Origin: Salminus brasiliensis | Lineage: Eukaryota > Chordata > Actinopteri > Characiformes > Bryconidae | Assembly: GCF_030463535.1 (NCBI RefSeq) | Contig: NC_132893.1 | Coordinates: forward strand, 18,026,027-18,090,026 | Direction: 5' to 3' | Length of the DNA stretch: 64,000 nt | Shown: piece by piece, positions 1-64,000 of the stretch | Layout of the letters: every line of letters starts with the position of its first letter | Numbering within the stretch: the stretch's first letter is position 1 | Position numbers and translations under genes: made by a program | The notes under the pieces: generated by a model | What the model was told of the DNA's origin: nothing | Seen by the model: only the letters and a program-made list of their open reading frames with translations | Database searches by the model: none

Positions 1-81
1 GATTTTGAAGCATTGCTATGAAAATTTTATTTGCATTCAGCAACGAGTGCGTTTGTGAGGTCATAATGTTTAAATGATCAC

Positions 82-709
82 CACCCACCTACCTCATTTC
101 CAACTTCCCACCCCATTCCCAACTTCCCACCTCATCCCCGTTTTCCCAACTCATCTCAAAATTCCCAACTCATCCCCAACTTCCCAACTCATTCCCAACT
201 TCCCAACTCATTCCCAACTCATCCCCAACTTCCCAACTCATCACCAAATTCTCAACTCATCACCAAATTCCCAACTCATCCCCAACTTTCCACCTCATCC
301 CCAAATTCCCAACTTCCCAACTCATCCCCAACTTCCCACCTCATCCCCAAATTCCCAACTCATTCCCACCTCATCCCCAAATTCCCAACTCATTCCCAAC
401 TCATCACCAAATTCTCAACTCATCACCAAATTCCCAACTCATCCCCAACTTTCCACCTCATCCCCAAATTCCCAACTCATTCCTAACTCATCCCCAACTT
501 CCCACCTCATCCCCAAATTCCCAACTCATTCCCACCTCATCCCCAAATTCCCAACTCATTCCCAACTTCCCAACTCATCACCAAATTATCAACTCATCAC
601 CAAATTCCCAACTCATCCCCAACTTTCCACCTCATCCCCAAATTCCCAACTCATCCCCAACTTCCCACCTCATCCCCACCTCATCCCCAACTTCCCACCT
701 CATCCCCTT
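82..709. repeat. C-rich minisatellite with higher-order structure
   Basis: Tandem array of variants of a roughly 16-20 bp unit built from CCCAACTCAT and CCCCAACTT/CCCCAAATT blocks. A longer block beginning TCATCACCAAATT recurs at 238, 401 and 575, which gives a higher-order period of about 163-174 bp. The + strand has no G from 141 to 709, so the array is extremely strand-asymmetric. The complementary strand carries GGG/GGGG tracts spaced by about 5-8 nt. A 240-codon open frame crosses the array only because the unit lacks stops in that frame; it is not called as a gene. Confidence 0.95.
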
Positions 710-1602
710 GATCACCATTCCAGAGAACATAGCTCCACTGCTCCACAGCCCAATGCTGGGGGGCTTTATACCCCTCTAGCCCCCATATTGCTTTAGGAAT
801 TGAGCCAATAGGTTCATGTTCATCTGCTCCAGAGAGTCCTATTCTATTGGCATTACTTATCTACAGGGACTAGACAACCTATGTGTGTGTGTGTGTGTGT
901 GAGCATTTGTGTCAGCAATTGGTTTTGAAGGCATTCATTAGAAGGGATATCCACAAACATTTGGACATATAGTGTGTGTTGGCACAGCAGCGCTTCATCA
1001 GTTGTTGCTATGAAACGGGTTAGTCTGCATGATTTGCATATTTAGTATATAGTCTGTACCTTATATTGTTAGTGTGTGGGACAAAGTTGGGACGCAGCCA
1101 ATCATTAAAGGTAATCACATAATAAATAAAGATAATTCTTCTGTAAAACCCTCTAAAATATTATATATTATTATAGATTTAATGAACAGTTTTATCCCTT
1201 TAGCTCCACTCAGTCTCAGTCTCAGCGCCCTCTAGCGTTTCCAGTCATGTTCATCAGACAGAAAAGGAGGAGAAGGCTCCTCAGACATCGGCTCAGGCGA
1301 GTTTACGCACCTGTATGCTCTCTGAGAATGACCACCGCTGGCCTCAGCTCGAGCCACGCACCTGGGGGTCAGTCAGCCGAAGCAAAAACGGCTCCGTTTG
1401 AGGAGAAAGCAGCTTCAGGGTGGAGCGGTCGGTTAACGGTCTCCACCTGACCAGAGTCATGAACCAAACCATTCAGCGTGCTCACAATCAGCCTCCAGCG
1501 TCATAAACAGGCACGAGGAGGAGGAGGAGGAGGAGGAAGGGGGATCAGTATTTTCAATGGGTAAATTCAGAAAGAAAACATCCAGTTATTTATGCACCTA
1601 TT
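710..1602. other. Intergenic, no gene seen; two microsatellites
   Basis: AT-rich sequence with a (TG)n run at 882-900 and a (GAG)n run at about 1514-1536. No open frame with coding character and no recognisable promoter were found. Confidence 0.6.
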
Positions 1603-2062
1603 GGCCATAACATTAGTACCTAATATTGAGTAGGTCCCTCTTGTGCCCTTATAACAGATCTGACCTGTAGAGGCCTGTATGGACTCCACGTAATCATCTT
1701 GAAAGCCCCAAGATATTAGCAGCAGATCCTGGAAGCAGCAGGTCCTGTAAGCTGAGAGGTGAGGCCTCCAGGAATCACACCAATGAGCCTTAGGTGTCCA
1801 TGACACTGTTGCCGGTTCATCACCCCACAGGGCCTGTCTGCCAATTTGAAGATGCTCTGACCCGGTCGTCTAGCTAGCACAATCTGGTTCTTGTCAGAGT
1901 GGCTCAGATTCTTATTTTTTCCCATTTTTACTGCCTGCAACACATTGACACCTTTAAGAACTGCCTGTTCACTTGCAGCTTACCATATCCCACCCCTTGA
2001 CAAATGCCACTGTAGAAGAAAACTAAATGTTTTTCACTTCATCTGGTACTAATGTTATGGCT
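1603..2062 (-). mobile_element. Internally deleted Tc1/mariner element
   Basis: About 460 bp bounded by inverted ends: GGCCATAACATTAGTACC at 1603-1620 and its near-perfect complement at 2045-2062 (17 of 18 positions pair). On the minus strand a peptide starting near 1925 (MGKNKNLSHSDKNQIVLARR) resembles the N-terminus of fish Tc1/mariner transposases. After about 30 residues the sequence jumps towards 3' parts of the element, so most of the transposase is missing. It is a non-autonomous relic. The family assignment comes from remembered transposase sequence. Confidence 0.8.
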
Positions 2063-2396
2063 GAAATTATATTCCAGCATCAGTTGTCTAATACATACAT
2101 TGATAGATAAAGATAAAGATGGATGGAACATACATATAGGTCAGTGTACATAAACGCACACACATACACACACACACACAAAATTTGTGTGATATTCCCA
2201 TCTCCTGTATTACTGTAGCTGAACGATGGTAATGGTACTAAGCCCTATTCAACTTTACACTTAAATATCAAATAATTATTTCCCTTAATTAAAGGAAGAA
2301 TTCGAGTCTTTTGGATTTTTTTTCCCAGCATGGTGCTAAATGCATTATTTTTCTGCAGCATAACAAATATTGAAACAAGTAAAAGTAACTTGTGGA

Positions 2397-2715
2397 CAAA
2401 ATTCTCGATATATCGGTTGATATGGCTATAAAGGGCGATAAAAATATTATATCACGATATTTAAAGGCATTTTCACAGTTTACGATATTTATCACGATAC
2501 ACATGATTGCAGATTCTGTCCCATACTTGGTGCAATGATTTTAATTAATCTGCTGCACTTCTTCCAATTAAACAGGGCTAACTATACTGTTTGTAATGAA
2601 ACCTGCAGTTGATCAGCACTGACAATATTCTCAGTGTGCTTAGAAAAGCATATCGTGTATCACAATAATATAATTGATCACGATACAATAAAATATTGTC
2701 ATACTTGCCCACCTC
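2397..2715 (+). repeat. Dispersed AT-rich repeat, family A, copy 1
   Basis: Shares ordered blocks with 15674-15995 in the same orientation: GATATTTAAAGGCAT, CTGCACT..CAATTAAA, TTTGTAATGAAA, GCACTGACAATAT and a final TTGCCC. The two copies are strongly diverged, as expected of an old transposon-derived family. No coding potential is visible and the class is not determined. Confidence 0.7.
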
Positions 2716-4400
2716 ATATTTATGTATAGTAGTGTTATTTTTTACATTCCTGTGTTGATTAAAACATCTCCGAGGCTTTCCTCATGGGAGTCTAGTATTA
2801 TTAAGAGTTCTGCTCCAGCACCTGGATGGGTAAATCAGTGCTTGAAGATGTTAAATCAGGTGAGCTGGTGAGCCATGAGTTGGCTGGGGGCATCCAGGAG
2901 AGATCTGGAACCAAGCTTTGTGCTTCAAACTAGCTTACAAGATATCTAGTACATTCTTCAACATGAGAAATTCTTGTTACTATTTACTGTATCTATGTTC
3001 ACTTGCATCTGTTCTAATGTGGTCTGGAGATTTTACAAGCAGAAACGCATATCTAATGCATTTAGATAATGTGCTTAGGTGCCTGAAACTGCTGCACAGT
3101 GCTGTATATATTTGTAGCTGATGAGTGGCATAAAGTGGAGTAGGTATGTGGTTGCATGTTTGGTTATGCTTCCACACACAAATCCTGGGTTTCCAGAAAG
3201 CCTCTGGGCTCAAAGATGACTAGTTTGGGATAGCAATCCTGGGACTGAACACTCTGTCTATTTAAGTTAGGGTGATAGTAACGCTAACATGCTTCTAGGA
3301 AACTGGGCCCTGATTGTTTAACTACTGTAACACCACACTGTCCTTTTTTTCAGAAGAAAAGTCTTACTACAGATTGCAGTGTTACACAACACACACACTG
3401 TTACAATAAATACTTTCGTAGTTTTGTAGCTGCGGCTGAACTTTCTGCTGATGTACGCCAAAGAGAGCTGAGCTAAGATGCATCATAGATACCAGTTCTG
3501 TCTAAATGTCTGACCGTTTGCATCCGGAATGCCCACCTTCTCATTATCATTAGCACATCAATAAGGGAACCTGTCAGCTTCTGACGGAGGCCTGTCCTTG
3601 ACAGTGAATGAAACGATTCCCACACATCTTAGGAATGGTGGAAATTAGCACTTCAGATGGACTTGCAAATGACCAGGTCCACGCCCTCAAGTAGTGTATT
3701 CAAGTTTCTGGACTGGGTGACTGGATATGAATACTACCAGGTGACTCAATGCTCTTGGGTCGGGCCTAATACATAAATGTGACCACCAACCACTGCTGCC
3801 CTCCACCTACAAGCATCTAACCTACAGGTTTACATTATTTTAACTATTTGGATTGGAATATTTGTCCTATTTAATGACTGATATATCTGACATGCCAGTG
3901 GACAGATGAGGAGGATACATGGACTCTTGGATAATTCTTCTATATATAATTAACCTCTGCATATGCTTCTACATATAAGGTGCCCTTAAAAATGTTAGAG
4001 GGCCTGATTGCTGCAGGCACGTCCCACTTATTTTGGACTCTAGTACAATTATGCACCCCCTGACCCAACCCCCAACACTTATGGCACTGACTGTGCCCCT
4101 CGGCTTGCTTAGGGACAGAGACTTCACCTACAAATCTGTAAAGTGACTTCAGGACAGCAACACTGACAATCATCGAATTACCTCACAGAGCAGTCAGCCT
4201 GAGACAGTTCCTTGTATTACACCACATGTAATGAGCAGGGGCTGATGTGAACTCAGGCATGAATGGGTTAGTCTGTCTTTGAGATGAATCCACACATTCC
4301 ACACTGGGGTCATTTCGCCTGGATCGCATAACAAGACATTGTTGGGTAATGTTGGCAAAGATTCCCCAGCTGCCCCCTCCGGGACACACAGATACATGCA
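2716..4400. other. Region upstream of ripk4, no gene seen
   Basis: About 1.7 kb with no open frame longer than about 80 codons and no splice-coherent coding signal. It may hold ripk4 regulatory sequence, but nothing specific can be named. Confidence 0.5.
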
Positions 4401-4513
4401 CCAGTGTATTGACTGCTTCTTATAAAGGTGTTGGGCTATTAGGTGTACTCCATTAAGGTTGGATTACACATATTTCTAACACATACTGTGTTATGCTTTG
4501 TTGTTTCTTGCAG
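4401..4513 (+). promoter_or_regulatory. Possible ripk4 core promoter (TATA-like)
   Basis: TATAAAG at 4421-4427 lies about 430 bp upstream of the ripk4 start codon, where a TATA box would place initiation near 4450. Just downstream, a pyrimidine run ending in TTCTTGCAG (4505-4513) could instead be a splice acceptor for a leader exon, with the real promoter further upstream. The sequence does not decide between these. Confidence 0.3.
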
Positions 4514-4849
4514 ATCTCGCAGAGCCGTGCTCCAGGCACTGAAAAAACATTAGCAGGGAAAGGGTCACAGTGAACAGAGGCCAGCCAGAATGAAGTCTTC
4601 TCCCAGCCTGTGTTACTTCACTCCAGCTGGTAGGCCCAGGAAGTGATGTCACAGGCTGAAGCCTCACCCTCCCTCTACCTGAACAGAGGGAAGGGCCAGA
4701 CACACACACACACATACACACAAGCCGTCGGAACAGAGAGGAAAAAACAAGGAAGCGCTCAGGTGTGTGACTTTCTTTTTTGTTTTTATGTGAATCGCAG
4801 AGGACGAAGACGGAACCTGAACAGGAGGCTTTAACTGACAGCTTTTAAG
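4514..4849 (+). other. Probable ripk4 5' leader
   Basis: Immediately precedes the ripk4 start. There are two candidate acceptors: one at 4512-4513, and a stronger one at 4799-4800 after the pyrimidine-rich TTTCTTTTTTG tract, ending TCGCAG. If the first is used, or transcription starts near 4450, the leader contains upstream ATGs at 4590 (18 codons) and 4643 (63 codons, ending at 4834, 15 nt before the main ATG). If the leader exon starts at 4801, no upstream ATG is included. Confidence 0.5.
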
Positions 4850-5031
4850 ATGGATGTCCAAGAGAGCTCCCCAGGGGTCATGGGGTCGCTGAAAACGTTT
4901 GACTCGTCCGAGTTCGGGAGCTGGGAGAAGATAGGCTCTGGCGGATTCGGACAAGTGTACAAAGTACGGCATGTGCAGTGGAAAACATGGCTGGCCATTA
5001 AGTGTCCTCCCAGCCTTCATGTGGATGACAA
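4850..5031 (+). CDS. ripk4: ripk4 coding exon 1
   Basis: Encodes residues 1-60 and two bases of K61: start methionine, glycine-rich ATP loop (29-34) and the ATP-anchoring lysine K51 in LAIK. The donor is AA|GTGAGT. The start context is AAGATGG, with a purine at -3 and G at +4. Confidence 0.95.
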
Positions 5032-5108
5032 GTGAGTGGCTCTCTTTGATGGGTTTTTAGGAGTCAGTTGTGTTATCTCTTCATATGGACGGTGTGTACT
5101 TTGTGTGG

Positions 5109-5151
<43 letters not shown>

Positions 5152-7720
5152 TGTGTGAGTAATAAAGAAAGCAGGGAGGGCTGGCGTGTGTAATAACCTC
5201 AGCTTTCTGAAGGGCGAGCGGAGTTTGTCTTCGTGATATGGAGGCTAACTAGGTCTGGTTCTCACGTTCTCCAGGGAGTGGACTGTTTTGTAACAACAGT
5301 GCACACGTCTGGTGTGTTTTTTTCATTATATTTTTTGCTGTTTATGGATTATTTGTACCAGGTAACTCCAAGTAGCTGTGTTTTTTAGGCTGATTTGGTT
5401 GTGTTTGTGAGTGTGTGTGTGTGGCTATGTGCACAACTGAGACAACCATATTACCTTAAAACATAAAGTAATAACTTATAATTAAATGAATATCCAAAAT
5501 GATCATAGTTCAAAAGTGGGTTCAAACCAAAGGCAGGCAATTAAAAATAATGTAAATAGAAATAAAGTATATTATTTAAAATTTTACAACAAAAGTTCTG
5601 GTGACTATATTTAATAAAATGGGAAAGTATGCTGTAAATAATAACGTAATAATTTATTGTTGTATATGAAATACCAAAAAATGTCAAATGGCAAGTGATT
5701 CCACGCACAGTGCTGTGTAGACAGTGTAGGGGAGCGACTTCCCAACCCCCCTTTTTATGTAATAGATTCAATGATATTGTATTGCCTGGAGGCATGATTA
5801 TGCACCCCCTACCTTGCACATACACACAAACACACACACAGAGTCTTCCATACTCACCTACAGTTTACTCCCAACACACCATGCATTCACTTTTTCTTTG
5901 TAGCCTTTGAAGCAGTATAAGAGGACCATCGCATCACCTAATAATTTCAGCGCTGCTGTTTTTCCACCTCAGTAATCTTCCACTGATCTTACACAGCACT
6001 TTGAAATATGTGCAGATTGTATATTTACCAATTATGTATGTCATTTATGCAGGTCAGTTTTTTAATTACATAAATACTGAACCTTAAAAAAAGATTCTTT
6101 TTCAGCTATTTTATGCCACACACAGCCACTACCCTTTTTAACAAGTGTGTACGAGTTTTCGTGTGTTTCCGTGTGCTCATATGCGTGCCACCTGTGTAGG
6201 AAGTCTGATCTAGTCATCGAGTCTTATTCATCCAGGCCTTATTCATTCATGTGTTTTGTCTGCGTCTGCATCTGTTCTTCGCTGCGTCCCCAGGCTTGTG
6301 TCGAAGTTTTAACAAACTGGAGTTTGGGAGTGTTGGGAAACCTCTATATTAATCACAGTTATGGCCTTTAAGTTTGCTATTTTATGGTTGGCAGATTACT
6401 GCTATTATAAATTCCTCTGCTCTGTGTCTCTGTATTTTTTTGGTGTTTAAATTCGTCACTGGATGAATATAAACCTCTTACCTCATTCCAGGTCAAAAAA
6501 TCATGGATTTCACCTTGTTTTAATATGATTCAGTTATTTTGATATGATCCAAACCTGGTTATAAAAGGGGTACTGGAAGATAAACAAGTGTACTATGTAA
6601 AAGCTAGTGAAATATAGACAGTGGGTGGGGAGTGGGTCATTTTTACATTTGAAAATAGACATAATTGACATAAATTGACATAATTTAAATCTTGCAGCAG
6701 TTTTTTTCCCCATTGTGCTTTAAATTGCATGATGAATGGACCAATACAAATGCTCTTAAATAACTGAAAATATGTCTAAAGGCTATGTAGTTAAATTCCC
6801 ACCTCCGGATCAATGAATCTGCATTTCTACATGCCTATTAACCCTATTGTCTTTCACGCAACCCCGGATCTAGTTACAGCAAAGCGCTGTATGTCGGACT
6901 TAAACCAGCATGGCTTTGAGAGGTAGCGTTAAATATCTAAACAAAAGCTTAAAATTTAAATTACTTCCTCAAGTTGCATGTAGGAATGACATCCTTTCCT
7001 TATTTAGCACTATACCGCCGTACACTGTGACTTGCAGTCTTTTGCAAGACTGTGACTTTTTATGAATAAATGCAAAATTAAAAAAATATAAAAATCTACC
7101 TTATAAATGAAACAGAACACAAAGTCTTCATTTCATTGTTGAACATAATTGGCCGCTTTTCAGGAATGTGCTGTGAAGGCCGCTAGCATCAGTGTAAACA
7201 TCCATGTATAGCAAAGTCAGTTCACAAAAGCATAAAGTATGATAACATCTGTTCCAATTAGGAATACATCGATCTAGATTGGTTAGATGGTCATTTACGA
7301 TTTCTTTACAGCTACATTAAATAAATTATTTTTATTTATTTATTTATCGTGGAAGGGTTTACTATCATTTATTTTTCTATATTTTTTTGTATTTATTTAT
7401 TTACCTGTTACATTGTGCAAGCTTGCACATTTCTAGCTATTTTTATTTGACAGTTGAAAATATGAAATGTAAATAGAAATGCTATTGGCTCTTTAAAATG
7501 CCAAACTTTTACATTTTTTGACAAAAAGTTATGTTATTTAATTAATAACTTTTTTAAAAAGCTACCTCAAAAGTAAGAGGACAAAGGAGGCCTGAAGCAA
7601 AAATCGAGAGGGGCAAAAGTAGTTTGACCCTAGTCTATAAAGCAAATGAATATGATGATGATGATGATGATGATAACTGTCCATCAGATGTGGGTGTGTA
7701 TGTATGTATGTATGTATGTA

Positions 7721-7753
<33 letters not shown>

Positions 7754-8524
7754 CACAGCTGGAGTTAAGTGGTCTGCTTTATTTTATCTGCAGTCACATA
7801 AACAGACAGGGTTAAACATCTTATCAAGCCCTTGCTGACTAAGTGTCTCTGCAAAATGGTAAAAGTACTAAAGAGATTGTCTGTGTGAGATACGAATCAG
7901 GAAGGCTGCATGTTTGACACTGATTGACCCGAGGCCATGCTGGCATCGTCACGTCAGATGCAATAAAAAAAAAGCCATAAGCAACACAAAGGCTTCTACT
8001 TGAGGTCCACATAGAGGAATGTCAGCCCTGCGAGCCTGTTAGTAGTATAGGCCTAAAGAGGGCATCGGTGGATGACCTCTGCATGCTGCCCTAATTGGTC
8101 CCCTCTGCTTATAAACAAGCCATAAACTGAAAAGCGGGCTTTGTCCTCCATGGCTCTACCTGTTTGGGGTTTGTAGAGACAATGTGCAGTCGAGTCGAGG
8201 AACCGGTTGCACCGGACCAGGGTTTTTTTTTTTTGTCTCTTTAAGGGAATCTTTTGTCTGACTGGAAAGGATTGAAGAGGGAGATTAACAAGTGGAGTAC
8301 ACCTCAGTACACTATTCCCTTTCCTATTCACTCTGTCCTCTTTTTTTCCCCTTCCTCACTCCCAATTTGTCAACTCCAAAAGAGTCAGGCTGCCATATCA
8401 GGTATCCTTTTAAAAAGATTTAAGTAGGGGGGAGTTTAAGACTTCTTTAGGACCTAGGGCTGGATATTGTGTGGCTTTAGAACACAGATCAGACCAGAGT
8501 TTTTAACCTTACCAGTAAAGTAAT

Positions 8525-8558
<34 letters not shown>

Positions 8559-11500
8559 ATATTATTGTAAGAAATTTATATATGTACACACATACATAGT
8601 AGTAAATGTAGTACATATACATATGGTGAATTCTATGATACCAAAATTTATATAAAAAAAAACTGATTTAAAATAGCTAAATTATTGTAATGCTCCATTG
8701 ACCTGTAATAGAGGAAATGGCATGGCTGTCCTTGCTATTCTGATCTCGGCACGATGCTAACTGCACCATGTAACTTTGGAGACATGGGCAAGACAGCACT
8801 TGTGAGAACTGCATAACGCTGCGTAACCGGAGTCATGTTTGTGTAAAATCTTGTAATATCACCCTACCATGTCAGCCCACATGCTTCTTTCACTTTCAGT
8901 GACGATTCTGAATCTCTCAGTTTGCGAAATGTCACATGTGCTGTAAGGGGGGACGCTCAAAGCGCCTTTTTGTCTTCACTGAATTATACTCCCCACCTGA
9001 AAGGAGGGGCCCATGAGCGAAAATATCAGTTCTTGCCTAATGCTGCTCAAAGTTTAGGTTCCTACAAGTGTAGATGAATATAGATCTTACTGATTCAACA
9101 TTTCTTCATTAAAAACTACTAAGCTTTAAAATGGGTTCTCTTTACGGAAGCAAAGCTCTTCACTACAGCATGTGAAAGTAGGCTATCAGGCTCAAACGAC
9201 TGAAACACTAAAGCTAACAGCTAACCACATGAGGTCACACAGTGTGACACTGGGCTGTTTCAGGGTATTTTCCCTCTGATATCCAATCTAGCATTTTTTA
9301 CTGAAAAGGGCTGGTTGCTACAGATAGCGATATGTATCAATAGCAATATGCTATCTTTATGTATAGCATGCTGTTGCTGTCATATCAGAGCCTTCTCTGT
9401 TTTTTGGCCATTTTTTTTTTATTGTCACTCGAACCAGAGGTGGGAGATAAGGAAGTATACGTATGTTTGTTACTGTACTTGAATACATATTGCTGAAGTA
9501 TGTGCTCCATCCGGCAGTTCATATGTTTTACTTCTATGTTCCAAAAGAAAAACACGTTGACATTTCAGAACAGGCTCCTTTTTAAATCTGTCTTTTTAAA
9601 TATTAGTTTTTAATCAGGTAGTCCCTGATAAACAAGGCCAGGCACCTAAGCAAGCACTCATTTGTTATCAAATCTGAGGCGCTGTGAAATCTTTCAGTTC
9701 ATGTGAAAGGCAAACAGAGCTGAGCTTCAGTACGGTGATCTAATGGAAATGTAAATAATTTCTGAAATGATCTTCGTGAAAAAAAAAATTAACTATTCAA
9801 TGTGATGAACTGCACACTTAGCTTCTAACAGTCACACGTTTGGGCAGCCTATCCTTCCAGGGTTTGGGTTTAGGTTACGTGTTTGTAGGGATTTAGGGTT
9901 TAGGGTTTGGTGTTAGGGTTGTGAGAGCCTTAGAGTTCAAGACTGTTGAAGGGTTAGAATAGGCTTAAGGGTTATATCTAGGGTTAGGGTTTGGAGAGTC
10001 AAAGGGATTGGAGGTAAAATTTGGGTTTAAAAGCTTTAGGGATTTCATCTAGAGTTAGGTTCCACAAACTTAGAAGCTCATAGAACCATTTTTATTCATT
10101 TACGATACTTTAAATTAATAGCCATGTTCTTATGCCTCAAGCTTTAGATACAAGGGTTCTTTGAGCGATGGCATTAGAGCACCATTTGTAAAACCACTGG
10201 GCAAAAAGATGTGTGTCATGATCCTTTCAAAGGCTGAAAGAAGTCAATGTAATCTTCTTTACACTCATGGCTCCTTTACAAAACAGGTTCTTTATGGAGT
10301 GGTTCTTCTACGGCATTGCTAAAAAAAATCAGTTGTAGCACCTTTATTTTCAAGAGTGAAGACCATATGACTGTCTATTTCTCTTGTAAAATCCGAAGTA
10401 AAAGCACCCTGGCAATGGGGTAGGCAGCCGAGGTTGCGTCGAGATTGTGTGTTTTGTACAATAGAGCTCTGATGGAGCTGATGTTAAATAGGTTTTACCA
10501 AATTCGTTAGCCTAATTTGACTGTTGTTTTATTTACAGTTTTTAGCTTTGTTATATTTTCCAATTATTTAAAGGCATCTGCACATAGCTAGCTGTAAGTG
10601 ATGTATTTTAATACTGCAGAATAACATTATGCACAGTAAATAACTTAACGCAGCTGCACTGAGCACATGGGATAAAAACATGGGATAGTTCTTAGGGATT
10701 TCAGGGATTTCAGATGTGTGGCATCATTTTTGTAATAATTTATTGTTTCAGTTTAAAATTGTTTATTGTTATAGTTCAAAAGCTTTTATGGTAGATTAAT
10801 GTTAATGCTGAAGACCAAAAATCAAAGGGAAAGAGTACATTTGCTCAAACAAAAATTATTAGATCTATTAGAGCTATGAGTGTTTGGAGTGTCAGAGCTG
10901 GAAATGAAAACATAGAAAAATTAGGGCTCCCCACAATTTGAACCAGTAGTTAGAAAAACATTGAACGTGTGGTTCAGTGAACGGAATCTAAAATGATAAT
11001 GCTTTAGGTCCAGAAAGTAAAAATCCGCCAGTTAGATTTTGTTTCAACTGCCAGGTTACAGCTCTGCTGTCACTTATTTTGAGATTTTTACCCTGAATTT
11101 TTCACCCCTATGCTTTTAATGTTACTTATTAGTCAACAAAAACATTGTTTCAAAAATTTAATTAGAAACTTTATTAAAGAAATACTTTGAAGTAAATAAT
11201 AAATAAAATAAATAATGAAAACCATACTTAAACATTTACCAGAGTAATATCATATATATTATTTTTTTTTTTTTTATATATATTTTTTACCAGTTTTTGT
11301 GCTTTTTTCATAATTATGGGATATATTGTTATATATTATGGGACTGTATTTATATTGTTAAATCCACTGTCAAGTTAAAAACCTTTTTTTTCTTTCTTCT
11401 TTTGTCATTACATTTACTGTCTCTGAACGGCAAATAGAACAAAATATGACGCAGAAGAGACACCCATATAAACTCGATTGTGATTCGGCTCATTATAGTA

Positions 11501-14500
11501 GTGACATGACTCATGGTTTCCATGACAGGAAGCGATGTACTTTAAATTTGTTTGTTTGTCTTTGTAACGCCACATGTCTGTACCTGGATCGGAGACCTTA
11601 TCTGTACGTGGTTATTTTGTGAAATGGCTGCGGTGGAATATGCGTGCGGCCTTTTTACTAGTACGCACCAGAAGCCTGTTGGATATTTGTGGGAAAGAAT
11701 TCCTGATCTGACAGCCTGTGTAAAGCTCGCTGGAGTCCTCATTTGTAATGGACTTTGTTATCAGTGTGGAATTCAGTGGCTGAGCAAAGACTGCCAGACC
11801 TTATTATTGGGGTAAATCTGCTTCTGTTTGAGATGTCTCCCTTCAGCTCCTTTTGAGATCCACACTTGAGCGTTCTCATTAACCTAACACTGATAAAGGC
11901 CATCATGCAAAGGGCCTCACAGGTGGACTGGGAAACAAGATACCCATTCACACTGCTTCTCTTACAGCTATATTTAAGCTGTGCTTTGGAATGCTATGAA
12001 AACCATGGGTTGCAAAGTCAGCCATGTCTGTAGTTTTGCTGAAGTTTTGCATAAAGTACAGCACTGTTGTTTACTGATTTACTATTTTTAGACCTAACAT
12101 GTCGGCTAGTCAAATGATTTTAGCTCTTTCCCAGCATAGCTTTTTTTTAAATTAGCCATTCTGAAAATGTTTCCAGTGTTGATTTTCTTTCCACTGAAGT
12201 CACACTATTTGTGGTTTAATTCAGAATGGAGTAACGCAAGGCACTAAATAAAAGGACTGAATAATACAGTCCATGGGTAGTTCATGGGTAGACTGTTTGA
12301 TTCAAGCTCATTGAATGCTGCAGTTATCTGCAACTCTTTTTTTTTTTTCATGTTTATAGTCCTGATAGCAAACACTGGCATTGTTTGAGTGATCACATTT
12401 CAATTTGAATTGCCTTGCATCGTGTTTTTCAGTAGAATTGCAAGCATTTGGCCTTTCTGTACTGTACTGTATACCATAACAATACAAACAAGTTAACACC
12501 CAGTTAATGTTAATGGTTTTCTAAGATGCCTGTGTTCTAGACATGCCTTGTGTAGTTTGTGAACGCTACAAAAGCTTCCAGGAACTTATTTAACCATCAG
12601 TTTTGTGTCCAAATCTTGCTTGATTTAAAGCTGAAGGAAGTAGGAAGAAAAAAACATTTGTGAAAAATAGAAAAAAATAAATGTATATGTAATCAAGAAT
12701 AAACAAATAATAATTACAACAACCTGTTCAAAATATAACTTGTTTATTTATTATTTTTACCATTGTAATTCTCCTAAACTAATAATTTTTTTTTTTCTCA
12801 TTTCCCATTTTCAACCAGTGTGATGTGTATCCCTAAACATGCTGTTTTAATTACTGTGTCATGGTTTATGTAAACTGCCTCTATTCTGACCAGCTTCTCT
12901 GTACTGGGCCTCATTTAAAAAGCAGATTGAAATGAGGCTCACAGTGGCTCAGCCTGGGGTCACCAGTTCGAAAACCTGAGCGATTCTGCTTTGCCATCAG
13001 CATCCAGAGTCAGAGAGAGCACAATTAGCAGTGCTTTCCTTTCCCCTCATTGCTGTTAAAGTGATGTTGGCCGGCACAGGCATCTGTTAGCTGGTGCACT
13101 GGAACTGGGGACCTAGTGCTTCCCTCTGAGCATGTCTGCTGCCTCGGGATGCCTGGATACCTGTGCTCATGAGACACCTACATTAACTTCTAGTGCATAT
13201 AATAGCTTTTCTTTTTCCTGTTCTCAGGGAGCGTGCCGAGCTCCTCGAGGAGGCCAACAAGATGGAGGCGGCGAAGTTCCGCTACATCCTTCCTGTGTAC
13301 GGCATCTGCAGTGACCCTCAGGGCCTGGTAATGGAGTACATGGAGACGGGCTCTCTGGAGGCGCTGCTGGCTGCCGAGCCGCTGCCGTGGGAACTGCGCT
13401 TCCGCATCATCCATGAAACTGCCGTGGGCATGAACTTCCTGCACTGCATGAACCCACCGCTGCTGCACCTGGACCTAAAACCTGCCAACATCCTGCTGGA
13501 TGCCCACTACCACGTCAAAGTAAGTGCATGTCATGCATCAGGCATATTATAACGTTTATAAAACATGCTGTTTGAATTTCCAATAGTGGCTTCTAAAGGC
13601 ATTTATACTAGATTCCATAGAAGTCCAGACTATTTTGCTAGTCTGTTTAAGCTTTTTTTCCATAATAAAATGCCTGGCTGCATCCGAACCCCCCCAAATT
13701 TGCAAGTTCATTCCGTCTTTGAAAAACGTAGGATTTCACAAGCCACGGGGGAATGAAAATGTCTTCTTTCTTTCCACGGGCCTTACCTTTTCCATGAAGT
13801 TCCCTGAGGGCAGAAATGCTTTCCCAGACTTTATCCCGTCCATGCCCGTCCTTCTCTGTGGATGAGTAAGCGCGGGATGGGAGGATGGGTGGGAAAGCAT
13901 TCCCCTGTATTGAAAAGGCTGGATATAAATACGTGGCGCGGGCCGGTCTCAACAGGCTGGCGTTAAGCAGCCTTAATGCATGGCAGGCACACACCTGTAC
14001 ACATCCACACGCACTCAGACACAGGGCCTTCCCTCCGTGCGGGGGAGGCCCGAGGGCACGGCAGCATGCAACCCGCCCTCTTAGAAACGGTGGCATGCCT
14101 TAAGCCCAGTATACAAAATAACACAGCTCATTTCAGCGACATTGCGCTGGAGGATCAATGAAGCTCTAGTGTTTGGGTGGAGGTGGAGATTAGGGGAAAG
14201 GGTTAAGTGTGTTTTGGTCATGAATGCGCCTTGCAATAAGGCTTGTAATGTTAAGACGTTCAGTGTAAAGTGGCCACACAGGGAGTGTTGAACTTACAAC
14301 CTGGTGTGGGTCGTTTCTCATTCGTATCCCAGATTTTTATCCTGAAGGTCAGATTTTTGTAAGTGCAGGTACAGACTATTCAAATCGGGTTCATGTCTAT
14401 ACCACAGTCTATAATCTATAGCTCGGTTATCTATAATACAATCCTATGGAAATTTAAAAAAAAATTCTTTTGGTAAAGAATTTATAAAACTTTTGGTACA

Positions 14501-15041
14501 TAACAAAAAATATTTTAAAAAGTAGCACACAAGGAGTCTTGAACTTGCACCCTTGATTATCTATAGTTTACAGTTTTCCATGGTACTATTATACATAGCA
14601 GTAGTTCTCTTTTCCTGTGTGTTGCCACTTGCCAGGGCTGGAGCAAAAAGAAAATCTGAAGTGCCCGGAAGCCCCTAAGAAATGGTTTTTCGCACACTCG
14701 CATCTTATTTACAAATATATATATTATATTATATTATATTATATTATATTTAAGGAATCATTCTGTCAAAGGCTCTTTAGAGAACCAGAAGTGGTTCCTA
14801 TGTGGCAGGGGTCACCAATCTAATCCGTCAGTGGTCAGTGTGTCTTCACCTACACCTGGTTCTGCTAGTTTCCCCTGGCAAATGATTTCCTTTATACAAC
14901 AGGTTGTTTCCTCCATGCAAGCTGATTGGTGGAGAAGCGTTCAAACTGTGCTAACTTTTAGAGATTAAACTAACTCCGCTGCACGCTGTTGCTATAAATC
15001 GCATAATGAACCAAGATGTAACGTGAATGCCCTGAGCAGTG

Positions 15042-15078
<37 letters not shown>

Positions 15079-18000
15079 ACCCCCCCCCCTCTCTCTCTTC
15101 CCTGTGGCTCTTTCTCTTCCCTGTGGCTCTCATTTCAGTTTTCATATGTGCTATGCTTCGATTTAATCTTAAAAACAAAATAGTATTGACACAGAGTCAA
15201 TAAAAATTGACCTAAAACAAAACAGAAAGGATTAAGACAAGAATACATAATAAGAAGAAGAAACAGATTGTGACTGTGAACAACAAACGGACAAGAAAAA
15301 AAAACTGAGTGGAAAACAAGAGTTTAATGTGAGTGAGTGGAGTTTCTGTGACATATCAACAAGCTCTAGGTCGTGTGTTGTTGGGAAATAGCAGCTGTTG
15401 TTTCACAGAAACGCACTCCCTCACATGTTCTATTGCTTTTATACAACAGTTCGAACAATAAATATAGTAAGAAATACAGAAACATAGCATTTAATGTGTT
15501 TAATGTTGGCAATACTCACGATAACACACTTCCTCTCATGCTTTGTTGCATCAATATGAGATGAAATGAAATGAAAACTTAACTAGGCCAAGCAGCTATA
15601 CTGACGCTTTGAATAATAATGGTGACCCATGTTTTATGGCATCGCTGTAAAGAACCCTTTTTGGGACATGTACTTGGAGCTGGGCGATATGGAAAAATCA
15701 CAGTATTTAAAGGCATGTTTACAATATACTATATTTATCGCAATATTTCATCATGTAGACAAAATGCCTCAGGCAAACTGCTGCCTAAATACTCTCCCAT
15801 ACTGAGTTCTCAAAATATGCTGCACTCCATTTAATTAAATAAGGCTGATTACACTCTTTGTAATGAAATGTGCAGATAATCAGTGCTCTTTAAGCACTGA
15901 CAATATCCATAAAACACTCATAAAATCATATTGTGTACCACAATAGCAAAATGTATTACTATACACAAAATATTGACGTATTGCCCTGCTCTACATATAC
16001 TTTGAAGAGGATTGCAGTCCAGCAAAATCTGAAATCTTGAAGGAATCACTTTTTTTGACTCATTACACACAATAACACTCTCATAATAACTCATTATAAA
16101 TCATTTCAGTCACTTTACATCTGAGGATTAATGCGGCTCTAGTGTTTGGGTGGAGGTGGAGATTAAGGGCAGAGGGAAGGGAGAGGCCCGAATGTGTTCT
16201 GGTCACGAAGGTGCTTTACAAAAGTTATGTGCAAATGTATGGTGTAAAATCACAGCACAAGAATTGTGACTCACATCTTTGTATTGGCTGTTTCTGCTTT
16301 TCAGATCTCAGACTTTGGCCTGGCCAGGTGGAACGGCTTTGCTCGGAACGATGACATCAGCCGCGACGGGTTCTGCGGCACTATCGCCTACCTGCCTCCT
16401 GAGAGGATCATTGAGAAGGACCGGGTCTCTGACACCAAGCATGATGTGTACAGGTCAGCCATTATGGCTCAGTCATAGTTTACATTTTTAGCAGCACAGT
16501 TTTGATCGCAGTCATCATGTGTTTCCACTACAAGGTTCTGTGCCATCTCTAATTGAACATAGCATAGGATGAGCCTTCTCCTATTGGATTCAGTCGTATT
16601 GTATTAACCTTTGGTCTATCTTTGTTTTTGTTTTGTTTTTTAATGAAGCTTTTCGATCGTTATCTGGGGAATTCTCACACAGAAGAAGCCATATCAAGGT
16701 AAGATTCCAAGCAGTTGTTGTGTATCTCACAAGTCATTTCCTTGTGCTCTCTGTACTGATAATGACCCGATTAACCTGTCAGCATCAACTTTGCATCTAA
16801 GAAATATTTCCAAGAGAACATCCAGACCTGTCATATTTCAAATGTACTTTATAACCCTTGTGTTGTCTTAAGGGTCAAAAATGAATGCCCTTGTGTGGGT
16901 TTAACCCTAACCCTAACCCAAAACTGAATGACATACAACATAAAAGCTGTACACCACCAGGTCATTTTGACCCTTAGGCCCAGGTGGTAACAGAATGTTT
17001 GAGGATTGTCTTTATGTACTGCATAAAATGACCAAATAGACTCACCGGTCTAAAACCAGACCACTAGCAACCTTATTTGTTGTTTTCCAGCTTTACATTA
17101 TTAGGTCAATTGAGCGTCCTTGCATTCCCTTTACCCATCGCCCTATTTCTCCTGTTCAATAGAATTGCCGTTTTTCGCTGGATTGACCCTTGTAGACAGT
17201 TTAAGAAACATTATATCGAGACGTGATCGAGACGTAACTGCCTAAATGATGACGCAGACTTTGACATTTTGGTACTTTGAGCTCTAATTTCGTAATCGAA
17301 CAGCAGTGTCTGACTTTTCATGGAAGCTTAAATCCCAGTACTGCTAAAAGCATGGAAGGCCAGTGTTTGGCTGTAGGAGAGCCTGGTTGTTTTGTCCAGA
17401 GGTTCCAGGGCAGCTCCGAAGAGGCAGACTGCTGTGTGTCCTTAGACTTATCAGATAAAACATTAGCGGTTAAGGTGCTCCATTTGTTTTTGGCCCTGGT
17501 GACTGGAATCAGTGAATCTACGTGCAGGTCGTCCGTTTATAGCTAATCAAATATACCCACTGGCCTTTGTAACGGTACATGTTGGAATAGCTGCAGTCGA
17601 AAAACAGCCGTCTGTGTTTGTTCTGTGTTGCTGGTTGGCACAGGAAAGGGTGTGAGAACAAAAGTCTCCTGGAGAGGAAGTAATAATCTTTTCCAGTGTT
17701 GAAGCAGGGACTTAAAACATAAAAACATCTCCAAGCATTCAGAAATCCTCATTTCTATGGCTCAATTCAGCAAGGTTAAGCTCCCTTTGTTTAATTTATT
17801 TCCTGGCTAGCTTCGGCTAGCTGTACGTATGAACTTTCTCCCTACGCAGGGCAACACTGCACGCGGTGCATATCAACTGTCTTGTAAACTGAAACCTTGG
17901 TGACTTTGTTCCCTTCGCTTGCACTTCTCTGCGAGTGCCACGTTTCAGAGCAAGTCATAGCAGTGGTCTAAAAGCTCTCTCCCTTGTTTACTGTGCTGTG

Positions 18001-21000
18001 GTCCATAGGGGAGAACAACATTCTGCACATCATGGTGAAGGTGGTGAAGGGGGTGCGTCCGGAGCTGAGCGTCGTGCCCCGCAGTCGACCTCAGGCATGC
18101 TCCGGTTTCATGGCCCTCATGCAGAAGTGCTGGAGTGCCTCTCCAGATGACAGGCCCAGCTTTCAGGGTGAATATCTCACATCAGTCATTCCAATCTCAC
18201 TGCATACTATCTGTTTCACAGGGGAAGGGTTTGCATTGCAGAAATGATTTAGAACTTTCATGAGAAAGATAAAAAAGATACATACAAGATTTCCTCAAAT
18301 GCAGTCAAAACATTTGTGTCTGATGTTTGACTTTTTTAAGATTTGCTTTAGAGCTACAAAGATAATGTAGCTAACAAGCGGCGGCAGGGGGATTGATACT
18401 GAAGTAACAATACTTTGGATCTTGATGTTTCTTTTTGAGAATCAATAAAGTATTTTCTTTAATATATGAATTTTTGTTAAGCTAATAGTCAGCTAATGTG
18501 GCCCTAATACAAAGGCTTTCAAATATGTTTTCCTAATAAGCATCGGTCAAACCGCATCACACAATTGGCTGAAACGTTCTCCAGCTGATATGTCAAAAAG
18601 AATTAATTGAATGTACAGCAGTTTATGTGAACTGAGAGTAAAGATGTCTGTCCTATATTTGATGTTTCAGAGTACCATGATTTTGTCAAGTGTGTACAAC
18701 CACTCCTACTGTTTCCACAGAGATTACATCTGAAGCTGAGGAGCTGTGCTCTAAACCCCACGACGAGTCCAGAGTGTCGGTGTCTGAGCCAGATTGCTCC
18801 CCCTGCGCAGCTCTTCCGGCCTCCGAACAGGTACCACTGACATACTAGCACACAATCCAAAGCAGTGTATGTTAGATACCTTAGAAGTTAGAAGCTACAA
18901 TCCTTCTCCTATTTCTCAACCATCCATTTTTTTAAATTATTTTAAATTTTTGGCCTTTTTGTCCTTTGACAGTTCCTCATCTTGCTTTTTGATTTCGTCT
19001 TGTCTCATTCGTCTGTCTTATATTTCACATTTATCTCATGTTCCTGTCTTGAGTACAGGAAGGTACACTTATTTTTTTTAAATGCTGCCATTGTGCAACA
19101 TGTAAACTTAACAAACTGCATGAATGCTTATGTATGACAGATTGGTACAATGAAGCCCAGCCATTGAGTAACCGTTTGGCATTTGTTGTGCGCTTTAAAC
19201 GCGTACCACGAATGTTTAGTCCAGATGATGACATCCCTTTAGGGTTAGGGAATGCAACTGTGCAAGATTGTTTACCCAGACATTTCCTGTATGAGGAGAA
19301 TGCATTGTGTGAAGAATATGTCCTTGACTAGCTGTTGAGTACTCACAGAATAAACTGTCATTCACAGTTCAATTCATTCATCAGTTAAAATAAATAAATA
19401 AATAAATAAATAAAATAATACATTTATTCAGTTTTATTCTGTTTGACTTTAAAGAAGCAATCTTAGTAATGGTATGCATGCAAAACACATGTTTTAAAAT
19501 GTACAGATTCAAAACCTTTTCTCCACACTCTTAAATCTTTCGAAACAAATCATTCAACTTGAGCAGAAATCATTTTGAGATATATTTCCTCCAGAACCAG
19601 AATAATTTTTTGGCTTTTGCAGACACTCTGGCAACAAGAAAATGGACATTCACTTAACCCTGGGAACCCAAAACTCCCACCAACAGACTTTACACCAACC
19701 AACAGACTTAAACACCAACAAGAATGGAATAAAAAAGGGCAACAGTTAACTTTTCAGGATATCAACCCTTTCACTGGAAAATAAAAAAGCAAAGACCAGC
19801 CTTGCTAACTGCAAGACTACAACAAGCCAGATAGAGCAGACAAGACTCATACATATGTGTCTGGTCAAAGGCAATGACGCACCAACAAGCCAAAGTGCAA
19901 AACTCAATATCAACAAACAAGAAACATGTGTAGAGGAAAAATATGATACAATTCCAAGAGGCACTGTGTGTCTTGCAGTAGTTATACACAATATATACCA
20001 ATTAAAAATACAATATAATAAAACATAAAATAAATCAAATCTAATTAATCTATATTTTTACCTTAGGTAAAAAGGTAACAACGATGCAGAAGCGGTGCCT
20101 GTAAATAACCTGGCATAAATAAATAAATAAAAGACTAGCCCCCTCAGGTGTCCATCCCAAAGTGCATGTCTTTATGCTCTCACCTTCAAGATGCATCATC
20201 AGAAAGGGGGTTTCTGATCTTCAAACCAGAAAATCTCTCTCTAGAGACAATTGTAGCACCACTGTACTATAACCCTAGGCATATTTTTTCATCAAGTGTT
20301 AAGTGCTTTGTTTTGAGCAGAGTGCCCCTTTAAAACTGTACTGAACTAAACCCGTTTTTGCTTTATTTATGTGAATTATGTGACCTGTCATAAGCCACAC
20401 ATGCACAGCTCTGACAGTGCCTGTACCTAAGCACAATTTTTGTGTTTTATTCATCTACCAACATATAACTAATATAAACTTTTATCTGCATGTACTATCA
20501 TTTTCCTTTCTGAAATCTAAATGACTAAATGCAGTGTTTTCTATTATCTATTATAGCCCAAGGAGCAGAAGCCAGTGAGGCCAAAGTCAGCCATGTTGCC
20601 AGAGAAGGACTGCAGCCTCTCTGAGCTGCTGAGCCAGATTGACTCTGGCATCTCCCGTAGCTTTGACCACGTTAAGGAGGACTGCCTAGAGAGCAAGGAC
20701 AACACCAGCAAGAGACTGTCGGGTATTTCCTCCGTGGACTCGGCCTTCTCCTCCCAGGGCTCCATCACACTCTCGTTTGAGAGAGAAAACTCGAGCAATG
20801 GTAAGACAGGAGTCAGACTTTTAACCACACACGAATCACAAAATCTAGTTAGAAGTAACAAATAATTTGTAAATATATATATATTATATTTTTATAAATG
20901 TGTGCAGTTGTGATTCTGGACTTCATCAGTTGAAACAGCTTCTCAGTTTTAAGCAGGAAAATCACCAAAGTCTAAAAATGTGAAATTTGTTGTGGCCAAA

Positions 21001-22338
21001 AAAGACATTAGGCTCAGTTGCATATTTGTTAGTGAAGCAATGCCTTTTTGCATTTTCCAGACTAATTCTATGTTTATTTTCCATTTCGCAGAATCAAGTG
21101 AACTGCAGAAGAAGAAGCTCTGCGATGCCATCCGCACCGAGGACATCGCCAAACTGATGAAGATCCTCCAGCCACAGGATGTCGACCTGCTCCTGGATGG
21201 GGGTGGCAGCCTGCTCCACTATGCTGTGAGCCTGGCCAACGAGGAAGCAGTCAAGTTCCTGTTGCTGAACAACTGCAGCGCAAATCTGCCTGATTCTCGT
21301 GGATCCACGCCCCTCCACTTGGCCGTTGAGAAGCGGCTGAAGAGTGTGACTGAGATCCTTCTGGGCCGCAAGAGCACAAACGTGAATGCCAAGGACGAGG
21401 ACCAGTACACGCCGCTGCACTTTGCTGCACAGAACGGTGACGAGGCACTCACCCGGCTCCTCCTCGACCGCGGCGCCACCATGAACGAGGCGGATGCTCA
21501 GGGGCGCACACCAACGCACGTGGCCTGCCACCATGGCCGGGAGAACGTGGTGCGTGTCCTGCTGAGTCGTGGTGCCGATGCGCATGCCAGGGGCAAGGAC
21601 GAGTGGACAGCTCTACACCTGGCTGCCTGGCAGGGCCACCTGGGCATTGTTAAGCTGCTGGTGAAGCAGGCTGGCGTCAACGTGGATGGGCAAACGGTGG
21701 ACGGGCGAGCTCCACTGCACCTTGCCTCCCAGCGGGGACAGTACAGGGTGGCCCGTGTCCTAGTGGAGCTGGGGGCAAACGTGGGCCTAATGTCCGCAGG
21801 CCTAAGCACACCGCTTCACGTGGCCGCTGAGACTGGCCACACCAGCACATCCCGATTGCTCCTCAAACACGGCGCTGACCTCCAATGCCGCACAGCTCAG
21901 GGTCTCACACCCCTGCATCTAGCTGCCCGGAGGGGTCACCTGGCCACTGTCAGGATGCTTCTAGAGGAGGGTGCTGACCCACATGACACTGACCACATCC
22001 AACGCACACCTTGCCACCTGGCGGCTGAGGGGGGCCACTGCCAGGTCATGGAGGAGTTGCTGCAGAGGTGGCCAGAGGCGGCCGCCACACCAGACGAAAG
22101 CGGATTAACACCACTCCATCTGGCTGTTCGCGGTGGATACACGGACGCCATCTGCCTGCTGCTGAGCCATGGTGCGGATAGCGCTCCACCAACCCCCTCT
22201 GTGTCTGAGCCACCCACAGAGAGCCTGATCACTCAGATGCCCGGGACGCTCCGCAGGAAAGTAGTCATCCTGAAACTCGCTGAGCAGGAGCCAACCCAGG
22301 ACTCCACAGAATCGCTGTGTGCGACTGCTAACTGCTGA
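4850..22338 (+). CDS. ripk4: Receptor-interacting Ser/Thr kinase 4 (RIPK4), 8 coding exons
   Basis: Spliced coding sequence: 4850-5031, 13228-13519, 16305-16453, 16649-16698, 18009-18167, 18721-18830, 20557-20800, 21092-22338. This is 2433 nt, 810 residues plus stop, and every junction is GT-AG and in phase. Mammalian RIPK4 is about 784 residues. Kinase domain at about 24-280: glycine loop GSGGFG (29-34), VAIK-type lysine K51, catalytic HLDLKPAN with D143 (the HLD form is normal here), DFG at 161-163, PPE at 189-191. Linker at about 280-400 with conserved [12 protein letters not shown] and SSVDSAFS. Ankyrin repeats at about 410-757, with many TPLHLAA-type cores. From family knowledge, the kinase drives epidermal/periderm differentiation (IRF6, PKC and Wnt links) and acts in the cytoplasm. 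Identity is very secure; the exact transcript ends are not. Confidence 0.97.
6680..6800 (-). repeat. Family B MITE, diverged fragment
   Basis: GATGAATGGACCAATACAAA followed by TGCTCTTAAATAACTGAAA matches, in the same order, the minus-strand copy at 35401-35605 (GATGAATAGACCAATAGAAA, then TGCTACAAATAACTTGAAA). The terminal repeats are not visible, so this is a decayed fragment. Confidence 0.5.
7652..7753. repeat. Compound microsatellite (GAT)n, (TGTA)n, (TG)n
   Basis: Three adjacent simple repeats: GAT at 7652-7673, TGTA at about 7696-7726, then TG to 7753. They lie inside ripk4 intron 1. Confidence 0.9.
9860..10010. repeat. Degenerate TTAGGG-like array
   Basis: Scattered TTAGGG and GGGTTTAGGG copies (for example around 9893-9920 and 9965-9990) mixed with TTTGGG and TTAAGGG variants. 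This is either an old interstitial telomere-like tract or a G/T-rich low-complexity stretch. A short complementary CCCTAACCCTAACCC occurs at about 16904-16919. Confidence 0.5.
10080..10370. repeat. Probable dispersed MITE-like repeat (GGTTCTTT family)
   Basis: Contains repeated AAGGGTTCTTTG and AGGTTCTTTATGG blocks and ends with GCACCTTTATTTTCAAGAGTG, a pattern I associate with abundant fish MITEs. Boundaries are approximate. No second clear copy was aligned in this window, so confidence is limited. Confidence 0.35.
12935..13175 (+). mobile_element. tRNA-derived SINE, family S1, copy 1
   Basis: Starts with a box A-like stretch (CACAGTGGCTCAGCCTGG) and a box B-like CAGTTCGAAAACC, followed by a body reading TTTGCCATCAGCATCCAGAG and GAGAGCACAATTAGC. 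The same order is seen at 60084-60310 (TCTGCCATCAGCAGCCAGAG, then CCAATTAGCC). It ends about 50 bp before the acceptor of ripk4 exon 2. It is not a functional tRNA gene. Confidence 0.7.
13228..13519 (+). CDS. ripk4: ripk4 coding exon 2
   Basis: Encodes K61-K158: the helix-C region, hinge ([10 protein letters not shown]) and catalytic loop HLDLKPAN with D143. The acceptor is TTCTCAG|GG and the donor AAA|GTAAGT. Third positions are strongly GC-rich compared with the flanking introns. Confidence 0.96.
14125..14275 (+). repeat. Direct repeat pair within intron 2, unit 1
   Basis: Shares CTCATTTCAG, GAGGATCAATG, then GCTCTAGTGTTTGGGTGGAG and the following GTGGAGATTA with the segment at 16100-16250, in the same orientation and order. 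The two units lie about 2 kb apart. Confidence 0.75.
15042..15089. repeat. (TTTA)n microsatellite followed by a C10 run
   Basis: TTTA units at 15042-15076, then ten consecutive C at 15080-15089. Confidence 0.9.
15674..15995 (+). repeat. Dispersed AT-rich repeat, family A, copy 2
   Basis: Begins GAGCTGGGCGATATGG and preserves the block order of copy 1 (GTATTTAAAGGCATG, CTGCACTCCATTTAATTAAA, TTTGTAATGAAATGTGCAG, GCACTGACAATAT, final TTGCCC). This is the better-preserved 5' end. The sequence resembles widespread fish repeats beginning GGCGATATGG. Confidence 0.7.
16100..16250 (+). repeat. Direct repeat pair within intron 2, unit 2
   Basis: Partner of 14125-14275. The central 30 or so bases around GCTCTAGTGTTTGGGTGGAG are almost identical; the flanks are more diverged. 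It ends about 55 bp before the acceptor of exon 3. Confidence 0.75.
16305..16453 (+). CDS. ripk4: ripk4 coding exon 3
   Basis: Begins with ISDFGLAR (D161 of DFG) and continues through the activation segment [12 protein letters not shown] to DTKHDVY. The acceptor is TTTTCAG|AT and the donor CAG|GTCAGC. It ends two bases into codon 208. Confidence 0.96.
16454..16648 (+). other. ripk4: ripk4 intron 3 (195 bp)
   Basis: Short intron with a T-rich tract (TTTTTGTTTTGTTTTTTAATGAAG) before the acceptor. Nothing else was seen. Confidence 0.9.
16649..16698 (+). CDS. ripk4: ripk4 coding exon 4 (50 nt micro-exon)
   Basis: Completes S208 and encodes [16 protein letters not shown]. The acceptor is AATGAAG|CT and the donor AAG|GTAAGA. 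It is too short to stand out as an open frame, but is required for phase and matches kinase subdomain IX of RIPK4. Confidence 0.94.
16699..18008 (+). other. ripk4: ripk4 intron 4 (1.3 kb)
   Basis: No coding signal. It contains CCCTAACCCTAACCC at about 16904-16919, a telomere-like triplet; otherwise it appears unique. Confidence 0.8.
18009..18167 (+). CDS. ripk4: ripk4 coding exon 5
   Basis: Encodes [15 protein letters not shown] to DDRPSFQ, the C-terminal lobe of the kinase including the conserved CW and RP of subdomains X-XI. The acceptor is CCATAG|GG and the donor CAGG|GTGAAT. Confidence 0.95.
18168..18720 (+). other. ripk4: ripk4 intron 5 (553 bp)
   Basis: AT-rich. No repeat family or coding signal recognised. 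The acceptor tract is ACTGTTTCCACAG. Confidence 0.85.
18721..18830 (+). CDS. ripk4: ripk4 coding exon 6
   Basis: Encodes [13 protein letters not shown] to PASEQ, the start of the linker between kinase and ankyrin domains. The donor is CAG|GTACCA and the exon ends in phase 0. Confidence 0.93.
18831..20556 (+). other. ripk4: ripk4 intron 6 (1.7 kb)
   Basis: AT-rich with an (AAAT)n run at about 19386-19416. Short open frames (for example 19134-19331) show no family resemblance and no splice coherence. Confidence 0.8.
20557..20800 (+). CDS. ripk4: ripk4 coding exon 7 (linker with [12 protein letters not shown])
   Basis: Encodes residues 315-395. It holds two blocks conserved with mammalian RIPK4: [14 protein letters not shown] (D343) and [13 protein letters not shown] (D375). 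As I recall, the equivalent aspartates are caspase cleavage sites in mammals. The block is Ser-rich. The donor is ATG|GTAAGA. Confidence 0.95.
20801..21091 (+). other. ripk4: ripk4 intron 7 (291 bp)
   Basis: AT-rich. An open frame runs through it into exon 8 by chance. The true boundary is set by ATTTCGCAG|AA and by phase. Confidence 0.88.
21092..22338 (+). CDS. ripk4: ripk4 coding exon 8 (all ankyrin repeats)
   Basis: Single 1247 nt exon for residues 396-810. It starts [14 protein letters not shown], conserved [13 protein letters not shown], then about ten ankyrin repeats with cores such as [10 protein letters not shown] (466-475), [45 protein letters not shown] and [12 protein letters not shown]. 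The tail after about 757 is Pro/Ser-rich ([13 protein letters not shown]). Stop TGA at 22336-22338. Confidence 0.97.
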
Positions 22339-23911
22339 GATAGAATAGGACGGTGGCCTAATAGACTTTACAGTGATTCTCTCTGTCAGGACATTCTGTT
22401 TCCCCCTTGAAAATATTTGGAACATTTTACTAATAGGTGGCGTTTTACGCCTTACGTTACATCTGACATAAGCCTACATTAACATTCATATCAAGGCTTA
22501 TTCCAACAAGCATAAGTTGTCATATTGGCTGCATTGAAGAATTTTTATGTCATTCACCTTAACAAGTGTTATGCTAACTGATGCATGTTGGAAAGAGCCT
22601 TTTGTCGTCACTTGTCATTAAAGGCTTATGTAGTTGTCATGTAGCCTTATGAGCACTGCCCTTCAGCCACTGTCATGAGAAAACCTTATGTCTCAGAAGC
22701 AGTAATAATTACAGGAAAAGTAATTCCAGTGTTTTTGACCTGGTCTTTGTCTGCCTCATCTGTAGCACCTTTCTCTTATTTTTATCAACTCTATGATACA
22801 GATACAGTAGATGGAGATAAGGTTATAAAACACTGTAGTATCTGTAAACAAAACAAAAAATCGAATTCATCATGAAATATCTACACACTTTATTATGGAC
22901 TATTACACACACGGGAAAAAGAGGGATTTCACTTCACCATTTCTGAGTTCTGTATATAATGTAATTATATGGTTGTGGTCATTACAATGTAGTTACCTCT
23001 CCGATTTTCATGGACTTTGGGCTCTAAAAGACTATTTCAGCAGTAATGAACGTATTTCTGAATGGGAAAAGGGCCATGTATATATTCCAACTGTACATAG
23101 AAACTTATATATACTTATTATTGCGTTTAACTTACCATAGTCATACTTTGCCTTTTTTTTACATTTATATGTTTGTCCTTTGCATATTTGGTTTATTTTT
23201 TGCCATGTCATGTATTTCCCTATTTGTTGCTTATGCTTGTGCTGCCAGATCAGACCTGTAATTCATGTGGCCTCCAGGCAAACTTCCCCTATTTTTCTCC
23301 TTCTTTCCTTCTCCTGGCATGTTTGTACTTTTTTTCTTTTTTTCTTTTTTTTTTTTTAGGACAAGCAGATTGTGCCTAGCACAACCAAATCTTGGTTTTC
23401 AGAATAGCAAGCCCTTATTAAAAACTCTGGTCAGTGTATCAGCACCTGCGCCATCCCCCCCATACCTGATATCCTTGCAGTATTTCAAGGCTAAAATCCA
23501 GAAGGTTAATTATACCATTACAACAAGCTTCTGTGTATTATGACAGACAGGAGCGTGTGTAGAACCACTTGGCTCACACCATGGGAACAGGGCCTGGGGG
23601 GGATCACAGGTGCTGTATGGATAGGGAGTAAAGGGTGGGGGGCATGGGGGCGGAAGGGTGGAGACTGTACACTGTGAATACCCTCATGTCAAGGCCGTTG
23701 GCCAATTCCTGTGACCACCTTATCTTTTCATCGCTCTGTAAAACCACAGAGCCGTGCCTTACTGACGCCACATGAAGCAGAGCTTTCACAACCCCCCAAT
23801 TTGAGACGCTTGGAGTGGAACTGCCAACTTCTTAATTACTAGGTATTTCCATCCTCTGTTTGCGGAGAACCACTGAATTGACTGGTAAGCTCTGTGTGAT
23901 GAGAGGCTTAG

Positions 23912-23915
<4 letters not shown>

Positions 23916-23945
<30 letters not shown>
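23916..23945. repeat. (TG)n microsatellite
   Basis: About 15 TG units between ripk4 and the minus-strand gene. Confidence 0.9.
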
Positions 23946-23949
<4 letters not shown>

Positions 23950-24346
23950 TGTTCTTAAGTGAGAGTGTATTGAGGTGAGGGCACTTCAACATATATTTTT
24001 GTAGCACTGGTTAATTCACTGCTACACGATCCATCTCTGTCCTCAGTAGCATTAAGTGTATAGTAGTCCTTTTGTTTGACTCTCCTGCAGCATTGCTTTA
24101 ACATTTATTTGCAATTAGGTCATGTTTTTTTGTATGCAGAGTTCTTTCCATGTACCTATAGTGTTTGCACAGTTTCACTTTTGTATTTGATGGACAATTA
24201 AAGTACATCATGTGCCTTAAATGAATAGCCGTCCATGTTTTTCTTTCGTTAATCAAGCAACACAGAAAATGGGAGAAAATAAGGCACCTCTTGCATAGTA
24301 TCATCTCCACAGGATGGAAATAAGAAAAATCATATTGTAAACTGTA

Positions 24347-24383
24347 AATAAACTGTAAATAACAAACAAACTAAACAAATAAA
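24347..24383 (+). terminator. ripk4: Distal ripk4 poly(A) signals
   Basis: Two AATAAA hexamers (24347-24352, 24378-24383) in an A-rich stretch. These are the strongest canonical signals downstream of ripk4, but they lie 2 kb past the stop codon. Confidence 0.4.
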
Positions 24384-24393
24384 CTAAATAGAA

Positions 24394-24399
24394 TTTATT
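24394..24399 (-). terminator. Poly(A) signal of the minus-strand repeat-protein gene
   Basis: TTTATT on the + strand reads AATAAA on the minus strand, 53 nt past the TGA stop at 24454-24452. The position suits a short 3'UTR. Confidence 0.65.
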
Positions 24400-24451
24400 T
24401 GATATATCAATGACACATGCTCATGAATTTAAACAATGTGACACACAGCCA

Positions 24452-26647
24452 TCACAGAACTGTACGGCCATCACAGGACTGTGTACAAGTCTCTGGAGCC
24501 ACATGGTCTAAAGGGTAATCTTGAGTTGGTGGAACTCTCATTGAGTCTATGTGCACATTGGCTTCTCCAAGCTCTGGTTCTACAGGAGGCTGAGAAATCT
24601 CAGGCTCGCATTGGAAGAACCTTGTGGTATCTTGCCAGGATGTGACCTTGGAGAGTTCAGGGTCTGCTAAATCTGACCAATTGGGAAGGTTCTGAAAGTT
24701 AGGGTTATTAGGGCACAGTTGACCATAATTATCCATAGCACAGAAGACATCCATGGTAGGAGCTGATTTAATTGTAGAAACAGGGCCATTCCTGAACTCC
24801 AGGAAGTGCTCAGTTTGTGCCACCAGATCCACCCGGTCTGAAGAGTGATATTTAGTTGCCAAAGGGTGAACTCTCATTGACCCTGTGTCTGCATTGGCTT
24901 CTCCAAGCTCTGGTTCTACAGGAGGCTGAGAAATCCTAGGAAGTTCTGGGTCTGCTAAGCCTGACCAGTTGTGAAGGTTCTGAAAGTTAGGGTTATTAAG
25001 GCACAGTTGACCATAATTATCCACATCATAGAAGGAATCCATGGTAGGAGCTACTTCTATTGCAGAACGAGGACCATCACAGAACTCAGCTCTCTCCTGG
25101 AAGTGCTCTGTACAGGCCACCAGATCCATGTGGTCGGAAGAATGATATTTTGTTGCCAAAGGGTGAACCTCTGTGGCCCCTATGTCTGCATTTGCTTCAC
25201 CGAACTCCAGTTCTACAAGAGGCTGATAATTCTCAGATATTTTCGCCTCAGGCTCACAGTGGAAAAGCCCCAAGGTGTATTCTATGGCTGTGAGTTCAGG
25301 ACACCTTGGGTCCAGTAAGCCTGACTCATTGTTAAGGTCCTGAAAGTTAGGGTTAGTAAGGCACAGTTGACCATAATTATCCACATCATAGAAGGAATCA
25401 ATGGTAAGAGCTGCTTCTGTTGTAGAAACAGGGCCATCACAAAATTCAGCTCTCTCCAGGAAGTGCTCCGTACCGGCCACCAAATCTGTATGGTCTGAAA
25501 AGTGATACTCAGTCACTGTGGGGTCAACTCTTATTGGCCCTGTGTCTGCATTGGCTTCTTCAAGCTTCGGTTCGAAAGGAGGATGATGAATCTCTGATAT
25601 TTCAGCCGGAGACCCACAGTGACAGAACCTTGTGTTGTCTTCCAGAAATATCTCAGGGAAAATCTCAGGGAGCTTTGGATCCACTAAACCAGGCAGTTCA
25701 CTAAAGTGATCCACATCATAGTAGGAATCCATGGTAGGAGCTAGTTTTATTGCAGAAACGGGTCCATCACAGGACTCACAGGCCATTAGATCCATGTGAT
25801 CTGAAGAGTGATCATTCACTGAAGGCTGAACTCTCATTGACCCTTTGTCTGCATTTGCTTTACCAAACTCTGGTTCTACAGCAGGCTGAGAAATCTCTGA
25901 TATTTCAGTCTGAGGCTCACACTGTACAAAACTCATTGGCTCTGTGTCTGCATTACTCTCTCCAAGCTCCAGTGGTACAAAATGGGCCTTGGGCTCATGC
26001 TGGAAGAACATCATAGCATCCTCCAGGGATGTGACTTGAAGGAACTTCGGGTCCTGTAAAGCTAATCCATCACCAAAGCTCTGAAGGCCAGGGTTAGTAA
26101 GGTGGGTAGGAACCTGGGGCTTGTTGGAAAGATCATACATTACATCCAGTCCATTGGGGTGAGCTGTAGCAGGAGCTTCTTGCAGGTCCTGGCTTCTGAG
26201 AAGGCCAGGTGTGGGCAGTACAGCCACACTGTAGCTAATCTGGGGGTAGTTCATATATGGTGGTGCCTCTTCAAAATAGACTATACCTATTCCCTGGACT
26301 GGAGCCCAGTTTGGCTGTGGATAATGAAAGCTGGCTGGGTCTACAACTTGATGTCTTGTTTCCTGACACCCATAATAATGGTATCCAGGCTGATTTACCA
26401 TTCCCTGGGAATTGTGAAACCACTGTGAAGTCTGACCATCATGATGCTGGCCCCAGTATGGCAACCAGCTGGGGACGATTTGAAGACACTCAGTGGAGCA
26501 TATCTGGGAAGTCATCTGGTCTGCATGAGGTTCTCTCATAACCGTGTTATAAAGCTGAGCAGCGCTGCAATGCCACCCTCCCTGTGACTGTTCTGCCACA
26601 TATGGGCGGTGAGTCACCAAGATGGCTGGCTCCTTTGGGGAATTCAT
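24452..26647 (-). CDS. Unrecognised 731-aa tandem-repeat protein, single coding exon
   Basis: One open frame of 731 codons on the minus strand, far above chance length in AT-rich DNA. The start is fixed: an in-frame TGA lies two codons upstream (26653-26651), and TTCTGTTGGCAG just before it is a plausible 3' splice acceptor (AG at 26656-26655), so a non-coding leader exon is likely. Residues 61-139 are aromatic-rich (4 W, 9 Y, 3 F in 79 residues) with Gln, Pro and His. From about 184 to the end, five to six imperfect repeats of roughly 100-120 residues follow, acidic and with no predicted transmembrane segment. Anchors are EPELGEANAD (starting at 258, 359, 479, 578, 690) and APTMDSFYDVDNYGQL (TMDS/TIDS at about 305, 415, 535, 631). 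No enzyme motif, signal peptide or known domain is recognised. The aromatic N-terminus loosely recalls fish Bucky ball/Velo proteins, but this is speculation. Confidence 0.8.
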   Translation of the reverse strand: MNSPKEPAILVTHRPYVAEQSQGGWHCSAAQLYNTVMREPHADQMTSQICSTECLQIVPSWLPYWGQHHDGQTSQWFHNSQGMVNQPGYHYYGCQETRHQVVDPASFHYPQPNWAPVQGIGIVYFEEAPPYMNYPQISYSVAVLPTPGLLRSQDLQEAPATAHPNGLDVMYDLSNKPQVPTHLTNPGLQSFGDGLALQDPKFLQVTSLEDAMMFFQHEPKAHFVPLELGESNADTEPMSFVQCEPQTEISEISQPAVEPEFGKANADKGSMRVQPSVNDHSSDHMDLMACESCDGPVSAIKLAPTMDSYYDVDHFSELPGLVDPKLPEIFPEIFLEDNTRFCHCGSPAEISEIHHPPFEPKLEEANADTGPIRVDPTVTEYHFSDHTDLVAGTEHFLERAEFCDGPVSTTEAALTIDSFYDVDNYGQLCLTNPNFQDLNNESGLLDPRCPELTAIEYTLGLFHCEPEAKISENYQPLVELEFGEANADIGATEVHPLATKYHSSDHMDLVACTEHFQERAEFCDGPRSAIEVAPTMDSFYDVDNYGQLCLNNPNFQNLHNWSGLADPELPRISQPPVEPELGEANADTGSMRVHPLATKYHSSDRVDLVAQTEHFLEFRNGPVSTIKSAPTMDVFCAMDNYGQLCPNNPNFQNLPNWSDLADPELSKVTSWQDTTRFFQCEPEISQPPVEPELGEANVHIDSMRVPPTQDYPLDHVAPETCTQSCDGRTVL
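24455..26098 (-). repeat. In-frame coding tandem repeats (about 290-360 bp period)
   Basis: The coding repeats are visible at DNA level. On the + strand, TGAAAGTTAGGGTTATTA followed by GGCACAGTTGACCATAATTA recurs near 24690, 24980 and 25341. Spacings of about 290 and 360 bp match the loss or retention of a FFQCEP-containing block. All length changes keep the frame. The C-terminal copies are the most alike, suggesting recent duplication or gene conversion. Confidence 0.9.
26210..26608 (-). other. Segment coding the aromatic, low-complexity N-terminal region
   Basis: Encodes residues 14-146 of the minus-strand protein. Motifs include RPYVAEQSQGG, WLPYWGQHHDG, PGYHYYG, FHYPQPNW and PPYMNYPQISYS. 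Such Y/W/Q/P-rich sequence is typical of prion-like or self-associating regions. It lies outside the tandem repeats. Confidence 0.7.
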
Positions 26648-26656
26648 CTTTCAGCT

Positions 26657-27970
26657 GCCAACAGAAGCCAGAATAGTTGGAAATTAGCTCTGGCTGTACA
26701 TTGGAAATATTCCAACGTAATATAACCTCCTCACTGAAGTACAGTGTAAAAATTAAACTAGCGTAAGTGTAAAAATTAAATTACCTGTTAACAACAGATC
26801 GTCCCACGTAAGAGGATTTGGGATTGTTCAGCAATCAGGCCTTTCTCCAAGTGTGAACGATAAGCAGTGTTTCAAACCAATACATCTGTAAACATTCAGT
26901 TTCTATGGAAACCATATACAGAATTCCACATGCCAAGATTCTCCAGTCTGGTCAATTCACAGTTCATACAACTGACTGGTCTTAAGGAAAATTCCACGCC
27001 CTGCCCCAAGATCTTGTAAGACCATTAATTTCCAGCCTCAAGACCAAGAATCTACTTGAGTACTAAAACTCATCAACAAAAATTCAAAATGAATGTTTTT
27101 ACAACCAAAATCAAACCACAAGTCCATTCACGCACTTCACGAACTTCTGCAATCTGGCTAAACAACAGTGATGAACCTTCTTTGTACTGTACAGGCTCTG
27201 TTATCAATTCATTGTGGTGAGCCAGACCCATTCTTTCAACTTCCTTCCTGATACACACTGTTCACACACCCTGCACTTCTTCAGGTGTGTATGTGTATTG
27301 TATGACTCACTAAGACCTACTAAAGGACACTTTTACAGAGCCGGGGACTTGTCTGTTTGAAGTGATGCATGCGGCTCCAGGGTCAGCTCTATAACCCCTT
27401 TGGAATTGCGACATCTGTACATAGAGTAGATTTCTATCATACTAGAAGAGTTGCCTTGGGGGAGGGATATTGCACATTGGAGCTACAAACTGTCAGTGGT
27501 GGTTGGAGGGTTATTTGCAGTGGTCTGCATGTAATGACAATTTAAACTAACATTTTATTCAATGCATGCTGATTTCTTCTCTCTCAGTTATTAAAGTGAG
27601 TTGATGTTAAATGGTCTTAATCATGGAAAATGAGTAAAATAAACATTGCTAAGCATCCCTTACTCCTCACTTGATATGCTCCACATATGTTCATAGTGAA
27701 GTTGTAAGGAGTGTTTTAGCCCCTGCCTTTTGAATACAGAGCAGTCAGTAACAATTGTAAGCAATAACAGACTAAGGGCTAGGGCTTGTTCACATGACAT
27801 GAAAGGCTGGGTGATGAAAATTTCAAAGACTTCTAAACACAGAATTTCATTAAAAGAGTGCCTCTTCGGGCTTGTGTTGCAGCCAGTGGTAAAGGGGACA
27901 TTTCACTGATAGTAAAGAATGAGTTCAATAAAACCAGCAAATTCTGGAAGCAAACATCACACCTCTAAAA
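26657..27970. other. Region upstream of the minus-strand gene
   Basis: Expected to hold the promoter and leader exon of the minus-strand gene. No clear TATA box or donor/leader pair could be chosen. No coding signal seen on either strand. Confidence 0.4.
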
Positions 27971-27974
27971 AAAA

Positions 27975-28200
27975 AGCTAAAGATGAAAAGAAGATGGCTT
28001 CCAAGGCAGGATAACGATCCTAAAACTACCTAAAGAAGCGCAACCTGAAGGTTTTGCCACAATCCTCGCGACCACCTGACCTAGTCGTCATCAAAAATCT
28101 GTGGATAGATCTCAAAAGAGCAATGCATGCTAGAACTGGCTCAAGAATCTTACAGAAACACAAGCCTTTTGCAGGGAAGAATGGGTGAAGATCCCCAAAC
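27975..28200 (+). pseudogene. Tc1/mariner transposase C-terminal relic
   Basis: Conceptual translation with frame breaks gives DNDPKTT, then PPDLVVIKNLWIDLKRAMHA, then RILQKHKPFAGKN and EEWVKIPKQE. This matches the order of the Tc1-type C-terminus (DNDPKH, SPDLNPIENLWxDLKR, EEWAKIP). Stops and frameshifts show it is dead. Earlier parts of the transposase are absent. Confidence 0.75.
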
Positions 28201-28237
28201 AAGAAGTTCTTGTTTGGGGGATCTTCACCCATTCTTC
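28176..28237. repeat. Near-perfect 30-bp inverted repeat with one-base spacer
   Basis: Left arm 28176-28205 starts GAAGAATGGGTGAAGATCCC. Right arm 28207-28237 is its reverse complement with one extra G. The left arm is the EEWVKIPKQE codons of the Tc1 relic, so the right arm is an inverted duplication of transposase sequence. Confidence 0.95.
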
Positions 28238-28269
28238 ACTGTTACCTGCTACAAAAAAGCATTTCATCA

Positions 28270-28506
28270 CTATCCAATGAAAAACATGTATTCCAAAAAG
28301 ATGACTTTACAAGAGAAGGCAGAACTCTTCTTAACTTTGAATGGAAGTCAATGTAAAATAATCCTTTATTCCAAGTAATTTAGACCATGTCTATTGGTCC
28401 ATTCATCCAGAATTATTTACACAGTGTACAGAGCAGCGACAGGGCTCAAATGATGGAGAAAACTAAAAATGGACAAAAATGGAGACGCATGTTTTTCATT
28501 GGACAG
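28270..28506 (+). mobile_element. Family B MITE, best copy (237 bp)
   Basis: Bounded by terminal inverted repeats CTATCCAATGAAAAACATG (28270-28288) and CATGTTTTTCATTGGACAG (28488-28506), pairing at 18 of 19 positions. The internal motif TCTATTGGTCCATTCATCC, then ATTTACACAGTGTACAGAGC, recurs in copies at about 30480 and 35401 and as a fragment at 6680. No coding capacity. Confidence 0.85.
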
Positions 28507-29079
28507 CAGTCATACACAAGCTGTGATACTTGTCAAAGGCTATGTTACTAACTACTGACCATGCAGGGGGCCGTTTATTTGTGTGATTTTTAAACTGTAA
28601 AAGATGGAACAGGTGTACTCTTGCTTAAAATTATGAAGAAATGTGTCATCTTTCACTTCATGCTTTTTGGAAATCAGGTTGTTTTTCAATTTAAGAGAAA
28701 ATTTGGAGGAACCTCTTAAGGCTTGGAGAAAGCTTCCAGAAAAGGTCCATTTGAAGAACCCCTTAAAGTTATACTTTTAACAGTGCAGTAACAAACCCTT
28801 TTGCCCATGCATTTTCATCCCATTGTAAGTCTTAAAGGCACAGTAACAAAAAAAAAGTCAGTTTACTTCTAAGGAATATTGGAAATGTATTGGAAATGAA
28901 TGACAGGACAGTGAGTCATGTGCTAAGAAATGTTGGTTTTGAAACATTAACCTGCACAAACCACACAAGGCAGGGTAACGAAAATGCACAATGCAACCAA
29001 ATAACACATCAACAACAAATAAACAAGAAACATTTTATAGTAATCAACTAAACACACTATTACAGATTATATGAATAGT
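28507..29079. other. Intergenic, no gene seen
   Basis: AT-rich. Contains GGAACCTCTTAAGG and GAAGAACCCCTTAAAG at 28709-28770, possibly the same GGTTCTTT-type family as near 10.1 kb. No coding signal. Confidence 0.5.
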
Positions 29080-29210
29080 AATGGGTGGTACAGTGACGCA
29101 GCAGGTAATGTGGGTGCTGCGCAGCTCCTTGGGTTGTGGGTTCGATCTTTGCTCTGAACACACAGCACGTGACCTCAGACAATGCTGCAGTGTTTGTAAG
29201 TGTGTGTCAC
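29080..29210 (+). mobile_element. tRNA-derived SINE fragment
   Basis: GGGTGGTACAGTGACGCAGC followed by AGGTAATGTGG resembles the head and box A of fish tRNA-derived SINEs. GTGGGTTCGATCTTTGC (29136-29152) is a box B-like stretch. The 3' body is short and degenerate. Confidence 0.55.
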
Positions 29211-29351
29211 TGGCTCCAACATATCAGCTTTACAAGACAAAGACAAACTAAAGACCTGGAGTCTCTTCATCTGTTCTTCAAAACTGGCAGAACATGTCTT
29301 ACCACCTATGAGATGGTGTCTTGGAGCACAGGAACAGGCCAAGACACGTGA

Positions 29352-29480
29352 ACACACACACACACACACACACACACGCACGCATCACTTAGCAGTAGAT
29401 GAGTGGGTGCTTAAGGAGAGATGGTAAGTGTCAGTGATTTATGACCAGTTAGAGGGAACACACACACACACACACTCAGA
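29352..29480. repeat. (CA)n microsatellites
   Basis: CA runs at 29352-29377 and about 29459-29475. Confidence 0.85.
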
Positions 29481-30061
29481 CAAACAAACACATGAATGCG
29501 TTCTCCTGACCTCATGGAAAGTTACTCATTGACAGACTCTACAAACAGTTTGATGTGGCCGTGCTGCCCTTGCCCTTCCTACCTATTTCTTACCTTCCTT
29601 AATTCAAGGTTCAGAAAACTCAGCCTTTAGTATTCATACTGCCAGTTGCCATTAAACTTGTCTGGCCGTTTCCCTGAGAAAAAATTAAGCCTAGTCTATG
29701 ACTAAATGACAAAGTCCATGGTGACGCAGTCCGGGTCTAGGAATTGGTGTGGTCCGGGAATGACAAAATGAAAACATGGCAACTGGGTTTGTAAGTGTTT
29801 GCCACTTAGGCCTTGTAGTCAGTCACAGCTGATTTTGCTGTGAGAGCTACTGGCAGCAACCTCCTATAACTGTAAGGTTGTGGGTGTGATCGACTGCCAA
29901 GCTCTGCGACATGCAGGTGTTTTGTCCAAGTGGTTTTGTCGTGTAAAGGAGGAAACATGACCAGACTTGAAGTACATTCCATGAGTCTTGACAAATAAGT
30001 CATTAGCTAGAAAATCTTTTTCTGGTGCCATCCTGTGGACAGTCACTGACAGTCACAAGTG

Positions 30062-30293
30062 TATACTTATAAGGTAAAGGTGCGCGTATTTGTCACTGTA
30101 CTATGTACAGTGTGTCCTCCACATTTAACCCATCTGTGGTAGTGAACACACACACACACACACGTGAGTACAGAGAGAGTAAAGGGCCTTGCTCAAGGGC
30201 CCAACAGTGGCAGCTTGCCGAGCCCGGGAATTGAACCCACAACCCTGTTATCAAAAGCCTGGCGCTCTAACTGCTGAGCCACCACCGCCCCTT
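30062..30293 (-). mobile_element. tRNA-derived SINE, minus orientation
   Basis: Read on the minus strand it begins GGGGCGGTGGTGGCTCAGCA with box A TGGCTCAGCAGTTAGAG (30281-30265) and box B GTGGGTTCAATTCCC (30240-30226), then CCCTTGAGCAAGGCCC. Correct box spacing and a non-tRNA tail identify a SINE, not a tRNA gene. A (CA)n tract is embedded at about 30149-30164. Confidence 0.8.
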
Positions 30294-30479
30294 ATATGTG
30301 TACAGCACTGTGTCGTAAGACATCTGATGAAATGATCTTGGCACAAAGTGTTTATATGTTCAAAAAAAACACAAACACCTCATTTAAATAAATACAAATA
30401 AGAGTTACATTGGCTGCCTGGTCCCTATTGCATATGATATACCAAAACTAAATAAATATACTATATATAATTGCTGTTG

Positions 30480-30692
30480 CATCATAATGAAAAACATGTA
30501 CGTCCAAAATAGTGACTTCACAGGAGAAGGCAAAAATATCTTCATTTTCGAATGGAAGTCAATGTAAGATAAGAGTTTAATCTGAGAAATTTAGAGCCTT
30601 TCTATTGGTCCACTTATCCAGAAATATTTACACAGTGTACAGAGCAGCTACAGGGTTCAAACAACGGAGAAAACTAATGACGAACAATCGGA
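30480..30692 (+). mobile_element. Family B MITE, copy 2
   Basis: Starts AATGAAAAACATGTACGTCC and shares AATGGAAGTCAATGTAAGAT, TCTATTGGTCCACTTATCC and ATTTACACAGTGTACAGAGC with the copy at 28270. The right terminal repeat is truncated (AATCGGACAG). Confidence 0.75.
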
Positions 30693-33200
30693 CAGAAGCG
30701 ACATACTAATCTTAATACAGGTTTGGCAGGTTAGTACACAAAATATATATATATAAAATCCTAATGCATTTTGTACCAACAGGAAGTAATCAAGGGTTGC
30801 TTTGTCAACATGCATCACTGCAAGTCCTCAAGCCACCACCCTTATCGCTTGCATTGTTATGCTCCATTTTTATGTAATTATTGTTCTAGACATGAGTAGC
30901 TCCTCCCTTTCTGTTTCGCATTGCATTGTGGGACAATAGTGTCTATCATAACAACTTTCTCAATCCGCGTTCTTAGCTTTCTGTATTCCTGTGGCCTTGT
31001 AAAACATCATCAGTTGCAGCCCAAGTGCAACTGCTCCATTCAAAAGTTCACATCTAGCCAAGCCCAGTCTGAATGCTCGGATGTGCTGTTGTTCTGACAT
31101 GACTTGTCTAGACTTGGCACTGCCAAATATCCAGAATGGAGAGTACTCAAACTGTCCCAAACTTTGCCTAGTTTGTAGTGCTGTCCAAAAACATAAGGCA
31201 GAATTTTCAGTGCACTATCATAGTGCTCTATATAGTGGTCTGGATTTTTACATGTAAGAGATATGGGCACAGGGCATCGTTTAAGACACAGCTTTACGCT
31301 GTTCTTCCAGAGGTCACATGAAACTCCACCCAAGTTACATAGTGCAGTTCCGGCCTTCCGGCCCAGCGTGGCATTGATAGAGTCTCTATGCTCCCAAGTA
31401 CAGTCAGTGGAGCATCAACATGACACTGAAGCTCTTATTTTAAGGTACAAAATGTTACATGGTGTTGCTTTAAAGTAGGTTGGTTAAAAATATGAGATGC
31501 TACGTTACTGCTGAATTGCACAGAATATAAAGTGTTTGGAAAAGAGACCACAGGCGAATCGTGCTAGAGAAATCATGTCATTTCCATAGCTCCCCTCGAG
31601 GACACCCGAGAATTTACAATTACCATCCAATATCTCGTTTAGCTCATCAGTCCTTCATCAAAGTTAATCATGCGAGCTGCTGGTGGAATTGACAAACCCA
31701 TACAGTGTCTGGAGTTCAATTATTTATAGATTACAGTTTTTGCTGATAGCTATGCACAGGTTACATAAGGCTGATGGTAACAGAGTTAAGGTTTGCCCAA
31801 TTTTAACGGTAGCGCTGATTTAAAAAAATAATAATATCACAATTAATGTATTAATCTTCTTTTCTGATTTATCCTGGTGAGGGTTGCAGTGGGCCCAGAG
31901 CCAACCCAGAATCATTGTGAATACTGAATGTAAGTATAAGTGTAAGGTTACTGAAGACATACACACATGCAGCTGATTAGGCCACTGTGATTATTTACCT
32001 TTAATTATTTATGAATAATTTTGGACACATTAAGAACAGCGTACATCCAAGACCTTATCACATCCATAAGCAGTTACTCTGTCTCACCAGAAGGAGGCGC
32101 CCCAGCTCTAATGATGGCGTATCAGACTGAAAATAATGCGGTCAATCGTCAGTTACCCTGTTTTTGCCAATGGTCTATTAGCATATCTCACAAATATGTA
32201 CCTAATGTACCGTGAGAGTGAGAGCACTGTCCATTTTCTAGTGAGTGGGCTGACCTCGTTATTTATTTATCTGTACTATAATAAAATCACCCCTGTAAAA
32301 GAATCAGACTAGGCGCGTATCAGTTTCCTAGGGGCTTAGGTTAGCTGTGGCCGCTAGCGATACTGCAAATCAGGTGAAACGTCCTCAGAGAGAGGAGAGA
32401 GACAGAAAATTAGGGTGTTTTACTTGGCCAAGAGGGCCATTAATACCACGAAACTGGCACATGATAAAGGCTGATGCTGTAATTTGATCCATTTGGACTG
32501 AAGGCTAAAGGCTGTTTAAATAAAAAGGACTGCTAATGTGAAAGTAATCTAAATGTTGTACTTGTGGATATTGTGATATTTTTCTATTATTATTTTTATT
32601 ATATGGATGGACGATTCTTGTGTTTAAGGGAAATCAGCCTGTCCAAGGAACGGCGATGACGCAATGGGCACCCTGGAGAAGTCCCCCTCTGGAGTTTCCC
32701 ATACAGGAACAGGCAGGTCTGGTCAGCTAAACACGATAATACCACACACCTACATATTTTATACATGTAAGTGTCTATAAAGTGATTATTATGTAATATG
32801 TGCGAGGAATGAGGAATACTGGACCTATTACCCTGCTAAAAGCAAAGGTGACAAATTACCAGCACGCTGTAGAGCACTGGACCGGCGTGGACTGTACCAT
32901 GTCATTATAACGTGCACAAGAAATGCATTATAAAACTTGAATAAAAATGACATTCTCATCCAAGATAACTTTGACATGACTAGAGAAATAATCTTACGAT
33001 TTGTATCTATATTGTATAATGTCAAATAATGTAAATACACGTATGCAATATCTTAAACAAATAAAAATAAATAAGCCCATTATAAAAATGATAAACACAC
33101 ACACACACGTATATACATTCATGTGTATATATAAATTTAAGTACAAAATAATAAAGAAAGACTTATTTGAAGAGCATGCAGTAATTTAAAAAGTAGTGTT
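30693..33200. other. Intergenic between the repeat-protein gene and eurl
   Basis: No coding signal on either strand. At about 31165-31260 there is sequence (GTGCTGTCCAAAAACATAAG, then GAATTTTCAGTGCACTATCA) related to the palindromic element at 49429. The rest is AT-rich and apparently unique, with a short (CA)n at about 33096-33108. Confidence 0.6.
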
Positions 33201-33860
33201 TGTACTGACCCCGCTGTCCCCCCCCGTGTTACAGTGCTAATGGTTCGCTCTGAGAGAGGACTTGTAGCTGCTGCTCTTCAATAACAATACTGTCGCCCAT
33301 CCAAGAGCGTGGGCTTACCGAGAGCGTGGTCCCACACTCACTCACTCACAATTCCTCATAGCCCGCATCCAGAACTTCGTTGACAACGGTGAATAAGGTA
33401 CTGTTCGTTTATCGTGACTGTCCTTGTGCTGTATTTTGGACGGGGCTGGTATTCAGAAACGACTTTTTGACGCTAAGCTAGATATCTCGCTATCTAACGG
33501 TCACGAAGCACAACTCTCCGCGAGGGCGAAAAGGCGCTTGCTAGCGAGCAGACGAGCCCGATAACCGCGGTAATATCAGTTAAAATGGAGTGTATCGTTA
33601 GTAGTCGAGTTAAATACTTGGCTTGTGTTGTGGCCAGTGACTGGTGTTCCTCACTCACGTTTTACAGGTAGCTACAGTCTTTAAACGGCTGGTTGATGTC
33701 AGCTAGCGAACTCGAGTTGTTGCTAGCATTGTCCTTCAGCTGCGAGTTGTAAGGTTAGCCAGGGCTGATGATACGGAGGATTTCTAGCTAGCATACTTAA
33801 CGTGGAGACAAGCCAGACCCACGAAATCCTCCTTTAACGTTCGTGGAGATCCATGTCTGG
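33200..33860 (+). promoter_or_regulatory. eurl: CpG-rich segment, probable eurl promoter and leader exon
   Basis: Abrupt rise in CpG content against AT-rich flanks (for example GAGAGCGTGG, CTCCGCGAGGGCG, ATAACCGCGG), lying 1-1.5 kb upstream of the first coding exon, which begins with a splice acceptor. A non-coding first exon must therefore lie upstream, and this is the obvious place. A candidate donor is AATAAG|GTACTG (exon end 33397). No TATA box is evident, as usual for CpG promoters. Confidence 0.55.
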
Positions 33861-34787
33861 TGGTGAAAATGATGTAAGGCTGTTCATCTCTGTCTGATAA
33901 CTCAGGAAAGCGATTAAACGAACTTCTTTAGAGTTTCTTAGACTTGCTTCGAGTCGTGACTATTTAAAGCCCATTGCTTATTAGCTATAGCTGGTCAGCC
34001 TATGCAGTTAAGTTGAACGCAGCCCCTGTTTCTAGCTAGCTGGTAGCTGGTGCTACATGTATTCACATTTAATAATATAATACAAGCATGGTAATGTTGT
34101 TTTGGTTGTAGTTAGTCATTCTTGGTTATTTATTTTGGGTTTGAGACTTTGGTGTGGTGTGTGCCACATTTTGAAGACACAGATACAGGTACAGTAGCTA
34201 GTTATATTAACATTGCCCAACAAAGGGGGTTAAATGGGCCTTCAGTAGTTTCTAGACAGAGCTGGGGACATTGCTTTTACATAGGCTGCTGGTGTACTTT
34301 CACAACATATGAGATTGAAAGCCTCGGCCTAAAACAGAGTTTGCTTGGTTGTTTTTATGTTTAAACTCAGAGCTAATCAGGCATCACCCCGACTCTCATG
34401 ACTTTATGACTGTTTTTTTTTTTTAGTCTGAGTAATTTTTCTGTGAAAACAAGAGTGGCCATGACCGCTATCGCAAGGATCCCTGCGTCCTTTATGAAAG
34501 GGACTTTTGTTAAACCTGAAGTAAACAGCATGTCCTGTTGTGGGTTTTTTTCCCTGTACATCATGATGATAACCTCAGTGGTAAATGAAGGGGAGATGAT
34601 GATAATGTCATGTTCTGTAGAGGAAACGCTCTGGTTTGTATTGTCTTGTTAGTGGGTGTGACTATGTGATTTTTTTGATTTTTTTTTTAATGAATAATTA
34701 GTATGATCAAGGTGATCAGGGATTTCAAAGACCATGTAAACACACAAGACCAACCTGAAAAGGACTGTTGTCTTTCATTAAGGTGCA

Positions 34788-34914
34788 ATGGATGAAGAGG
34801 AGCACTTTGTTAACATAGACCTGAATGATGACAACATCTGCAGCATCTGTAAGCTGGAGACAGACACGGGAACGCTGTCTTTCTGCCACGTCTGCTTTGA
34901 GCTGAGCATAGAGG
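34788..34914 (+). CDS. eurl: eurl coding exon 1
   Basis: The exon itself starts at 34783 after TTTCATTAAG; ATG at 34788. Encodes residues 1-42 with the two CxxC pairs. The donor is GAGG|GTAAGT. Confidence 0.95.
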
Positions 34915-37900
34915 GTAAGTTATTCAGCTTGCTATTAAAATGACACAGTTAAGACTTGAAAGAGGGAGAACGGTTCTTTTTGATGTAGCCGCTGTACACC
35001 TCAGCTCAGATAATTGCACCTGGATTGATGGTGCAAAAGCCCCTTGCTTTTTCTATCCCCTTTTCATTAATCACAAAGCCTGCTTTTCCCCAGCATGACA
35101 TGCCACTCAAAAAGCAACGCAGCTCTCTCGAGTGCCACTTTTGCATTTAATGAATGATTGGCCTATTAGAATAACAGCTGCGTTCGACACTGGATTTGGG
35201 ACTTGCCCCCCCCATTTTTCTCTCCAGCACGAGCACTCTTGTGGCACTGTGTGTGCTGCTCGGATAAGAAATTGATTGTACGGATTTGTTAAATGAATGT
35301 TTTTTGCTTCACTTTTAGACCTGGTTCAGCATGTTTTCATACAGGCAGTCCATGGGCTTTGTTAATCAAAGATGCCGTTGTTGGGAAGACTATATCTCTG
35401 CTGTCCAATTAAAAATGTATATCTCTGTTTTTGGGGATACATTTTTTTTGGGTTTGTTTTCTGAACCCTGTAGCTGCTCTGTACGCTGTGTAAATAGTTC
35501 TGGATGAATAGACCAATAGAAATGCTACAAATAACTTGAAATAAACGTATGATTTATGTTGACTTCCATTGAAAGTTAGGAGCATTGCCTTCTCAAATAC
35601 GGTGCATTTGTTGCTTTTCTACTCGCTTTTCTGAGACCGTCATTTTCCCAAGATGTCTATCAGTAACACTGGTAAGCATGCATATCGCTGCCAGGCTCTG
35701 CTGGATATGAAAAAATATGCCACCTTGGGTACATGAACCAGGCCTTCTGACCAAGGCTTTGCCTGTGCCAGTGTCTGAAATAGGGACCATAAAAACGGTG
35801 CCCTAGAAAGCAAAAGCTGGCAAAGCGAGCATGTACCTGTGCTAGACTGAAAGCTAACCAAAGCGGCTCAGCTTTGCCACTTGTTCAGCTAGCTTGAGCT
35901 TGAGCTAGCAGAACTGTCCAGTAGGACTCAGTTGGCAGGAATGTTTAAGGAAAATCTTGTTCTTGTTACAGTGCTAAAGACAATGGGAATCTGTGCTATG
36001 ATGTGTGGCTCCTGTGAACCTGTGTGACATTAACCAGCCAGTCAAAGCAGAGCTAATCAAATTGTATATGAGCCCGCTCTAAATAGAAAATCAAATTGTT
36101 GATATCTAGGTTTGAGTATAGGAGTGTATAAAGCCACATTTTACACCTCGACCAAAATCACGTACCTTCAATATAGACATCACAGAGCAATTACAAATAC
36201 TGAATAAATGCATTTTAGGGCACCTTCCAGATTGTAATTTGTAAAGCAGATGTTTCCCCAATTAGCAGCTACAATTTGTATTCAGTTTGAGCTTATTAAT
36301 GTTAACTTGCTCATTCTGACAGACCTGTTTCAGCCTAAAAACAAGCAAAATCTTCACCCCAACAGTTAAACAGTTTGAATTGGGGCAGAGAGTGGTTGAT
36401 CACAATCGGGAAATCAGTTGTTTTATTGTGATTGGTTACGGCACTGATTGCTGATGACCTGAGTACGTACTGATTGCTGAAGACTTTTAGAAACTTTTAG
36501 GTGCTTCATTTGTTAGATTGTTCATGTATTGCGAGCAATGTCTTAAGGATCTGGGTGGGAAGAAGGATCAATGAGTTGCTTCAGCTAAAGACAACAACTT
36601 GAGTAGTGTTCTGTTCTGTCTTTGCATTCAGAGCTTCTGAATGGTCCCCCAACTTTCAGTGCTGGGGCTGGCACAATTACGTTACGGAGCTCTTTGGTAA
36701 AGTAGTCCCATGTGCTTATGTAATAAATTGACTCGATGGAAAAGGCAGATAGAATCCGCAAACTGTTGTTTACATTTGGGTTTTTGCATTTTTAATTGTC
36801 CACAGCTATGACGCATGACTGTAGGACAGATGTGAACCAACAAATGAAAGCGTATCTCATTAAAAGAAATGCATAGTATGATGCTAAAGAACATGATAAT
36901 GATGGCAGATGATTATTGGTCATTTTCTGAGCCGCTGTTTTCTGTGCTCTCATGATATGACGTGCAGTCCTGAACTCGCACAAAACCGCAAAGAGAAGTT
37001 GCTCAATGTTAAAGTTACTGTGAAAACTCAGCCCATGTTTCAAAAATGTTATCTTTACAGGTTTGGCGTAGAGGGTTTAGTTCTTTTCTACAGAGCTGCT
37101 TGAAATGTGACCTAATATGGTCATCTTTTTTGATCATTTGATTTTTTTTTTTTTTTTTTTTTTTTTCAATCTTTACTCCTCTATCCAGCGGTTTTAAGGT
37201 GGTTTGAAATAGGGGAATTATGGACCTTACTCTGTTTATTCTGCGGTAGTAAGAGGGATTGACTGTAGTTATGGTCTGGCTGCTGACTAGGTCAATTTTT
37301 CTTCTTATGCCACTGCAAATAACTAAAGAAGGCCTTATCTTGGTACAGAGGAATTGGGAGATTTCGATGCTCAACCAAGGAAGGGATGAAGAATAACACA
37401 CATTTTTGTTTCTTACGTTTCATTTGACAGCTACAACATGGAAACCTTAGGGTTTAGTTTATCGCTTTAATTTATGAACCCCCTTATCTAGCACACTTTT
37501 GTCTTGATAAGGCAGAGAAAACTCTTGAGCCAACAATTGAATGAAATGACAGACTGTAAATTGTGACTGAATTGCTCATATTTATGGTAATGTTATTTTA
37601 CACTGTGCTACTGCAAGACTCCAAGGCCTTAAGTTAAGTGCGCTCCCAAGGATGTACTGTAATTAGATATGACGATGATATGATGTCTGAGGAAGTGTGA
37701 CTAATGTTGGCTAACTACTGTAACTGTTATTAACTAGAACCAAAACGATGCAGATAGATTTAGCTGACATTCTCGCATGTTTGCAGATGGTCCAATGAAA
37801 GGGTAAATGCCTCATGTAGAATAGCTCCAGCAAGAGAGACCACTAATGTCTGTCTCTTATTTTTAAATGCTAAACATTTTCAAATGCTTTGCTCAGTTTG

Positions 37901-40029
37901 CAGCTAATTTCTGTGTTTTTGGCTGAGGAGTTTGATCATCTAAATTCTGAGTTTATCTGTGTTTTATTATTTTATTCATTTTGTTTAGTTATTTTTAATT
38001 ACTTCCTACAGTTATTGCCATTGTTCCTTCGCTCTTACTGCTACTTCATTGTTAGTCTTACATATTCTCAGTTAAATTCCAAAGTAAGGTAGAGTTTGGA
38101 TTTCAGAATGACTTCAGGCCCCTCACTCACCAGGTCAGGTGTGCTGTAGTAGGGAGAGGGCAAAAATGTGTACTGACATGGGTACTACCAGGCATTTGGG
38201 GCCCTAAAAAAAAATACTGCACTGGGCCCTAGGGCAGCATGATATTTGGGGGGAGGGATGATTATTTTTATTTTTTTTCTTTTTCAGATGCCAATGTTTC
38301 AACTTGTCATGATCTATCATGAAATGCTCTATGTATCCAGGATTAAAGTAAGATGATTGAAATTGGGCGGAAACAATCTATAATCTTCATGGGAACCACT
38401 GAAATGCATGTAGAAGAAATACCCTGATTTGATAGCTGGGTAGTTAAGACTGCTGTGGTATATTGGAGATGGGCATTTATGCAAACCAGTGTTTCCTGTA
38501 TGTTTCATTTCTGGTCGTGTTCCATGAACTAGCTTCCCTTGTTGTTGCTTCATAGCAATTTACATAAACCTCCACTCTGCATAATCACCCTCCCTATTAG
38601 GGTTTCCTAGCATTTGATCAATAATGCAGAATATCTGGGTCAGACTGTTATTGTCAAAGCATGCCTTGTGGGGTTGGTTACAGTTTGTGAGCCTGTCTGT
38701 TTTCCTTCTACTGAGCATGAAGAAGCCTCTATGGATGTCTCTCTCTCTCTCTGCCTAATCGGTCACACTATTACATAAGACTACACACAGTCAGGGGAAC
38801 GTGTGTCTCAGCAGCTATAATAGAGAAAGACTTGACTTGATTGTCCTGATTTTCTGTCATGTGATAAACTGTTGTACAGCATCTATGTACATAAATGCGG
38901 TCTTACTGATTGGATGTTATTTTTATCAACTCTGCTCCCCCCTCCCTTCCCATCTCCTGGACCCTTGAGGCTTTGTTAATGGCTTTTTTTTTTTTTTGGA
39001 GGGGGGAGGCTGCCACAGTGACTGCTGTAAACGGACTAAGATTTTTCTTTTCTCACGTCTGTGGGGCTGTAAATTACGCACAACAAATGAAAACAAAGTA
39101 AACCCCTGCCTTTCATCTATTGATTACTCAGCCATTACTAATAGACCTCTTTAATGAAGTCTCTGCGCCAAACTTGACGAAGAACAATGGGGGCTGTGAG
39201 CGTGTTTGATTTGTGCGAGGCACTCAGGATGGTGAGCAGCGTCACGCAGGACGGGCAAATTAGAAAGCGTGAATATTCATGCCCGCCATGTGCTGCACCC
39301 ACTGCTTATTTAACTAGAAAAGAGAGAAGAAAGCGAGACCGAGAATGAGGGAGTGGATTAATGGAGAATGACAAAGACGAACTGAGAGAGAAGGGAAGGG
39401 AAGTATTCAGTGAAGCAAGCAAATGAAAGATGTTGCGGTCTGACCTAGAAGGTGTCTCAGTGAGCGAACACCAGTCTTTCAGACCACAAGCATTGTGCTG
39501 TGAGCGCGAGCAAATGGTCACGGTTCTCAACATGAGAACCAATCGCCTCATGCGTATGATCAACATTACATCACACTGACTGTACCATTCACAGCAACAT
39601 GGTCCAGCTTGAAGGCACAGCTTTCCCTCAACCGAGCTAGTCTTCATTCAGTTTGGTCTGCTTCAGCACAGCTCTACCAGTACAGCTCTACCAGTACATT
39701 TTTAATACTTCTATTACCTCTACCTTCAGTGCCACCTTCCGCCAGCTTGGTTTTCAGTTTTTGGGGGAACGGCAGGGGTACAGTGTGCCGCATGTTCAAA
39801 CCTGTTCATCCACAGAACGCACACCTACACACACACCTGCTCACTCCACTGCCCTAGATAAACACACAGCTGTGCTCTTAGGAGGATTTGTTTCTTTGAC
39901 GTTCTTCCCCTTACAGTTTCATTTCCTCGCTTTCAGCAGTGCCCTCCCCAGGCTCATTATTTTTCTTATGAGTGAGCGCTGTGTTCTGAAGCATAAACAC
40001 AAGGTCGGTGGTTTCCAGAACCTCTGCTT

Positions 40030-40121
<92 letters not shown>

Positions 40122-40435
40122 ATCCATGTATGTCCGTAGCTGAAATAATAGGGGCTATTTTTACAGTTGGGGGCTGTTGTGCTTCTCAGTTCCGTTCTTT
40201 ATGCCTTTCCTTTCCTAGCTGTGATGTTCCGTATCCCATCACAGCGCAGAGAGCAGTGAGGTCTTATTATGCTAGTCCCCACGACTAGCATTGCTTATTA
40301 TTGTTCAGGCCAGCGCAACTGTTGGTCACAATCCTCTATAAATATGGACGTAAGATGTAAAACCCAGCCAGTCTTCCCTGTTCATCAGTTCGTTTTTTTG
40401 TCCACAATTCTGGCAAAAATTTGCTGTAGACAGGG

Positions 40436-40466
<31 letters not shown>

Positions 40467-43400
40467 ATTTTTGCCCTAGACTTGAATGGCCCCTGCAGAT
40501 TCTGCTACCTTCTTACCACTATGGCCTTTGGCACTCCCAAATGCGATCACTCCTTTTTGCCAATCATGAACATTTGCTTTGCGATCCAATTTTTTATACA
40601 TCGAATGAGACATTGACTGCACTGTACCAACTTTCTGAATCGATGAATCCTGTCCTACACCCTGCGGGCATTAACAGGCCATCTCGTGCAACGTCAACTT
40701 GTGGACGTAAGATAAGTCACTCATGGTCATCTGCATGACTAAAGGCTACAGCACCAAACCAAAAATTTGAGCTCGTTGTTTTTGATGAAGGCACACACAC
40801 ACACACACTGCTGGCACAAGTCACAACTGAAGTGTCAGAAGCTGATGGAAACTACTGTTACTTGGGCACGAGTTTGAAAGCTTCTTATTCAAGTGTTATG
40901 TTCCCTGTTGCATTGCGTGGCCGTTTAAAGGGACAGAATGTAAATGATCTGTCATTAAATTCAGTGTTAGCCGCGTTACTCGTTTGTATAGCGGTAGAAT
41001 AAAATTTGACACCTTTTGAAATTCTACACCAATCGCTTACACTCACTCAGCCAAGAGAAAAGAAAGCTGAGGGCAGTGGGCACAGGCTCATCAAAACTGG
41101 ATCGCTGAAGACTGGAAAAACTAAATCTGATTGGATGAACCTTGATTTCTGTTCAGGCATAGATGTTAGGGTCAGAATTTGGTGTCCACAGTAAAAAGAA
41201 TGATTGGTAGACTTGGCACACTTTGGGCTTGTTAATACCAGTCAGGCATTGATTAAATGCCACAGCCTATTTGACTATTGTTGCTGACCATGTTCATCCT
41301 TTCATGTTCAGACTCTACTGCATTTTCTAATGCTTCCAGCATGATAATGGACTGTGTCACAAAGTAAAGGTTTTCTCAAACTTGTTTTAATAACCTGACC
41401 AGGAGGCCATTAATATTCTCCAGAGACCTTTCCAGTCGACAGATCTGAATGCAGTAAGATATTTTTAGGATGTGGCAGAACAAGAGACTCAGCATAAAGG
41501 TGGTCTTGAAAAATCTGCATGAATTGTGGTACACTCATGTCAACATGGACCAGAATGTCAAAGGAGTGGGTTTTTTCAGCATCTTGTGGAATGCATTTAG
41601 ACTGTTTTGAGAACAAAGGGAGGTCCTATCAAGGACTAGGCAATTAATAAAAAGGTTATTAGAAACTGTCATCAGAATCGACTTAGAAAGGTTAGGTTGA
41701 TTTATTTTTATTTATTTATTTATTTAATTTTATAATCGTTCGTTAACTGTTATCGAAGTGCCCAAATTAGGTGACAGTGTTTTGGCTGTTATTCTGTTAA
41801 GTCTGTACGGGTGAGGTGTGAAATGAACTTGAGCTTTATAGGCACTCCTCTGAGTGTGAAGGCTCTGACACCTTTGTGTGGCATAGCTGCACTTTGTACA
41901 ATGTGCTGAGCTATGTGACCCTGCTCACTCGGCCTTGCATGTACTGTGTGTACTTAGAAGTTGTTCGTTTATTGATGCAAAAAGACAAACATTCATTTCA
42001 TCTTGACAAAAGAGCATAAAAATTGGATTCTATGGCCATTATTTGTAACTATTGATAAACCAATAAGTGATCTCTAGTAGAGATCAGCTAGTCAGTGTAT
42101 TTGAGCCAGATACAGATTATCTTTCACCAGATCACCAGTGCTGATCAACGGCTGGGTGCCACTTTAACCTTTCCAAGCATACTTGGCAGTGCATCATCGC
42201 GCATGGCTTCTGTAATGTTCCTACATTGGCTCTTAAGAGTCAAGCATCAGCAGAGAGAGCCCCTTCATACCGAACTGCACTGTGAGTGAGCTCAGAGTGA
42301 ATAACCCAACCCAAAAGGGCTGCCTATCTAGAGCTAAAACTCCCACTAAAAAATCACTTTGGATGTGATTCCCATAGCTGTCCGACTGTCACTGCTGTAC
42401 TTTTGGCTTATGGTTAAATGTGGTCAGCATGGTTTGCTGTTTTGCGTGGTTAGTGATGTTTGTTAGCTCTGCTGTTCTCTGATACTCCCTGTACTGGGTT
42501 GAGCAGTGAGTGAAGACACAATAAAAAAAAATCTGGAATAACCTCAGATTAGTTAATCCAGCAAACAGAGCGAAATACAACACTGGTTCTAATGGACTAC
42601 TGCAGCTGTGCTCGAGCTCCGTAGAGCTGACGCAGATCTGATGTAATCCTTAACTTGCGAATATGATATGGTTGGCTGCATATCAGCCGATTGTGTGTTT
42701 TGGCTGGAAATCTGTCGGTACCGATACCCACCCCCGTCCCATGTCTCTAATCTCTACCCTAGATTAGTGAATGTGATCGAGACATCACAGCAGCAGTCTC
42801 TCATCCTCTTACATAACAGCAGTGGAATGTGTACTTGCGCAGTAGAGCATAAGACTCGGCCAGAGAGAAATTCTGCATAATGGAACATTCCTGAGACCCC
42901 CCAGCAATCAAACGGTGCTGGACCTGTGTTTGTGCACGTATATGTATGTGTTTGTGTGTGTGATTGCTGTTTGTAGTCATTGTGCTGTGAAGCGCTGCAC
43001 CATTGTGGCATGAACTCTTCACCCTGCGTGTGTAAAGCTCTCTGATTATCTCTGAGCAGAAGCCACAGGAATTCACGCAGGATGGTGCACATTAATGGAA
43101 ATGCTTGCATTTGCTGAGTGTGCCTTCTCAGCCCTGCAGAGATGTGTGTGACCGTTGTCAGAAAGATCATTTTATTTCGGTAATGGCTTTGCCTGGGCCA
43201 GACTAAACTGTCATTTTCGGCTTTAATTGCAGCTTTTGAAGTGACGCTCTCTTCAAAAGAGGGAAAACATTTCACGGAAAACCATGTTCTGTGGTTTTCC
43301 GTGATGTGGCGTGTCGGATTCATTAATTGGCTTGCGGTCAGTCCGAGGCTGAAACCCTGCAAAATTAGTTTTAGACTGTTATTCAAAGAGTTGTTGACTG

Positions 43401-44804
43401 CTACGCCTGTGCTCACTTTTCTCTGCTGCCTATTAGCAAATCAGCATTGTCGTCTACTATTTTGTGCCCATTAAACACAGAATGATGTACTTTACAAGAT
43501 CACTGACCTCCGTTTTAGCCTTTTACAGTGACTGCTGTATTGTAAGCGAAGGCACAGACACTTGTCAGACAGTACCGAAGCGTCATATCTGCTGCTGTTA
43601 CAGCAAAATGCTCTTAATCCATAATGGAGTAGTCAGATTGAGGCCATTCCGAATGTGATTTCTATCCAGTCGAGCAAGGTGGACAAGCCTGTAAATAATC
43701 TAATAAGTACAACAATAATAGCCATGTATTTGTATTTGCATAATAGCAGAGTGATGCGCGGTTCTCCAGTGTTAGGAGTGTCAACAACGCCATATTTGCA
43801 TTGCGTGTGATTTAAAATCACTAAAGATGCTACACATAAACTCACTTAATTCTGGGGTACATAATTGGCCTCATTTCATTGAAATGTTTTTGCAAATATT
43901 TCATTTTAAAATGACCTGCTGAAGTTAATGCCTTGTGCTTTTAAAATATCTCTGCAGATTTTGGTGAGCTTAATACGTAGGGCATGTTTACCCCATGTTT
44001 TTTGGGGGCGTAAAAAAAAAAAATGTCGAGACTATTACAATAACAGTGTAAACGGTGTAAATTGCTGGTTTTCCAGCCCTGTTTTGGTTATTCCAGATTT
44101 TCAAACTACGCTGTTTGAGGTTTGCACTATGCCACTTGTTCACAGGAATGTCCCAGTCCAATTCAGTGGATCAGGATCGGGACTTTCGCCCCTTCTTTAA
44201 TGTTTGAAGGATGCTTTCCTGAGTCTAACGCCTTTGTTTTAAAGTAATTAAAAACACTGAGTGACAACTGACAACTTGGTCAACACACTGCTGCTCGCCT
44301 CATTCTGACAGGACTCCAGCGATGCTTGTTGCCATAGTAACGTTTACACCAAGTGCCCTCTCCATGCGTCTAATTTTGGATCTGGTTACTTGTCGTTTTT
44401 TTTATTGGATCGTAAACTAGTGTGCATATGAACACCTCTGTCTTGATTCTGTAATCAGAATACATGATGAGAAGTCTGATTGCCGACCGCCTTTACAAGC
44501 AGGAACCTGGGCACAGATCACTGAACTGACCACAAACAGTGGTTTAGATCCTAATCCCTACTTTTAGCAGCATTATTTATACCCGTGCCGCATAAACTCC
44601 ATACAGATGAGAGATTTAGATATTCCAGAGGCGTTCATCCTAGACTACACACTGCAGTGTTTGCACGCAGTCAGTCACGTGAGCGCGAGGCTGCTCCAGT
44701 CTATACTCTTCTTGTTTATCTGTGCAGCTGTTGACTGCACTCTACTTTTAGCAGGGTGCTGCTGTTTTTGGGCATGGATGATGACCTCTGTCCCCGTTTT
44801 ACAT

Positions 44805-44844
<40 letters not shown>

Positions 44845-46386
44845 ACAGACTTGCACTTGCAGAGGGCCTCATCCAGTTTCACAGAACTATGTCAAGGATC
44901 CAGTGTCCTTACCTCGAATTTTGGACACTCTGAAGCAGAGCTGACAAACACAGACAGATTCACCAGCCGTGAAGTGCACATGGTTAAGCTTCTTTCTGAG
45001 GAAGAAATAAAAAAATAATAAAACAAATATATATATAAATGCATCCCTAATATTCCCTCAACAGAATTACAAATGAATCTCCATTTCCGAGTGTCAAAAA
45101 GGCATGAAAACATCAAGACTATGTTTAAGGAAACTCATAAGGCTGGATCGTTTCTGAGCAGCTGAAGTGTCCTACTTTTTCAGTACCAGAGCAAATCGTT
45201 GGTGTGGACAGTCTCTGAAGCTACTTTGGGACAAATGGAAAGATTAGTAATGTACTAAAGTAAAGACTGATCAGAGCTTCCGAGGGCAGCAATAAAAAGA
45301 CAGGCAGCGTATGCTAAATTGCATATGACAAGATTACTGTTTCCATGACGGTGACCTTTCACCCCCCCTCGTTCTCCAAGCTTAATCTCGAACACTTTTC
45401 TAATTAAAGACGAGGATTACGCCATCCCCTCCTGTCCATCTCTCTCTTTCTGGCCTGGCCTCCTTTTAAAAACGTTCACTCAACCGAATTATCTCAAGAA
45501 CACCATGTCCCCAAACAACATCCTAGAGGTGGGCAGCGTAATGATGTCTTATCGTCATTGTGAGAAATTACACCACACTACTTTTGTGTAGTGGATCTTG
45601 TCAGTACTCAAGAACACTGACCAAGCTGCATGTTTTCATTGCAAAGAGAACAAAATTAGCCCTGTTTAAGATTAGAATAATTAAATACAATAATACTAAT
45701 GGTCCAAATAGTCCCAAAAAACAAATGTATTGTGAAATTAAAGTATATAATATTATAAAGCTAGATCACCCTTCCCTGCGTCATCCATCCTATGCAATGG
45801 TTTCATTGTAGTGCCAATCACGTACGATTCATTTACTTCTCAGCCCTCGTACTTGTCAGTGGAGTCATTGATGGTAAACAGCGTTCTTGTCATGAGGCTT
45901 GTCCTGGAATTTTGCCTTGCATTGTCAGAAATGCAGAGTGTGTTGTCTGCTGCTTGCACTGAAATGGTTTGCCTGACTATGAGCACTCTGTGGTGGTGTT
46001 GCATCAGTCAGCCAGTGTCAAGGTCTGAGGCTTGAGTGGTGGTTTATAAAGGTCCTGTGAGGACTTGGTGCATGCTGTGTGCATGTGGGCTTCTTTAACC
46101 ACACAAGACAGTGCATTCTTCAGACGTGTTTCAGCTACACTTAATATGTTACAGTGCATAATGGGGGGGAGCGGGGGAGACAACCCCATAGTACTTGCAA
46201 GTTTAGTCGACTGAAAGACAGAGCAAGGATGAACCAGTCTACTCTAAGTGCCGGGAAACTGTCTAAAACCCTCCTAAGACCTCTCGCTCACCTCAGGTAT
46301 GAGGCTTTATCATTTAAACGCATGTGATTTTACCACCAGTTCATTGGAACGCAGTCTGTCCTGTGGTGTTTACCCTGCTAGTAAAC

Positions 46387-46453
<67 letters not shown>

Positions 46454-49400
46454 CATCTTCAGCACCTTGGTCACCTCCTGCAGGCACTGTACTGTTCTTA
46501 CTCAGCACTCTCAGGCACTACCATACTGAGTCCTGCAGCTCCAGTTCCCTCGCTCACTGCCTCGTCCAGTCATTCCTGAACTGTGTAGCAGTGCTTGAAG
46601 AGTTAATCTGCATATGACTGTGAAATCAAACTTCATGAAACTAGGTTTCATACTTCTCACATGACCTGTTCTTACATTATCAAACAAATTCGATAATAAA
46701 TATTCATTAAAAAGTACAACTAACAATTTTTACAAATAAACATTAAGGAATTACTAAGAGCAACTTTGTTTGCCAAGACTTTTTGTTGAGGGTGTATTGG
46801 GACTGTAATTGTATATGAATTCAGCAGGAACGCAGCGTTTTAGCAGCTTTCAACTTCTAGTGCATCCCTGTCTGATGCTGAACTTCACTGCTGTTACAGC
46901 CAACCTGGAAACAAGTTGCTCAGATTTCTTTCTATGAATGGATTAAAGAATAAAATGCAAATAATAGTTGTGAGTGGGGAAAAGTGGCCGTCAGTAAAGA
47001 TGACTAAAGCTAGCTTTTTATTCGTCAGCTTCTTACGCCAACAGAATGTTTATATAAGAAGCCAGCTTCTGCTTTCTGAGGCTGATGCTGCACTGGGCAG
47101 TTCTGTGCTGTTGCTCAGTCTGGACACTCTGAGAGATTGGATTCACTCTTCTTTTTCTTTCGATATCTAGTGCAGATAAAATATCTGATATCTGCTTGAT
47201 ACCGGGTATCGGATCAGTGCCATATCAGACGTGTAACGTTTCCTTCTGTGTGTCATGTTTGTGTTGTATGCTCTCTGACCACCGATGGGGAAATCTTGTC
47301 GGTTCTTCTTGTTAAAGACTGTAGCTTATCTTTTGCATAAAATTGTCTTTGTCATTCCACAAAGTTGAGAGTGATTCACCGTTCAAATGTACACCTGGCC
47401 AGCAGTGGTGCTGTGCTCAGAAAATGAACAGTGATGACCAGTGTATAGGGGTGGTGCACAGTAACTGCAGTCTAAAAGTGTGCCCCTGTATTGTGAACCT
47501 ATAAGGTAAATGGAACTCATAGAGTTGTTCACCAAGGTAGTGAACCGCAATTACCTGAGAAGGGTTTACCGTGAATGTGGGTTGGAGTTCCGGTAGGGTT
47601 TGACGCAGCAGTCTACCTGCACAAGACCTAGTACCATTCCCAGGAAATTACCAGGAGGTTTTGTTCCGTGAAAAGAGGTTGTTGCACAATCAGGAAATAC
47701 AGCAGCGTCTAGATTCCAGCCTGCAAATTGGAACCTGTCTGTGACAATATAGCATTACAGCATACAGCAGTGTTTGGCTTTAGTTTTGTGAGTGAAAACA
47801 CCATAGGAGTACGTTTAGTACGTGGTTTTTGAGCAGCAGTATAAATTTCCTGTCTGCTTCTGTGGTAAAGTGAAGCGCCATGCCTCGGCAAAGCGAAGGA
47901 TTCTGTAAGGCTTTTGTTTTCAGTCGTTTTCACTTTTAGCAAAAGGGAAAGGTTGTGGTTGTACAGTCTGTACATGTTTCAGAAATGACAGCTGTTGGCT
48001 GGCTGTTCATGCAGAGGACATGGCTGTGTTTATCAAGACATTCATGTGGGAACATGTACATCACGCGATTTAGGGGCTGCGTATGTGAAGGACACACAGC
48101 TCAGACATTACCAGTAAAAGTATTCCACTGATGGTTCAGGCTTTAAGTGTGAAAAGGGCTAACAAGTAGAGGCACGGTCATTTATTTCATAAATGAAATG
48201 CCTCAAAGCTCAGACTGAATGTTCTTTCTGATTGTAGTCAGGCACCTGTAATGTTATTGAGTATGGCCATTATGCAGAACACACACACACACTTTTTTTC
48301 TTTTCTTTTTTTAAACATGGTACTGTCACACACATGCATCATTCTCTCACTTTCTTACAGACTGATGATTTGTGTTCTTCAGTGCAGATCGTTTCAGGTC
48401 TGCATGTATGTACTTGCTCAGAAAATGAAGGGTGGTTTCCCGGCATTTGGCTGACTCAAGCATTAGATGCAGGTTTATGCATGTTAAAAAAAAAAATGAT
48501 GAGGAGTCAGTCTTTGCACCTGGGCTCTTCTCATTTTCTTATCCTTAGACTAGTCTAGTCTTAATTTTGTAGTGTAACTTGGCTAAAAATCCCCCCCAAA
48601 AAATTAGGGCAGTGTTATTTGGATTTACCCATAACGAAACATTTGCTGTGTGTGTTTTTAAGTCCATTGGATTTGAAAAGAATGCTTTTGTCCTATCTAT
48701 AAATGTTCTTTCCTGTTTTCGTTGTCGAGCCCGACATCGATTTGAAAGGGAGGAAACGGCTTATAGGAAAGAAGTGAATCAAGTACTTGCTACTTAAGAG
48801 GGATTTTTTTTTTTTTTTTTCTTTTTGTGATGTTTCTCTTACCGTCTATAGCCACATAAAAGCCTTCTGGCTTAACAGACGCCCTCTTTACCTGAAAACC
48901 TTGAGAGTAAACAAGAGAAACTGTGGTGTCTTGCATAGCTCACAGTGCTTCAAATTCTAGCACCGTTAGCCTTGTCGCTTCCCGATTTGGACTGTGCATT
49001 CCAATCTTTCACACACGTGTGCATACAAGTTACGTTTTCCGATGCTACCCAGTTTGGACTGGGCATGTGTGTCACTTTAAGGCGGCAGGCGTAGCTTCAC
49101 AATATGTGGTATGGGGACTTTTATGCGTAAAACAATAGTAAAATTATTAAAATGTTTTGATCTTAAAGCCAGTGTTATAGTATGTGTTGTATCTTCTGGA
49201 TGCGTATTAATTCCCTCTTAATTTATTTTACCTTTTATATCATTTCCAGTGCTGTAATGAGAATTTCCACTCACTGTTCACATGCATGAGCAATCGGGTA
49301 GCGTCGTAAAACGTTATTTTAATGCACAAATGCGTGAAGGTTTGTGCATGAAATGTGCAAATCTGGCAGCGACAAGAGCTGTAGGTGTGTAGCTGTAAAC

Positions 49401-52400
49401 CCATAGTCTTTTTTTCTTAGATATTGGAGCTGTGTCCGAAACCGTGCCCTATTCACTGTGTATTGCACTACTTGTCGTGTGCAGCCATTTTATAATGGTG
49501 TCCAAAAACATGGTGCTGAATTTTCAGTGCACTGGAACAATCCTACAATGCACCATAATATGTAGTGTACAGGCAATGCACACTGAACGTATGTGCAATA
49601 CCTATAATCGGGCATGTCGTTTGGTTCTTTGAGGAAGACCGACGATCTGTTTGTTTGTTTGTTTGTTTGTTTGTGCTGCCATCAATGAGCTGTCCATTAA
49701 CTCTTCAGATCCCTCTGATAGTGCTCTATGATCTGGAATTAAAAAGCATGTAGGGGATAGTGAACAGGGCACAGTTTGTTTGACATGTATGTCATATAGA
49801 TGAAATTTGAGTATTCCGAAATATCCACGATACACACTCTGAACTGGTCCATTTTTGAGCGTGTTTGTGATGGACACTGTTATCCCACAACACAGTGACC
49901 GAGAGGGATGAGCTATAGCTACTGACTTCTGGAGAAAGTAAAGGTGGATAGAGCTGCAATGGCGACTGATGAACTTGCAGTGACGTATGCGGTCGTCGCA
50001 TGTTTTGTGTACTAACCTGCCTCTAACTCCCTCTCACTATTAAGAGTAGTATATACCTTATTGTATTCGTCTCTAGTATGCAATTAGGACACATCCATTG
50101 TCTTGTTATTCTTTGTATTGTAAAATGGGACACCACAATATGCTCCGGCTCCAGTAAAACTGACACAGGTAAACATTTCCATCTCTTCTTTCTTCCTATT
50201 CTATTTTTTTTTTTTTGTACACACTCTTGCCCTACTTTAGATCAAGGTTAGTTTTGTCTCAGGTGGAGGGTTTTTCTCTACACATGAAAACAGGAAGCGC
50301 TGCTGAACACTAGGCCGCTGATCCGGTCTTTAATGTTGAGGTTCTTAGAGTGTGACTTTGCACGAATCTGATCCAAGATTAGTTGTGTGGAATCTCTGTT
50401 AACAGTTTGTGTTCGCACTGGGGAAGCTGATCCTAGATCAGCATAAAAGGGAAGTGTCTGCCTTGAGTCACATACTTGGCTGAATCTCGAGTTGTTGCTC
50501 AATTTTTCACTCGCTCTTTAACTTCCCCTTTTCAGTAGCACGTCGAGTTTAGGAGCGTGTACGAGTCAACCAGCTTCTCCTTTTCCAAAAATACAACGTT
50601 TTTCCACAGTGCGGTTTGCTCCTGTCCTACTAATGCTCTGGAAAGCATTTCCTCCTAAAAAGATTTTTTGTTTGAAATACCTTATGAATTAAAGAGTAGA
50701 CTTTATTTTTAATGTTCTGTTTATTCTCTCAGATGTTCTGTTTTTTGACTCTCTCGCGCAACTCTGAAGGCCCCCCTCCCAGCATTTTTTATCTTGCAGA
50801 CGCCCCACACATCCTACTGTGCACATACAAACACTAACGCCCACAAGCATGCGGAGGATCTTCACAAACAGACCCACAGACGGATTGAATTACAAACAAA
50901 AGATTATTAGGAAATTAGTTTTAAACCTGTGAAACAGGGCATTTTCACAATAGCATGTTTTCCAGACCTGGGAGACACTTGCTCTGCATGTTTTGTACGT
51001 TTGGTCAAAAGTGAAAGCTGTTTTTGAGCCCAGGAGCGGGTCCAGAACACCGGTCTCTGGTCCTCCTGAAATCTGTGCTGTGGGGTTTGCTTCAAGCGGA
51101 CACTGGTCCGGTCCTCTGCAGGTGTGGAAGCTATCCTCTCCTGGCGTTGTGCTTGAGGTTGTGTGATCGGCTCTTTTTATTTTATTTATTTATTTATTTT
51201 TCCTTCTTCTTCACAGGACTGCTTTAACTTATCGCTTGCATGGCTAAATACTTCTCCTACAAAAACGGCTCCTCATTTGCAGGTGTTCCTGCATGGTGAA
51301 ACGCCATGACTGCAGAAAAGCGCTGTTCTTTGCAGTTTGAGTGTTTGAATTCAATAAAAAAATGACGGTTGAACCTAGAGGGTCTGTTTTGCAAATACGC
51401 AAGTGCCTTTTTAAAATTGCGCAGTTGAGCAACGGTTCATTTGGGATTCTTCTGTCTGAAAGAAAACCACCAGTAATGGGGCCCTTCCCTCAAACAAGCC
51501 CAGAATCAGTCCTGGGTGCAGTCTAGTGTGTTCGGAAATGGTGTGAAAACGAAATCAATAAAACATAAGTTTAGAAATATTTAATTTAATGTTCTCACTC
51601 CTCCTCGATACATAACAAGAGAGCTTGGTTCATTGTACTGGAACAGTGCAGTATTTATTGCTTTCTGCCAATAGCGCTTGACCTGTGTTTTTCAGGTGTG
51701 TGTGTGTGTGTGCGCTGCTGAATGGACAGTGAGGCTTTTCCCTGCTTGAAAGACTAATCCTTTGACAGCTAAGCTGCTTTTGCCTGACCATCGGAATACT
51801 CCAATCTGCCTCTCTGTTGTGCTCCAAATCTCTCCTCTCTCTCGCTCTCAAAACATAAAAGGCATGAATAAAACAAACTGTTTCCAACACAATAGGTCAA
51901 TGGCAAAATGTGATTTTCTGCTGTCCCAGAATTCTGTCAATGTTGCAGCCCAGTCAGACAAATACACAGAAAGTTTCTGTGTATTTACTGTAGTTGTGAT
52001 TCAGCCCAGAAACATGCCAATGCTTAAAGTGCAGTTGTTGTTGTTGTTGTTGTTGTTGATAACCTGTATATGTGAATTAACTTGTACTGGTGTCCTCTTC
52101 TTCTATGTGTCACAGGAGTATCCACTGCCACTCTGCTGCACTCCACATCTTTGCGAGGGCACAGGGACTGCTTTGAGAAGTACCACCTCATCGCCAATCA
52201 GAAGCTGTCCCGCAGCAAGGCCTCCCGTGGTACTTACGAGGGCGTCAAGCGGGCACTGAGCCAGAGGATCAACCGCATCGTGCAGTACGCCCAGAACAAA
52301 GACCCCAGCTCCCTCGACACGTCCGGCCGATGGGGCTCTAAGCACCAGCTCCTATGCTACAGCCAGCAGGGCGACAGGAAGCTGGTAACTCAGTCGGATG

Positions 52401-55400
52401 CGCAGGTGCCCCGCTACGCCCCACGCTGGACGGAGATGCCTTCTGGAGGCGAGGTGGAGGAGCTGGGCCTCCTGCAGGGATCTGAACAGGGACTGTGGAG
52501 GAGTGAACAGAAGCACACACTGCAGCAGCAGGGAGGAGAGCAGAGGGAGGCAGCAAGGTCGAGACGGCACACTGGGCACAGCCGAGAGGAGCGTGAGTAC
52601 TGCTGGGAGATGAGCACACTCACGCACATTTGCACATAGTGGCAGAAACATACCATCACAGTTCTTTACCATCAAGATGTTTTCCTAATAAATAAATATT
52701 AGCCAAAGTGAATCTAACACTAATAATGCACCATAACATTAACACCACTTCCTTATTTCTACACGCGTTGTTTGTTTTAGCAGCTCCACTTAACGTGTAG
52801 AAGCGTTTTATATTTACAGTCAGGAGCCCACCACAGAGCAGGTAGTATTTGGATGGTGGGTCATTCTCAGTACTGCAGTGACCCTGACATGGTGGTGGTG
52901 CTTTAGTGTGTGTTGTGCTGGTACAACACACACTAAAGTGGACTATCTGTGGATCAGACACCACAGATCTGCTGAAGTTGTTAAACTCCTCTGTCTCTGC
53001 TGGACTGAGAACAGTCTACCACCCACAAATATCCAGCCAACAGCGTCCTGTGACCACTAATGAAGGGCTAGAGGATGACCAACACAAACTGTGCAGCAAC
53101 AGATGAGCTCCTGTCTCTGACTTTACATCTACAAGGTGGACCCACTAGGTAGGATTGCCTCTTAGTGTGGACAGTGAGTGCCTAGCATAACGCACACTAC
53201 TAACACCACCACCACCACCACCATGCCAGTGTCACTGCAGAGAGAGTGAGAATGACTCACCACCCAAATAATACCTGCTCTGTGGTGTTCCTGTGGGGTC
53301 CTGACCATTGAAGAACAGGGTGAAAGGAGGCGAACAGTAATGTATGCAGAGAAACAGATGGACTACAGTCTGTAATTATAGACATACAGAGTGCTCCTGG
53401 ATGGTAAATGGAGCTGATATGTGGCATAATGAGTGTAGAAACATGGAGGTGGTGTTAACTTTATGGCTTACACTTAAATGTAAATCTATGAATTTTTTGG
53501 AATTGTTAGATAAAATAAAAAAATGATACAACAATAATAAAAAATAAATAAAAAAGGAAGAACACCATAATTCTCTGTGGACAGACTACAAGATACTACA
53601 GCCAGTGTTTGGGACTATTTGACTGCACCTTTATAAAAATTAGTTCTATGCTCACACACCACTTTGATTGCTGGTGCCAAAAGGAGAAAATGGCATAAGT
53701 ATTTTGATTAGATCAGATCAGTTTAGTCGATAAGATAAAATGCAGTATTTATTTGGCCCAGCCGCCAGAAAAGTACTTCTTTCTTTTTCTGGTATCTAAA
53801 ACAATTACGACAAAATACCTCGGCTGCTGACCAAGATGGGGAAACAGAGAGTGTTCTAATGAAGGGAGACAAAGTTGTTGTGACTATCAATCCGTGCCCC
53901 TTATCAGTAATTTTGTATCTTCATCAGTAAAGCAGAACGTCAGTGATGATGTGAAGGCCATGCATTCCCTCTAGCCACATTTCTATCTGTATCTGTCTTT
54001 TCTTCAGTTCCTATCTGTCTCTCCGTCCATGCTTTACCTCTTTTCTGTGCCCTTCTCCTCCTCCTCCTCGTTCCTTTCATCTCTAAAGAAAAGCTGTGCT
54101 GATATAAAAGAGATAGTCAGTCTCATCATCAAGGTCTTGTGCACCTTTGAAATGCAGGAATGGTGAAAAGAATCCGTCTCAAGGCCTAAATCTGAGTCAG
54201 GTTGCCTTATTGCTTTTATGCTGGAAAACAAATTTGTTTAGACCTTGTTTTGTTTTTTAAATAACATTTGGGACTAGGGTTGCTCAAGGTACTTTTTATT
54301 TGTATTGTTATGCATGTCTGCAGTTGACAAAAAAGCAGTACATTTGATAGAAATGTATGATTTGGTTCCTTTAAATTCTCCAATATTTCCTATTAATTCC
54401 CATAAATTCCCAAAGTAATTTAGTGAAAATTTATCAAAAAAATGTTCCACTCCTTTGCAACCCTATTTGGTTAAAAAAAAACATGTGCAGGTCTCCCTAC
54501 ATATAACATAAATACCCCTCTGAACAAAAATGAATGAAGAACTCCCACCCCGCTCACCCCCCGACATAAAGAACATCATTAAATTAAAGTAGTGAGGTAT
54601 CCATATCCAGTTTTGCTCTATATGTGCTCGACATACCTCAGAACATTGAAGATGCAGTACACATGTAACAGATGATAAAAGGCAGTAATTAGTACATGGG
54701 AGCCATTGCTACAGAATAAATAATTCCCCCTGATTTTAAATGACCGTACTCTTCTAGGTGGCATCAGGCATTGATTTAAGCTTACTTATATATGTCAGAT
54801 TGAATTTGCTGAGACTTAAAACGCATTCTGAAAAGAATGTGAGTGAAGAATTGGCAAAGCTGGAAAATGATTTGTTTACGGTGCTAACATGTATTTTTTA
54901 TCTTTCTTTTTTTGTGCAGTACTAAAAATGAGCAAGGAAGAGCTCCATCAGCTGAATTCACAACTGCTGCTGCAGATTCAAAGTAAGTAGTTGTATTTAG
55001 CACGGTGCCAACACTGAAACTAGAGTATTTTATGAACGGCCTGGTTTTTTGGTTAAAAACTGCGGTGCAGTGAGGAGTGCGGTTGTTTTGGGTGAATTTA
55101 GGGTTGGTTCGGGCGAATGTTTGTGTGAGATCTGAATATTAGAAACCGATAACAAACATTAGAAATTACAAAGACCAAGTTTGTTTACAAGAGCAAAGTA
55201 TTTAAGCTCCCCTCCCCTGCCTAACTTTGCTACCATAGTCATAGCTTGTCTTTCTTGGTGGCAGGTTGATTGGTATGTTGTTCTTCTGGGCTCCCCCTAC
55301 AGTCGGAACGTGTCATTTCTACTTTGACACCTCTAAAAGACCTGCTTTACACATGCATTTCTGGACAGGCTGAGAGATGCAGAACAGTCACTGAAAGTGG

Positions 55401-57426
55401 AAGTAATATTACAGGGTTTTGCACAGATATAACTCTGGTTACAAGGTGTTGTGTAGTTCTCATGAACGTTGTCCTGTCCAAGGTGGGAATGATAAGAGAT
55501 ACTATTCTCAATGGTGCATTAATGTGATGCTGAAGCTCTTATTTTAAGGTAGTAATGTTTCATAATGTTGTTTTAAGGTAATAGAACACATTAATAGGAC
55601 AGACAAAACCCCTGAGTTTAAACACAACCAACAACCTTTTTAAGGAGCCCTGTGGTTTGTTCACGGCCTTAGGAATTACTGAGAGGCATCCACAAGATGC
55701 AATACCGACATAAACAGTGGAGGCAGTATAACACTGTGCCATTTGGTCAGCAGCAGACTAAATAAACCGCAACAAAGAACTCAGCTAATCAGCCTATCAA
55801 GTGCCAGCAGTGCAATCCATAAATAATGCAGCTACAGGCCAGCAGCTTCAGATAATATTCACATCAACCAACAGAATTGTAGGGGGAAGAAATGTGATCT
55901 CAGCGATCCTGAGCATGACCTGTTTGTTGGTGCCATGTTGGTTGTATGAGTATTTATGTAACTGCTGATCTCCTGGGATTTTTATGTGGTCTATTAAAAG
56001 AGAGAAAATCCAGTTAGCAGCAGTTCTGCAGACGGAAACACCTCCCTGTTGGTGAGTGAGGTGAACTGAGAACGGCCTCTGTGGGTGCTGTATTGGCCCT
56101 GAAACTAACAAGCTAGCTGCAAACTAATGCAGTTTCTCAGCCTTTACGAACAGCTTAAGGTTAATAGCTACCAGTCTGAGAGTAATTACGCATGAAGTTA
56201 GCAGGGAAGGACGATGCTTTACTTGACTGTCAGCTTTGCTCTCTGTTTCTGGTGCTCAACTTTGCTGACATCACAGCCAGAATGAGAACAGGATGCTCTG
56301 ACTGCTTTCTGCGACTGGTTTACAGCATAGTATGCTAACTGTCATTTAAATGGGACGAAATAGATTTGGCTGACTGTTACTATTGCGCTAACATAAGTGG
56401 AAAAGCAGTGGTCAGTAAAAGAAGCGAAAACTGGCCTTTCTTATTATTTTATTTTATTCCACCTTAAATGGTACAGTAGTGTACCAGTTTTAAGGTGGAA
56501 CAGAATAATCATACAAGAAGCCAACTTCAGCTTGCTAGGTTTGGCGCTATACTGTCTTCTTGTTGCAGAGCTTTGAGAAGAAGGCAACCCGTGCTGGTTT
56601 AGCAAAGAGTTGCACATGTTGGAGTGCACCATTTTTCTCTAAGGCTTAGTTGTGCGCATAACTCTCCCTTAACCTTATGGTCATCGCACTTTACAGCATT
56701 GTGGCACTGCAGGAAGCTCTGGTATCGGATCGGTGCCATTTCTAGTTGTATTGATCACAGATCGTCCAACATGTTCAGTACTAATTACAATGTTAATGAG
56801 CATTACGAAGGTCCTAATAATCTTTCAGTATTTTTTTTTCATAAGCTCACCGGGCAAAATGAGTTGCTTTGCATGTTTAAGGTGGTCGTAACTTCAAGCT
56901 CCTGCAGATGGCATTGCACAAGGATGATCGGGCTGTGAATACCTGTGGGGTTTGAGAGGGAATTCCAAGATAGAGAAGAGAAGGTACAGTGCAGTGAGTG
57001 TCTCGCTTGATGTGCTGAGAAAAGGTCACCAACCAGATGTTATTGATTGGACAAAAGGAGTGACTCCTCTGCAGGAACCTGAAGTTACTACCACCTATTA
57101 TCGTGTTCTTCTGTTTTACAGCTGATTTTCCTAAACCTTCCACCAGGTCACCAGTACAGTTTACAGCTTCTTTTTTTTTTTTAACTTGCACATCTCTCTG
57201 TGTGTCCTATTTTGAGTACTCACCTCCCTGTATCTCCACTGTTGTTGTCTCTTTGCCAGAGGTCTTTGAAGAGCTTTCCGTAGCCGTGCAGGAGAAGGAC
57301 TCTCTGGCGTCTCAGCTCCACGTGCGGCACATTGCTATCGAGCAGCTGTTCAAGAACTGTGCCAAGCTCCCCTGGCTCCAGATTAGCCGGGCGGGGGTCA
57401 AAGCCAGCAGTGCTCCAGTGGAGTAA
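34788..57426 (+). CDS. eurl: EURL protein (C21orf91 homologue), 4 coding exons
   Basis: Spliced coding sequence: 34788-34914, 52116-52592, 54920-54982, 57260-57426. This is 834 nt, 277 residues plus stop, all GT-AG and in phase. Human EURL is about 297 residues. The N-terminus is [20 protein letters not shown], with paired cysteines C18/C21 and C33/C36, then [11 protein letters not shown] (H58, C61, H66), a likely zinc-binding arrangement. The 84-150 stretch is well conserved ([20 protein letters not shown]). The middle (155-200) is Gln/Arg/Gly-rich and poorly conserved. The C-terminal 205-260 is helical, with heptad-like [17 protein letters not shown] and [20 protein letters not shown]. The family is known from developing retina, lens and cortex, with reported Wnt/beta-catenin links; the biochemical role is unclear. 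Confidence 0.96.
35401..35605 (-). mobile_element. Family B MITE, copy 3 (inverted)
   Basis: Begins on the + strand with CTGTCCAATTAAAAATGTA, matching the family's terminal repeat, and contains GTAGCTGCTCTGTACGCTGT and GGATGAATAGACCAATAGAA, the complements of the internal motifs at 28270-28506. The distal terminal repeat is decayed. Confidence 0.75.
40032..40119. repeat. (GT)n microsatellite, 44 units
   Basis: Uninterrupted GT over 88 bp, the longest simple repeat in the window. Probably polymorphic. Confidence 0.97.
41006..41660 (+). pseudogene. Degenerate Tc1-like transposase relic
   Basis: Frame-broken translations recall the second half of a Tc1-type transposase: [20 protein letters not shown] (compare the WSDESRF..GRVRIW region), later [19 protein letters not shown] and ending [11 protein letters not shown], near the usual GGPT..Y terminus. 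Many frameshifts and stops. Family assignment is moderate and the terminal repeats were not identified. Confidence 0.5.
43273..43303. repeat. Perfect 12-bp inverted repeat, 7-nt loop
   Basis: Arms CACGGAAAACCA (43273-43284) and TGGTTTTCCGTG (43292-43303) around TGTTCTG. In transcript sense this is a stable stem inside the eurl intron. Confidence 0.95.
44806..44841. repeat. (CA)n microsatellite
   Basis: About 18 CA units inside the eurl intron. Confidence 0.95.
46389..46452. repeat. (GT)n microsatellite, about 32 units
   Basis: Uninterrupted GT over 64 bp inside the eurl intron. Confidence 0.95.
49429..49780. mobile_element. Palindromic MITE-like element (GTGTCCGAAACC family)
   Basis: The left end GCTGTGTCCGAAACCGTGCC, then CTATTCACTGTGT, is complementary to right-end ATAGTGAACAGGGCACAGTTT (about 49758-49777). 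Internal GTCCAAAAACATGGTGCTGA and TTTTCAGTGCACT are shared with about 31170-31260. The pattern resembles hAT-type MITEs common in fish. Boundaries are approximate. Confidence 0.6.
52116..52592 (+). CDS. eurl: eurl coding exon 2
   Basis: Encodes residues 43-201: [20 protein letters not shown] through the conserved core to HTGHSREE. The acceptor is GTGTCACAG|GA and the donor GAGC|GTGAGT. The GC-rich segment at 52430-52590 codes the variable Gln/Arg-rich linker. Confidence 0.95.
52593..54919 (+). other. eurl: eurl intron 2 (2.3 kb)
   Basis: Contains the 0.74 kb fold-back element at 52730-53468. The remainder is AT-rich with no coding signal. The acceptor tract TTTCTTTTTTTGTGCAG is strong. Confidence 0.85.
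52730..53468. mobile_element. Fold-back transposable element (about 740 bp)
   Basis: The ends are inverted: ACCATAACATTAACACCACTT (from 52730) against GTGGTGTTAACTTTATGGC (ending 53467). Longer internal arms also pair: CCACCACAGAGCAGGTAGTA (about 52829) with TACCTGCTCTGTGG (about 53272), and GGTGGGTCATTCTCA with TGAGAATGACTCACC. A (CCA)n tract lies at about 53204-53223. No transposase; non-autonomous and largely palindromic. Confidence 0.85.
54920..54982 (+). CDS. eurl: eurl coding exon 3 (63 nt)
   Basis: Encodes [20 protein letters not shown] and Q, the start of the C-terminal helix. The acceptor is TTGTGCAG|TA and the donor AAA|GTAAGT. Too short to be seen as an open frame; supported by phase and by similarity to the EQLNAKLLQQIQ segment of human EURL. 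Confidence 0.93.
54983..57259 (+). other. eurl: eurl intron 3 (2.3 kb)
   Basis: No coding exon or clear mobile element found. Short overlapping frames near 56.6-57.2 kb lack coding character. The acceptor is CTCTTTGCCAG|AG. Confidence 0.8.
57260..57426 (+). CDS. eurl: eurl coding exon 4 and stop
   Basis: Encodes [20 protein letters not shown] and [20 protein letters not shown] to SSAPVE with TAA at 57424-57426. The block VRHxAIEQLxKNCxKLPxLQ is strongly conserved in EURL. Confidence 0.96.
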
Positions 57427-59740
57427 AGCGTGGTTTTGCTGCAAGGGGCTCCAAACTCCCTCAAGACTAAAGAGACTAGGGACAGCAGCCTGGAGTAGTG
57501 GATTACGACTCGAAGACTACACACAGTCACACCAGTGGCATGTGTCTCACTCAAAAAGTGTGGTTTTGAGTGGACTGGGGGTGCAGTGGTGCATTCAACA
57601 TTGTGTCTTTTGCAGTACTTGAAGAGGAGGAACATTTTGAAAGAGACTCTTACACTTGAGACAGTTGAAGAGCAAGGTAGTCTCTTCATTCTGGTGGTCC
57701 TGTGGTTACTATGCAGATTGAGGTCTTCATTATTATGTTTTTTGTTGTTTTGTTTTTTTTTATTAACTTTTTGTAGTTTTTTTTTTTTTTGTTTTACAAC
57801 AATGGCCTCTTCAATATAGACTTAAACTTGTTTGCTTTTTTTATTATTAATGTTATGCTGTGGTTTGTTACATTTCTTTGTCTCTGTGTTTTATTTATTG
57901 CTATTATTTTCGTAGTTCAGCTCAGGTGGGTTTTTGGTTGGGGGATTGGAGGATGCTGTGCTTGATAGACAGAGTCCATTCCAGTTCTCTCTACCCAACG
58001 GTGTGAGCTGATCTGCTCTGTCGTTGCCGTGGTAACATTCACTTAGTTAATAGTGGGGTGTGTGTGTCTTGGGTTTTTGTTTGTTTGTTTTTCTCTCTTT
58101 CTCGTTCTATCCCCCACCCCACCCCTCTCTCTCTCCGTCTGTAATTATGGCAATGGTACTTCGTAATGAGTTGAGCAGATTGTGGCGTCTTCTTACTATG
58201 AGATGCTTTGCTCTGCAGCAGACGACACAAACACTTCACTGAGTTCGGCTTTTGCTTTTGGACCTTGAAGCAGATTTTTCTTATTATTGCTTTTTCTTAA
58301 GAGCGAACCTGCAGACGACTCAAGGTCTTTCTTGTCTTTCTTGCCGTGTTTTGGTTTTTCTTTCTTCTCTCTCTCCCTTCTCTCTTTTTTTCTTGGGTTC
58401 TCTTGGGTAGGTCAGGATAAGCTACGAGGAAAATGTATACCTGGTCATTGTCTAAGATTAAGAGTGAATATATTCAGAGTTTCAGGAACGTTCCCCAGAT
58501 AATCAGAGACAAGCTTTGAAGAAGGTAAGGTCAGCGCTTGTCATTTTTGCATAGGGACTTTCAGCACCTTAAAAAGAGCCTAACCAAAGCCTGTGTTGCC
58601 GCAAGGTAACAAAAATTCAGTATTTATTTATTTCTCTTCTGATATTGTTATGAACAATAGGACATATATATTTAATGTTACTCATGAACAGAGTTTTTGT
58701 CCGTTTCCTCTGTTTTAACTTCAATTTACATTTCATCTCATGTTTAAAACTTGTTTTGCTTTGCCTGATTTTTTTTTTTCTTTCTCTTCAGTGTTGTAAA
58801 ACTATTCATATTTGAGTTTCATGCATTAGTAGTGTTTTTGTTTTCGTCCCCATCCCCTCCATGTAAAAATGCAAAGATGTGAGGCTGGAGCTCCATCTGG
58901 TGGAGGTCCAAAGAATCTGTTCACTGTAGGTTTAATTCCTCCTTTCAGTGAAGGTTTATGTTAAATCCCTACTGAGAGTAAAACCATAGAGAACTTTCAG
59001 ATATGAAATATATGTATGATATCAAAATTATTTTAGAAAAACAATCCGACATTTGCTTATTCTAAATTGTTTCTCTTTATAAGAGATGCAAATTGTACTT
59101 GACCCTTCTGGGGTTTGTGTGGAAATGCTTTTGAGATACTTCATGACTGAGTTTCATGTTTAATGTGTCGTTGCATGTATGTTGTTCCGTATGCTGTAAG
59201 ACAGACTGCAATACACCTCAGCGTTATTGATGCACATCATTGTCTGTCCAAGGACAAACACGTGAGCCGTCTTTGCAGTCTTTTAAGGACACTGAACCCA
59301 ATCTGAAAAAAAATTACCTTTGCACGCCTGTGTTTTAATCGCCATCGTGTATAATTCATTTCAACCAATATTTGAGGCTACAGCATTATGCCTAGACCAC
59401 CCACTGCCTAGATTGTCATTTTGTGACCGTTTATATACCGTTTCAGTGACGCAAGTAAAGTGAATGTGACATGTTTTCTGGTTTGTCCATTTCGTTTGGA
59501 ATTCTACATTGTCTGTTTTTAGCTTTCTTTGCTAATTTTATTTTTCTCCTGTATGTCTTCATTGTTTTCCTTTTCATAGGGCTGTATTGTGTGGATTTGT
59601 GTTTACCCTGTTCAACAGCTAATGCAATAATGTGTGTTTGTGGAATTTCCAGCCTGTGAAAGTGGTGTCCTGAGTGATGATTTGTATATAATTTTTTTTC
59701 TTTAAAGTCAGTAAATAAATATTAAAAAAATATTTTTCTA
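57427..59740 (+). other. eurl: Probable eurl 3'UTR (about 2.3 kb)
   Basis: T-rich non-coding sequence with several T-runs (57748-57790, 58768-58779). The first canonical poly(A) signal after the stop that I found is AATAAA at 59714-59719. A Pumilio-type TGTATATA lies at 59683-59690, just upstream of it. An earlier non-canonical end cannot be excluded. Confidence 0.6.
59714..59719 (+). terminator. eurl: eurl poly(A) signal
   Basis: AATAAA preceded by T-rich sequence and followed by TATTAAAAAAATATTTTTC. Confidence 0.6.
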
Positions 59741-60083
59741 GATATACATTTGCCTTGTATGCCCCTGTTTGCCATCTCTAGACTATTAAAATGGACGGCT
59801 ATGAGATAATCAATAGATTACTGGTATAAAAGGAAAAAATCATTTGGGACTGAGCTCAAATGCATAACAGAGTGAGGCGGTCCAGTCCAGTGTTGTAAGA
59901 AACCTGGTTTAAAACTGCTTCATATTGTTAACTTCTAGATGCTTAAGTGCTTTCATTAAAAAGAGCTGTTTTAAAAAGAAAAGCTTAAACATTTTTTATT
60001 GTATTGGTAGTTAGAATTGCCACTGGTACTGGTACACAGTTGGACTTTACCTTTTAAATATGTTTTAAAGGTACTAAAAAGCG

Positions 60084-60310
60084 GAGATGGTCTGAGTGAC
60101 TGACTAAGGTGCTGCCACTATGCCCCATGGTTTGAATCCTGAGTCATGCTGTCTGCCATCAGCAGCCAGAGCCTGAGTGGCCAATTAGCCCCCCCCATCA
60201 CTTTAGTGTGCTTTTCTCGGAGTGTGTTGGTTGCACAGTGGCTGGTAGTGCATGCGTTGGAGAAGGCATGTGTCAATCAACACCCTCCTTGTGTCAGGAT
60301 CATAAGTGTG
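60084..60310 (+). mobile_element. tRNA-derived SINE, family S1, copy 2
   Basis: Box B-like GGTTTGAATCCTGAGTC followed by CTGCCATCAGCAGCCAGAGC and CCAATTAGCC in the same order as the copy at 12935. The tail ends GTGTCAATCAACACCCTCC. Confidence 0.65.
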
Positions 60311-60536
60311 TTGGGCAGGAAAATTGGGTTTGTATCAGTGTCTTTAGGACCTAGGTTGTAGGTTCTTGTTTAGCACAGAATCAGTTGCAGTGTTACAATA
60401 CCAGAGATCATTTAGAAAAGCAGGTCCAAAGCAAATGCTTTAGTCCATATTTAGAGCATGGCAGTTCCCTTTCACTACCAAGGGTCAACAGTGAGTCTTT
60501 CCATTTTGCTTTCCACACACTGCTCAGGACATCTAA

Positions 60537-60688
60537 ATCAGTGTTTCTCAACTCCAGTCCCTGGAGCCTCCCAGCTGGTTCACAATCTTGTGTGATTAGG
60601 AACACTGAACGCCTGTACTGGAGCTAGGATACAGCAACAACATGGAGGGTCTGGTGATCCCTGAGGACTGGACTGAGAAATGTTGATC
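60537..60688. mobile_element. Short MITE with inverted ends (GTTTCTCAACTCCAGTCC family)
   Basis: Left end ATCAGTGTTTCTCAACTCCA then GTCCCTGG. The right end CCCTGAGGACTGGACTGAGA then AATGTTGAT is its approximate complement. About 150 bp, non-coding; the type is common in fish genomes. Confidence 0.75.
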
Positions 60689-61019
60689 TGAATGATTTCT
60701 GCCTTCCTAATAGAATAATCCAACATTTTATTATTATTATTAGTAGTAGTAGTAGTAGTATTTTAATGGGCTATAGAAAAACGTTTTGGACATTTTACAG
60801 TTGCAGATGCAGTTGCAGTGTGCTTCATGGAAGCCAATAAAAGGGGCCAATTACTATCTTGCTTTTGAGGCATGCATTACAAAAATCATGTGTTTTAAAG
60901 GTGCTTCAGTCATCCAATGGTGCTATTTTTGTCTTCAGTAGAATTCACTGAATATGTATTGGTTCTTTGGTTTTCATCTTGGTAGTGAGCAAGCAAGTCA
61001 ACATTCAAGGGGGTAGCCA
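60689..61019. other. Intergenic, no gene seen
   Basis: Simple TTA/TAG triplet run at about 60731-60759; otherwise unremarkable. Confidence 0.6.
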
Positions 61020-61156
61020 ACACCACGGCCTAAAGGTTAGAGAAGTGGGCTTGGGACAAGAAGGTTGCTGAGAGTGATGGAACAGTGCCTTCACCTCCCT
61101 CAACAATCATGGCTCAGGGGCCCTTGAGCAACACCCCTAACTCAACCAAGTTCTTC

Positions 61157-61200
<44 letters not shown>
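61020..61200 (+). mobile_element. tRNA-derived SINE fragment with (TG)n tail
   Basis: Begins CACGGCCTAAAGGTTAGAGA (box A-like), contains CAGGGGCCCTTGAGCAACAC, the counterpart of the GCCCTTGAGCAAGGCCC block in the SINE at 30062-30293, and ends in (TG)n at 61161-61197. Box B is degraded. Confidence 0.6.
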
Positions 61201-62290
61201 CATTAAACATGGAGGATATATTCCATTGTACTGCTAAGCAATACCTGTAAAGGTTGATCCTGTGGAGGCTCACCTGTCCACTTTCACTGCTCATTGCTTT
61301 GCTAGCAGCTCAACAAAATCACAACACACACAGGCAGCCAATAATTTTCTACTCAGTCTGATAAGAGTTATAGAGTACAATATTTCATCATTATGTTAAT
61401 TTAAAATATCATCATTGATTTTTGCTTTTCTGGCAGAATGGCCTCTGCAGAAAGTGGCTGCATGAAAGTCTCTTTCGGCCTGTCCCAGAGCGTACTTGCG
61501 TAATTGTGTGTGAAGCCTTTCCTAAATACCACATCAAACTGAACATCTGATGCATATCCTCACACTTATAGCATGTTAAGCAGAACCACAGGCCATTTAA
61601 GTGTGGGTTCGAATAATCTAAGCCAGCCTGGCTAAGAACATGAACATGGGCCTGTGAAGATGGGCATCCTTGTGCCGTTGCTTATCTACCTCATGTTCAT
61701 ATACAAGTTTTGGCTAAAGTGTCATCATGCCCAGCTGAGCTGAGATTTGATTCTTTGATTTAATAAACCTTGTTTTTCCATCTGTTATATTTTCAGATGG
61801 TGCCCATGAGTGTGCTTCAGCCCTCTTGTCTCTCCCTCAATCACACACACACACACATACACACACACACACTTTCCCATTCAAAACTTAGTCCATGTAT
61901 CAACTTAGTTGACCCAATGCTGAACACCAAGCCTATCACATTACCTAAATACATTTTCAATATGATCAATATTTCTTGGAGAACTGACATCCAGACTGAT
62001 TTGCACATGAGAGCTATAAATACCTGCAGGGTGTGTGATGGGATTCATGGACTGAGAAGAGGTGGTACAGTGCAGATGTGGAGGTAGGACGACCCTAAGG
62101 ACCTGCGACTGGCAGGGGACCTAAAGATGTATTCATGAAGTATTTTATACTTCATCAATACAGTATATGATCTTTGCATGAGTTCCAAAATAATCTGCAG
62201 CGCCCATGGGTGTAAGATGAAGACGGTAAAAGCCTATTCATCTAGCTATCATGCCTTAAACATTCAGCAGCACTGGGGTGGGGTAACATT
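61201..62290. other. Intergenic upstream of supt20h
   Basis: No gene found. (CA)n tracts at about 61845-61872. A 105-codon open frame at 61770-62087 is interrupted by simple repeats and has no recognisable product. Confidence 0.55.
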
Positions 62291-62543
62291 AACCACATGT
62301 ATGTAGCTACACCTCCTCCTCCTCCCGCCACCCCACCTATCATCGAGCTAAAGGGCCCATCTAACATTTCACTGCTAAATAACAAACTTAACGTCGTAAG
62401 TTTCCAAAGTTTTATTTTTCGAACTCGACTTTCGTTCGAATCGTTTCGAGTCCTCCGATTCGACTCCTCCGCTGATGCCGCTCCGCCTCCTTCTCTCGCC
62501 GGAAGTTTGGATTTTGTTGTTACACTGGAAGAAAATGGCTGCT
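62291..62543 (+). promoter_or_regulatory. supt20h: supt20h promoter and probable first (non-coding) exon
   Basis: CpG-rich with many TTCGA/TCCG motifs. An ETS-type site CCGGAAGT lies at 62499-62506 and a YY1-like AAAATGGCTGCT at 62533-62544, the usual arrangement around initiation sites of TATA-less housekeeping promoters. A GTGAGT donor at 62544 would end exon 1 at 62543. The transcription start itself is not determined. Confidence 0.55.
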
Positions 62544-63139
62544 GTGAGTTTTTTTCATTGAAGGCACTGGAGGAGCGTTTTTCGTGGTTGTTGCTGTGCA
62601 TTCTCGAGCTGCGGGGATGCGCCTCACTGGGCAAGTCCGTGTTTCTGTTCGTTGCAACCGTCCCTTAATGCCCCCGCGTCCCCGCTCGCAGAGCCCTCCT
62701 AACTTCTGCAGCTTTTTTGGCAGCAGGCTGAGGGAGCAGCGGAGCTGTTAGCCAGTTAGCATTAGCCTCAGCTAGCCTGCCATTTGCCTGAGAGCGAGCA
62801 ATGAAGTTAGCCTGGTAACACGATGAGGTTATTGTCTCCTCGAGATGCTCATGCACCGCATTTGTTCACCACAGCCTGGCGTTTCTGCTTCTCGTAGACT
62901 CTCAGTTAACGCTCTCCGTCGGTGTGTTGCTCCTACTGTTAGCCAGGTGATCACACAATGTTCAGTGCTTAGGCTAACTGGCTGGCTAGGCATCTTCATG
63001 GACCTTCATTAAGTTTCCTGTTATTTTCTTTTCGTGTCACCCACGCCTTGTGCACTGGCTTGATGAGACGCAGTGAACTGAGTGGTGAAGTCTTGTGGGG
63101 AGAACATTTCTGAAGCTATAACTGCTTTTCTGACTCCAG

Positions 63140-63229
63140 GGTTTGAATGGACTGTCAATGGACGTGACAGTTTTGGGGTAAGGACAGCATCACCTCCTGT
63201 CACGCAGCAACTGGTGGTGGATCACAATG
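63140..63229 (+). other. supt20h: supt20h leader exon ending with the start codon
   Basis: Proposed exon between acceptor TTTTCTGACTCCAG (AG at 63138-63139) and donor GTAAGC at 63230. Its last three bases, 63227-63229, are the ATG. The next exon continues [12 protein letters not shown], matching the MQQALELALDRAE start of mammalian SUPT20H. The acceptor is less certain than the donor. Confidence 0.7.
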
Positions 63230-64000
63230 GTAAGCTTGCGAGTGCTGCTTGTCCTCTGAATCTACTTAGATAACATCCACATCAGCTAGTCTTCACTGTG
63301 TGTGTATGTGAATGTGTTTGGTGGTGTTTTCTTTTTTTTTTTTTTTTTAAACCTGGTTCACTTTAGAGGTTAAGAGATGACCTTTGCGTCAAATTGGTGT
63401 GAGCGCAGCAGATATGCATGTTGAGTACCATCACCAACGTTTTGTTGTGTTTTGCAGCAACAAGTCCTAGAATATGCATTGGATCGGGCTGAGGTACGAC
63501 GTCCGTGTTGGGCAACTCTTTCGTAGTTCATGATTCATCGTACGTCATTGGCAAAAGGTTGTGCTTTGTTTTTCGATCATGCTGAAGAATGTGTGTTCTG
63601 TGTCCAGTACATCGTCGAAAGTGCTCGACAACGACCGTCTAGGAGAAGGGTCTCTTCGAGTGGGAGGAAGTCGTTATATCAGAAACTTTATGAACTGTAC
63701 ATTGAAGAGTGTGAAAAAGAGCCAGAGTTAAAGGTAATACTAGCAAACCAGATTTGTTCTCATGTGCAGCTTTAAATTGCAGCATTTATAGTATTTTTAA
63801 AAAAAATATTCTTTGCATTTTTGCATTTTTATTTTTACATATTAGGGAAAATATGGACATTTGAGGTTTAATGTTTTTAACAGAGGAATGCACTCACAAA
63901 ATGCCACAATATGTTTTCTTCCCACAGAAACTTAGAAGAAATGTGAATCTACTAGAGAAGCTGGTGTCACAGGAGTCAGTCTCGTGCCTGGTGGTCAACC
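63227..64000 (+). CDS. supt20h: SAGA subunit SPT20 homologue (SUPT20H), 5' part, runs off the window
   Basis: Coding parts: 63227-63229 (ATG), 63458-63493, 63608-63733 and 63928 to beyond 64000, all GT-AG and in frame. The first 79 residues start [20 protein letters not shown], continue with [20 protein letters not shown], then [20 protein letters not shown] and [18 protein letters not shown]. This is nearly identical to the N-terminus of mammalian SUPT20H (FAM48A/p38IP), the start of the Spt20 domain. Known role: structural subunit of the SAGA histone-acetyltransferase co-activator in the nucleus, also reported to bind p38 MAPK. Mammalian proteins exceed 700 residues, so only about a tenth is present here. 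Confidence 0.95.
63458..63493 (+). CDS. supt20h: supt20h second coding exon (36 nt micro-exon)
   Basis: Encodes exactly [12 protein letters not shown]. The acceptor is TTTTGCAG|CA and the donor GAG|GTACGA. Too short to appear as an open frame; identified from phase and family similarity. Confidence 0.92.
63608..63733 (+). CDS. supt20h: supt20h third coding exon
   Basis: 126 nt, 42 codons, from [14 protein letters not shown] to EKEPELK. The acceptor is GTGTCCAG|TA and the donor AAG|GTAATA. An open frame continues into the intron for 14 codons only by chance. Confidence 0.95.
63928..64000 (+). CDS. supt20h: supt20h fourth coding exon (partial)
   Basis: [20 protein letters not shown] then LVVN, plus one base at the window edge. 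The acceptor is TTCTTCCCACAG|AA. Confidence 0.95.

Follow-up and report, generated by a model that had tools for sequence, protein, structure and literature searches.

A reading frame of 731 codons on the minus strand, at positions 24452 to 26647 of the window (the whole 64-kb stretch of DNA that we analyzed, C16:18026027-18090026), is very likely a real protein-coding gene. On balance, the explanation that accounts for it best is a fast-evolving gene of two exons—probably a short noncoding leader exon and a single exon that carries the entire coding sequence—that would encode a disordered, acidic scaffold protein. The general kind of protein, a fast-evolving disordered repeat protein, is familiar. 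If this gene is expressed and conserved, it would offer a defined place, adjoining otherwise well-known genes, in which to learn how a disordered repeat protein can lengthen and shorten in frame without losing its short core; if it is already catalogued as an uncharacterized fish protein, its repeat anatomy would be the new part.

Reading frame, coding evidence, and candidate leader intron

The earlier note, made from the sequence alone, had described an uninterrupted minus-strand frame with a stop just ahead of its ATG, a likely splice acceptor upstream, and an AATAAA 53 nt past the stop codon, and we recovered each of these elements. The frame (731 aa, 81.6 kDa) has no internal stop, an in-frame TGA lies at 26653-26651, one codon 5′ of the ATG, and the polyadenylation signal occupies 24399-24394 on the same strand. 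The acceptor, an AG at 26656-26655, is a fair one: by a simple weight matrix, it ranks in the top 3.4% of the window's minus-strand AG sites. The same matrix places a donor-like CAG/GTAATT at 26784 among the best 1.5% of GT sites on the minus strand and second between 26600 and 27700, with a higher score only at 27670. Paired, the two sites suggest that the 5′ leader may contain an intron of 130 bp (26655-26784, minus strand; donor CAG/GTAATT, acceptor TTGGCAG/C), within which inspection shows a branch-point-like GCTAAT some 30 nt upstream. Upstream of this intron, site scores and inspection point to a candidate noncoding first exon at 26785-26918 (minus strand), with a candidate TATATGG element, seen by inspection, at 26918 on the same strand. 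The label "single-exon" given previously therefore probably holds for the coding part but not for the 5′ leader, where the candidate intron would add an exon.

When 60 sequences of 64 kb were drawn from a first-order Markov model, their longest stop-to-stop frames averaged 164 codons and reached at most 221, compared with 731 here. Length alone, however, is weak evidence in repetitive DNA, because a minisatellite in the adjoining 10 kb (L002:5805-7479), where no gene is evident, has overlapping frames of low complexity that run to 495 and 528 codons. Other properties of the frame bear on its coding character as well: (i) its 3-base periodicity is 21.9, whereas 49 overlapping 2,196-nt segments of the window from 27 kb on average 1.1 and never exceed 3.7, and the ankyrin exon gives 14.0; (ii) the N-terminal 690 nt alone give a periodicity of 5.5 and the remainder gives 18.3; (iii) 166 N-terminal codons of this frame are not part of the repeats; and (iv) each of the five other frames across the same DNA contains between 24 and 57 stops. 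The CpG observed/expected ratio inside the coding sequence is 0.15, a low value that might fit a methylated gene body.

Repeat anatomy, protein character, and proposed function

The N-terminal segment (aa 1 to 166; 26150-26647) contains 19 Y/F/W, 18 Q, 18 P, and 10 H residues at a net charge of −7. Alignment of the repeats divides the rest of the protein, which like the N-terminal segment is read from the minus strand, into a diverged partial repeat, R0 (aa 167 to 254; 25886-26149), the full repeats R1 (aa 255 to 355, 101 aa; 25583-25885), R2 (aa 356 to 475, 120 aa; 25223-25582), R3 (aa 476 to 574, 99 aa; 24926-25222), and R4 (aa 575 to 686, 112 aa; 24590-24925), and a truncated repeat with the C-terminus, R5 (aa 687 to 731; 24455-24589). 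An earlier count of five to six repeats of about 100 to 120 residues is thereby refined to four full copies of 99 to 120 aa, flanked by the partial R0 and the truncated R5, and both anchors named for them, EPELGEANAD and TMDSFYDVDNYGQL, are found in the protein. The full repeats share a mean identity of 74%. As had been claimed, the frame is kept through every change of length: a free DNA alignment of the full repeats in their six pairings, terminal gaps dropped, has 18 internal gaps, and all are multiples of three, although these gaps are not independent, several of them being one event counted in several pairs.

Each full copy carries an acidic-aromatic core, which reads DSYYDVDHFSEL in one copy, DSFYDVDNYGQL in two, and DVFCAMDNYGQL in another. 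The pattern D-S-F/Y-Y-D-V-D-N/H-Y/F-x-x-L is present in three of the four, and its D-N/H-Y/F-x-x-L part in all of them. The F/Y-x-x-L core may also be read as an autophagy motif (LIR) or as a tyrosine-sorting signal; the underlying [FYW]xx[LIV] is a very common short pattern, which counts against the scaffold explanation set out below.

The protein is acidic, as previously stated, with a pI of 4.4. Residues 255 to 731 carry a net charge of −60 across 477 residues, and the charge-hydropathy line puts them on its disordered side, whereas it puts aa 1 to 166 and aa 167 to 254 marginally on the ordered side. The highest 19-residue mean hydropathy anywhere in the protein is 0.66. AlphaFold returned a mean pLDDT of 34.6 from four repeat sequences and of 30.5 from the full protein as a single sequence, with no residue above 50 in either model; given such shallow input (one or four sequences), this low confidence is weak evidence of disorder. 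We infer that the protein is probably intrinsically disordered as well as acidic.

The scaffold explanation combines these features as follows. In the product, an N-terminus rich in aromatic residues, proline, and glutamine would precede four to six diverged repeats that have an acidic-aromatic core. One partner would dock at successive repeats, displayed multivalently on a disordered acidic chain, the N-terminus would act as a sticky self-association segment, and the whole protein would function as an acidic adaptor or a multivalent scaffold, encoded by a gene that evolves fast and whose repeat segments would be gained and lost in frame. We put this mechanism of docking repeats and a self-associating N-terminus forward tentatively. 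A bolder extension of it is improbable, namely, that the protein is the founding member of an undescribed fish family of disordered organizers, in which the acidic repeats would bring together multiple copies of a partner, the aromatic N-terminus would drive condensation, perhaps in the germ line, and the number of repeats would differ from species to species.

The main alternative to a scaffold is an acidic transcriptional coactivator, in which the D-S-F-Y-D-V-D-N-Y-x-x-L cores would be tandem activation domains. The acidic and aromatic composition of the repeats would suit such a role, but the 731 residues contain neither a run of three basic residues (K/R) nor an LxxLL motif, and Pfam finds no DNA-binding domain in them; we regard this alternative as unlikely.

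Genomic setting and selection between repeat copies

The genes in this part of the window are ordered ripk4-like, repeat gene, EURL, and SPT20. To the left, on the plus strand, kinase and ankyrin exons (13187-22335), whose domain order we read as that of a ripk4-like gene, stand tail to tail with the repeat gene. To the right, on its 5′ side, lie an exon of EURL (C21orf91; 52076-52636, E = 1e-54) and the start of an SPT20 homologue (63527-63772, E = 7e-16). The window also contains a 28-nt inverted repeat upstream of the gene, at 28172-28241, with arms 93% complementary and 14 nt apart; a 185-nt repeat in two copies that are 80% alike (28292-28476 and 30503-30687); and, at 91-707, a minisatellite of 19/38-bp units with a 240-codon open frame (74-796).

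A dN/dS near 1 combined with many genomic copies, as in a transposon-derived satellite, had been named beforehand as a finding that would speak against a gene. A search of the 1.07-Gb genome (103 contigs) with the protein, in which the best three candidates were scored, gave one match at an E value of ≤0.001, its own locus, and the protein has no second match elsewhere in the 64-kb window. These results also bear on a retrogene or transposon-derived gene, an origin that would explain why the entire coding sequence sits within one exon. We consider it quite improbable: neither a second copy nor a parent gene was found in the genome at E ≤ 0.001 among the best candidates, the protein has no Pfam domain, and a leader intron is plausible. 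A transposon is further disfavored in that, of the listed repeats in 22339-31000 (12 direct families and 25 of 30 inverted pairs), just GT/CA tracts and an AT-rich element of 25 nt span the frame.

The earlier note had argued that retention of the frame speaks for selection, a claim that we examined by comparing the repeat copies with one another. Pooled over the full repeats, pN/pS is 0.587 (codon bootstrap, 0.46 to 0.77), compared with 0.625 and 0.728 when the reading is shifted by one base and by two. In star-tree neutral simulations (400 runs per transition bias), the observed pN/pS was reached in 0, 4, 17, and 47 runs at transition biases of 1, 2, 4, and 6, respectively. Simulated sets of four full repeats gathered 3.4 to 6.0 stops on average, and 3, 3, 4, and 9 of the 400 runs at the same biases were free of stops, as are the real full repeats. 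A codon model, evaluated on a grid from 0.4 to 0.8, fitted best at a dN/dS of 0.7; its log likelihood was −1160.67 when free versus −1162.96 at a dN/dS of 1 for four copies (p of about 0.03) and −1441.90 versus −1444.40 for six copies (p = 0.025), the p values having been worked by hand from these likelihoods. Variable columns are spread over the three codon positions as 50, 42, and 54 of 112 (p = 0.26), and the 14 pairwise dN/dS estimates include one undefined value and, for R4-R5, one of 1.09. The claim thus stands as far as the frame is concerned, whereas constraint on the residues is weak, with a dN/dS of about 0.7 at a p of about 0.03 and a one-base-shifted control close behind the true frame. 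Based on the codon model together with the frame-shift, column, and pairwise checks, the reading frame is maintained and the residues are held only loosely, as judged from the copies within this one sequence, and purifying selection on the residues of the repeats is weakly shown.

A dN/dS that is not far from 1, like the long minisatellite frames in the adjoining L002, would also be expected of an expanding tandem repeat whose open frame is due to chance, or to recent duplication of an open unit, and that makes no functional protein. Such a repeat is very unlikely here, in view of the 166 same-frame codons outside the repeats, the strong 3-base periodicity, and the combination of no stop with only in-frame gaps at about 26% divergence, where the other frames are interrupted dozens of times. 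A maintained gene for a loosely constrained repeat protein remains the reading that we prefer.

Comparison with known families

The earlier note recognized no known family, and searches of Pfam, NCBIfam, and PDB sequences likewise yielded no credible relative. In Pfam, the whole protein gave one match up to an E value of 10, unrelated and at chance level (E = 0.28), and aa 1 to 233 gave nothing at E ≤ 1; the two NCBIfam matches fell far short of their cutoffs (E = 0.0065, 17.2 of 180 bits; E = 0.13, 11.8 of 331 bits); and among PDB sequences, the protein matched nothing at E ≤ 10 and a profile of the repeats matched 3sdj alone (E = 1.4). None of the named families in the libraries searched shares the repeat. 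Viral contigs gave 3 pattern hits with the protein and 76 hits with the repeat alignment, and prokaryotic genome contigs gave 8 hits with the protein, none of them confirmed as a relative; because these collections hold viruses and prokaryotes, their silence means little. Rfam found nothing in the window at its gathering threshold, and a bacterial promoter scan, inapplicable to fish, returned one site against 1.9 expected. Our searches of open-access papers listed no report on this gene. POU2AF/OCA-B and hyosophorin-like egg proteins were considered and set aside.

Lineage-restricted disordered tandem-repeat proteins form a general class, with which the present protein shares the in-frame gain and loss of repeats and weak constraint on residues. 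A more specific comparison is with the germ cell nuclear acidic protein GCNA/ACRC, most members of which have an SprT-like domain. Some rodent members are without it, so that its absence is not decisive, and the repeats of GCNA/ACRC presumably differ from those described here. Our protein, which has neither an SprT-like domain nor any other credible Pfam match, is like GCNA/ACRC (PMC5098910) in being acidic, probably disordered, and fast evolving.

A first guess, prompted by the aromatic N-terminus and the acidic remainder, was that the gene is a diverged member of the bucky ball (Buc/Velo1) family, a germ-plasm organizer, now located beside ripk4; synteny and direct comparison with buc-like exons speak against it, and we give it hardly any weight. 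The layout is similar, since Buc combines an aromatic N-terminus with a mostly disordered, low-complexity remainder and fast evolution (passages of PMC6219760), and there are short look-alikes such as VTHRPYV beside VTHSRPFFYV. However, buc loci adjoin kbtbd2-avl9-lsm5 or rnf31-rnf152 in the loci covered by passages of PMC5080839, whereas the repeat gene sits between the ripk4-like gene, EURL, and SPT20, and the Avl9 matches fall on contig C26. On that contig, about 20 kb from the Avl9 matches and in the published synteny, three or more exons make up a buc-like gene (C26:27535142-27537454; L015:5142-7454). We take these exons to be buc-like from the BUVE motif together with the synteny; they contain the BUVE-like stretches HSRPFFYVQPP and GFHFGRP...QYPGYVVPH.

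Compared by BLASTP with the three C26 exons, the repeat protein gave best E values of 2.7, 0.012, and 0.85, the 0.012 match covering 33 residues within R3, outside the N-terminus. Against the BUVE-like region, represented by single sequences from one species—the exons of this same genome—rather than by a family profile, the score of the N-terminus was reached by 244 to 601 of 1,000 shuffles across six settings. Sub-tests gave 68 of 1,000 for aa 1 to 60 and 252 of 1,000 for aa 90 to 190, and the full protein gave 166 of 300. Of three ankyrin-exon controls, all unrelated, one outdid every test of the repeat protein (13 of 200). The repeat protein also differs from Buc in having tandem repeats of 99 to 120 residues and no RG dipeptide. 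Membership in the Buc family is therefore not supported, and the likeness appears to be one of composition. By eye, the buc-like exons on C26 are separated from the Avl9 matches by a long Kelch-like frame, and RNF31-like frames lie across Avl9 from them.
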